A stretch of DNA of 41,327 bases from Halorubrum distributum JCM 10118 (GTDB taxonomy: Archaea > Halobacteriota > Halobacteria > Halobacteriales > Haloferacaceae). This document shows positions 1 to 41,327 of the stretch, piece after piece. The stretch is from contig NZ_AOJN01000058.1 in the NCBI RefSeq assembly GCF_000337335.1, forward strand, positions 1 to 41,327, given 5' to 3'. Numbering within the stretch: the stretch's first letter is position 1; each line of letters opens with the position of its first letter. Both the position numbers and the translations under genes were made by a program. The notes beneath the pieces were generated by a model. The model saw nothing but the letters and a program-made list of their open reading frames with translations. It was not told the DNA's origin and searched no databases.

Positions 1-478
1 CGTGGAGTTCACTGTCTGCTTGCTGGGTCGTAGACACACCTTCAGCAAGCAGGCGTTCTAACTAAGCGGCTTTGTGAAGTACTGAGGTTCCGCTCCCCGA
101 TCCGCCGGATGACAGGCTCGTCTTCGACGTACCCGATGGGCCGAACGGCAATCTCGGACATAGGAACTATCTAAATGACATACGGACAGAAGGAACATAT
201 TTTCTCCACATTTCGGTGTGACCGACTCGGGCCCTCTATTCAGCAGAGCACCGAGAACATATCACCACTTGCGGATTTCAACAGAGCCGGTAGCGGTTGT
301 ATTGAGCAGATCCTGGCTCGCGTGAACTGTTCATAATAATGGGCTTCAGGCTACGTCGTTGTGGTTGGTAGGACACCTGCGGAACCGCAGTTCACTTACG
401 CGATCACTGTTGAAGCGTTTGTGACTCGGGACCATCTGAGTAGGAACGTTGAGGTGAACAAGCAGCGAGTGAACAGTC
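1..478. other. Left-edge region without a confident gene
   Basis: No convincing gene is visible here. The only candidate is a minus-strand frame at 42-161 (39 residues, starting MSEIAVRPIGYVED). Its N-terminus reads like real protein, but it stops after about 25 natural-looking residues, so at best it is the start of a truncated gene. The base composition is lower in G+C than in the right half of the window. An AT-rich patch lies near 197-205. I see no repeat, tRNA or transposase here. Confidence 0.4.
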
Positions 479-763
479 ATGAGTCCGACTGTCCAGGAAC
501 TTCAAAACGCGATTCGAGTAGCGACAGGCCGCTTCGAACGAGAGGTCAAGGCATCGTTCACGAAAGAAGAGCTCCAAGCAATTTGTGAAGCCCTCGGCGT
601 GGATCTCGACGAGGGGGAGCGGCCATCAACACCGGAGATGCGTCGGCTCATCCGGGCGCACGTCGACATCGCAGCGTCGCTCGAGGCGGCCGACGACGCC
701 ACGTTCCGGAAGGCCGATCTCCAAGCGATCGCTGACGAAGTCGAGGCTTCGGTCGACTCGTAG
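479..763 (+). CDS. Small acidic hypothetical protein (94 aa)
   Basis: The frame starts at ATG 479 and encodes an acidic, helix-rich, soluble protein of 94 residues with no membrane segment. It contains two similar stretches, around residues 26-40 (FTKEELQAICEALGVDLD) and 76-91 (FRKADLQAIADEVEAS). Both read as a short helical motif of the form F-x-K-x-x-LQAI, so the protein may be an internal duplication of a roughly 45-residue unit. Codon use is typical of haloarchaeal genes and the acidic composition supports translation. No family is recognised and no function is proposed. The genes around it are fragments, so it may be a survivor in decaying DNA. Confidence 0.6.
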   Translation: MSPTVQELQNAIRVATGRFEREVKASFTKEELQAICEALGVDLDEGERPSTPEMRRLIRAHVDIAASLEAADDATFRKADLQAIADEVEASVDS

Positions 764-1275
764 CCGCACGTTGCCCGAGAGATCTGGCTGCTGCGGTTCA
801 CTCTCAAGATTTACGTCGCCCACGCCCAGCTCCTCGTCAGTCAGGCTCGGTGCCCCGATCTGTGAGCGGTATCCTGTTTCACTGTGGAAGAAAGCAACCG
901 CGTCGCCCGCATCAGCAACCGCGTTCGCGCACTCGTACTCGTTGTCCTCAGTGGGCTGTCCGGACGAGATGTGGAAGACGTACGGTTCATGTCCCCCGAA
1001 GGGGCATCGCGAGCCCAACCGCTGCGTCCTCGAAGGGCGCGACGTCTCCCTGCCACTCCCCGCGGGGCACCATGTCGAGGAGGTTCTTCAGCGCCTCCGA
1101 GTACGACCCTCGGTAGACGGGCGTGGCGACGACTACGCGTCGGCCTCGACGATCAACTCGAGCGCGTCGGCGGTGTCGTCCCCATAGTCGTCGATCCCGC
1201 GTCCGTCGGCCGTCGCGAGGTCGTAGTCGGTGAGGTGGAGGACAGCGGTGTCGACGGCACAGTCATACCCTCGCG
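764..1275 (-). pseudogene. NAD(P)H-dependent FMN reductase remnant plus unassigned coding fragment
   Basis: Read on the minus strand from about 1275, the sequence encodes DYDLATADGRGIDDYGDD, then ALELIVEADA and a stop at 1133-1135. One base out of frame it continues as VVVATPVYRGSYSEALKNLL and VPRGEWQGDVAPFEDAAVGL. This matches the middle of flavodoxin-fold NADPH-dependent FMN reductases, where V-x-ATPVYRGSYS is the flavin-binding loop. Loss of a single base near 1135 explains the frameshift. The 5' glycine-rich start and the 3' end are both missing. A further minus-strand open stretch (about 764-1018) contains EPYVFHISSGQPTEDNEYE, which looks like real protein but which I cannot place. The whole region is a decayed remnant. 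Confidence 0.65.
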
Positions 1276-1345
1276 AGAAGTATCACAGTTCCTGAGTAAT
1301 GTCACATCAATATTCACCTTCCACCGTCACGATTGCCTAACCGGG

Positions 1346-1522
1346 ATGGATCTGAAATTGATGGGGGTGGGACTCACACTGAGCCTCATTGGGGTCGTGC
1401 TCGCGGCAGATCTGAGCGTTTCGGGCCCAACGTTCCCAACTACTCCACTGGGTGCGGTCGGATGGGTACTGCTCCTTGCTGGCCTCGCCGGGATGCGACT
1501 GAGTCTGAGCTCCGGTCAGTAA
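1346..1522 (+). CDS. Small two-TM membrane protein (58 aa)
   Basis: ATG 1346 opens a frame of 58 residues starting MDLKLMGVGLTLSLIGVVLA and ending SLSSGQ. It has two hydrophobic segments, residues about 4-21 and 34-50, joined by a short polar loop rich in Thr and Pro. It is therefore a small double-spanning membrane protein. An AT-rich TATA-like stretch near 1309-1316 lies about 33 bases upstream and could drive a transcript with a short leader. Two-helix proteins of this size are common and mostly uncharacterised in haloarchaea. No family or function is assigned. Confidence 0.5.
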   Translation: MDLKLMGVGLTLSLIGVVLAADLSVSGPTFPTTPLGAVGWVLLLAGLAGMRLSLSSGQ

Positions 1523-1526
1523 CGAC

Positions 1527-1715
1527 TCAATATTCAACCCAATCCTCGATCTCCGGAGTTGGGTAGTGAGCGCTGCCACCTGCGGCAAGGCTTTTGCTTA
1601 GCATGGAGTGCCGGCGAGTTGCCGAGATGGTGTCGTCCACAGTGGGCGCCGCGTACCTCTCACGATCGTCGGGTAAATTGGACTCCGTGGCCGAGTGGCC
1701 GACACTGATCTTCAT
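1527..1715 (-). CDS. Small hypothetical protein (62 aa), uncertain
   Basis: A minus-strand frame of 62 residues starts with MKISVGHSATESNLPDDRER and ends in PTPEIEDWVEY. The start codon lies 13 bases after the stop of the preceding minus-strand frame (1729) and is preceded by the purine-rich GGCGAG, so the two could be translated in series. The composition is plausible for a haloarchaeal soluble protein but there is no recognisable motif. It may instead be a chance frame or the tail of a lost gene. Confidence 0.3.
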   Translation of the reverse strand: MKISVGHSATESNLPDDRERYAAPTVDDTISATRRHSMLSKSLAAGGSAHYPTPEIEDWVEY

Positions 1716-1728
1716 CTCGCCGTGGATA

Positions 1729-2034
1729 TTATTTGTCTGGCTTCGTCCCAGTCCGTAGGTTCTCTCGGTACTCAACCCACGCCTCGTACATTTCGACCCG
1801 CTCGTCTTTCGACAGTGTCTCGTCGGTCTCGGGGTTGAAGAACGGGAGTTCCTCCTTCTCGGGCATCGACATAACTTGGCTGAGCGGATAGAGCTCAGTG
1901 TAGTAGTTCTCCAAGACCCACTCCTCGCTGTGGTCGTCGACGGGTTTGGCGATGAACGGGGCTGCTTCCGGGTATTCGTCGGCGAGTGGATCGGGTATAG
2001 TGGGGTATCGTGGAGGGGTTGATCTCTCGTAGAC
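1729..2034 (-). pseudogene. Downstream half of an amber-interrupted gene (about 101 codons)
   Basis: This open stretch follows directly, in the same frame, the TAG stop (2035-2037) of the upstream 120-residue gene. It reads VYERSTPPRYPTIPDPLADE, then EEWVLENYYTELYPLSQV, FFNPETDETLSKDERVEMY and ends GTKPDK. It is clearly protein-like and acidic. There is no good start codon in the first part. The first internal ATG falls beyond position 1945, about 30 or more codons in, and would discard natural-looking sequence. The simplest reading is one ancestral gene of about 222 codons broken by a nonsense mutation. A fused ancestor with read-through is the alternative. No family is recognised. Confidence 0.5.
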
Positions 2035-2397
2035 CTAGGCGTCGGTGAACTCAGCAAGCGAGTGGTTGGGACTGCTGTGGTGCCACGTGCCGATCTGAAT
2101 GAGGTCGAAGCTCTCGATGTGGTCGTCGATCGCGGCATCAAGCGTGGCCTTGATCTCGGCAGACAGACTGTCGACACGGATCGCCGTCACTGGGTGGCCC
2201 CCAAGTGCGTAGCCGGTCGCAAGACTCGTGGGAGAAACGACGATCACCGCATCGCCATCGACCGCGTCGAGTGCGAGATGTGCATCCCGATGCTGGAGGA
2301 CGGTCGCATCCAACTCATCGACGGGGAAGAGCCCGGACGCTGTCCCGTACTCAATACTCGCTCCGGACGAGTAGAAATGTTTTTTGGACATAATCAT
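2035..2397 (-). CDS. Hypothetical protein (120 aa), ends at an in-frame amber codon
   Basis: The gene encodes MIMSKKHFYSSGASIEYGTA and continues as a mixed alpha/beta acidic soluble protein ending NHSLAEFTDA. A second Met two codons in (position 2391) is an equally good start. The upstream minus-strand sequence is AT-rich (2398-2430), with ATATAG and TTAATATTA elements that can serve as a TATA box. The stop is TAG. Downstream the same frame stays open and protein-like for 101 more codons to 1729, so this may be the 5' half of a longer gene. A His-rich patch (GTWHHSSPNHS) lies near the C-terminus. No family is recognised. Confidence 0.55.
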   Translation of the reverse strand: MIMSKKHFYSSGASIEYGTASGLFPVDELDATVLQHRDAHLALDAVDGDAVIVVSPTSLATGYALGGHPVTAIRVDSLSAEIKATLDAAIDDHIESFDLIQIGTWHHSSPNHSLAEFTDA

Positions 2398-2439
2398 TTA
2401 CTTCTATATGTCCTATAGACATTAATATTACGCCACCAA

Positions 2440-2879
2440 GTGTTACTGCGCTCAGCGATTCGAGCGGCCCGGGAAGTGAATAACCAGCCTGGTTCACCGC
2501 CGTATGTGGCTCGAGCTCTGTACGAGAGCGTCGCGGCTAAACTCGCAACTGGTCTGTTGAACACGTTTCGTCCGACACCACCCCGAGTACTGCCGCCGAG
2601 TGGCTCGGGACGAACGGCTACGATGCGGCGCCAGTCGGCCGAGGCGGCGACCCAGTCAGATTTCTCCACAAAGATGACCTCGACACCGAGGGTTCTGGTG
2701 ACGGACGTGCGACGGCGCTCACGCGCTCACTATCGAGCTCTATGATTAGCAGTGACACGTCGTTTACGGAGAGTCTCGCGGCGCTAATCGAGGAGCCGGT
2801 CTACTTCCTGGGAGTCACAACGTGGGCAACACAAACGGTGACGAGTTGGATCGAACAATTCGTTCCGAACACGCAGTAG
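2440..2879 (+). pseudogene. Frameshifted CBS-domain-like protein
   Basis: Two plus-strand frames carry adjoining pieces of one protein. Frame one (from GTG 2440) gives REVNNQPGSPPYVARALYE and AAKLATGLLNTF. Near 2568 the coding sense passes to another frame, which reads SDTTPSTAAEWLGTNGYDAA, PVRFLHKDDL, then SFTESLAALIEEPVYFLGVT and ends FVPNTQ at 2879. The pattern of Thr/Ser start, AAEWL helix, G-Y-D-A-A-PV strand and FLHKDDL, repeated as EEPVYFLGV, resembles paired CBS motifs (inference from pattern only). The frameshift and the lack of a clean start mark it as a pseudogene. Confidence 0.45.
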
Positions 2880-2968
2880 CTTGGGCGAATATCCAAGATC
2901 GATCGAGCCCTCCGTATCAGCAGAACTATCAGGATATCTGGGTTGGCCCACTCCGTGGTGACCAGTAG
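2822..2968 (+). pseudogene. Short coding-like fragment overlapping the CBS remnant
   Basis: A third frame, from GTG 2822 to TAG 2966-2968, reads NTNGDELDRTIRSEHAVAW and then ANIQDRSSPPYQQNYQDIW and GPLRGDQ. The composition is protein-like rather than random, and it overlaps the end of the CBS-like remnant by about 58 bases in another frame. It is probably a fragment of a different lost gene joined here by deletion. No family is recognised. Confidence 0.25.
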
Positions 2969-3371
2969 CGGCCTTCGGCACAATCAATTCGTAACGGATC
3001 CGTTGGCGGTGACGGTCTACGACATCAACGGCCATCCCACACCGCCTCGAGACGTGGAACTCATCGCGACTGATGTTGCCGGGGTGGAGCTACAGGTCGT
3101 TACCTGGAAGAAACACGATGTAACGGTCGAGTGGGACATCGATACAGGAGAATGCTCCCTCCACCTGGGTTGTGACGGTGCTATACAGAGAGGTTCAGGT
3201 CAAACGGTAGCAGTTGGGATGAGCCGGCTCTGCGAGCCCCTACAGTGTGTGTTCGACAGCCCTCGAACGGAGAGCGAGATTAATTCAGATCCATCTCTGC
3301 TTCGAACTGCTCTCGTTGCGCAGAGTCAAGCGCGAGGACCCATTCGAACTGATCGCCTACCCACGATGTAG
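2943..3371 (+). pseudogene. Possible OB-fold-like protein fragment
   Basis: The frame reads VTSSGLRHNQFVTDPLAVTV, then DINGHPTPPRDVELIATDVA, GVELQVVTWKKHDVTVEW and DIDTGECSLHLGCDG. The strand pattern with T-W-K-K-H and E-W-D-I-D-T-G-E resembles an OB-fold nucleic-acid-binding module (inference, weak). After about residue 85 the sequence loses protein character and runs into the convergent DUF262 gene, overlapping it by about 90 bases. I treat it as a 3'-truncated fragment. Confidence 0.3.
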
Positions 3372-5385
3372 ACATGATCGAGTGGCGGAACTCCTTAGAG
3401 TGTTTCGACGTCAGTCCCGCGAGAATACCTGACAGACCGCTACTGCCCCCAACCGTCTCACCGTACTCATCTTCCATCCGTTGAATCAGGTCGTCGGTGA
3501 GCAAGGGCTCCTCGGCGGCGTAGAGAACCCGAAACATCGCCTCCTGTTTGCTGGTGAGGCGGTCGAAGAAGTCGGACGGGAACCACCCGGTGAACTCAGC
3601 GGGGACCTCCGTTGACTCCGGCTCGGGAGCCGCCGGATCGATCGACCAGTGGTCGAGTGCGAATCCGACGAGCGTGTCGGTCCGCTCATCGATGGCCGAC
3701 TTCCCGAACGTGTCGAACGCGGCGAGTTCTCGCTGGACGCGCAACGACGAGGAGGCGTACTCCTTCTCGCGGCCGCCGCTGGCGTGTTTCTTTTCGGCGA
3801 ACGGTAGATTACCGTACGAGCTGTTCCAGTACCGGCTGGCGAGTGTGAGGTTCCCGAGGCGGTGGATGTGTTCGTCGAACTCGCCGACGAGACTCTCAGG
3901 GATCGCATCGGCGGGGAGCTTCCGAGCAAGGATGTGCTCGACTTGGAACTCGGTCGATAGAATATGCCCGGGACTCGTCATGACCTCCTCGCCGGCCTCA
4001 GATTCGACCTGTTGTCCGTAGTGATAGAGTAGGTACTTCGTGTCTCGACTCGACGTGCTCTGGTAGAAGTCCGGATCGCGGAGTTGGCGCTCGAACCGGT
4101 CGTCGTCCGTGTATCGCTGCGTGATCGCGTCGAGTCGTTCGACGACGGTCTCGGGATCGATCGAGGGTGTCGTGTGAACGTCGTGAGCGAGGCGAACGAG
4201 TCGCCCCCGGCCCGTGTCCGAACGCCGTGAGTCAATTGCGTACAGCCGAAACACGAGCGTTTCACACGCGTCGACGACGGCTGCGAATCCCTCAGGATCA
4301 TCGTCGGCAAAGTTCAGATACGACGCCATCAGGACGGGGAGCACGTTCGCCAGTCGGCCGAGCTCTAAGAGTCGCGTGAGAGAGGGTTCAACGGAATCCG
4401 GCACGTCCGGCTGGAGGATTGCCGAGAACGCCGTCGCGGCCTCACGGAGGTCCTGGACGTACGCGTCGATTTCTGACTGGACAGCATCGAGTTCACCGGC
4501 GCGGAACTGCTCGCGGAGCCGGTCTTTCAGCGTCTCGAATCCGTTGAAATACTCATCAGAATCATAGCCGTCGTAGATGCCCCAATGGAACCGGAGGAAG
4601 CTGTCCTCGTCGAAGTCATTCACCCGTTCATGGCCGGTGTTGAACACGAACAGGTCCCGGTAGATGCTTCCGAACCGTTGTTTGATCTTGGTTTCGAGCG
4701 CACCCTGATTGCTGGAGCGGTCGTCCATGTACATCAGGAAACTCTTCGTTTTGTCGAGTGTCGACAGCGGTCGGCCGCGGTCGTTGAGACTCTCGAAGAT
4801 CGAGGCCGCCTCGGAGCCGTCATCGATCTCGACGACGTTGATCCGACAGTCGTACCGGAGTGTCTCTGCGAGATCGGCGACGGCTTCAGGGTCATCGAGC
4901 GCCTCAAACTGTTCTGTAAAGAAGTCCGCGGCAGCCTTGAGCCGCGTCTGTGACGGCGTTTCCGGGTCGATGGATGCGGAGCCGAGGAGTCCGTCACGGA
5001 AGTACTCGGAGTCCTGATCCTGTGGCAGCAATCGCGGTCGTTCATCGACGGGGAAGAGGAGGTTATCCTCGTCGAGTGTCGCCGCGATCGTGTCGTCGAA
5101 CTTTGACGCGGCGTACAGGAAGATAATCGCCGATGTCAGGCGTTGTTGGCCGTCCACGACGTCGTACTTGTCGAACCGACGGCGACGGTCCGTCTCGAAC
5201 TGGGTGTCCTGCTTGCGGAGGATGATGTTCCCGAAGAAGTGCGACTTCTCCTCTGGGAGGTACAGAAGGTCCTCAAACAGATCCGTGAGCTGGGGCTCGG
5301 TCCACGAGTAGCTGCGCTGGTAGCTCGGGATATCGAACAACCCGTCCGTCAACAGGGAGTCGAGATGGACCGTGCGGGTTTCCAT
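3280..5385 (-). CDS. GmrSD-like restriction protein (DUF262 + DUF1524)
   Basis: This 701-residue protein has the DUF262 domain at the N-terminus: IPSYQRSYSW at residues 19-28 and the signature DGQQR at 78-82. DUF262 is the ParB/Srx-like nucleotide-binding fold of GmrS. A DUF1524 HNH-type nuclease domain follows at about residues 477-535, with VEHILARKL supplying the catalytic His and HIHRLGNLTLAS the Asn motif, as in GmrD. The two halves are fused, as in single-chain type IV restriction enzymes that attack modified phage DNA. About 150 residues remain C-terminal (from about residue 560) and contain a helical module. TATAAA at 5411-5416 lies about 28 bases from the ATG, so the mRNA is probably leaderless. 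It stands next to other defence genes. The family call is firm; the modified-DNA target is inference. Confidence 0.88.
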   Translation of the reverse strand: METRTVHLDSLLTDGLFDIPSYQRSYSWTEPQLTDLFEDLLYLPEEKSHFFGNIILRKQDTQFETDRRRRFDKYDVVDGQQRLTSAIIFLYAASKFDDTIAATLDEDNLLFPVDERPRLLPQDQDSEYFRDGLLGSASIDPETPSQTRLKAAADFFTEQFEALDDPEAVADLAETLRYDCRINVVEIDDGSEAASIFESLNDRGRPLSTLDKTKSFLMYMDDRSSNQGALETKIKQRFGSIYRDLFVFNTGHERVNDFDEDSFLRFHWGIYDGYDSDEYFNGFETLKDRLREQFRAGELDAVQSEIDAYVQDLREAATAFSAILQPDVPDSVEPSLTRLLELGRLANVLPVLMASYLNFADDDPEGFAAVVDACETLVFRLYAIDSRRSDTGRGRLVRLAHDVHTTPSIDPETVVERLDAITQRYTDDDRFERQLRDPDFYQSTSSRDTKYLLYHYGQQVESEAGEEVMTSPGHILSTEFQVEHILARKLPADAIPESLVGEFDEHIHRLGNLTLASRYWNSSYGNLPFAEKKHASGGREKEYASSSLRVQRELAAFDTFGKSAIDERTDTLVGFALDHWSIDPAAPEPESTEVPAEFTGWFPSDFFDRLTSKQEAMFRVLYAAEEPLLTDDLIQRMEDEYGETVGGSSGLSGILAGLTSKHSKEFRHSIMSTSWVGDQFEWVLALDSAQREQFEAEMDLN

Positions 5386-5410
5386 GCTGGTACGGTGGTG
5401 GGCTGGCCAA

Positions 5411-5416
5411 TATAAA
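5411..5416 (-). promoter_or_regulatory. TATA box of the DUF262 gene
   Basis: TATAAA on the plus strand (TTTATA on the minus strand) is centred about 28 bases upstream of the DUF262 start codon. This spacing puts transcription initiation at or next to the ATG, supporting that start and a leaderless mRNA. Confidence 0.6.
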
Positions 5417-5578
5417 TCGTGGTTGTCACGTTCTGGGTGGCTCAGATTGGTCGCAGGTAGGTTGAGCTACTCATCCCACAGGTTTGCTGCGACCCGCGAG
5501 CACGCTCACCCACTGTCGGCAGAAGTGTGTGTGATAGTTGGCTCCACAGATAGGGCGCAATGGACAAAACTCTGCGTT

Positions 5579-5920
5579 CTACCACTTGTACAGTTGGTCT
5601 TCTTCAGGTGGAAACTCAGCTAATTCAAGATCTCTTGGATATGGCTCTGAGAGAATCTCATCTGGGTCGCGGATCTGTCTCGATTCGAGCCCTGGTGGGG
5701 ATAATGTTCCAATATATGCTCCCACTGGATACCGTTCGAGAGGATGATCATCGAGAATCTGTGGTATTCGAGTCGCTGCGTCGTCGGGGAGTTCATCTAC
5801 ATCCTCGTAGGCAACCACGTCATCACCATCCATACTGCCGGCACGGAGATGAACACGGAGTCGAACGTCCTTCGAGTCAGACCGAATAAACTCCATGTGA
5901 CACGCTGGGGCCGCTGTCAT
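5579..5920 (-). CDS. Hypothetical acidic protein (113 aa)
   Basis: The frame starts MTAAPACHMEFIRSDSKDVR and ends PPEEDQLYKW. It is strongly acidic (many Asp and Glu), soluble, and has haloarchaeal codon use, so it is very likely translated. The stretch DGDDVVAYEDVDELPDD is a notable acidic patch. An AT-rich element near 5942-5947 lies about 25 bases upstream of the first ATG and favours the start at 5920. A second Met (5896) is possible. It lies on the same strand between the DUF4268 gene and the DUF262 gene but is separated from each by about 200 bases. No family is recognised. Confidence 0.6.
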   Translation of the reverse strand: MTAAPACHMEFIRSDSKDVRLRVHLRAGSMDGDDVVAYEDVDELPDDAATRIPQILDDHPLERYPVGAYIGTLSPPGLESRQIRDPDEILSEPYPRDLELAEFPPEEDQLYKW

Positions 5921-6041
5921 GAAATAATTTGTAGATGAGTTATTAGGGCGATATCTTTCAAATTTTGCGCTGTGTATACCGTATACTCCTGAAACGAGTC
6001 TCAGTAGGGAATCTCAGCGGAGCTGTAGTTCAAACTAGATA

Positions 6042-6062
6042 GTGGGGGAGGGGGGTGCGTCC
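6042..6062 (-). repeat. Copy 1 (inverted) of the GGACGCACCCCCCTC repeat
   Basis: The minus strand reads GGACGCACCCCCCTCCCCCAC, preceded by TTGTC. It is in inverted orientation to copies at 7159-7175 and 7294-7310 on the other side of the DUF4268 gene. Identity with the copy at 7159 extends over TTGYCGGACGCACCCCCCTC and the next two C residues. It lies about 65 bases downstream of the stop of the DUF4268 gene. Confidence 0.7.
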
Positions 6063-6125
6063 GACAAGACAGGGAGGATGGAAGGCACCTACACAGCGAG
6101 TTCGTTACACCGGTAGAAGCAGCGA

Positions 6126-7085
6126 TCAGTTGGAGCCGAGAGCGGAAAGACGTGGTTCGAACTCCTCCTGGAATTCGTCCATCGCATCCACCCCCCATTC
6201 GACCAAGTGATTTCGCTGGTCTGCGGTGAGATCGGTGATGGTCCGATCAATATCTTCAGGCTGTTTGATCCGGGATGCTTGTTTCTCAGGCAAACGTTCC
6301 CACGCTAACTCGACGCCTAAATTGCTCTCAATCTCCGTTCGGTCGCGTTTCAGCGCCTCGAATATCTCCTCGTTGCGCTCCTTATCCGACGTGGAGATGT
6401 AGAGCTCGACGGAGAACTCCGGCCCCTGGTGGAACACCCAGCCGAATCGGACGCCTGAGATACCGGCACTGAACGTCAGATAGTTCCGAGGCCCAGGTTT
6501 GAGTTTGTACCAGTTTGGACGTCGCTGCGAGTACGCCTCAACCATCTCAGCGAAGAACTGACGGTAGCTATGCTCGGAGTCGGAAAGAGACTCAGTACTC
6601 ACCTCGCGTTCCCATTCATTCGGCTCAACGACGACTTCGAACTCGAACCCACGCTCCTCGGATCCCTCAATACTCACGACGCGGGGTTTGATCGCGAAGA
6701 ACTTCGCGCCTTTCGGCCCGGTTTCGTTCAACCATTCGAGGACGCTTCGGTGTTCCGGCCGGAACTCCTCGGCGAGCCACATCGTGAACCCGGCGTTCTT
6801 TCCCGACGAGTACGTCAGAAGTTTCCCCAAGTGGTCGTGGTCCGTCCGGTTGTATTGATTCTCGATGACGACGGTCTCGCCCGTGTTCATCTCTCGTGCG
6901 ACGATGTCGGCCGAGAAGTCGCCGACGGCTTCCTCGGCTCGTGCGTCCTCGATCTCTATCCCCAACTCGGACGCGAGAAGGTCGATATTCTCTGTCAACC
7001 ATTGCGTGAAATCCCTCTCTTCGTTCTCCCACACCGAGCGGAGGTCGTGTTCGTGGATTTGCGAGACGTTTTGCTCCATAGACAT
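6126..7085 (-). CDS. DUF4268 protein with PD-(D/E)XK-type N-terminal core
   Basis: The gene encodes 319 residues. Residues about 25-110 form a nuclease-like core: GDFSADIVARE at 55-65 supplies an Asp (about D60), TVVIENQYNRTDHDHLGKLL at 71-90 supplies E-x-Q (E75, Q77), and LLTYSSGKNAG follows. This is the PD-(D/E)XK-type core commonly found ahead of DUF4268. Residues about 165-300 contain the DUF4268 part, with R-x-NWYKLKPGPRN, GVRFGWVF and SVELYIS followed by NEEIFEALKRDRTEIE. Such proteins occur in restriction and mobile-element contexts and are probably DNA endonucleases (family knowledge). A TTTTATC element at about 7103-7109 fits a leaderless start at Met 3 (7079) better than at 7085. 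Inverted copies of a C-rich repeat flank the gene. Confidence 0.8.
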   Translation of the reverse strand: MSMEQNVSQIHEHDLRSVWENEERDFTQWLTENIDLLASELGIEIEDARAEEAVGDFSADIVAREMNTGETVVIENQYNRTDHDHLGKLLTYSSGKNAGFTMWLAEEFRPEHRSVLEWLNETGPKGAKFFAIKPRVVSIEGSEERGFEFEVVVEPNEWEREVSTESLSDSEHSYRQFFAEMVEAYSQRRPNWYKLKPGPRNYLTFSAGISGVRFGWVFHQGPEFSVELYISTSDKERNEEIFEALKRDRTEIESNLGVELAWERLPEKQASRIKQPEDIDRTITDLTADQRNHLVEWGVDAMDEFQEEFEPRLSALGSN

Positions 7086-7158
7086 GCGTCTCCGGGAGTT
7101 TTGATAAAACGTTGTGGGCCAACTTTTCTTGAAGCGTCATTCGCTGCGGTCCGTTGCC

Positions 7159-7175
7159 GGACGCACCCCCCTCCC
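7159..7175 (+). repeat. Copy 2 of the GGACGCACCCCCCTC repeat
   Basis: GGACGCACCCCCCTCCC at this position is preceded by TTGCC. It matches the inverted copy at 6042-6062 over about 20 bases with one mismatch. Confidence 0.75.
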
Positions 7176-7293
7176 AGGGTTGCGCGGTCCTGAGACGATG
7201 AATACGAGTGTCGTATCGGGTACAGAGCGGTTCTGGGATCGTGGCTCGTTATGAGGACACTGGAACTACAGTCGAGTATCTCAGTAGTTTGCT

Positions 7294-7310
7294 GGACGCA
7301 CCCCCCTCTG
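7294..7310 (+). repeat. Copy 3 of the GGACGCACCCCCCTC repeat
   Basis: GGACGCACCCCCCTC is followed here by TGTCCCCC. It lies 135 bases after copy 2 in direct orientation. A shorter, degenerate copy (GGACGCACACCC) begins at 7368. Confidence 0.75.
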
Positions 7311-7367
7311 TCCCCCTTTGCCACCCAAAGCACAGTAGAGCCGAAAGAGAACCGACCACAGCTTTCA

Positions 7368-7379
7368 GGACGCACACCC
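7368..7379 (+). repeat. Copy 4 (degenerate) of the GGACGCAC repeat
   Basis: GGACGCACACCC keeps the GGACGCAC core but has lost the C6 tract. It lies 67 bases before the Orc1/Cdc6-like start codon at 7446 and is followed by GTTTTTT. Confidence 0.45.
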
Positions 7380-7414
7380 GTTTTTTAGACAGGAAGACAT
7401 GTAGGACACGGGGG

Positions 7415-7423
7415 TTTTATTTA
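7415..7423 (+). promoter_or_regulatory. TATA box of the Orc1/Cdc6-like gene
   Basis: TTTTATTTA is centred about 27 bases before ATG 7446. This favours ATG 7446 over the in-frame GTG at 7437 and suggests a leaderless mRNA. Confidence 0.6.
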
Positions 7424-7445
7424 TGTCACCTGAAAAGTGGAGCGT

Positions 7446-8714
7446 ATGAAGGCGTTCGGCGACGAGGATACGATCTTCGAGGACATGGACGTCCTCAACC
7501 CCAACGAGCAGACGTATCAGCCCGAGTCGCTGCCGGAGCGCGAGGTGGAACTCGATCAGATCCACTCCGCCCTCCGTCCAGCGACGATGGGCTCAACGCC
7601 GCTCAACCTGATCGTGTACGGGCAGTCCGGACAGGGGAAGACCGTCGGAATCCGTCTCAAGACCGACCAACTTCAGGAGTACGCCGATGATTCTGAGATG
7701 GACCTCACCGTGGTTCACATCCGTTGTAAGGGCATGGACGGGTCCTATCACGTCCTGACACATCTCGTCAAGCGACTCCGTGAGAAGCGATTTGGCCCCG
7801 GTGAGGAGCTCCCGAGCGGTCACCAGCGGAAGACCCTCCTCAACATGGTGATCGAGAATCTGGAGAAGGTCGGCGGGACAGTCATCGTCGTCCTCGACGA
7901 GATTGATGCCATCGGCGACGACGACTACATCCTCTATGAACTCCCGCGGTCGAATCCGGACGGCGTCCGTCTCTCCCTCATTGGAATTACGAACGACCTC
8001 CAGTTCCGCGAGAATCTCGACGCCGACGTCCGGTCGAGCCTCGGTGAAGACGAGGTCCGCTTCGAGCCCTATGACGCCGATCAGCTCCGCAACATCCTCG
8101 CACGACGTGCCGCCGGTGCCCTCCGTGACACGTATTTCGAGGACAGTATCGAGGACTACCAGCATCTCCGAAGCGAGATTCTGAGCGACGACACGATCCC
8201 GCTTGCTGCGGCGTTAGGCGCACAAGATACGGGAGACGCTCGCGAGGCGATCCGCCTGCTGTTCCGTGCGACCAGATTCGCCGACGATAGGGGCGAGACG
8301 ACCGTCACAGAAGAACACGTGCGCGAGGCACGGGACTTCCTGGAGACGAAAGCCATTGAGTCGGGGATTCAGACGCTCCCGAACCAGCGAATGCTCGCGC
8401 TCATGGCGGTCACGTATCACGGGATACATGGCGACACGCCCGTGACAACGACGCCAATCTACACCCAGTACAAGACCTTCTGTGAGTACGTGGATGTGAA
8501 CGTGCTCTCGAACCGGCGATTCCGTGACCGGCTCAACGATCTCGCCGATACGAACGTGCTCAACAAGCGACAGGGACGGGGTCGTGGCGACGAAAATCAG
8601 TACTCGCTAGCAGTCGATCTTGATACGGCGCTCGAGAACCTCCCGAAGGAATCGGAGCGCCTCGGGGATGTCGCAACTGTTCTTCGAGAGCATAGTGGTG
8701 TTACAGACAAGTAA
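7446..8714 (+). CDS. Orc1/Cdc6-family AAA+ ATPase
   Basis: This 422-residue protein begins MKAFGDEDTIFEDMDVLNPN, followed by the family-typical P-x-x-LPEREVELDQI lead-in. Walker A is YGQSGQGKTVG (about residues 57-67) and Walker B is VIVVLDEIDAI (about 145-155). A sensor-1-like LIGITND follows. After the AAA+ part comes a winged-helix region (about 310-410) with SNRRFRDRLNDLADTNVLNK. These are features of archaeal origin-binding initiators. An in-frame GTG at 7437 is an alternative start. Unlike a chromosomal initiator, it stands at the head of a defence cluster on the same strand as DUF499. It could be the initiator of a former mobile element or an ATPase recruited to the defence system. The family call is firm, the role is not. 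Confidence 0.88.
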   Translation: MKAFGDEDTIFEDMDVLNPNEQTYQPESLPEREVELDQIHSALRPATMGSTPLNLIVYGQSGQGKTVGIRLKTDQLQEYADDSEMDLTVVHIRCKGMDGSYHVLTHLVKRLREKRFGPGEELPSGHQRKTLLNMVIENLEKVGGTVIVVLDEIDAIGDDDYILYELPRSNPDGVRLSLIGITNDLQFRENLDADVRSSLGEDEVRFEPYDADQLRNILARRAAGALRDTYFEDSIEDYQHLRSEILSDDTIPLAAALGAQDTGDAREAIRLLFRATRFADDRGETTVTEEHVREARDFLETKAIESGIQTLPNQRMLALMAVTYHGIHGDTPVTTTPIYTQYKTFCEYVDVNVLSNRRFRDRLNDLADTNVLNKRQGRGRGDENQYSLAVDLDTALENLPKESERLGDVATVLREHSGVTDK

Positions 8715-8766
8715 TTGTCCAGCAAGCTGGGAGTGAATTTCCTTTACTTTGATAGACTCGGTAACA

Positions 8767-8776
8767 GTTATAATAT
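8767..8776 (+). promoter_or_regulatory. TATA-like element ahead of the DUF499 operon
   Basis: GTTATAATAT is the strongest TATA-like sequence between the Orc1/Cdc6-like gene and DUF499. It would start a transcript near 8797-8803. A second weaker element (TTTGATAA, 8869-8876) lies 21-28 bases before the candidate small ORF at 8897. Confidence 0.4.
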
Positions 8777-8896
8777 CTCGCGAAGGTGATAGAACCATCC
8801 GGATGATTCGGAAGCGAATCACGAAAAGCGCGGGAAGCCCCGGACGGCCAAAGTTATCCGCTCCAGAGTTTGATAAGCTATACACGCACACCGGAG

Positions 8897-9022
8897 ATGG
8901 AAGAATTCCGAACTCGCGAAGTCGGCGGATCTATCATAGGCAACCAGTGGGGGACAACAGGACGGCTTCCTCACTGCCCCGAAACCAACAAGATCGAAAA
9001 CGGCGGAGATCAGAATGAGTAA
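8897..9022 (+). CDS. Candidate 41-aa leader ORF overlapping the DUF499 start
   Basis: ATG 8897 opens a frame that reads MEEFRTREVGGSIIGNQWGT, then TGRLPHCPETNKIENGGDQN and ends in Glu, with its TAA at 9020-9022. It overlaps the first bases of the DUF499 gene (ATG 9015) by 8 bases. The composition is protein-like and the codons fit a haloarchaeal gene. A weak TATA-like element lies 21-28 bases upstream. It could be a small system component or a leader that couples translation to DUF499. A rival frame (8749-9018, or from ATG 8803) ends in an ATGA overlap with DUF499 but encodes a very basic, low-complexity C-terminus, which is less likely. Confidence 0.38.
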   Translation: MEEFRTREVGGSIIGNQWGTTGRLPHCPETNKIENGGDQNE

Positions 9023-12000
9023 CGCAGAATTTCCAACGCTGTTCGACAGTTGCACACCGCGTGATGACGTTCTCGATGGAACGCTCCAAGAAGATCAATT
9101 TGCGGCTAGTCTAGCCACAGTCGCACATTCCTCGGCCGAAGCCCCTCCGGTCTATCGTGATGCGGGCCTCTTCTTCGATATGACCTACCCGACAGACGGG
9201 TTACAAACACTCCTCAGTAACCTCACTGGGAGATTTCTTGCTAGCAGTGGACACGACAGCGGAGGATATTCGAACAGCATCCTCTGTCTGGACACACGGT
9301 TCGGGGGCGGTAAGACACATGACTTGATCGCTTCGTATCACCTTGCGACCCATCCTGGTGATATAGATAATCTCGAAGATCATCTCAACGACGGTGATGA
9401 GGACCTCGCGTCGTCCTATCACGATGCCACCGTTTCTGGTGATCTTGATGTCGACACTGCGGTCTTCGTCGGCGGGCACGTCGACGGCCGAAACGCACGT
9501 AGTGACCGCACGGATCCGGACGCCCCGAACACCCGGACTATGTGGGGGGAGATCGCTTATCAGCTCTACGGGTTGGAGGGGTACGAGTACATCAAGGAGT
9601 ACGATCAAGACCGAAACGCTCCGGGCGGAAATACGCTGAAAGGGCTGTTCGAGATCGGCGACGGGGCGTCGCTAGTCCTCATCGACGAAATTGCGGCGTA
9701 TCTCGAAGCAGCATCCGCCGTCGAAGTCGGAAATGCAACGCTAGCGAGCCAGACGCTGAGCTTCGTTCTTTCACTCCTTGAGACGGCGTCGGAGACGGAC
9801 GACGTTACCGTCGTGTACAGTATCGCTGACACGGCCTTCGAAGAGGAGGCGGACGAGATCCGGACGCTCGTCGACGAACTCAACCAGATCGGCCGTCGGC
9901 AGCACAAGACGGTCACCCCTACCTCTGAGACGGAGGTCGGCCAAGTCCTCCAGCACAGGCTTTTCGAGGAAATAGATCACGATCAAGCTCAGTCTGTCGC
10001 AGAGTCATACTTTCAGTTCTACACCGGCGGAGACCGCCAGTTCCCACAGGAAGCTACTGACGCGAGCTTCGTCGACCGACTTGAACGAGAGTACCCGTTC
10101 CATCCGACGATCATCGATACCCTCACCGAGAAGATCGACACGATCCCGAAGTTCCAGCGCACCCGTGGCGCACTGAAGCTCCTCGCTCGGGCCGTATTCT
10201 ACCTTTGGAACCACCAGCCGGCCAACTACGACCGACACTGGATCCGGCTGTACGATCTGACGCCGGCGGACGATGCTCCGGGCGGCAGCATCGATGGGAC
10301 CCTCCGAGAGACGCTGTTCGAGTTCGTCGATCTCAGCTCTGCGGTCACTGCTGACATCTACAGCGAGGATGAGAACGCGCACGCACAACTCGAGGACCGC
10401 AAGTGGACGGAGAAAGGGATTCCACCGCTCGGAAGCCACCTGACGACAACCGTTCTCTGGCATAGTCTGGCGTATGGCGAACAGGCAACCGGACTCACAC
10501 GAGCGGAAATGAACGCGGCGCTCGGTCATCCCGACATTCGCTTCGACAACTACGACTCGGCACTGGACGCGCTCGCCGGTGACGACATGAGCGTCGCCTG
10601 TTACTACCTCTATGACGAAGAGCGTGTTCGGTTCAAGTCCGATCCGAACCTCATTCGCATCATCGACCAACGCGTCGACAACACCCCGGATGCGCAGGCT
10701 CGCTCGCGGTTTGAGGCCCGACTCGACAGCGAGACCGGGACCGGAGCGTTCGAGCCGGTGTCGCATCCGGAGTCGCCGGCCGACCTCCCGGACAAAGCAT
10801 CGACGCCTCAGCTCGCGATCATGCACATGGATACGGCTCCGGTCACCGAAGCGCTGCTCAACGACGATTCGAACCCGCAGGCAGTCCCGGAGAAGGTCCA
10901 GTCGCTTTACCAGAAGTCGGCGTCAAAACAGGGTGGCGATGCCCAGAGTCGAGTCTACAAAAACTATGTCCTGTTCCTCGCACCCGACGACGAGCGTGTG
11001 AAGAGTGCGGTCGACGAAGCCCGCCACTTGGAGGCCATCGAGGCGCTACTCGACGACAGCCAACAGACTGCCGACCTCTCTCCGGACCAGATTGAAGAGC
11101 TGAAGGAGCGTCAGAAGACGAAGTACGGCCTGCTCGGTGAGCTGGTCCGCGGGGTGTACCGCCACCTCTACTATGTCGACCGCGACGGCCTCACGCACAT
11201 TACCATCAACGCGACCGAGGCCAACGGCGGGACGTCGCTCGTCAACGCTGTCGAAGAGACGCTCGACGACCGGCTGATTCGGGCTGACGCCGGACCCAAG
11301 GGTATCGCGTTCTTCAAGCAGAAGCTCTGGCAGCAGACCCAGGACTCGATGACGACCCAGCAGCTCGTCGAGCAGTTCGCGAAGAAGCCGGGGCTTCCCT
11401 ATCTGCTGAGCACGAAGCCGCTTCGGAAGACCGTCGCGAAGATGGTCGACGACGGGGGGTACACCTACTGGGACGCGGAGTCCGAAACCGTGTACTGGGA
11501 CGCCGACGCCGATGATCATCCCGAGAACTGGCGGAAGCGAAGCCCCCTCGCGGAGTCGCCGGACGTTCGGACATCGATCAGGGACACCGACGTGAAGATC
11601 GGGAACGAGTACGTGGTTTACACGGGTATCGAGTCCCTCCTCGACGTTCACCACGACTCGATTCGGCCGCCCGAGGCGGAGGAAGTCCAGTGCGCCGAAG
11701 ACGGTTGTCCGACGATGGTTGAGCCCTCCGGCGACGGGCCGACGTACTGCGAGAAACATCAGGACACGGGGAAGGTTCGCTGTGAGGAGTGTAACAGGAA
11801 ATACGACGAGAGCAAGCTCAACGCGCAGGGAATCTGCCCCAACTGCGCGCGACCGTCGGGCTGGGACACGGCAACCAGTCAGATGGCCGCCTCTCGCGCG
11901 TTCAACGAGGTCCGAACCCACGCGCTCTCGAAGGCGCCTTCGGACGGAACGCCGGGCGTCTCGCAGGTCACCGTCGAGGTGATGGGCGAGGACCGGCTCT

Positions 12001-12344
12001 CGAAGGGGTCGTTCATCGCTCAACGCGACGCGTTCACCGACCGTGCGGACGCCGTCTCGGTCCGGATGAGCTACGATGTGAAGACATCGACCGGGACGAG
12101 CTACAGCGCGAGCTACCAAGGCGGACTCGACGACTTCTCCCGTGTGACAAACCAGCCCGACCCGTTCGGCGAGTCGATCAACGTCACGCTGAAGTTCCGC
12201 GTCGATCTCGACGAACCCGAAGCCATAACCGACGACGAGGACGACGTGCTCGCAGAGTTACAGGCGGGGCTCGGCCAGACCAACATCGACGTGAAGGTTC
12301 AAGCCAGAGGACCGGTCGAAGTACCCCCCGAGGCCACTCAATGA
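9015..12344 (+). CDS. DUF499-family ATPase of an antiviral cluster
   Basis: This 1109-residue protein has the hallmarks of DUF499. An early P-loop, DTRFGGGKTHDL, lies near residues 93-104 (GGGKT as Walker A), and Walker B, SLVLIDEIAAYL, near 216-227. A conserved CSLLET-like helical part (FVLSLLETASETDDVTVVYS) follows. The C-terminal third carries a double zinc-ribbon-like module at about 893-943, with CAEDGCPTMVE, YCEKH, RCEECNRKYD and ICPNCARPSG. A beta-rich end domain follows. DUF499 proteins are large P-loop ATPases found beside DUF1156 methylases in defence loci (family knowledge). The stop overlaps the next start as ATGA, so this gene is coupled to the small protein downstream. The first 500 bases are less GC-rich than the rest. 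Confidence 0.88.
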   Translation: MSNAEFPTLFDSCTPRDDVLDGTLQEDQFAASLATVAHSSAEAPPVYRDAGLFFDMTYPTDGLQTLLSNLTGRFLASSGHDSGGYSNSILCLDTRFGGGKTHDLIASYHLATHPGDIDNLEDHLNDGDEDLASSYHDATVSGDLDVDTAVFVGGHVDGRNARSDRTDPDAPNTRTMWGEIAYQLYGLEGYEYIKEYDQDRNAPGGNTLKGLFEIGDGASLVLIDEIAAYLEAASAVEVGNATLASQTLSFVLSLLETASETDDVTVVYSIADTAFEEEADEIRTLVDELNQIGRRQHKTVTPTSETEVGQVLQHRLFEEIDHDQAQSVAESYFQFYTGGDRQFPQEATDASFVDRLEREYPFHPTIIDTLTEKIDTIPKFQRTRGALKLLARAVFYLWNHQPANYDRHWIRLYDLTPADDAPGGSIDGTLRETLFEFVDLSSAVTADIYSEDENAHAQLEDRKWTEKGIPPLGSHLTTTVLWHSLAYGEQATGLTRAEMNAALGHPDIRFDNYDSALDALAGDDMSVACYYLYDEERVRFKSDPNLIRIIDQRVDNTPDAQARSRFEARLDSETGTGAFEPVSHPESPADLPDKASTPQLAIMHMDTAPVTEALLNDDSNPQAVPEKVQSLYQKSASKQGGDAQSRVYKNYVLFLAPDDERVKSAVDEARHLEAIEALLDDSQQTADLSPDQIEELKERQKTKYGLLGELVRGVYRHLYYVDRDGLTHITINATEANGGTSLVNAVEETLDDRLIRADAGPKGIAFFKQKLWQQTQDSMTTQQLVEQFAKKPGLPYLLSTKPLRKTVAKMVDDGGYTYWDAESETVYWDADADDHPENWRKRSPLAESPDVRTSIRDTDVKIGNEYVVYTGIESLLDVHHDSIRPPEAEEVQCAEDGCPTMVEPSGDGPTYCEKHQDTGKVRCEECNRKYDESKLNAQGICPNCARPSGWDTATSQMAASRAFNEVRTHALSKAPSDGTPGVSQVTVEVMGEDRLSKGSFIAQRDAFTDRADAVSVRMSYDVKTSTGTSYSASYQGGLDDFSRVTNQPDPFGESINVTLKFRVDLDEPEAITDDEDDVLAELQAGLGQTNIDVKVQARGPVEVPPEATQ

Positions 12345-12961
12345 CTACCGAATTCGATTCGCCACGCGCCGGGACGCCGACCGAGGACGCTCCCGTGTCC
12401 TCGTTCGGGAGCAGCGTCTACGGCGGACGGCCGACGTTCGCGATGGTGCGCCGCGAGGGCTCGAACGGCGGCGAGGTGACGCTGTACGAACTCCTTCCCG
12501 AGGATCAGGCGGCCGCGCGTCGCGTCCGGCTCGAACGCCGCGGGCGCTCGCTCAGCGTCGAATCCTTCGAAGCGGTCTTCGAGGACTCCACGACCGAGGA
12601 GGCGACGCGCTGGGACTGGGACGGGTGGACTACGGTGAAGGTCGCGCGTATCGACGGCGGGCGCTTCCGAGCGCTCTCTCCGCTCATCGAGGAGACCGTC
12701 GACGGCGCGGAACTCGACTCGTCAGCCGTGACCACCAGCGGCGCGGGTGACCTCTTCCTCCCAGAGACTGTCGGCGTCCGGCTGGCACTCGCGTTCCGCG
12801 GCATCAAGCCGCTCCAGCGCGTCGACAGGATGCGTGCCCTCTGTCGCGGCGTCGCTCACATGGGCGACGAGGAGTGCTACTACTGGCACGCGAAGTGCCG
12901 GTCCCCGTCCAGTCCGAACGGCGAGAAAGCCCTGCGAACACTGCTGACTGACCACCTATGA
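12341..12961 (+). CDS. Small defence-operon protein, DUF3780-like (tentative)
   Basis: The 206-residue protein overlaps both neighbours by ATGA junctions, between DUF499 and the DUF1156 methylase. In related clusters this slot often holds a DUF3780 protein. Its C-terminal pattern LALAFRGIKPLQRVDRMRAL followed by DEECYYWHAKC and GEKALRTLLTDHL resembles the DUF3780 end (a Trp/Tyr-rich E-R-W-W-like motif, then G-W-R-K-A-L). The match is by eye and weak. The N-terminus (FGSSVYGGRPTFAMVRRE and onward) looks like a small beta-rich domain. It is probably an adaptor of the ATPase-methylase pair (inference). Its base composition is very GC-rich, in contrast with the gene that follows immediately. Confidence 0.7.
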   Translation: MTTEFDSPRAGTPTEDAPVSSFGSSVYGGRPTFAMVRREGSNGGEVTLYELLPEDQAAARRVRLERRGRSLSVESFEAVFEDSTTEEATRWDWDGWTTVKVARIDGGRFRALSPLIEETVDGAELDSSAVTTSGAGDLFLPETVGVRLALAFRGIKPLQRVDRMRALCRGVAHMGDEECYYWHAKCRSPSSPNGEKALRTLLTDHL

Positions 12962-15819
12962 CAGACCACAACGACGACTTGAAGCCGCTCGCTATCGAGG
13001 GGAAGCTTCCACTGAAAGCTGTTGGGATTGAGAATCTACGGGAAGCCCACCCCACCAATATGCCGCCACATCGATATCTACACCGATGGTTTGCGCGTCG
13101 ACCAACACCCGTCGCAAGATTAGCAACTCTGGCTTCGGTCCTACCGAAAGATACTGAAACGGACGAACTACTCGAATTGATGCAATTCGGGCCAAAGGAA
13201 GGAGTAGATGAGCCTCTCGACAAGTATATAGAGGGAAAAAAAGCGACAGAAGATGACCGTTCAGGTACATTAAGTGACCACTATGGGTATCCTCGGCCGT
13301 TCAAACTTTCTCCCTCTACTGAAAGGTTAGAAGAGTTTCATGACACACTGAGATCGTATTGGGATGGCGAAATCCCCTCAGTTATTGACCCGACCGCCGG
13401 TGGAGGTGTAATTCCCTACGAATCAGTGAGATACCGGCTCCCGACTTCCGCTAATGAGCTGAATTCTGTCCCAAGCCTCATTCTTAAGACGATTCTATAT
13501 TACGCACCCACGGTCGGAGACATTACTCCAGAACTGGAAAACTGGGCAAACAAGATAAATGAAAGAGCCAAGGACAATCTGTCACAATACTTCCCAAGTG
13601 GAAATGGCCGGGATCAGCCCGATAATTATGTTTGTACATATAGTATCACTTGCTCTTCCTGCGGCCGACAAATTCCTCTTGTTCCTAAATGGCGAGTACG
13701 GACGCGCACAGGAGCAGAAACCGTAATAGTTCATCCGTCTTTCTCAGAAGATGGCTCACTTGAGTTCTCCTGTTGGATTAACCCCACTGACGAGGAGCTT
13801 GGTGGCTTTGATCCAACAGATGGCCCCGTCTCACGAGGAGGCAATGCTGAGTGCCTGAATTGCGGTGTGGTATCTGAAGCTGACGAGATTAAACAGTGTA
13901 TCGCTGATGGCGACTATCGGGACGAAATATACTGTGTTCGAACCCACGATAGTGATGGGAGCTTTGGTTTCCGCGCTCCGAATAAAGATGACTACGCTGC
14001 GATGGAAGCAGCAACCAACAAAATCTCGTCTAGTTTTGAACTTTCATCCCTACTGTCAGCAGATATTCCGGAGGGCCAGAAGACGAGTGAACCCCTCGGA
14101 TGGGGATTAGAACAGTGGCGGGATATGTTTACAGATCGGCAGTTGGTGTCGCACTACGAATTCCTTGACGCAGTCAACCACTTTAGGCCGGAAATCTACG
14201 AGAAGCACGATGAGGAGGAGGCAGAAGCTATCCTATCACTAATCACTCTAACTGCGGGCAAATTAGTTGACTACAATTCTCGGCTATCTGGTTGGGATAC
14301 AATTCAAGGATTCCCGAATCCGTTGTCAAAGGATAAAAATTACGCGTTCAAAAGAATATATCCAGATAATAATCTCACCACTGGCGGTCTATCCTTCCTA
14401 TCCCAACTGGACCGCGTCTCAGAATCTTATGCAGATATTGTCGATTATCTTCCGGAAGATGCTGAACCAGCTTCAGTTACTAATCAAGATGCGGCCAGCT
14501 TACCATATGAAGATGATAGCCTCCAAGCTGCGATAATCGATCCTCCCTACTACAGCAGTGTAATGTATGCAGAATTGTCTGATGTTTATTACGCATGGAT
14601 GAAAGAATATCTAAAAGACACATTTCCGGAGTTGTTTGGTCCAGAAACCACAGATAAAGCAAATGAGGCTGTCGCAAATTCCAGTCGATTTGAGGACGTT
14701 GCAGGGGAGGTATCTAAGAAACAGTTAGCCCGGGAATTTTATGAGGAAAAGATGGATGATATCTTCTCAGAATTGTCTAGAATAATCGAACCAGGCGGTG
14801 TGATGACTGTTATGTTTACTCACAAGGAAACAGATGCATGGGATACGCTTACAATGTCCCTCATCAACTCGGGGTTCACAATAACTTCTACACACCCGAT
14901 AACCAGTGAGATGCCGCAACGTGCTGGCATGCGCAGCAGTGCCTCAGCAGACACAACCCTTCTCCTTACGGGCCGCAAACCCCACCAAGAGAGCGATCCC
15001 GAGAACGCGATCCCGACCCTCTGGAGCGACGTCGAGGCCGACACGCGAGCGGCCGCGAAGGAGGCCGCCCGGGACCTCCTCGATTCCGGAATCTCCCTGA
15101 CGAAGACCGACGTCATCATTTCGGCGTTCGGCCCGACGCTCCGGGTCTTCGCCGACGCCTACCCCGTCGTCGACGACGAGGACGAGGAGGTCCCCCCACG
15201 GAAGGCCCTCGAAACGGCACGCGAGGCCGTGACCCAAATCCTCGTCGACGAGTACCTGGAGGGGATGGACGTCGACACCCTCGACGACGTCACCGAGTGG
15301 TACGTCCTCTGCTGGCTCGTCCACGAGTCCGAGACGTTCTCCTACGACGACGGCCGCCAGCTCGGCCTCGGCATCGGCGTCGACATCGACGAGATCAAGC
15401 GCTCGACGAAGACCTGGCGCAAGAGTCGTGGCGACATCAGCCTCCGCGGGCACGAGGGCCGCGTCCAGAACATCAACGAGAAGCCCGAGGACCGGTCGAG
15501 CCGGCTGCCGATAGACCCGGACGACCTCTCGTTCCCGCGCTCGCTGGACGCAGTTCACGCCGCGATGCACGTCTACGATAAGAAGGGCGAAACGGTGACC
15601 ATCGAGTGGCTCCGGGAACGGAACTACGACGCGGACAGCCAGTTCAAGGCCACGCTGAAGGCGCTGCTTCAGGTGCTGCCGAAGAACCACGAGGACTGGG
15701 AACTCGCTCGCGATCTGGCTGTCGGCCGGACGAGTGACGTACTTGACCTCGACTTCGGCCCAAACATCTTCGCGGACGATCGCGAAGACACGTCACAGCA
15801 GAGTCTCGAAGAGTTCTAA
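12958..15819 (+). CDS. DUF1156-family DNA methyltransferase (mosaic gene)
   Basis: The 953-residue protein begins with the DUF1156 signature: KLPLKAVGIENLREA, then HRYLHRWFARRPTPVARL at about residues 38-55. SAM-binding motif I is VIDPTAGGGVIPYES (D144 to G150 carry the core). Catalytic motif IV is IIDPPYYSSVMYAEL (D528-P-P-Y531), the DPPY form of amino-methyltransferases acting on adenine N6 or cytosine N4. Between them lies a zinc-ribbon-like insertion (CSSCGRQIP near 232-235 and CLNCGVV near 299-302). The gene probably methylates host DNA to mark self. The composition changes sharply near 14950 (about residue 664): the upstream part is AT-rich, the downstream part GC-rich like the neighbouring genes. 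Its stop overlaps that of the convergent membrane gene. Confidence 0.9.
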   Translation: MTDHNDDLKPLAIEGKLPLKAVGIENLREAHPTNMPPHRYLHRWFARRPTPVARLATLASVLPKDTETDELLELMQFGPKEGVDEPLDKYIEGKKATEDDRSGTLSDHYGYPRPFKLSPSTERLEEFHDTLRSYWDGEIPSVIDPTAGGGVIPYESVRYRLPTSANELNSVPSLILKTILYYAPTVGDITPELENWANKINERAKDNLSQYFPSGNGRDQPDNYVCTYSITCSSCGRQIPLVPKWRVRTRTGAETVIVHPSFSEDGSLEFSCWINPTDEELGGFDPTDGPVSRGGNAECLNCGVVSEADEIKQCIADGDYRDEIYCVRTHDSDGSFGFRAPNKDDYAAMEAATNKISSSFELSSLLSADIPEGQKTSEPLGWGLEQWRDMFTDRQLVSHYEFLDAVNHFRPEIYEKHDEEEAEAILSLITLTAGKLVDYNSRLSGWDTIQGFPNPLSKDKNYAFKRIYPDNNLTTGGLSFLSQLDRVSESYADIVDYLPEDAEPASVTNQDAASLPYEDDSLQAAIIDPPYYSSVMYAELSDVYYAWMKEYLKDTFPELFGPETTDKANEAVANSSRFEDVAGEVSKKQLAREFYEEKMDDIFSELSRIIEPGGVMTVMFTHKETDAWDTLTMSLINSGFTITSTHPITSEMPQRAGMRSSASADTTLLLTGRKPHQESDPENAIPTLWSDVEADTRAAAKEAARDLLDSGISLTKTDVIISAFGPTLRVFADAYPVVDDEDEEVPPRKALETAREAVTQILVDEYLEGMDVDTLDDVTEWYVLCWLVHESETFSYDDGRQLGLGIGVDIDEIKRSTKTWRKSRGDISLRGHEGRVQNINEKPEDRSSRLPIDPDDLSFPRSLDAVHAAMHVYDKKGETVTIEWLRERNYDADSQFKATLKALLQVLPKNHEDWELARDLAVGRTSDVLDLDFGPNIFADDREDTSQQSLEEF

Positions 15820-16409
15820 CGTAGCTTAGTTAGTTTTTGGTTCCGATATCCGTACTCAATAGCCTGAAGTAGTCGTTCTGCGACAATAACAAACTGAAAC
15901 GCGAGTAGCGCAGACAGACTTGGTAATATCGCTTCCCGGATATTCCCGGAATCAAGCTCAGCAGCCGGCGTGAGTTGAGCTATTGTCTCGGGTGCGAAGA
16001 TAACTGCGACTATGAATCCGAAAATAACTCCGATTTCAGTCATAGTTCCTGCTGCTCTAATTGGGATAAGTTCGATCTTTGGTGGCGGAGAGTCGCTGCG
16101 GTCCTTAAAAATCGTGGATGCTACAAGACTAATTACACGAACTGTGTACCCGATAATGAAGCCAGCCTTCATTTTTGAGAGTGTTGCTGATCCAACGTAG
16201 AATGTGACTTGCTCTCTTGTTACAACAGAGACAGCAAATGCGAAAATCACTACAGATATGAGATATAGTACACCAACGAAGGCCAGTAATTTCACAGTAA
16301 AATAGTTACTAGTATAAATATTTTCATAGATTAGTGTCAATACTATTAATATCGAAAATACAAGTATGGGCACCCAATCAGCCACAACAAATAACGACAT
16401 ATCTGCCAT
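15816..16409 (-). CDS. AT-rich multi-pass membrane protein, unknown
   Basis: This minus-strand gene lies between the methylase and the helicase. It encodes a hydrophobic protein with about five membrane segments, including DWVPILVFSILIVLTLIY, LLAFVGVLYLISVVIFAF, GFIIGYTVRVISLVAS, GVIFGFIVAVIFAP and LPSLSALLAFQFVIV. It ends in a basic tail (GYRNQKLTKLR). I start it at ATG 16409 because a TTTATA element at 16430-16437 then has the correct spacing. Two upstream in-frame ATGs (16421, 16454) would place that element in or beside the coding sequence. Its TAG stop overlaps the TAA of the methylase gene. It is clearly more AT-rich than its neighbours, which suggests recent gain. No family is recognised. 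It could be a membrane effector or immunity protein (inference). Confidence 0.72.
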   Translation of the reverse strand: MADMSLFVVADWVPILVFSILIVLTLIYENIYTSNYFTVKLLAFVGVLYLISVVIFAFAVSVVTREQVTFYVGSATLSKMKAGFIIGYTVRVISLVASTIFKDRSDSPPPKIELIPIRAAGTMTEIGVIFGFIVAVIFAPETIAQLTPAAELDSGNIREAILPSLSALLAFQFVIVAERLLQAIEYGYRNQKLTKLR

Positions 16410-16429
16410 ATCTTGTGTCATACTTAAAA

Positions 16430-16437
16430 TTATAAAT
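16430..16437 (-). promoter_or_regulatory. TATA box of the AT-rich membrane gene
   Basis: On the minus strand the sequence reads TCTATTTATAATTTTAAG. The TTTATA core lies about 24 bases before ATG 16409, which supports that start. Confidence 0.5.
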
Positions 16438-16533
16438 AGATTAGGGAAGTTCAAATTATTCCCGGTTATCCGAGTTCGGTTTTGTACCAGCGATAGTTGT
16501 AAGATGTACCCAAAATAATGGATTAGCAGACGA

Positions 16534-19500
16534 ATGGACGGTCTTCAAAACTTTTCTTGGTCCCCAATTTACGAAAGCCGGCCCAGTGCTGAAAGCACCT
16601 ATCTTGTCGACGAGTTCTACGTCCCGGCGCTTGAACGGAGCGTCCAGTACGACCGTATTGCCGGGTACTTTTCCAGTACCGCCCTCGCTGTTGCTTCCCA
16701 AGGCATCGATGCCCTCCTCGAACACGGCGGCGAGATGCGACTCGTCGTCGGGACCGACCTGTACAAATCCGACAAACCGGTCCTCGAACGACTCAGCGAC
16801 GAACTTCGGGATTCCCTCGAAGAGCTTGACGACGAACAGCTCGATGCCCATCTTCAACTGCTCGCCCGGCTTCTCCGGGAGGATCGACTCCACATCAAGG
16901 TCGCCGTCCCTCGAGAAGGGAGCTGGCAGATATTCCACCCGAAGATGGGCATCTTCCATGATAACGATGATAACGCACTCTCCTTCGAAGGGAGTGTCAA
17001 CGAGACCATCGGCGGCTGGAAACGGAACTACGAGCGCTTCAAAGTCCATCGGTCGTGGGAAGATGGCGAGGACGCCTACGTCGACGCCGACGTCGATACG
17101 TTCGAACAGCTCTGGTCGAACGAGCACCCCTTCGTCGAGGTGTATGACCTGCCGGAAGCCATCGAGAGAAAGTTGATCGATTGGAAGGATCCCGATTCGG
17201 AATCCGAGATCAAGGAAGCGATTCAGATCGCGAGAGGAGAGGCACCGATAACCGAACTGGACAAAGCGAACATCATCGCCGACGGTCCACTCACGCCCGG
17301 TGGTCTGGCACTCGCCGAAGAGGCCTGTACGATCACTCCGTGGCCTCACCAGCGCGTCGTCTCCGACACGCTCGTGAACACCTACCCGAACAGCTTCCTC
17401 CTCTGTGACGAGGTCGGTCTCGGGAAGACCATCGAAGCTGGCCTCACCCTCTCCCGGCTTGGGCTCACGGACGAACTCGAAACCGGTCTCCTCCTCGTCC
17501 CGGCAAGCCTTAGACAGCAGTGGCAGGAAGAGCTATGGGAGAAGTTCAATATCAACGCCTACCGGTTCGAACGTGGCAGCAGCAACGAGTACGCCTTCAT
17601 CGACGCCTTCGGGCGGGAACGCGCGCCGCCGTCTCTGTCGGAACTGAACATTTCTGATGAGGAGCGAGAACGCGCGTGGGTCGAGAGTCCGATATGGCGG
17701 TTCATTAATCAGCAGTCTTCGACCGCGACATCTGATTCCGTGTCTCAGACGCCGACGATTGTCATCATGTCGTGGCACACGGCGCGACTCCAGGACCGTT
17801 GGGATCAAGTCGCGCCTCGGGACAGCGGCCGAGTCCGAACCCGAGATAGTGTCCCTGCGAGTGGACGCGGACGGAACCCGAATCATCGTGAAGGCGTCTG
17901 GGATGCCGTTATCGTCGACGAGGCCCACAACGCTCGGAAGGGCAGCAGTTTCTACGGTATGCTCGACCGGCTCCGAGACCACACGCAGTGCTACTACTTC
18001 CTCACAGCGACGCCGATGCAACTGCATGCCGGCGAGCTCTACGATCTGATGGCACTCCTCGACCTCCCAGAGCAGTGGGACAACGAGGACCGTTTCGTCG
18101 ACTTCTTCGAAACTCGACAGGCGCTCTCTCAGGCGATCCGTACGGTCGTCGATACGGATGGATCTGAATCGGACACCTCCTCCTGGTCAGCGCAAGCGAC
18201 GCTTGACGAGACCCGATATCAAGACCGACTGCCCGCCGAACGAACCCTCTCCGACGACATCTTCGATGAAATGGCGGGAGTACTCGAAATCAAAGCAGAT
18301 GGGAGTCAGGCCCGTTCTATCGCGAAGGAACGCGTGCTAAAGGCATGTACGCTTGCCGCAGGGTACGGTGAACACTTCGACGGATACATCGAGCTCTTCG
18401 AGACGGCTCTCGATGAGCACAACATCGACCCGTTCGAGGCGAAAGAAGACGAGAAGCTCAAATACCTCCTGTATCCGGAGTGGAAAGCGGACGACGAATG
18501 GCTCACCTATGGGCGGAACGACCGGTTGAACGCCCTCGATGACCTCTCCGAATCCGGTTGGAGGGTCGTTCAGGACGTTCTCGCCGAATCCACGCCTGTC
18601 GACGCGCTTATCCACCGGAACACACGGGACACGCTCCGGAAGTACGAACAGGTCGGGCTCCTCGACGAGACAGTCCCGAACCGGGACCCCGAACAGCGCC
18701 AGATTGAACTGACCGACGAGACGCGCCGCGTGTACGACCGGATCGACGACTACACACGGAAGTTCTACAAACTCGCGCAGCAGTCCGACGAGGTCGAAAA
18801 TCGGGCTATCGGGTTCGTGATGACGACGTATCGGCAGCGACTGACTAGCAGCATCTACGCGATTTCACAGAGCCTCCAGCACCGCCTCGAAAAGCTCCGC
18901 ACACAACAAGCGGTTCTGGAACGGAAACAGCAGGCTGCGAAACAAGCAAGAGGACCGACGTTTGGCTCAGATTCGAACACCGGTCAAGTGTTACTGGACT
19001 CCTTGTCGCAACAAGACCTCACGGACTTCGATAGCTTGGACGACATTGACGGTGGATTTGAGGAGATAGACCTCACCGAGATAATTCCGAACGTCACGGA
19101 GGCAGGGATGGACCTGCTCGAACAGGAGATCGAGGAGCTCGAATCCTTCGTCAGTGACCTGCGGCAGATCGATCGGGATCCGAAAGTCGATCAGCTGATT
19201 GACGACCTCGGTGAACTTGATCGCGAGGGCCACAACCGAGTCATCATCTTCACCCAGTATACGGACACGATGGATTTCATTCGCAACAGTCTCGTCTCGA
19301 TACACGGTGAAACCGTCGCTACCTACTCTGGCCGTGGAGGAGAGATGTACGACGCGGATGAAGAGTCGTGGAGAACGGTCGGGAAAGAGCGAGTCAAACG
19401 CGAGTTCGCTACTGACGAAGGCCAAGTGGACATTCTCGTCTGCACAGACTCAGCCAGTGAAGGCCTCAATCTTCAGGAGTGTGGGGCCCTCATCAACTAC

Positions 19501-20502
19501 GATCTTCCGTGGAATCCGATGCGTGTTGAGCAGCGCATTGGACGCATTGACCGCATTGGACAGCGATACGATGAGGTCGAAATCCTCAATTACAGCTACA
19601 AGGACACTGTCGAGACAGACATTTACGAGCGTCTTGACGACCGGATCGACCTCTTCGAGAACGTCGTTGGTGAAATGCAGCCTGTTCTCTCTGGAGTGAG
19701 CAAACAGATTCGAACAGCGACTCTGGAAAAGGATAGAGATGAGAGCCACGAGGCAGTCGCAGAAGCTGACCGTGAGTTTTCCGAACAGATAGAGAACCAA
19801 GAGCAGAGCGACCGCGTGGATGTAGGTGAGTCTCTTGAGACGGTGGAGCCATTGGTCGCGCAGGATGTTATCGACGAGGCGAGACTCGACGCGTGGCAGT
19901 CGTACAGCCATCCAGACATCGGGGAAGCACGAGAAGAGGATTATCGATATCCAGCACCGTATCAAAAATCAAGCCTGGAAGCTGTTCTCGTCGAGAATGA
20001 GACGCTTGCTGACACAGGGGTGACTTTCACTCCGGTTACTGAGCTTGATATCGACATTACAAACAGCGAATATGAGGGCGAGTTCGAACACGAAGAAACG
20101 ACCTACCGTCTCAATTGGGACGGTATGGAATTACCGGAGCCAGACGGCGAGCAGACGTTCGCTCAGTTCATTGCCCCGAGCAAAGATTCGGTTGCTGTGA
20201 CGTTTTCGTCAGACTGTGCCGACGAATTCCCATCGATACACCACTTCGCGCCAGGGAACCCTCTTCTCCGTGAACTGATTGAGATGCTCCGTGAGACAAG
20301 CGATGAACCGAGGCGATTAGTGCGGCAGGCTGAATTCAGAGAGACAGTTTCGGAACGCCCAGCAGTCTGTGGGTGGGTGCGTGAAGAGAAAATCGGACGA
20401 GTGAGCAGCGACGGTGAAGTTATTGAAGATCTCGACATAGGTCTTATTGGTTCGTGGTTTACGGAATTTCAGGAAAACTACGAGAAGACGACCTCACAGT
20501 AG
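16534..20502 (+). CDS. Phospholipase-D-like domain plus SNF2-family helicase
   Basis: This 1322-residue protein starts with a phospholipase-D-like domain (about 1-200). H135-x-K137 (IFHPKMGIFHD) and SFEGSVNETIGGW at 150-162 form one HKD-type active site. An SNF2/superfamily 2 helicase core follows: Walker A LLCDEVGLGKTIEAGL near 292-303, motif II VIVDEAHNARKG near 460-471, motif III FLTATPMQ, motif V ILVCTDSASEGLNLQ and motif VI RIGRIDRIGQ near 1000-1010. The long insert between the two helicase lobes contains coiled-coil stretches. DISARM also pairs an SNF2 helicase with a PLD protein and a methylase, so this fusion fits the defence role. It is probably the DNA-translocating motor or degradation component. 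It is transcribed separately from the methylase operon. Confidence 0.9.
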   Translation: MDGLQNFSWSPIYESRPSAESTYLVDEFYVPALERSVQYDRIAGYFSSTALAVASQGIDALLEHGGEMRLVVGTDLYKSDKPVLERLSDELRDSLEELDDEQLDAHLQLLARLLREDRLHIKVAVPREGSWQIFHPKMGIFHDNDDNALSFEGSVNETIGGWKRNYERFKVHRSWEDGEDAYVDADVDTFEQLWSNEHPFVEVYDLPEAIERKLIDWKDPDSESEIKEAIQIARGEAPITELDKANIIADGPLTPGGLALAEEACTITPWPHQRVVSDTLVNTYPNSFLLCDEVGLGKTIEAGLTLSRLGLTDELETGLLLVPASLRQQWQEELWEKFNINAYRFERGSSNEYAFIDAFGRERAPPSLSELNISDEERERAWVESPIWRFINQQSSTATSDSVSQTPTIVIMSWHTARLQDRWDQVAPRDSGRVRTRDSVPASGRGRNPNHREGVWDAVIVDEAHNARKGSSFYGMLDRLRDHTQCYYFLTATPMQLHAGELYDLMALLDLPEQWDNEDRFVDFFETRQALSQAIRTVVDTDGSESDTSSWSAQATLDETRYQDRLPAERTLSDDIFDEMAGVLEIKADGSQARSIAKERVLKACTLAAGYGEHFDGYIELFETALDEHNIDPFEAKEDEKLKYLLYPEWKADDEWLTYGRNDRLNALDDLSESGWRVVQDVLAESTPVDALIHRNTRDTLRKYEQVGLLDETVPNRDPEQRQIELTDETRRVYDRIDDYTRKFYKLAQQSDEVENRAIGFVMTTYRQRLTSSIYAISQSLQHRLEKLRTQQAVLERKQQAAKQARGPTFGSDSNTGQVLLDSLSQQDLTDFDSLDDIDGGFEEIDLTEIIPNVTEAGMDLLEQEIEELESFVSDLRQIDRDPKVDQLIDDLGELDREGHNRVIIFTQYTDTMDFIRNSLVSIHGETVATYSGRGGEMYDADEESWRTVGKERVKREFATDEGQVDILVCTDSASEGLNLQECGALINYDLPWNPMRVEQRIGRIDRIGQRYDEVEILNYSYKDTVETDIYERLDDRIDLFENVVGEMQPVLSGVSKQIRTATLEKDRDESHEAVAEADREFSEQIENQEQSDRVDVGESLETVEPLVAQDVIDEARLDAWQSYSHPDIGEAREEDYRYPAPYQKSSLEAVLVENETLADTGVTFTPVTELDIDITNSEYEGEFEHEETTYRLNWDGMELPEPDGEQTFAQFIAPSKDSVAVTFSSDCADEFPSIHHFAPGNPLLRELIEMLRETSDEPRRLVRQAEFRETVSERPAVCGWVREEKIGRVSSDGEVIEDLDIGLIGSWFTEFQENYEKTTSQ

Positions 20503-20524
20503 GAAGAGATAGCAGTCTGGCTGT

Positions 20525-20538
20525 CGCCGACGTCGGCG
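20525..20538. terminator. Palindrome between convergent genes
   Basis: CGCCGACGTCGGCG is a perfect 14-base palindrome in the 39 bases between the helicase stop and the convergent nuclease stop. Its position fits a bidirectional transcription end signal. There is no T tract, so the assignment is weak. Confidence 0.3.
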
Positions 20539-20541
20539 GGC

Positions 20542-21561
20542 TCAGTTCTCTCCTACGGAGAACTCAATTTCCGGGTGTTCGTACGTGTAGCACTTTATGT
20601 CGTTATCCTCACAGTAGTCCGCTAGTCCCATGGGAAGTACGTCAACTTCTTCGAAGTCAGTAAAGAACGCAACTGTCACCTCACTACTCCCGTCCGGACT
20701 CTCGATTACAACTGCCGTGTCCGGATCGCTGTGGCTGGTCTTGACCACCTGATCTCCTGGGACATACGGGTTGTCTGCGAATGCGAGGTTCTCGTGTTTG
20801 TACGTCCAGAGCTTGACGTCCTGGTCGTCACAGTACGACGCGAGGATCGCGGGGTGGTAATCGCGCCACGCACCTGGTCCCTCATCGAGCGAACTCGGGA
20901 ACGCGACCCGCACCGCTTCCCCGTCCATTTCGTGTCCGAACGCGCCGGTGTTCTGCTCCGGCGGTAGTACCTCGACGACGATCCCCACCGACGGCTCCGA
21001 GTCGCCAGCCTTCACCACCCGATCCCCTGGTGAGAACGGATTCTCCGGCTTCTGGTTCATGTGAGCGGTGTTGGGCCCGAGGTCGATCAGTTCGTTCATC
21101 GGGCGAGCCGCGAGGTGGTCGAGTTTTTCCGGGGACTCGCCCGAGAACGCCTTTTCTGTTTCGACCTTCGATTTCAGCGTCTCGAGTCGCTCCCACCCGA
21201 GTAGCATTAGACTGTCCTCGTTGTCCCGATGCCAGACCATTACTACGATGTCGTCATCGGGGTCCCGTTCAACGAGCGACTCGGGAAGGAAAGCCGAGAC
21301 GTCCCGCGATGACTTCACGTCGACCGTGTAGCCGAACACCTCGAAGTCATGCCCAGAGAAGCTCTCGGAGTTACACCGCCGGATTGCTTCCTCGTTTTCC
21401 CACTCCCACATCTCGACGGGGAGGTACTCGCGACAGAACTGCTCGAACGCGAGCTCGCCGAGGTTGCCGATCCGCTTCGCGTCGAGGTCGTCGGCCCCCT
21501 GAATGACCGCTTGGTGATGGGCCCGCTCGCGATCGATTTCGTCCGGCGTGAACCGATACAT
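20542..21561 (-). CDS. PD-(D/E)XK-type nuclease with two tandem C-terminal modules
   Basis: Residues 30-120 of this 339-residue protein look like a PD-(D/E)XK restriction-endonuclease core. RIGNLGELAFEQF gives a Glu at about 36, SGHDFEVFGYTVDVKSS gives D72 and the D81-x-K83 pair, and a strand IVVMVWHR follows. The C-terminal half is a tandem duplication. Module 1 runs from NPFSPGDRVVKAGDSEP (about 174) to YCDDQDVKLWTYKHENLAF (about 261). Module 2 runs from NPYVPGDQVVKTSHSDP (about 264) to YCEDNDIKCYTYEHPEIEF (about 334). Each looks like a small beta-barrel (PGD-x-VVK) plus a conserved YC(D/E)D-x-D end. The gene is convergent with the helicase and ends the island before tRNA-Arg. The nuclease call is by motif; I do not know the module family. 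Confidence 0.72.
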   Translation of the reverse strand: MYRFTPDEIDRERAHHQAVIQGADDLDAKRIGNLGELAFEQFCREYLPVEMWEWENEEAIRRCNSESFSGHDFEVFGYTVDVKSSRDVSAFLPESLVERDPDDDIVVMVWHRDNEDSLMLLGWERLETLKSKVETEKAFSGESPEKLDHLAARPMNELIDLGPNTAHMNQKPENPFSPGDRVVKAGDSEPSVGIVVEVLPPEQNTGAFGHEMDGEAVRVAFPSSLDEGPGAWRDYHPAILASYCDDQDVKLWTYKHENLAFADNPYVPGDQVVKTSHSDPDTAVVIESPDGSSEVTVAFFTDFEEVDVLPMGLADYCEDNDIKCYTYEHPEIEFSVGEN

Positions 21562-21809
21562 ACCTGAATATCAAACACCGGACAAATATATTTTTAGTAT
21601 GAGATATCAAATCAATGAACCGGGAGAGGAAGCCGTATCGAGATTTGCTCGCTGATGACTACAGTCGGCCTCTTGGGCGTTTCTTGAGTGTTGATGGGTC
21701 GGGCAGGAGTATATTCGACCGGCGCGACGGGATCCACGCGAGCGACCGAAGGGAGCGAGCGTGGAGCCAGTCGCGCCCGTGTTCGAGCGAGCGAAGCGGC
21801 GCGAGAACA
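21562..21809. repeat. Hairpin-rich strip with tRNA 3'-end duplications (possible att scar)
   Basis: GGCGCGACGGGAT at 21721-21733 is an exact copy of bases at 21812-21824, inside the tRNA-Arg 3' region, in direct orientation. An inverted copy of the acceptor end (TCGCGCCCGTGTTC, 21771-21784) pairs perfectly with 21805-21818, a 14-base stem with a 20-base loop. A further hairpin uses TCCACGC (21733-21739) and GCGTGGA (21759-21765). The direct copy is what remains of an attachment site after integration at a tRNA gene would look like. No integrase gene is seen in the window. The left part (21562-21610) is AT-rich and holds the nuclease promoter. Confidence 0.5.
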
Positions 21810-21882
21810 CGGGCGCGACGGGATTTGAACCCGCGGCATCTTGGTCCGGAACCAAGTGCTCTGTCCGCTGAGCTACGCGCCC
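21810..21882 (-). tRNA. tRNA-Arg (anticodon CCG)
   Basis: On the minus strand a full cloverleaf is visible. The acceptor GGGCGCG pairs with CGCGCCC. The D arm is GCTC-AGCGGACA-GAGC. The anticodon stem CTTGG/CCAAG encloses TTCCGGA, so the anticodon is CCG (reads CGG, Arg). The T arm is GCGGG-TTCAAAT-CCCGT, with discriminator G. The length is 73 bases, with no intron and no encoded CCA. Its 3' end points toward the defence island, the usual orientation for elements that integrate at the tRNA 3' end. Confidence 0.95.
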
Positions 21883-21909
21883 TCACGCTCGGGTATCCGC
21901 GGCGAGCGT

Positions 21910-24519
21910 TTAACGCTTCTGACTCGGGTCCTCGGCGGGCGGCCGCGGGTCGGTCTGCCACTCGAACGCGTCGCCCCCGGAGTCGGCGTCCCCGGCCGAC
22001 GCGTCCGTCCCGCCGTCGGTGCGGGCCGGGTCGGGCGCGTCGCTCTCGTCGGTCGAGATCACGTCGGCGGCGTCGAGGAAGCGGCCGACGAACAGCAGTC
22101 CGGGGCGGCGCTCGACGACGGCGACCCAGACGACCAAGGCCGGGGGCAACACGATCAGCGACGCCAGGTACGCGAGCGTGATGCTGGCGGCAGTGAGCAG
22201 CCCGAACTGGCCGAGGATCGGGGTGATGGCCAAGACGAGCACGCCCGTGCCGAGCGCGGTCGTCGCCCACGTGCCGGTGAGCGCGCCGCCGGTCCCGCGG
22301 AGCGTGGTGACCACCGCGGCGTCGACGTCGCCCCCGCGGGGGTACTCGTCGTGGAAGCGGTGGGCGACGTGGACGGTGTAGTCCACCCCGAGCCCGATGG
22401 TAATCGCGAGGATCGTCGCGGTGATCGCGTTGAACGGGATGCCCGCGAGCCGCATCGTGGCGGTGAGCGTCGCGACGGCGACCGTCACCGGGACGAGCGT
22501 GACGAGGCCCAGCGTCGGGCTGCCGAGCAGCAGCCAGAACAGGATGACGAGGAACACCGCCGACAGGCCGAGCGCGGCCGCCAGCGAGACGATCGCGGAG
22601 TCGAAGATCGTGTCGGCGACCGCCTGGAACACGACGATCTGGCCGGTCGCGGTCGCGTCCCCGCGGTAGCGGTCGGCCACGCGCCGGGCGTCGGCGGTGA
22701 TCTCGGCGTCGCTGGCGTCGGACTCGACGGCGTACACGATCCGCGTCGAGCGGCTGTCGTCCGCGAGGTACTCGCCGGTGAAGTCGTCGTACGGCGAGTT
22801 CCGCAGCTCGGCGTAGATGCGGTCGAGGTTCCGGTTCGGGCGCCCGTCGTCGAGCGAGGATTCCTCGACCAGCTCCTCGAACTCGGGGTCCTCGGCGGCG
22901 TACGCGTCGATCGCGCTCTGGACGCTGTCGGCGCTGGCGCGGCCGTCGACCGTGACGAACGAGTCGGGCGGGTCGCGCTCGGCGCGCGCGAGGCTGCGCA
23001 GGGCGCTGTCGCTGGTCATGCGCCGCTCCACGTAGATCGTGACGGTGTCGTCCTCGCTCGTGGCGAAGTTCTCGGAGAGGAAGTTGATCGTCTCCGTCGC
23101 GGTGTACTCGCCGGGCTGGAGCGGGCCGGGGAAGTAGTCGATGTACGCCGGCTCCTCGCTCGGCGGCAGGAAGTCGTCGTCCTCGAAGGTGGTGTCGACG
23201 CCCGCGCCGTAGCCCGCGGCGCCCGCGGTGATCAGGAGGACGACGACGAGGAAGACGGCGGGCGCGGGCCGAGATATCGCGGACAGTTTGGGGAGGAACC
23301 GCCCGAGCGCGGAGTCCTCGGCGCCGAGCGGGCGAGACCCGAACTCGGGCAGCGAGCGCTTTGCGCGCCAGCGGTCTAAGAGCAGCTTGGCGGCCGGGAG
23401 GAAGCCGACGAAGATGACGAGGGTGAAACAGATCCCGAGCCCGGCGACCAACCCGAACTCCCGGAGCGGGGGCAACGAGCTGGTGAGGTTCGCGAGGAAG
23501 CCGATGATCGTCGTCCCGGCGATGATCGAGTACGCCACCACGAGCTGGCCGAGCGCGCCGCGCATCGCCGTCTCCGGGGGCGCGCCCGCCGCGCGGTCCT
23601 CGCGGTAGCGGTTCACCGTGTGGATCCCGAAGTCGATCCCGATCGCGAGGAGGAGGACTGGCACCGCGATCAGCACCTCCGAGAACGCGATCCCCGCGTA
23701 CCCCGTGAAGCCGAACGTCCACACGACCGTCATCAACAGCGCGATCCCGCCGAGCACGAAGTCGAACGGGTCGCGGTAGGCGTACGCCAGCAGGCCGAGG
23801 ATGACCGCGAGCGCCGCGGGCACGACGATCGACAGCGAGTCGAAGATAACGCGCTCGAACTCGTCGTCGACGATCCCCCCGCCGAACGCGGTGATGTCAC
23901 CCGGGGCCTCCTCGGCGACGGTACGGGCCTCGCTCTGGATCGCCTGCGTGTCCGCCGAGGCCGGGAACGAGTGGGAGACGACGCCGAGCGACGCGGAGGC
24001 CGTTCCGGACTCCTCGTTGAAGTCGTCCGAGAGCAGCGTCGCGAAGCCGGGGTCCTCGGCCGCGGCGTCGACCGCGTCGTCGATCTCGCCGTCGCTGGCG
24101 CGCTCGATCGCGTCGCGGGCCGCCGCGGGCGTGTCGGCGTCTTCGTCGAGCTCGGCCGCGACGTCCATCGCCGGCGCGGAGAAGTCGGTCACCCGCAACC
24201 CGTCGCGCTCGTCCAACCGCTCGGCGGTCGCCAGCATGTCGAGCAGGCCGCGGCGGTCGAGCACGTTCGCGTCGCGCTGGATCAGCTGCGTCGTCGGGTC
24301 GTCACCCCCGAACGCGGGCTCGAACCGCTCGTTCACGCGGTCGAGCGCGTCCGCCTCCTCGATCCCGTCCGTGAACTGGTCGCTGCCCGCGCTCGCCTCC
24401 AACAGCGCCATGCCGGGCGCGAACAGGGCCGTGACGACGAGACAGGCGATCACGACCCGGCGCGGCTGCTCGATGACCCGGTCGGTGATCGCGCCGAACA
24501 GCCGGGTGATGGGGTCCAT
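21910..24519 (-). CDS. MMPL/RND-family transporter
   Basis: The 869-residue protein has the two-fold RND layout of the MMPL family. It has one N-terminal helix (VVIACLVVTALFAPGMALLE), a large external domain, then a block of helices with ALAVILGLLAYAYRDPFDF, LLMTVVWTFGFTGYAGI and VLLLAIGIDFGIHTVNRYRE. The second half repeats this: helix VFLVVVLLITAGAAGYG, an external domain, then LGLSAVFLVILFWLLLG, ATILAITIGLGVDYTVHVAH and two or three more helices. The repeated G-I-D-F/Y-x-H-x-x-x-R (residues GIDFGIHTVNR and GVDYTVHVAHR) is typical for this family and carries the proton-relay Asp. The C-terminal tail is acidic. It directly abuts the upstream COG1361 gene (no spacing), so the two form an operon and probably a functional pair. 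The substrate is unknown. Confidence 0.92.
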   Translation of the reverse strand: MDPITRLFGAITDRVIEQPRRVVIACLVVTALFAPGMALLEASAGSDQFTDGIEEADALDRVNERFEPAFGGDDPTTQLIQRDANVLDRRGLLDMLATAERLDERDGLRVTDFSAPAMDVAAELDEDADTPAAARDAIERASDGEIDDAVDAAAEDPGFATLLSDDFNEESGTASASLGVVSHSFPASADTQAIQSEARTVAEEAPGDITAFGGGIVDDEFERVIFDSLSIVVPAALAVILGLLAYAYRDPFDFVLGGIALLMTVVWTFGFTGYAGIAFSEVLIAVPVLLLAIGIDFGIHTVNRYREDRAAGAPPETAMRGALGQLVVAYSIIAGTTIIGFLANLTSSLPPLREFGLVAGLGICFTLVIFVGFLPAAKLLLDRWRAKRSLPEFGSRPLGAEDSALGRFLPKLSAISRPAPAVFLVVVLLITAGAAGYGAGVDTTFEDDDFLPPSEEPAYIDYFPGPLQPGEYTATETINFLSENFATSEDDTVTIYVERRMTSDSALRSLARAERDPPDSFVTVDGRASADSVQSAIDAYAAEDPEFEELVEESSLDDGRPNRNLDRIYAELRNSPYDDFTGEYLADDSRSTRIVYAVESDASDAEITADARRVADRYRGDATATGQIVVFQAVADTIFDSAIVSLAAALGLSAVFLVILFWLLLGSPTLGLVTLVPVTVAVATLTATMRLAGIPFNAITATILAITIGLGVDYTVHVAHRFHDEYPRGGDVDAAVVTTLRGTGGALTGTWATTALGTGVLVLAITPILGQFGLLTAASITLAYLASLIVLPPALVVWVAVVERRPGLLFVGRFLDAADVISTDESDAPDPARTDGGTDASAGDADSGGDAFEWQTDPRPPAEDPSQKR

Positions 24520-26322
24520 CTATCGGGAGCGGAGTCGGCTGCGGAGCCGAGAGATCGCCCGGCTCACCCGGCCGCGCTGCCAGACCAAGGCGCCGCCGAC
24601 CGCGACGACGCCGAGCAGGGCGACGATCCCGAGCGGCGAGGTGAGGGCCCCGCTGTCGTCGTCGGTCGTCACCTCGACCGGGAGCCGGTAGGTGTCCGAG
24701 AGCTGTTCGTCGCCGTCGGCGTCGTCGTACCGGAAGTCGACCGCGGCCGCGTACGTCTTCGGCGTCGCGCCGCCGTCGACCGCCACCTCGAAGCTGACCG
24801 TTCGCTCCTCACCCGGGTCGAGCGAGGTGACGAACGCCTCGTCGTCGGACGAGGAGAGCGGCGAGTCGACGAACAGCTTCGCCTGGACGTTCGAGATCGG
24901 CTCGGGCCCGGTGTTGCGGACGACCGCGTCGTACCGGACCGTCGACCCCGGGGTCACCGACGACGGGTCGGTCGCGTTCGGCTCGGCGGGCGACACCGCG
25001 AACACGTCCGCCTCGGGCGCGACGTCGACGACGACGTCGAGCGTGTCGGAGACGATGATATCGCCGGCCGACCCGGTGGAGACGAGCGAGACGGTCCCGT
25101 TGTCGCCCTCGCTCGCGCTCACGCCCTCCTCGGTGCCGAGCCCGCGGTAGCGGACCGCCACGTTGACCGTCCGCTCGCCGGGGTTCGCGTCCGTGCGGAG
25201 GCCGGCGTCGAAGGTCGCGGTCGCGGTCTCGCCGACCGCGAGGTCGCCGACCGTGTCTCGCGTCGAGCGCGGGACGATGTTCGGGTCGGACTGGACCGTC
25301 TCCTGCCCGACACCCTCGGGCGCGGGCGCCTCGTTACTGAAGACGACGACCGCGTTCTCGATGTCGCGAGGGCCGCGGTTGCGCACCTCGACGGTGAAGG
25401 AGCCGTCCTCGCCGACGCGCAGCGTGCTGTTCAGGCCCTCCGCGGAGAACGCCTGCCGCGAGAGGGGCGTCACGCCGGTCCGGACCGTCCGCGCGGCCGC
25501 GTTCGCGCGCTCCGCGTCGCGGTAGTCGACCTCGAACTCCAGCGTCGACGCCCGCGCCGTCGCCTGGCCGGCGGCGGCCAGTCGGTAGGTGAACGTGCGG
25601 TTCTCGCCCGGTTCCCACGCGCCGACGTACGTCTCGGTCGTGCCCGCGTCGGTCGCAAACGTGAGGTCGGGGTCGATCGGGTTCGCCGCCACGCTGGCCT
25701 CGTAGGCGGTCTCGTTCCGGACGTTCCGCAGCGTCACGTCGACGATCCCGTCGTCGGCGGCCTGGACGACGCCGTCGACGTCGACGACCGCGAACTGGGC
25801 GCGGTCGGTGATCTCCACGGAGACGTACACGGTCTCCGTCACGATCTCCTCGTCGCGGACGGTGGAGCCGTCGTCGACCTCTGCGCTCTCGACGTTGCGG
25901 TACTCCAGTCGGATCGGAACGCGGTAGACGCCCGGCTCGGCGTCTTTGTCGGGGACCACGGTGAACTCGATCGGTCCGGTGACGCCGCGCGCGACGTCGC
26001 CGACCGTCTGCTCGCCGGTCCGCACGTCGAAGGGGACCTCGCGGTTGGCCGCGTCGCCGGTGAGGATCCGCGCCGTGGTCTCGTGGGCGGTCACCACCTC
26101 GCTCTCGAGGTTGTCCGCCCCCTGCGCGTCGACGTCGCCGCGGTTGTTCAGGTTCACCTGGAGCGTCGACTCCTCGCCGGGGACGAACGCCGTCTCCGGC
26201 GCGAACGCTTCGATGTCGGGGTCGCCGCGCACCGTGTCGTTGGCCGTCTGCGCGACCACCGTCCCGGTCGCGAGGAGAGACGCGACGAGAACGAGGACGG
26301 CGACCGTCCGGATTCGACTCAT
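24520..26322 (-). CDS. Secreted COG1361-type S-layer-like protein
   Basis: The 600-residue protein opens with a Sec signal peptide (TVAVLVLVASLLATGTVVAQ). The rest is three or more repeats of a CARDB/NEW3-like beta-sandwich. Each has a strand V-x-x-x-V-x-N-x-G (for example LQVNLNNRGDVDAQG, FTVEVRNRGPRDIENAVV, YDAVVRNTGPEPISNVQAK) and a later PG-E-R-T-V/F stretch. It ends in one membrane helix (PLGIVALLGVVAVGGALVW) and a basic tail. It is therefore anchored with its domains outside. COG1361 proteins are commonly encoded next to MMPL transporters in haloarchaea (family knowledge), and here the stop is followed at once by the transporter ATG. It may assist export or organise the cell surface. 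Confidence 0.88.
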   Translation of the reverse strand: MSRIRTVAVLVLVASLLATGTVVAQTANDTVRGDPDIEAFAPETAFVPGEESTLQVNLNNRGDVDAQGADNLESEVVTAHETTARILTGDAANREVPFDVRTGEQTVGDVARGVTGPIEFTVVPDKDAEPGVYRVPIRLEYRNVESAEVDDGSTVRDEEIVTETVYVSVEITDRAQFAVVDVDGVVQAADDGIVDVTLRNVRNETAYEASVAANPIDPDLTFATDAGTTETYVGAWEPGENRTFTYRLAAAGQATARASTLEFEVDYRDAERANAAARTVRTGVTPLSRQAFSAEGLNSTLRVGEDGSFTVEVRNRGPRDIENAVVVFSNEAPAPEGVGQETVQSDPNIVPRSTRDTVGDLAVGETATATFDAGLRTDANPGERTVNVAVRYRGLGTEEGVSASEGDNGTVSLVSTGSAGDIIVSDTLDVVVDVAPEADVFAVSPAEPNATDPSSVTPGSTVRYDAVVRNTGPEPISNVQAKLFVDSPLSSSDDEAFVTSLDPGEERTVSFEVAVDGGATPKTYAAAVDFRYDDADGDEQLSDTYRLPVEVTTDDDSGALTSPLGIVALLGVVAVGGALVWQRGRVSRAISRLRSRLRSR

Positions 26323-26542
26323 GTAACTGCGAACGAGTTGGAGACTGCGACGTAATACCCTTCGGGAACCCGAGACAACAACGTGTCTGTTTCTGTATAT
26401 GTATTGCCGAAGGAATCGACACGAGCGCCCGAGTAGAATTTCGATTTCCTCCGGTTTTCGACGGTTTCAGTCGGATTCGAGCCGAACCGGACGTGCGAAC
26501 GCCTGCCGGTTCGCAAAACCTGCCGGCGTTGTCCGCGCGTTC

Positions 26543-26551
26543 TTTTATATA
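26543..26551 (+). promoter_or_regulatory. TATA box of the TrmB-family gene
   Basis: TTTTATATA predicts a transcription start near 26574. This leaves a leader of about 30 bases before ATG 26606, in which the 18-base inverted repeat lies. It also argues against the far-upstream start at 26399. Confidence 0.6.
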
Positions 26552-26578
26552 GCTATGCGGTGGAGAGCGCCGACGCTT

Positions 26579-26596
26579 TGTGGGGGCGTCCCCACA
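26579..26596. promoter_or_regulatory. Inverted repeat, candidate operator of the TrmB-family gene
   Basis: TGTGGGG and CCCCACA are perfect 7-base inverted arms around a 4-base spacer. The element lies just after the predicted transcription start and 9 bases before the start codon. It could be bound by the TrmB-family protein itself, or fold into an RNA hairpin. The divergent COG1361-MMPL operon starts about 260 bases to the left. Confidence 0.4.
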
Positions 26597-26605
26597 CGGG
26601 CGCAC

Positions 26606-27412
26606 ATGGAGTCGCTCCGCGACCTCGGCCTGTCGAGCTACGAGGACCGGGCGTACCGCGCGCTGCTCGCGCTGGGCACCGGGACCGCCGCGGCCGCCGC
26701 CGAGGAGAGCGGCGTGCCGAAGGGCCGGATCTACGACGCGCTCGGCGGCCTGGAGTCGCGCGGGCTGGTCCGCGTCCAGACCGACCGCGAGCCGAAGCGG
26801 TACGCGCCCGTCGAGCCCGCGGTCGCCGTCGACCGACTCGTCGAAGCGAAGCGGCGGGAGCTGCGGGGGCGGATCGAGACGTACGAGTCGGGCAAGTCGG
26901 AGCTGATCGACCGGCTGGCCGACGCCGAGGCGACCGACGACGAGTTCTGGACCGCCGCGGTCGGCGCCGACGACTCGCTCGAGCTCCTCTTCGAGCGGAT
27001 CGACGCGGCCGAGGAGTCGATCGTCGTCGTCGCCACCGACGTCTCCGCGCAGTTCGACGTCGACCGCGAGGGGCCGGAGCTGCTCGACCGCCTCCTCGCG
27101 GCGATCCGGAGCGGCGTCGACATCTCCGTGCTGCTCTCGCCGGGCGTGTTCGACGACGCCCGCGCCGCGGTCGACGAGGACCGCGCGACGCTGACGGTCG
27201 CGCAGGGGCCGTTCGAGCTCCGCATCACCGAGGACGCGTACGGCAACTTCTACCTCATCGACGGCGAGGAGGTGTGCCTGGAGGTCGCCGACCCGCTCGC
27301 GCCCGACCGGCTGTTCGGCATGCTCGACCTGCGCGACCGCGGGTTCGCCGCCCGCGTCCGCGACGGCTTCGAGGCCGCGTGGGCCGAGGGCATCGTCGTC
27401 GACGAGGTGTAG
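26606..27412 (+). CDS. TrmB-family transcriptional regulator
   Basis: The protein has 268 residues from ATG 26606, which I chose because the TATA box and leader fit it and because the TrmB helix starts at once (MESLRDLGLSSYEDRAYRAL). The N-terminal winged helix (about 1-75) contains ESGVPKGRIYDALGGLESRG as the recognition part and V-R-V-Q-T-D-R-E-P-K-R-Y as the wing. A helical linker follows. The C-terminal half (about 110-265) is the phospholipase-D-like TrmB effector domain, with SIVVVATDVSAQFD and VDISVLLSPGVFDD. TrmB proteins bind sugars or other small ligands (family knowledge). The ligand here is unknown. It is divergent from the COG1361-MMPL operon and may control it. Confidence 0.88.
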   Translation: MESLRDLGLSSYEDRAYRALLALGTGTAAAAAEESGVPKGRIYDALGGLESRGLVRVQTDREPKRYAPVEPAVAVDRLVEAKRRELRGRIETYESGKSELIDRLADAEATDDEFWTAAVGADDSLELLFERIDAAEESIVVVATDVSAQFDVDREGPELLDRLLAAIRSGVDISVLLSPGVFDDARAAVDEDRATLTVAQGPFELRITEDAYGNFYLIDGEEVCLEVADPLAPDRLFGMLDLRDRGFAARVRDGFEAAWAEGIVVDEV

Positions 27413-27574
27413 CCACCGCGGGAACAGCCTCTCGCGGGCCGCGAGCGGGCCGCGGGCTGCGACGGCCACGCCGGGGGCGGATCTGGCGGGCAGCCGTGCG
27501 CTCGATTATCGATATTGATTCGGAGGGCGCGCAGTTTTATCACCTCGCGATCGTACGCCCGAGCAGAATCAAGA

Positions 27575-29317
27575 GTGACCCTCCGGCCATCCGACACGGC
27601 GGCGCCGGGGCGCGGCGCCGACGAGGGTGACGTCCCCGAGACCGACGCCCCCGAGACCGACGCCCCCGAGACCGACGATCACCCCGCGGCCGGCGCGGCG
27701 ACCGACGACGCGGAGCGACCGGCTCACTCGGAGGAATCCGAGGCCGGAGCCGCGTCGTGCGCGCCAGCGGACTCCGACCGGGCGTCGGGCGACGTCGACG
27801 CGACGCCCGCGGAGGGGTGGGCGCGCCCGGTCGAGCCCGACCGCTTCCTGCTCGCCGTCGCCGTGGACGGCGAGGTGTTGTTCGCCGGGCCGTCGGTGCC
27901 CGACGTCGTCGGCGTCGAGCGCGACGGGCTCGTCGGGAGCGACCTCATCGACCGCGTCCACCCGAGCGACCGCGATCCGGTCGCCGACGCGCTGTCCGCG
28001 GTCGCGACGAGCCGGACGGTCACCCACCGCATCCGCCGCGCGAGCGGGGGGTACGCGTGGGTCGAGTCCGTCGTCGACGAGGAGCTCGCCCCGCAGTTCG
28101 GCGGCCGGATCGTCACGGTCCGGCGGGTCGACGCGGACCGAACCTTCCCGGAGCGCTACCGCGCCTTCCTCGAGTACGGCAGCGACCTCGTCACTGTCGT
28201 CGACGGCGACGGCCTCATCGTCTACGAGAGCCCTTCCGTCGAGGAGATGCTCGGCTACGAGCAGGGGTCGACCGTCGGGCGCTCCCCGCTCGGCTACGTC
28301 CACCCGGACGACCGCGACCGGGTGACCGAGCGGTTCTACCGCGCGCTCAGCGAGCCCGACGCGGCGCCCACGCTGGAGTACCGCTACCGCACCGCCGACG
28401 GCGACTGGGTCTGGCTGGAGTCGCGGACCCGCTCGCTGCCGGCCGACAGCCCCGTCGGCGAACTGCTCATCAACTCGCGCGACGTCAGCGAGCGGAAGGC
28501 GCGCGAGCGGCGCCTCACCGACCGCAACGAGCGGCTCGACCGCTTCGCGAGCATCGTCTCGCACGACCTGCGGAACCCGCTGTCGGTGATCCGCGGCTCC
28601 ATCGAGATGGCGCGGCTGCGCGGCGAGACGGAGCCGCTCGAACGCGGCGAGCGCGCCGTCGACCGGATCGACCAGCTCGTCTCGGAGCTGCTCACCCTCG
28701 CGCGGCAGGGAACCGGGATGGACGAGCCCACGGAGTTCGACCTCGCGAGCGTCGCCCGCGACGCCTGGGAGACCGCCGCCGAGGGCGACGACGCGGAACT
28801 GGTCGTCGCCGGCGACGCGCGGGTGTACGGCGACCGCGGCCGGATGCGACAGGCCCTCGAGAACCTCTTCCGCAACGCGACGGAACACGCGACGCCGGAC
28901 GCGGCCGAGGCGAGCGGGAACGAGTCCGACGGCGACCCGGCGGGCGACGACGCGTCCGACGGCGACCCGGCGGGCGACGGCGACGGCGCGTCCGACGACG
29001 ACCTCACCGTCCTCGTCACCGCCACCGACGAGGGGTTCCTCGTCGCCGACGACGGGAGGGGGATCGACCCCGATCACCGGGAGTCGGTGTTCGAGTCGGG
29101 GTTCACCACCCGCGCGGACGGGACGGGGTACGGGCTCGATATCGTCCGCGAGGTCGTCGAGTCGCACGGGTGGCGCGTGGAGCTGCGAGCGCCCGCGGAC
29201 GACCCCATCGGCCTCCCTGACGGGCGGCGGCTCCGGCCGCCGGACGGCGCCTGCTTCGAGGTGTGTGCCCCCGACCCCGCCGACGCCGACCCGGACGAGC
29301 CCTGGATCGACGCGTGA
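27575..29317 (+). CDS. PAS-domain histidine kinase
   Basis: The protein begins at GTG 27575 (about 580 residues). A TATA-like TTTTAT at 27535-27540 lies before it, so I reject the TTG at 27515. An acidic low-complexity N-terminus is followed by a PAS-like region (about 75-180) and a clear PAS/PAC domain (about 190-310, with YESPSVEEMLGYEQG and EYRYRTADGDWVWLESR). The HisKA motif is IVSHDLRNPLSVI. The HATPase_c domain has NLFRNATEHA (N box), VADDGRGIDPD (G1) and GTGYGLDIVREVVESHG (G2). No membrane helix is seen, so it is a cytosolic sensor. A 30-base tandem repeat adds a disordered acidic loop between the N box and the G1 strand. No response regulator is nearby. Confidence 0.9.
   Translation: MTLRPSDTAAPGRGADEGDVPETDAPETDAPETDDHPAAGAATDDAERPAHSEESEAGAASCAPADSDRASGDVDATPAEGWARPVEPDRFLLAVAVDGEVLFAGPSVPDVVGVERDGLVGSDLIDRVHPSDRDPVADALSAVATSRTVTHRIRRASGGYAWVESVVDEELAPQFGGRIVTVRRVDADRTFPERYRAFLEYGSDLVTVVDGDGLIVYESPSVEEMLGYEQGSTVGRSPLGYVHPDDRDRVTERFYRALSEPDAAPTLEYRYRTADGDWVWLESRTRSLPADSPVGELLINSRDVSERKARERRLTDRNERLDRFASIVSHDLRNPLSVIRGSIEMARLRGETEPLERGERAVDRIDQLVSELLTLARQGTGMDEPTEFDLASVARDAWETAAEGDDAELVVAGDARVYGDRGRMRQALENLFRNATEHATPDAAEASGNESDGDPAGDDASDGDPAGDGDGASDDDLTVLVTATDEGFLVADDGRGIDPDHRESVFESGFTTRADGTGYGLDIVREVVESHGWRVELRAPADDPIGLPDGRRLRPPDGACFEVCAPDPADADPDEPWIDA
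27635..27676 (+). repeat. Three 15-base tandem units encoding PETDA
   Basis: The unit CCCGAGACCGACGCC is repeated about three times in the N-terminal acidic tail of the histidine kinase gene and gives Pro-Glu-Thr-Asp-Ala repeats. It is a simple in-frame repeat, likely variable in copy number. Confidence 0.75.
28925..28984 (+). repeat. Two 30-base tandem units inside the kinase ATPase domain
   Basis: A 30-base unit beginning TCCGACGGCGACCCGGCGGG occurs at 28925 and again at 28955 with one or two changes. It encodes S-D-G-D-P-A-G-D-D-A and a near copy, an acidic loop between the N box and the G1 motif. Confidence 0.75.
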
Positions 29318-29332
29318 GGGAAACCCGGCGCG

Positions 29333-29338
29333 TTTATT
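29333..29338 (+). promoter_or_regulatory. TATA box deciding the GTG start of the GNAT gene
   Basis: TTTATT is centred about 26 bases before GTG 29362. This is the spacing for a leaderless mRNA and supports GTG 29362 over the longer open frame from 29263. Confidence 0.55.
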
Positions 29339-29361
29339 CCCCGCGGCCCGCAACTCCGGGC

Positions 29362-29931
29362 GTGAGCGTCGCCGACGTCACGATCCGGCGGGCGGAGCGC
29401 GCCGACCTCCTCGCGGTGGTCCGGATCGAGCGCGCCTGCTTCTCGGACCCGTGGCCGCACGACGCCTTCGAGCGGCTGCTCGACGAGCCGGCGTTCCTCG
29501 TCGCCGAGCGGGCGGGCGCGGTCGTCGGGTTCGTCGTCGCCGACCGGACGCCGAACCACGGCCGCGACATCGGCCACATCAAGGACCTGGCCGTCCACCC
29601 CGACGCCCGCGGCGAGGGGATCGGCCGGACCCTCCTCCGGTCCGCGCTGGCCCGGCTCCGCGCGACCGGCGTGGCGGTGGCCCGCCTGGAGGTGCGCGAG
29701 GGGAACGACCCCGCGCGGTCGCTGTACGCCGACGAGGGGTTCGATCCGATCCGGCGGGTCGGCGGCTACTACCGCGACGGCGAGGACGCGCTCGTGCTCG
29801 TCGTCGACCTCGCGGCGTGGGCCGAGGGGGAGGCGGGGGACGGTCGCGGCGGGCCTGGCGCGGACGGCGACGCGTCGGGGACGGACGGCGACGCGTCGGG
29901 GATGGACGGCGACGACGAAGCGGAGCGGTAA
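29362..29931 (+). CDS. rimI: RimI-type GNAT N-acetyltransferase
   Basis: From GTG 29362 the protein has 189 residues. The GNAT fold is clear. ADVTIRRAERADLLAVVRIE is the N-terminal strand and helix, with RACFSDPWPHDAFERLL as typical RimI sequence. HIKDLAVHPDARGEGIGRTLL carries the acetyl-CoA-binding R-G-x-G-x-G/A motif (ARGEGIG). LEVREGNDPARSLYADEGF and RVGGYYRDGEDALVLVVDL complete the domain (about residue 155). In archaea RimI homologues act as N-terminal protein acetyltransferases (family knowledge). The last 35 residues are an acidic tail of repeated D-G-D-A-S-G units, probably disordered. It starts 44 bases after the kinase stop but has its own TATA box. Confidence 0.88.
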   Translation: MSVADVTIRRAERADLLAVVRIERACFSDPWPHDAFERLLDEPAFLVAERAGAVVGFVVADRTPNHGRDIGHIKDLAVHPDARGEGIGRTLLRSALARLRATGVAVARLEVREGNDPARSLYADEGFDPIRRVGGYYRDGEDALVLVVDLAAWAEGEAGDGRGGPGADGDASGTDGDASGMDGDDEAER

Positions 29932-30004
29932 CGTTCCGCACGCCTATCGGCCCGGCGCGCGGGGTTTGCCAAGGCTTAGTGTGCGCGAGGCCGACCCGAT
30001 CGGT

Positions 30005-31804
30005 ATGAGTTCGGTTCCCGAGCGGTCCGAGATCGACGCCGAGTACAAGTGGGACCTCGACGGCATCTACGCCGACGACGAGGCGTGGGAGTCGGCCTAC
30101 GAGGAGGTGTCCGGACGGATCGACGAGCTGGCCGCCTACGAGGGGTGCGCGACCGAGGACGCCGCCACGCTCCTCGAACTGCTCGAACTGCGCGAGGAGA
30201 TCTTCCGCGAGCTCCAGCAGGTGATGACCTACGCCCGCCTGCGCAGCGCCGAGGACACGCGGAACCAGGAGTACCAGGCGATGTCCGCGCGGGCGTCCTC
30301 GCTCGGCTCCGAGGCGTCGAGCGCGGTCTCGTACCTCGAACCGGAGATCCAGTCGCTGACGGAGTCCGACGTGGAGGCCTTCCTCGACGACGAGCCCGCG
30401 CTCGCCGAGTACGAGCACTACCTCGACGACGTCCTGCGGAAGAAGCCGCACACGCGGTCGAGCGAGATCGAGGAGGTGCTGGCGGACCTCTCGGAGGTCA
30501 CCGACGCGCCGAGCGAGATCTACTCGATGCTGACGAACGCGGACATGACCTACGGCGTCGTCGAGGACCCCGACGGCGAGGACGTGGAGATCACGCAGTC
30601 GAACTTCACGAAGCTCCAGACGAACCCGGACCGCGAGTTCCGCGAGCGCGTCCACGAGACGTTCTACGACGAGTGGGCGGACGTGCGCAACACGGTCGGC
30701 ACCTCCTTGGAGAAGGCCGTCCGCGAGCACGTCACGAGCGCCGAGATCCGGGACTACGACTCGGCGCGCGCCGCCGCGCTCGACGACTCGAACGTCCCCG
30801 TCGAGGTGTACGACACCCTCGTCGAGGCGGTCGACGACAACCTCGACGTGCTCCACCGCCACGCGGAGCTGAAGGAGGCGGCGCTCGGCGTCGACCAGCT
30901 CCAGAGCCACGACCTCTACATGTCGCTGACGGGCGACCAGGGGCCGGACGTGGAGTACGAGCAGGCCCGTGAGTGGGTGATCGAGGCGGTCGCGCCGCTC
31001 GGCGACGCCTATCAGGAGCGGCTGGCCGAGGGGCTCGACTCGCGGTGGGTCGACGTGTACGAGAACCGCGGGAAGCGCTCGGGCGCGTTCTCCTCCGGGA
31101 CCTACGACACCCAGCCGTACATCATGATGAACTACCAGGACGACATCTCTTCGATGTACACGCTCGCCCACGAGCTCGGCCACTCGATGCACTCGGAGCT
31201 GGCCGGCGACGCTCAGCCGTGGCACGACGCGAGCTACGAGATCTTCGTCGCGGAGATCGCCTCCACCGTCAACGAGACGCTGCTCACCCACCACCTGCTC
31301 GACACCGTCGAGGACGACGAGCTCCGCACCCACGTCCTCGACGAGTACCTCGAACGCTTCCGCTCGACGCTGTTCCGACAGACGATGTTCGCGACGTTCG
31401 AACAGCAGATCCACGAGCGCGTGGAGGCCGGCGACGCCCTCACGCCCGACGCGTTCGACGAGATGTACGGCGACCTGAAGGGTGACTACTACGCGCCCGC
31501 CGAGCTGACGGGCGGTATCGAGCGCGAGTGGCAGCGGATTCCCCACTTCTACTACGACTTCTACGTCTACCAGTACGCGACGGGCATCTCCGCCGCGGCC
31601 GCCATCGTCGAGCGGATCCTCGACGAGGGCGACTCCGCCGCCGCCGACTACCGCGAGATGCTGAAGGCGGGCGGCGCCGAGTACCCCCTCGACGTCGTCG
31701 AGCTCGCCGGCATCGACATGGCCTCGCCCGACCCGATCGAGTCCGCCGTCGGCGTCTACGACGACTACCTCGACGAGATCGCGGCGCTACTCGATCTGGA
31801 GTAA
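30005..31804 (+). CDS. pepF: Oligoendopeptidase F (M3 metallopeptidase)
   Basis: The 599-residue length and sequence fit the M3B oligoendopeptidase F family. The zinc motif LAHELGHSMHSELAG lies near residues 387-401 (H-E-L-G-H). The preceding GAFSSGTYDTQPYIMMNY and the later FVAEIASTVNETLL (third ligand Glu) and YPxxxFYYDFYVYQYATG region are also characteristic. The N-terminal half is helical (for example LREEIFRELQQVMTYARLRS). It is a cytosolic enzyme that trims short peptides. I chose ATG 30005 because the preceding frame (29966) has no protein character and a TTAGT-type AT element lies about 29 bases upstream. It follows the acetyltransferase gene but is probably transcribed by itself. Confidence 0.92.
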   Translation: MSSVPERSEIDAEYKWDLDGIYADDEAWESAYEEVSGRIDELAAYEGCATEDAATLLELLELREEIFRELQQVMTYARLRSAEDTRNQEYQAMSARASSLGSEASSAVSYLEPEIQSLTESDVEAFLDDEPALAEYEHYLDDVLRKKPHTRSSEIEEVLADLSEVTDAPSEIYSMLTNADMTYGVVEDPDGEDVEITQSNFTKLQTNPDREFRERVHETFYDEWADVRNTVGTSLEKAVREHVTSAEIRDYDSARAAALDDSNVPVEVYDTLVEAVDDNLDVLHRHAELKEAALGVDQLQSHDLYMSLTGDQGPDVEYEQAREWVIEAVAPLGDAYQERLAEGLDSRWVDVYENRGKRSGAFSSGTYDTQPYIMMNYQDDISSMYTLAHELGHSMHSELAGDAQPWHDASYEIFVAEIASTVNETLLTHHLLDTVEDDELRTHVLDEYLERFRSTLFRQTMFATFEQQIHERVEAGDALTPDAFDEMYGDLKGDYYAPAELTGGIEREWQRIPHFYYDFYVYQYATGISAAAAIVERILDEGDSAAADYREMLKAGGAEYPLDVVELAGIDMASPDPIESAVGVYDDYLDEIAALLDLE

Positions 31805-31840
31805 CGGCGCCGCGAGCCCGCAAACGGGCCACAAAAAGCC

Positions 31841-31847
31841 TATATTT
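31841..31847 (+). promoter_or_regulatory. TATA box before the 160-aa membrane-anchored protein gene
   Basis: TATATTT is centred about 29 bases before ATG 31873, supporting that start. Confidence 0.55.
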
Positions 31848-31872
31848 CGCTCGAAGCTATTTTCCCGGCGCA

Positions 31873-32355
31873 ATGGACCGTCGGCTCCTCGTCGTGCCGG
31901 GCGCCCTCCTCGTCCTCCTCTTCGTCGCGGACGTGAGCGTCTTTCGCTGGCAGGCGTCGCTCCGGGCGGGAACGCCCGCCAGTCCCGGCTCGCACGCCGT
32001 CGTGAACGCCAGCGACCTCTCCGCGAGATGCGCCGACGCCGCCGTCGTCCTCGCGGACGGGAACAACGTCTCGATCCGCGGGTATCGGATCGCACCCGGG
32101 TCCGTCGACCTCCTGTTCGAACGCGCCTCGACCTCCGGAGAGTGGGCCCTGGGCGACGCGAACTGCGCGAACCGGCTCAGCGGGGTCGACAACCTGCGCG
32201 TCGACGGGGAGTCGTACAGGGTCCTCGGCAAGTACTCGCGCGAACGCCTAGACCGGACCCCGCTGGCCGGGCTGGCGAAGCTCGGGTGCGGGCTCGTCGG
32301 CGTCGCGCTGCTCGCGGTCGGCCTCCTCGCGATCGTCCATCGGGAGTCCGAGTGA
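31873..32355 (+). CDS. Hypothetical protein with two terminal membrane helices (160 aa)
   Basis: The protein starts with a signal-anchor-like helix (LLVVPGALLVLLFVADVSVF, residues 5-24) and ends with a second helix (GCGLVGVALLAVGLLAIVH, about 138-156). The roughly 110 residues between are predicted outside the cell and contain two Cys (ARCADAAVV and DANCANRL) that could form a disulfide, with strands NNVSIRGYRIAPGSVDLLFE and NLRVDGESYRVLGKY. I know of no named domain; many haloarchaea encode similar short membrane-anchored proteins. It starts at ATG 31873 by TATA spacing. Confidence 0.68.
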   Translation: MDRRLLVVPGALLVLLFVADVSVFRWQASLRAGTPASPGSHAVVNASDLSARCADAAVVLADGNNVSIRGYRIAPGSVDLLFERASTSGEWALGDANCANRLSGVDNLRVDGESYRVLGKYSRERLDRTPLAGLAKLGCGLVGVALLAVGLLAIVHRESE

Positions 32356-32416
32356 CGACCGCCGCGGGAAGGCGCGACTACCCGTTCGCCGGGAGCCGAC
32401 GCCGCTCACCGTCCGG

Positions 32417-32424
32417 TTTTAATA
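32417..32424 (+). promoter_or_regulatory. TATA box before the 270-aa protein gene
   Basis: TTTTAATA is centred about 28 bases before ATG 32449 and fits a leaderless mRNA. Confidence 0.55.
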
Positions 32425-32448
32425 CCTACCTGTCGCGATCGCGATGGT

Positions 32449-33261
32449 ATGGAGTGGCACGGCCGGTTAGACGACAGAGCGGACATGCTGCGCCGACAGG
32501 CGGTCCGGATTCCGCTCCCCGACACGGAAGCGGAGCGGGACCTCCACGAGAACATGGCGCGAATCGCGGACGCCGGCGAGCGGAAGGGCCGGCTACTCGA
32601 CGATCCGGACGTCCCGCTGACGGAGGTGTACGAGGACGAACTCGACGAGATGCGACGGAGCTTCGAGTACCGCCTCCAGCAGGTCGCCGGCGAGGAGTAC
32701 TACGACGTCGCGATCGCCTATCTCGACGGGGAACGCGACGACTGGATCGGAGCGCTCGCGGCGTACTACCTGGAGTGTTGCTACCGACTACAGGAACGGT
32801 ACACGGTCGACGAACAGGTCTTCTTTCTGCTGATCCTGCGATACCCGGACTGTTTCACGGTGAACCTCAGTTTCCTCAGCGGTGAGATCAGCGGAGACGC
32901 GGTTCGGTACGAGTCCTCCGCGCTCGCGGACGCGGACCTCACGGAGCGCGGTCAGGAGCAGTACTACGCGGACAGCCAGTACTCCCAACACGAGGCCGCG
33001 GAGTACCTCCGCGAGCGCGTCGGCTGTATCCGCGAGGCGTTCCCGGACCCGGACGCGACCTCGGCCGAACGGCGGCAGTACGGTGGATTCATCCATCTCA
33101 CCGGACGGCAGGGGCCGACGTTCGCGGAGCTCCTCGACTCCTGGGCTCCGGACCCGGACCGGTTCGACGAGCCGGCTACCACGCCCGGTATCGTTCCGGA
33201 GGGACCGGAAGCCGAGCGAGCGAAGCGGACTCTCCTCACCGACGCCGAGGTGCTGATCTGA
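32449..33261 (+). CDS. Hypothetical soluble protein (270 aa)
   Basis: The 270-residue acidic protein is largely helical in its first two thirds (EWHGRLDDRADMLRRQAVRI, then NMARIADAGERKGRLLDD and EYRLQQVAGEEYYDVAIAYL). The middle is Tyr- and Cys-rich (ALAAYYLECCYRLQERY), followed by VDEQVFFLLILRYPDCF. No signal peptide, membrane helix or known catalytic motif is seen. It is flanked by its own promoter and by the M29 peptidase gene on the same strand. The start at ATG 32449 is set by the TATA element. No family is assigned. Confidence 0.72.
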   Translation: MEWHGRLDDRADMLRRQAVRIPLPDTEAERDLHENMARIADAGERKGRLLDDPDVPLTEVYEDELDEMRRSFEYRLQQVAGEEYYDVAIAYLDGERDDWIGALAAYYLECCYRLQERYTVDEQVFFLLILRYPDCFTVNLSFLSGEISGDAVRYESSALADADLTERGQEQYYADSQYSQHEAAEYLRERVGCIREAFPDPDATSAERRQYGGFIHLTGRQGPTFAELLDSWAPDPDRFDEPATTPGIVPEGPEAERAKRTLLTDAEVLI

Positions 33262-33381
33262 CGGTCGGGGACAGGTCTCGCCGGTCGGCGGCGACCCGAC
33301 GGACTCGTCGCGGCCCAGCTTGCGGGGACCGGTCCGACCGTCCCGGCACCGATTTACCGCTCCCCCGCGACACGAGTAATC

Positions 33382-34521
33382 ATGGACGAACGCGTACGCG
33401 AGCACGCCGAGGTGCTCGTCGACTGGAGCGCGCGGGTGGAGGCCGGCGACGACGTCGTCGTCAGCGTGGCGGAGGACGCCCACGAGCTGGGCGTCGCGGT
33501 CGCCGAGGCGCTCGGCGAGCGCGGGGCGAACGTCACGACGCTGTACGGGTCGAGCGAGGTCTCCCGCGCCTATTTAAAAGGCGTCGAGGCCGGGACCGAC
33601 GGCGACGTCGACGCCGACGACTTCGACGACGACCCCGCCGTCGAGCGCGCGGTCTTCGAGGCCGCCGACGCCTACCTCCGGATCGGGGGCGGGCGCAACA
33701 CCACCGCGTCAGCGGACGTCGACCGCGCGACGCGGCAGGCGTACGCGAAGGCGAGAAAAGGCGTCCGCGAGGCGCGGATGGACACCGACTGGGTGTCGAC
33801 GGTCCACCCGACCCGCTCCCTCGCCCAGCAGGCGGGGATGGCCTACGAGGAGTACCAGGACTTCGTGTACGACGCCGTCCTCCGCGACTGGGAGTCCCTC
33901 GCCGAGGAGATGGCACAGATGAAAGACGTCCTCGACGACGGCGACGAGGTCCGGATCGTCACCGAGCGCGACGGCGCGCCCGACACCGACATCTCGATGT
34001 CGATCGCGGGCCGCACCGCGGTCAACTCCGCCGCCTCGGTCGCGTACGACTCGCACAACCTCCCGAGCGGCGAGGTGTTCACGGCCCCCTACGACACGGA
34101 GGGCGAGGTGTTCTTCGACGTGCCGATGACCATCGACGCGACCCGCGTCCGGAACGTTCACCTCGCGTTCGAGGGCGGCGAGGTCGTCGACTTCGCGGCG
34201 GAGGCTGGCGAGGACGCGCTCGCGGACATCCTCGACACCGACGAGGGCGCCCGGCGGCTCGGCGAACTGGGCATCGGGATGAACCGCGGCATCGACCGGT
34301 TCACCGACTCGATCCTCTTCGACGAGAAGATGGGCGACACCGTCCACCTCGCGGTCGGCCGCGCCTACGACGCCTGCCTGCCCGAGGGCGAGTCCGGCAA
34401 CGACAGCGCGGTCCACGTCGACATGATCTCCGACGTGAGCGCCGACTCCCGGATGGAGGTCGACGGCGAGGTCGTCCAGCGGAACGGGACGTTCCAGTGG
34501 GAAGAGGGGTTCGAGGAGTAA
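33382..34521 (+). CDS. M29-family aminopeptidase
   Basis: The 379-residue protein is a thermophilic-type M29 aminopeptidase. The N-terminus is typical (VREHAEVLVDWSARVEAGDD, then VVVSVAEDAHELGVAVAEAL). Dinuclear metal ligands lie in the second half: NLPSGEVFTAPYDTEGEVFF (first Glu), then RNVHLAFEGGEVVDF, GELGIGMNRGIDRFTDSILF, and DEKMGDTVHLAVGRAYDA, which carries the final His. It removes N-terminal residues from peptides in the cytosol. Together with PepF upstream it suggests a local cluster for peptide turnover, although separated by two unknown genes. An AT element (GATTTACC) about 29 bases before the ATG supports the start. Confidence 0.9.
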   Translation: MDERVREHAEVLVDWSARVEAGDDVVVSVAEDAHELGVAVAEALGERGANVTTLYGSSEVSRAYLKGVEAGTDGDVDADDFDDDPAVERAVFEAADAYLRIGGGRNTTASADVDRATRQAYAKARKGVREARMDTDWVSTVHPTRSLAQQAGMAYEEYQDFVYDAVLRDWESLAEEMAQMKDVLDDGDEVRIVTERDGAPDTDISMSIAGRTAVNSAASVAYDSHNLPSGEVFTAPYDTEGEVFFDVPMTIDATRVRNVHLAFEGGEVVDFAAEAGEDALADILDTDEGARRLGELGIGMNRGIDRFTDSILFDEKMGDTVHLAVGRAYDACLPEGESGNDSAVHVDMISDVSADSRMEVDGEVVQRNGTFQWEEGFEE

Positions 34522-34713
34522 GTCCGGAGGACGGTAGCTCCGTGAGAGACCGTCGGCGCTGTTGAAACCCTCAAGTGGTGATATGTTCTTCGAGGCGTGC
34601 TGAATGTAGAGCGCGGATCTCGCACAGAACCGCTTATGGAATCAACTGTTCCGGATCGCCCAGTACAGAAAAAGAACCGAACTATTCACATCAAGCACAG
34701 GTAATCTGGTTGT

Positions 34714-34884
34714 ATGTCCGACCGTACCGAGCGACTTCTCGCTGTATTGGTCATCCTGATGGCCTTGTTAGTAGTTGCTCAAACGACTGTTGTCCCACGA
34801 AACCAATTTCTGAGTACGGTAGGCATCATTTTCGGGACTATCGCTATCGTATACGGACTTGCCGAATTTCTGAAAATATTCTAA
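34714..34884 (+). CDS. Small two-TM membrane protein (56 aa)
   Basis: ATG 34714 opens a 56-residue frame, MSDRTERLLAVLVILMALLV, then TTVVPRNQFLSTVGIIFGTI and AIVYGLAEFLKIF. Two membrane helices (about 8-23 and 34-52) are joined by a short loop. It is more AT-rich than the flanking chromosome. Proteins of this form are frequent but uncharacterised in haloarchaea. It is in a 540-base gap between the aminopeptidase and metY and is convergent with metY. Confidence 0.55.
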   Translation: MSDRTERLLAVLVILMALLVVAQTTVVPRNQFLSTVGIIFGTIAIVYGLAEFLKIF

Positions 34885-35034
34885 CTGATCGCCTGAACCG
34901 ATACACTCGCAAGCACGTTCTATCGACTGATTCAGGACATATATGGAGAAAATAACGTACTTCTCCGTGATGATTCCACCCTCTGTATCTCGCACGAGGA
35001 TTGTATCAGTCTCCGAGGATCCCAACGGAACCAA

Positions 35035-35049
35035 CCCGTCGGAAACGGG
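35035..35049 (-). terminator. Possible metY terminator hairpin
   Basis: CCCGT and ACGGG form a 5-base stem around a 5-base loop, about 10 bases after the metY stop on the minus strand. There is no T tract. It is a weak call. Confidence 0.25.
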
Positions 35050-35059
35050 CGGACCGCGC

Positions 35060-36364
35060 TTACGCGGTCGCCGCCTCGATGGCGGCCTCCAAGTCGGCGA
35101 CGATGTCCGCGGGGTCCTCGATGCCGACCGAGAGGCGCACCATGTCGTCGGTGACGCCCGCGGCCTCCTGTTCTTCCTCGGTCAGCTGCTGGTGCGTGGT
35201 CGACGCCGGGTGGATGACGAGCGTCTTCGCGTCGCCGACGTTGGCGACCAGCGAGGCGAGGTCGGCCTCCTCGACGGTCGCGCGCGCCGCCTCGTAGCCG
35301 GCCTCAAGCCCGAAGGTGAGCATCCCGCCGTACCCCCCGTCGAGGTACTCGCTGGCCTCCTCGTGGGTCTCGTGGCTCTCCAGCCCGGGGTAGTTCACCC
35401 ACGCGATATCGTCGTGGCCTTCGAGGTACTCGGCGACGACGCCCGCGTTCTCGCAGTGGCGGTCCATCCGCAGCGGGAGCGACTCCGTCTGCTGGAGCGT
35501 GTTCCACGCGTCGAACGGCGACTGCTGGTCGCCCAAGTCGCGCAGGCCGCGGGTGATCGCCGCGAACGTGAACGCGGCGTCGCCGAACCGCTCAGCGAAG
35601 TTGATCCCGTGGTAGGCAGGGTTGTCCTGTGCGATCTCCGGGTACTTCTCGGCGTGCTCGGCCCACGGGAACGAGCCGCCGTCGACAACGACGCCGCCGA
35701 CCGTGGTGCCGTTGCCCGTGAGCCACTTGGTCGTCGACTCCCAGACGAGGTCCGCGCCGTGTTCGAGCGGGCGGCAGAGGTACGGCGTCGCGAACGTGTT
35801 GTCGACGAACAGCGGGACGCCGTGCTCGTGCGCGATGTCCGCGATCCGCTGGATGTCGGGCGTGACCAGCGCGGGGTTGCCGATCGTTTCGAGGTGGACG
35901 TAGGCGGTGTCCTCGTCGATGGCCTCGGCGTACCCCTCGTAGTCGAGCGGGTCGACGAACCGCGTCGAGACGCCGCGACGCTCGACGGAGTGGGTGAGGT
36001 AGGTGTAGGTGCCGCCGTACAGCGCCGACGAGGAGACGATGTTGTCACCGGCGGAGGCGAGCAGGAACGTCGTCACGTCGAGCGCGGCCATGCCCGAGGC
36101 GGTCGCGACCGCGCCGACGCCCCCTTCGAGCGAGGCGATCCGCTCTTCGAGGGCGGCGTTGGTCGGGTTCATCAGTCGGGAGTAGACGTTGCCGGCCTCT
36201 TCGAGGGCGAACAGGTCGGCCGCGTGGTCGGCGTCGTCGAACTGGTAGGCGGTCGTCTGGTAGATGGGCGTCGCGCGGGCGCCGGTCGTCGGGTCGGGGT
36301 CGGAGCCGGCGTGGACGCTTCGCGTGCTGAACTTCGGGGCGTCGTCTCCGTCGTCGGATGGCAT
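35060..36364 (-). CDS. metY: O-acetylhomoserine aminocarboxypropyltransferase
   Basis: The 434-residue protein is a PLP-dependent Cys/Met metabolism enzyme. Key features are KFSTRSVHAGSDPDPTTGAR with TPIYQTTAYQF, GNVYSRLMNPTNAALEERIA (61-63 Y-S-R binds the phosphate of the neighbouring subunit), ASGMAALDVTTFLLASAGDN, PLFVDNTFATPYLCRPLEHG (D188) and VWESTTKWLTGNGT with the PLP lysine K213. The C-terminal part (AKTLVIHPASTTHQQL) is also typical. The length of 430 or so and the T-K-W-L-T-G/G-H form favour MetY, which makes homocysteine from O-acetylhomoserine and sulfide, over cystathionine gamma-synthase. No metX is adjacent. A TTTAAC element about 29 bases upstream supports a leaderless start. 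Confidence 0.9.
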   Translation of the reverse strand: MPSDDGDDAPKFSTRSVHAGSDPDPTTGARATPIYQTTAYQFDDADHAADLFALEEAGNVYSRLMNPTNAALEERIASLEGGVGAVATASGMAALDVTTFLLASAGDNIVSSSALYGGTYTYLTHSVERRGVSTRFVDPLDYEGYAEAIDEDTAYVHLETIGNPALVTPDIQRIADIAHEHGVPLFVDNTFATPYLCRPLEHGADLVWESTTKWLTGNGTTVGGVVVDGGSFPWAEHAEKYPEIAQDNPAYHGINFAERFGDAAFTFAAITRGLRDLGDQQSPFDAWNTLQQTESLPLRMDRHCENAGVVAEYLEGHDDIAWVNYPGLESHETHEEASEYLDGGYGGMLTFGLEAGYEAARATVEEADLASLVANVGDAKTLVIHPASTTHQQLTEEEQEAAGVTDDMVRLSVGIEDPADIVADLEAAIEAATA

Positions 36365-36540
36365 GGATCCCTGTTCCGCCGCTGCGTAGTTAAAGCCGGC
36401 CGGCCCGCGCGGGCGTTTCCGGTATCTCGGAGACCGGGCGACGACGCCGATCCGGCGACCGCAACGGGATCGACGGTCCGACGCGCTTCAGGCCGCGATC
36501 TCGTGCGAACCGTTAACAGCGTCGGGCCGTAATTCGGGGT

Positions 36541-37761
36541 ATGGGAACACAAGGTCCGCGCGGCGAGTCCGCCGAGCTGGAGGACGTGCTGTCGGAGATC
36601 CCGGACGGGGTCTGGCAGTACCTCGCGCTCGGCGTCGCCCTCCTCGTCGGCGTCGCCCTCCTCGGACAGAGCCTCGTCTACGGCGTCGCGGCGCTCGCGG
36701 TGTTGCTGGCGGCCGTCACGGTCGTCAGCGCCGTCGAGATCGTCGACGCCTACGACAAGGAGGCGCTCACCGTCTTCGGCGAGTACCGCAAGCTCCTCCA
36801 GCCGGGCGTTCACATCATCCCGCCGTTCGTCTCGCGGACGTACGCGTTCGACATGCGGACCCAGACGATCGACGTGCCGAGCCAGTCGGCGATCACCCGG
36901 GACAACTCGCCGGTGACCGCCGACGCGGTCGTCTACATCAAGGTGATGGACGCGAAGAAGGCGTTCCTCGAGGTCGACGACTACAAGAACGCCGTCTCGA
37001 ACCTCGCGCAGACCACCCTCCGCGCCGTCATCGGCGACATGGAGCTCGACGACACGCTCTCGCAGCGGGAGCTGATCAACGACCGGATCAACGAGGAGCT
37101 CGACGAGCCCACCGACGAGTGGGGGATCCGCGTCGAGGCCGTCGAGGTCCGCGAGGTGAGCCCGTCACAGGAGGTCCAGCGCGCCATGGAGCAACAGACC
37201 GGCGCCGAGCGCCGCCGCCGCGCGATGATCCTCGAAGCGCAGGGGGAACGCCGCTCCGCCGTCGAGCAGGCCGAGGGTGACAAGCAGTCCAACATCATCC
37301 GCGCGCAGGGAGAGAAACAGAGCCAGATCCTCGAAGCGCAGGGGGACGCCATCTCCACGGTCCTCCGCGCGCGCTCCGCGGAATCGATGGGCGAGCGGGC
37401 CATCATCGAGCGCGGCATGGAGACCCTCGAGGAGATCGGCAAGGGCGAGTCGACCACCTTCGTCCTCCCGCAGGAGCTCACGAGCCTCGTCGGCCGCTAC
37501 GGCAAGGCCCTCTCCGGCTCCGACGTCCAGGAGATGGAGGGGCTCGACAGCAAGGAGTTCGACGAGGAGACGGAGAAGCTGCTCGGCCTGGAGGACATCG
37601 AGAGCGCCCTCGAACAGCTCGACACCGTGGCCGACAGCGACCTCCGGACCGACGAGACGCGGGACGCGGACAACGTCGACCTCGCCAAACAGGAGGCGGA
37701 GACCCGCGAGGCGGACCGGGACATCGAACTGGAGACCGAGAGCGAGCGGCCGGGAACGTAA
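36541..37761 (+). CDS. SPFH/band-7 (stomatin-like) membrane protein
   Basis: The 406-residue protein has two hydrophobic stretches at the N-terminus (about 22-60), then an SPFH domain (about 65-230). Typical segments are YDKEALTVFGEYRKLLQPGV, HIIPPFVSRTYAFDMRTQTI, DVPSQSAITRDNSPVTADAV and GIRVEAVEVREVSPSQEVQR. A long coiled-coil follows (QTGAERRRRAMILEAQGERR and repeats of AEGDKQSNIIRAQGEKQSQI). The C-terminal 60 residues are very acidic. Such proteins form membrane scaffolds and often control a membrane protease. The 3' end of this gene (about 37647-37755) recurs in degenerate form at 41000-41107 on the far side of the nrd operon. A TTAAC element about 27 bases upstream sets the start. Confidence 0.92.
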   Translation: MGTQGPRGESAELEDVLSEIPDGVWQYLALGVALLVGVALLGQSLVYGVAALAVLLAAVTVVSAVEIVDAYDKEALTVFGEYRKLLQPGVHIIPPFVSRTYAFDMRTQTIDVPSQSAITRDNSPVTADAVVYIKVMDAKKAFLEVDDYKNAVSNLAQTTLRAVIGDMELDDTLSQRELINDRINEELDEPTDEWGIRVEAVEVREVSPSQEVQRAMEQQTGAERRRRAMILEAQGERRSAVEQAEGDKQSNIIRAQGEKQSQILEAQGDAISTVLRARSAESMGERAIIERGMETLEEIGKGESTTFVLPQELTSLVGRYGKALSGSDVQEMEGLDSKEFDEETEKLLGLEDIESALEQLDTVADSDLRTDETRDADNVDLAKQEAETREADRDIELETESERPGT

Positions 37762-37881
37762 GCCCGACTCGCAGCTGTCACACGTCGTCGACGGACAGAT
37801 CGCCGCCACCGCAACCGCGTCGCCGACGGCGCTCGGGTCGGCGACGTGACCGGAGCCGAAGACGCCGGTTACGAGCAGTGG

Positions 37882-39570
37882 TCAGCTCTCACAGGCTCGA
37901 CACTCGAGAATGTCTCGACTGAATTTCTGTGCGGCGTTCACGCTGTGCTGGTAGTAGAGGCTCTTGACCCCTTTCTTCCAGGCTTCGATGTAGAGCTGAT
38001 TGATCTCTTTGACGCTCACTTCGCTCGGGTCGATCGAGATGTTCAGGCTCTGTGCCTGGTCGATGTACTTCTGTCTCTGTGCTGCCTGGTTGATGATCGC
38101 CATCTGCGGTATCTCGGCGAAGGTCTTGAACACCTCTTTCTCTTCGTCCGTCAGGCACTCGAGATGCTGAACGCTCCCGTCTTTGTTTGCGATGCTGTCC
38201 CAGACGTCGCGCGTGTCTTTGCCCCGCTCCGCCAGAATCGCTTGAAGGAATCTGTTCTTCTGCGTCGACTTCAGCTTCGCACCGTCTCGCACGAAGTAGT
38301 TCGACTTCAGCGGCTCGATGCTCGGACTGACCTGCCCCAGAATGACGCTGCTCGATTTCGTCGGCGCCACGCTCATCGTCGTCGTGTTCCGCCTGCCGTA
38401 CCCCTCGAGGACCTCCGGCTCCCCGAACTCGTCGGCGAGCGCCTCGCTCGCCTCGTAGCTCCGCTCTTTGATGGTCCGGAAGATCTCCCCGTTCTTCTCC
38501 ATCGCCTCCATGCTGTCGAAGGGGATCATGTTGCGCTGGAGGTAGCTGTGCCACCCGAGCACGCCGATCCCTATCGCTCTGTGTCGCTTCGCGAACCGCA
38601 CGGCCCGCTCCATGAACCGGACGCCCTCCGTGCGCTGGATGAACTCCTCCATCACCGCGTCCAGGAACCGCGTCAGCGTCTCCACCGCGTCGGTGTCCTT
38701 CCACTCGTCGTAGTGGAGCGCGTTCATGCTCGAGAGACAGCAGACGAAGCTCTCCTCTGCCGTGGCCGGCAGCGCGATCTCGGTACACAGGTTGGACGCG
38801 TTTATCTGGTAGTCCTTGTCCTTGTACACCTGCGGCTTCCCCTCGTTCATGTTCCCCCGGAAGATGATGTACGGGACGCCGATGTTGATCCGGGTCTCGA
38901 TGATGTCCGCCCAGGTCTCCCGCTTCTCCTCGTCGCCGTCGATCATCGCCTGAAACCAGTCGTCACCGACGATGACGCCGTAGTAGATGTCCTGTACCGG
39001 GTCCCCCTCGGTTTTGATGTTGAGCCACTCCTCTAAGTCGTCGTGTTCGACGTCGATGTAGCCGGCGAACTGCCCCCGCCGGGTTTCGCCCTGACTGATG
39101 ACGTTGATGATCGTATCGAACAGCTCCGTGAAGCTGTAGCTCCCGTTGCTCTTGCCGTTGTTCGTTATCGGACTCCCCCGCGGCCGCAGTTCACCGAAAT
39201 ACCCGCTCGTGCCGCCGCCCTGCTTGGTCATCTCGCCCACCTCGGCTTGGGTGTGGAGGATACTCTCGATGCTGTCCTCCATGTAGCTGCCGAAGCAGCT
39301 GATGGGCAGGCCTCTGTCCAGTCCGAAGTTGGACCAGATCGGGCTGGCGAGACTGTAGAATCCGCGGCTCATGTACTCGTAGAACCGGTCCGCGAACCCC
39401 TCCTCACCCAGGATCTCTTCGGCGCGCTCCGCTATCTGTCTGACTCGCTCTTCCGCTTCGACGCCCTCGAGCAGGTATCCCTCTCTGAGGAACTCCCGAC
39501 TGTCCTCGTTCAGCCAGTAGAACGGTTCCGTATGTCGTTGCTCAACGCTTTCGAGTGCTGTTTGTGTCAT
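37882..39570 (-). CDS. nrdA: Class I ribonucleotide reductase large subunit
   Basis: The 562-residue protein is a compact NrdA without the N-terminal ATP cone. Visible catalytic parts are PISCFGSYMEDS (active-site Cys about 92), SNLCTEIALPA near 260 (the N-x-C-x-E triad with the thiyl Cys), CCLSSMNALHYDEW (second redox Cys) and GVKSLYYQHS near 540 (the Tyr-Tyr pair in radical transfer). The C-terminus CRACES supplies the Cys-x-x-Cys for reduction. The protein reduces ribonucleotides to deoxyribonucleotides with NrdB. It starts 2 bases after the nrdB stop. Compact RNRs like this are common in phages, plasmids and some haloarchaea, and the flanking SPFH duplicate suggests insertion here. Confidence 0.92.
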   Translation of the reverse strand: MTQTALESVEQRHTEPFYWLNEDSREFLREGYLLEGVEAEERVRQIAERAEEILGEEGFADRFYEYMSRGFYSLASPIWSNFGLDRGLPISCFGSYMEDSIESILHTQAEVGEMTKQGGGTSGYFGELRPRGSPITNNGKSNGSYSFTELFDTIINVISQGETRRGQFAGYIDVEHDDLEEWLNIKTEGDPVQDIYYGVIVGDDWFQAMIDGDEEKRETWADIIETRINIGVPYIIFRGNMNEGKPQVYKDKDYQINASNLCTEIALPATAEESFVCCLSSMNALHYDEWKDTDAVETLTRFLDAVMEEFIQRTEGVRFMERAVRFAKRHRAIGIGVLGWHSYLQRNMIPFDSMEAMEKNGEIFRTIKERSYEASEALADEFGEPEVLEGYGRRNTTTMSVAPTKSSSVILGQVSPSIEPLKSNYFVRDGAKLKSTQKNRFLQAILAERGKDTRDVWDSIANKDGSVQHLECLTDEEKEVFKTFAEIPQMAIINQAAQRQKYIDQAQSLNISIDPSEVSVKEINQLYIEAWKKGVKSLYYQHSVNAAQKFSRDILECRACES

Positions 39571-39572
39571 CG

Positions 39573-40601
39573 TTAGAACATGTCCTCGGCGGTAACGCTC
39601 TGCGTGTGTTTGTTGTACGTGGTCGACCGCTTGCTGAAGAAGTCGTTATCCTTCGTCATCATGATGTCCTCGTCGAACCAGCGCGTCTCCTCGAGCAGGT
39701 CGTCGTCCGTCTCGAATATCGGTTCCACGCCGACGTTTTCCAGGCTCTGATTGAACCGGTCTCGCAGAAACGCGTCGACGTGCGCCCTGGGAAGGAACTC
39801 CAGTTCGCCGTCATCGAATATCCAATCCAGTATCTCCGTCTCTGCCTCGTAGGCCTGCTGACAGGCTTCTTGGACGTCTTCCTCGAAGTCGTCATCGAAG
39901 AGGTCCGGGTTCTCCGCTCTGATCGTCTCCACCAGCTCGACCCCGAACAGCCCGTGGATCTGCTCCTCTTTGCTGGTCGCTTCGACGGCGTTCGCGATTC
40001 CCTTGAACTTCTTTTCGTGCTTGTCGAAGCTCGTCATGATGAGGAACTGGCTGAACAGCGAGACGTGTTCGACGAACGTGCTGAAAAGCAGGATGCTCAT
40101 CACGTACTCCCGTTCGTCGTCGCTCTCGCTCTTCTCCAGATACTCGTCGAGATACTCGATCCGCTTTTTCATCGCCGGCTCCGCAGTCACCTGCTCGAAA
40201 TCGTCCGTGATCCCCAAGACGTCGAGGAGGTGACTGTAGGCGTCCATGTGCCGCACCTCGCTTTCCGCGAAGGTCATGCCCACGTTCCCGACCTCGGCTT
40301 TGGGCATCTCCTCGTAGATGTCCGACCAGAACGTCTTCACCTGCACCTCTATCTGCGCGATAGCCAACATCGTCCGCTTGATGACGGTCTGCTCGGCGGG
40401 AGTCGTGTTGACCTTGAAGTCTTGGACGTCTCCGTCGAAGTTGAACTCCGTGTGTACCCAGTAGCTGTTCCGGATCGCCTCGACGTAGTCCAGAAACTCG
40501 TTGTACTCGTAGGGTTTCAGCTGCGTTCGCTCCGAGAAGATGTCCGTCTCGATATCTTCGTCTGTACTCGCGTTGGTGTTCGCGTTTTCGCTTTCACTCA
40601 T
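39573..40601 (-). CDS. nrdB: Class I ribonucleotide reductase small subunit
   Basis: I start the 342-residue protein at ATG 40601 (MSESENANTNASTDEDIETD) because the longer frame before it is not protein-like. The di-metal and radical site is complete: E85 (AQIEVQVKTFW), E115 and H118 with the radical tyrosine Y122 in ESEVRHMDAYSHLLD, E178 (STFVEHVSLFSQFLIM), and E213 and H216 (KEEQIHGLFG). The presence of Y122 indicates a tyrosyl-radical class I enzyme rather than a Tyr-less type. The C-terminal tail ends AEDMF. It is the first gene of the nrdB-nrdA operon. The leader is long: the nearest TATA-like sequence (TTATACC) is about 160 bases upstream. Confidence 0.92.
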   Translation of the reverse strand: MSESENANTNASTDEDIETDIFSERTQLKPYEYNEFLDYVEAIRNSYWVHTEFNFDGDVQDFKVNTTPAEQTVIKRTMLAIAQIEVQVKTFWSDIYEEMPKAEVGNVGMTFAESEVRHMDAYSHLLDVLGITDDFEQVTAEPAMKKRIEYLDEYLEKSESDDEREYVMSILLFSTFVEHVSLFSQFLIMTSFDKHEKKFKGIANAVEATSKEEQIHGLFGVELVETIRAENPDLFDDDFEEDVQEACQQAYEAETEILDWIFDDGELEFLPRAHVDAFLRDRFNQSLENVGVEPIFETDDDLLEETRWFDEDIMMTKDNDFFSKRSTTYNKHTQSVTAEDMF

Positions 40602-40999
40602 TTGGCCGTCTCGAACGTGACCGATTGCGTTGGATTGCCGCTGCCACTGTCTATCGTCGGTCCGGTGGGTCCGACCGCAGTCGTGTCGCTCGGGGGACGG
40701 TCTCACAGCGTACCGCGTGTGTAGCCGTGTGAACCGTAACGGACCACACAGACTCCACTGGTATAAGCATTACCAATAGAATTGTAGTATAACAAATTTA
40801 CTTTCATAACGGCGGATCGAGGTCGTTCCTCCGATCCACGAACGGGCGGTCCCGAGACGGGGACTGCGCGGTGGTCTCCGGGTACGGGTGGTCGCGACAG
40901 TGCCCAACTGGCGGCGTCGAGCCCCTGCGCTAGTCCGATCGCGAGGGCTCTGCCGAGCCGTTCGGCGAGAAGCGCGAACCCGGTGTCGGGCACGAGGGA
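40602..40999. promoter_or_regulatory. Upstream region of the nrd operon, no gene
   Basis: About 400 bases without a credible gene. The AT-rich stretch 40740-40805 holds TATA-like sequences for minus-strand transcription (for example TTATACC at about 40757-40764), which would give a leader of about 130 bases before nrdB. A frame at 40703-40993 on the minus strand is not protein-like. I see no NrdR-box-like pair and no known riboswitch. Confidence 0.4.
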
Positions 41000-41107
41000 G
41001 AGACCGACGAGATCCGGGACGCGGACGACGTCGACCGCGCCAAGTGAGAGGAAGGCGAGGCCGACCGCGACATCGAGTTAGAGACCGAAAGCGAGCGGCC
41101 GGGAAGC
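41000..41107 (+). pseudogene. Degenerate second copy of the SPFH gene 3' end
   Basis: This stretch encodes ETDEIRDADDVDRAK, stop, EEGEADRDIELETESERPGS. The intact SPFH gene ends RTDETRDADNVDLAKQEAET and READRDIELETESERPGT. The match covers about 108 bases with a TGA in place of a Gln codon and a net loss of 6 bases. Several differences are synonymous (GAACTG against GAGTTA; GAGAGC against GAAAGC), so the copy diverged while still coding. It is a remnant of a homologous gene, not a recent copy, and lies just beyond the nrd operon. Confidence 0.8.
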
Positions 41108-41151
41108 TGTGGCGGCGAGCGCTCGGGAGCCGGATTCGGGGCCGCCGGCGC

Positions 41152-41327
41152 TCAGGGCCGCCAGCGCTCGGGGTCGACCGCCCAGAGGAGCCCGACGGCG
41201 ACCGCGCCGCCGACGCCGCCGGTGACGAGGGAGAGCGGGTCGGACGCCCCCGCCGCGAGCGCCGCGAGCAGCAGCACGGAGCCGGCGAGGAGCGCGGCGG
41301 TGTCCTCGGTGGTCGTCGCGCGGACCA
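41152..41327 (-). CDS. Membrane protein, 3' part only (runs off window)
   Basis: The minus strand from the window edge reads VRATTTEDTAALLAGSVLLL, AALAAGASDPLSLVTGGVGG and AVAVGLLWAVDPERWRP, then TGA at 41152-41154. Two membrane helices joined by a short loop are visible in these 58 residues. The start lies beyond the window. Before insertion of the nrd operon it was probably the convergent neighbour of the SPFH gene. No family is recognised. Confidence 0.7.
   Translation of the reverse strand, partial: VRATTTEDTAALLAGSVLLLAALAAGASDPLSLVTGGVGGAVAVGLLWAVDPERWRP

Follow-up and report, generated by a model that had tools for sequence, protein, structure and literature searches.

A gene-free palindromic cassette tailored to the tail of tRNA-Arg(CCG) in Halorubrum distributum, and related units behind tRNA genes of Halobacteria

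tRNA genes are favoured docking sites for mobile DNA, and to our knowledge the fate of such a docking site between integrations has been little studied. The tRNA-Arg(CCG) gene of Halorubrum distributum JCM 10118 raises this question in a concrete form. A direct and an inverted copy of its 3' end lie immediately behind it, on the side of a defence-like island, and in the initial annotation both were read as att scars from integration or excision of that island. Are these copies the edge of the island, or do they belong to a unit of their own? The window, that is, the whole stretch of DNA analysed (41,327 nucleotides), is an entire contig of the draft genome, and the far end of the island lies outside it. 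The features relevant to the question are the following.

21810 to 21882, minus strand: tRNA-Arg(CCG) gene, whose 3' end TCCCGTCGCGCCCG (minus strand) is the proximal core (ARAGORN; Rfam RF00005, 69 bits).
21721 to 21809, minus strand: type-2 cassette, non-coding, made of hairpin 1, inverted core, hairpin 2 and distal core copy.
21770 to 21784, minus strand: inverted copy of the tRNA 3' end region, with a 15-bp pairing to 21805-21819 (fold).
21730 to 21768, minus strand: hairpin 2 (CTCCACGC...GCGTGGA), whose apex pair differs on both sides between species (fold and comparison).
21718 to 21733, minus strand: distal direct copy of the tRNA 3' end, 13 bases exact and 15 of 16 overall (repeat search).
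20542 to 21561, minus strand: orf339, 339 aa, without Pfam or PADLOC match, outside the cassette; a recurrent island gene near this tRNA whether the cassette is present or absent.
21910 to 24519, minus strand: MMPL-family membrane protein, 869 aa, outside the cassette; it marks the core side and is the right-hand neighbour of the tRNA in relatives.
7437 to 8714: Cdc6, a neighbouring island gene.
3280 to 20502: defence-like island with GmrSD-like, DUF4268 (PDC-S11-like), Cdc6/Orc1 homologue, HmaC/DUF499-like ATPase, DUF7680, DUF1156/HmaB-like methylase and PLD-helicase genes.

The sequence GGCGCGACGGGAT occurs twice in the window without mismatch, at 21721-21733 and 21812-21824 (91 nt from start to start), which bears out the 13-base exact direct copy reported at the outset; when extended, the two copies agree at 15 of 16 bases (21718-21733 and 21809-21824). 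The inverted copy is equally real. Its arms, 21767-21789 and 21800-21822, match at 87% over 23 nt, and in the predicted fold of the tRNA strand 21805-21819 pairs with 21770-21784 in an uninterrupted stem of 15 bp, not the 14 first given. When the 300-nt 3' flank was shuffled 2000 times with its dinucleotides preserved, neither match was reached (direct, 13 nt against a maximum of 12; inverted, 12 nt against 11). A second hairpin, absent from the initial annotation, lies between the inverted and the distal copy, and the 131-nt fold has a z-score of -4.5. Read on the tRNA strand, the order is the tRNA 3' end TCCCGTCGCGCCCG, hairpin 1, the inverted copy CGGGCGCGACTGG, hairpin 2 and the second, direct copy TCCCGTCGCGCC. 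The resulting cassette of about 90 bp is gene-free, and its position is the exact insertion point of elements with SNJ2-like integrases in relatives. Like SNJ2-type elements, it is bounded on either side by a 13-15-bp direct repeat of the tRNA 3' end, but no integrase is encoded in these ~90 bp.

The tRNA gene is a true border, since for 12 of the 21 named loci the right-hand MMPL-family gene has a tRNA-Arg(CCG) close by (at ~0.1 kb or less; in L041, at 1.9 kb), and the left side is variable. The GC content is 0.71 to the right of the tRNA (22001-24000) versus 0.54-0.58 immediately to its left. The reading of the 13-base copy as an att scar of this island is not supported. Orf339 and Cdc6 are found beside the same tRNA without the module in G035, behind an integrase element in G028 and behind the module in G036, and G018 has orf339 alone, without Cdc6, behind the module. 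Conversely, in G014, G042, G048, G016, G037 and G026 the unit is present and neither orf339 nor Cdc6 was found within the 20 kb read. As unit and island genes occur independently at this tRNA, the reading of the repeat as a boundary scar was largely rejected. On these comparisons, the repeat is a separate small unit recurring at other tRNAs, not the edge of the island. The concern that the 13-base copy might be part of a common intergenic repeat proved half right: the module does recur, but what it copies differs from one tRNA to the next and matches the gene it stands behind.

Within the genus, the unit directly follows tRNA-Arg(CCG) in 11 of 52 genomes, H. distributum included (matches from query position 25 or lower to 183 or higher, with tRNA identity confirmed separately); the copy of G007 is degenerate. 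For the 41 remaining genomes, the top tRNA match among those listed begins at query position 101 or higher, about at the tRNA 3' end. Displaced units were found on the same contig and strand in G017 (~11 kb away), G045 (~38 kb), G021 and G033 (~0.1 kb each). In G017 and G045 the cassette sits at the far end of a segment holding a tyrosine integrase gene, which in G017 lies about 55 nt from the cassette match. Integrase-bearing segments with a 13-15-bp core at the far end occupy this tRNA in G028 (14.7 kb), G017 (11 kb) and G045 (38 kb), in support of the initial view that the tRNA 3' end is an integration site. By identity to the SNJ2 integrase over 88-99% of the query (54% in G028, 47% in G045, 52% in G017), the integrases at this tRNA are SNJ2-like.

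Three states of the site have homologous flanks at a shared insertion point. In G035 the tRNA is followed by TCACAATTTCTGACGGG, with no unit; in G036 by a unit ending in GGATCCCGTCGCGCCCG and then TCACGTTTTCTGACGGG; in G028 by the 14.7-kb integrase element, TCCCGTCGCGCCCG and then TCATAGTTTCTGACGGG. G021, which has cassettes only, and G045, with its 38-kb insertion, likewise have common sequence from ~60-90 nt past the cassette. The three states with a common flank and the G021/G045 homology indicate that the unit and the integrase elements use the same point. Empty and occupied sites are available at two tRNAs, G035 versus G036 at tRNA-Arg(CCG) and, at tRNA-Ser(TGA), G045 without and G000 with a unit, where flank homology starts at +41 and +212, respectively. 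Loss of a unit by recombination between its direct repeats would leave an identical empty site.

Similar copies are frequent in the same genome. At a threshold of at least 12 nt of the tRNA's own 3' end, 19 of 42 intron-less tRNA genes of H. distributum have a 12-26-nt copy within 300 nt downstream. Upstream there is a single case (1/42, at the tandem tRNA-Asp), and none of 840 shuffles gave one. Two of the 19, L025 and L033, have N-containing flanks, and a third is a tandem tRNA-Asp gene counted because of the gene next to it; 16/42 remain without these three. Inverted copies of at least 9 nt lie in between in 17 of the 19 (a raw count). The same survey gave 14/30 downstream and 1/30 upstream in G045 (30 of 45 tRNA places read), and 8/42 and 3/42 in Halosimplex (30 of 59 places read), where five of the eight are 22-23-nt copies at +124 to +133 and two of the other three lie inside a tRNA cluster. 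A Bacteroidales control yielded 2/32 in either direction, reciprocal between neighbouring tRNA genes (30 of 39 places read). A tRNA-swap control was uninformative because T-arms are common to different tRNAs.

The copies fall into two types. In type 2, represented in H. distributum at tRNA-Arg(CCG), Arg(GCG) and Ala(GGC), 13-14 nt of the acceptor end are copied. Type 1 mostly has 22-23 nt copied, from the T-arm to the 3' end, in the order F, hairpin A, R (the inverted T-arm), hairpin B, F. The GA-motif strand is antisense in all three type-2 units of this genome and sense in 14 of the other 16 units, with tRNA-Leu(TAA) mixed and one tRNA-Asp lacking the motif. Separately, GA-rich palindromic filler of the GCGAGCGAAGCGAGC type was seen at several places of the genome, e.g., L006-L008, with no tRNA in the fetched stretch. 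Some copies in draft assemblies call for caution. Beside N in the 3' flank of the genome's own tRNA-Val(TAC) (L025) stands a 19-mer which we take to be the Nextera transposon adapter, likely assembly contamination, and adjacent tandem copies flanking N in drafts (L025, L033, L111, L240) are likely artefacts. In the accessible text of PMC7911831, 90-bp repeats in two such drafts are termed artefacts.

Units of type 1 often contain a conserved hairpin that is spread across the whole class. Of the 391 class genomes, 133 have its strict pattern, CAGTCGCGCGCAGCGA-N(3-33)-GAGCACGTCTG, and these represent 47 of 86 genera; the backward pattern gave 0 matches among those listed. A slightly shorter pattern was found in 38 of 392 phylum-sampled genomes, all among the 81 of this class (a number counted from the listing), and in 0 of the 311 others. 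For 32 hairpin matches at 30 loci, the surroundings were read. A same-strand tRNA precedes the hairpin by 48-313 nt in 29 of them, and in 21 of these 29 an exact copy of at least 20 nt of that tRNA's end comes within the next 4-8 nt; the other three loci have no tRNA within the fetched stretch.

The hairpin is mismatched, with conserved inner mismatches, and its outer stem covaries. Position -1:+1 is a Watson-Crick pair in 29/31 sequences (shuffle maximum 21) and -2:+2 in 22/31 (maximum 20). Seven of 15 type-1 pairs beat all 500 shuffles and eight do not, for a total of 370 against a maximum of 318; the 15 pairs were chosen after a prior look at the data, L235 (contig end) had been dropped beforehand, and both shared descent and the dependence of R on F may contribute to such values. 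Among 16 type-2 copies, 6 of 28 predicted pairs changed on both sides. Quasipalindrome copying could maintain some of this complementarity. In addition, similar hairpin apices in several Halorubrum genomes (tRNA identity was checked for few) suggest vertical inheritance.

The units also form arrays. Behind tRNA-Lys of G042, on one contig and without N, four 22-nt F copies follow one another at an exact spacing of 111 bp with three identical intervals, and G051 has a mosaic of differing hairpins behind the same tRNA. On contig C66 of H. distributum (L240:7575-9250), a tRNA-Ala-type core and then a type-1 array come directly after an SNJ2-like integrase gene (46% identity to the SNJ2 integrase). 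The 20 kb read there contain no tRNA, and sequence duplicated around N on this contig resembles assembly artefacts. In G051, G042 and G044, an Arg-type type-2 unit lies within the tRNA-Lys array. On the right of this unit, the cassette end GGATCCC runs into TCCCGGCCCG, the Lys acceptor end, to form a hybrid junction. At its left junction, GGTTCGAATCCC is followed by GTCGCACCCG, GTCGCGCCCG or GTCGGACCCG (GGTTCGAATCCC joined to GTCG...). This left junction is compatible with one crossover in ATCCC that would join a small circle to the Lys core, but it is not diagnostic: the sequence is identical or almost identical to the end of tRNA-Arg(CCT), and the T-arms of Arg(CCT) and Lys are the same. Ectopic gene conversion or unequal exchange can also produce such hybrids, the three of which may descend from one event, and homologous recombination between direct repeats can produce the tandem copies.

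The Haloarcula halophila plasmid NZ_CP119561 (L275:858-5673) contains a cluster of 23 predicted tRNA genes, 22 of them between the genes for a type B DNA polymerase and a TROVE-domain protein and one beyond. Its tRNA-Cys, recognized by Rfam, is interrupted inside the T-arm by a type-1 unit. A tRNA intron was considered for this single tRNA-Cys, and no clear bulge-helix-bulge (BHB) was seen in its folds. Some further stretches of the plasmid resemble disrupted tRNAs. At tRNA-Arg(CCT) of L109, L114, L117 and L121, the gene's own acceptor end reads GCCGTG or GCCGCG and the array copy GTCGCG; on these short differences, it looks as if 3' ends had been exchanged.

Could the units simply be parts of viruses? 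The exact type-1 pattern has 0 matches in IMG/VR, the type-1 consensus none in phage records and one in a plasmid, and the window's own unit no full match in phages or plasmids. The sole IMG/VR match to a first pattern lacked a tRNA and was read as coding sequence. A cassette derived as a copy of a viral attP was rejected as well: in three viruses searched for exact 8-mers within 120 nt, the attP regions of Humcor2 and Halfgib1 are without 8-nt inverted repeats, and SNJ2 has one short hairpin near attP and no inverted copy of the core. These database negatives, and attP regions without a comparable palindrome, argue that the units are not parts of known viruses. A known RNA family was also discarded, as Rfam matches were to tRNA only. 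The literature searched, in which coverage of subscription papers is incomplete, yielded no description of such arrays.

The proposal we favour is that these are non-coding integrative cassettes exchanged by site-specific recombination at tRNA attachment cores. We hold it tentatively, at a little under an even chance: the non-diagnostic left junction at tRNA-Lys lowered it from an even one, and the absence of the type-1 motif from the viral and phage collections weakens it. A resident 'tRNA-tail cassette', a palindromic unit of ~90 bp flanked by the tRNA 3' end and a repeat of it, would enter, leave and be exchanged through the tRNA core. Type-2 units, with their 13-14-nt acceptor-end core, would share their site with SNJ2-like tyrosine integrases, and type-1 units would use a 22-23-nt core starting at the T-arm. 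Newer units or integrase elements would land beside the tRNA and displace older ones, and the arrays would become tandem or mosaic in this way. Either type has one stable strand, and the hairpins may be recognized in folded form or may keep a small circle recombinable. The acting enzyme would probably be a tyrosine recombinase, in the case of type 2 an SNJ2-like one. Such a process would work like att-site accretion at tRNA genes, and we claim membership in no known family.

Several known systems resemble the cassettes in part. Casposon/Cas1 insertions duplicate their target at tRNA 3' ends and leave direct repeats of ~14 nt. The cassettes likewise carry direct repeats of a tRNA 3' end. MITE or casposon mini-elements have terminal inverted repeats and identical target duplications; in the cassettes, the inverted copies are internal and tRNA-tailored, the right repeat at tRNA-Lys is a hybrid, and no terminal inverted repeats were seen. 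In the integron attC site, which an IntI-type enzyme recombines as a folded single strand, an imperfect hairpin has conserved mismatches, a foot rebuilds the core from two complementary boxes, and one strand is favoured. The covarying foot stem and the conserved inner mismatches of the cassettes are compatible with such a site without proving it, and attC-like folding is a possibility; the core, however, is a tRNA T-arm, and neither an integron integrase nor cassette genes were seen. Bacterial REP elements are short, non-coding, palindromic and dispersed. Palindrome-associated elements (PATE) are described for Haloquadratum in PMC3119063. The cassettes are short, non-coding and palindromic too, but whereas REP/BIME and PATE are dispersed in intergenic space, the conserved hairpin stands behind a tRNA in 29 of 32 matches, joined to a copy of that tRNA's end.

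The closest parallels lie in haloarchaeal integration itself. SNJ2-type pleolipoviruses and related elements have the same target and a 13-15-bp acceptor-end core, as far as described in the accessible parts of PMC7911831 and PMC8371274, and SNJ2-like integrases are found both in elements at this tRNA (G028, G017, G045) and beside the C66 array. By comparison, the cassettes are ~90-170 bp long, gene-free and array-forming, and they have inverted core copies, which the three viral attP regions examined do not. In Haloquadratum, according to the available text of PMC3119063, prophage ends carry 22-nt tRNA-Ala and 43-nt tRNA-His copies; there a 22-nt tRNA 3' copy marks the far att, similar to the 22-23-nt copies of type-1 cassettes, but the Haloquadratum copies lie ~20 and 52 kb from the tRNA and those of the cassettes mostly 75-210 nt away, around hairpins.

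Among the alternatives, we consider a host-serving role unlikely: spare tRNA 3' ends with hairpins might attract or trap integrases and so spare the tRNA gene from viruses and plasmids. Many copies are indeed exact over an att-length core and chromosomal, the motif reaches 47 of 86 genera while being missed by the exact and consensus searches of IMG/VR and phage records, and the accessible text of PMC7911831 gives the att of pleolipovirus Humcor2 as 13 bp identical to a tRNA 3' end. However, integrase elements sit at the tRNA itself and not within an array in the three cases examined (G017, G045, G028), the C66 array likewise stands behind an integrase, and with 11 of 52 genus genomes the unit adjoins this tRNA in a minority.

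Structured RNA in the tRNA 3' trailer, serving processing or attenuation or giving a stable small RNA through mutually exclusive pairings of the end and its copies, would fit the strong predicted folds, covarying stems and conserved mismatches. We regard it as just as unlikely, or slightly more so, because the stable GA-mismatch strand is antisense in type 2 (3/3) and sense in 14/16 others; with opposite stable strands, one tRNA-sense RNA does not explain both types. Units 11-38 kb from a tRNA also largely retain the structure, and no Rfam family besides tRNA was matched.

It is improbable, in turn, that the units arose without any dedicated machinery, when replication slipped, the template was switched or exchange was unequal at the T-arms of tRNA genes. 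Template switching does yield inverted and direct copies of local sequence, tandem repeats are common, and GA-rich palindromic filler also occurs away from tRNAs, but the exact inner hairpin is common to 47 genera and many different tRNAs, the copies lie on the 3' side, and unit ends coincide with integrase cores. Last, att scars of the adjacent island, largely refuted as a statement about this island, have a very small probability: island-like GC and variable genes do begin at this tRNA and relatives have integrase elements there, but the island genes stand near it without a unit in G035, the unit stands without orf339 or Cdc6 in the six genomes named above, and the window contains neither attR nor integrase, as the initial annotation had stated correctly (no integrase family among the eight left-hand proteins in a Pfam scan; six PF00589 matches in the genome, 0 on this contig; negative core search).

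A wider form of the cassette proposal is doubtful, but worth stating. A class-wide 'tRNA-integron' would use T-arms and acceptor ends as recombination cores. Its gene-free hairpin cassettes would be recognized in the manner of attC, as single strands in folded form, and each type would have its favoured strand. Behind tRNA genes these cassettes would be taken up, stacked, reshuffled and swapped, at times in place of the 3' end of the tRNA itself. The cassettes may mislead the prediction of att sites and island boundaries, as happened at this locus, and they offer testable substrates for SNJ2-like integrases. Throughout an archaeal class, a conserved hairpin stands joined to copied tails of many different tRNAs, which points to a dedicated function, for recombination or for defence, at tRNA genes.
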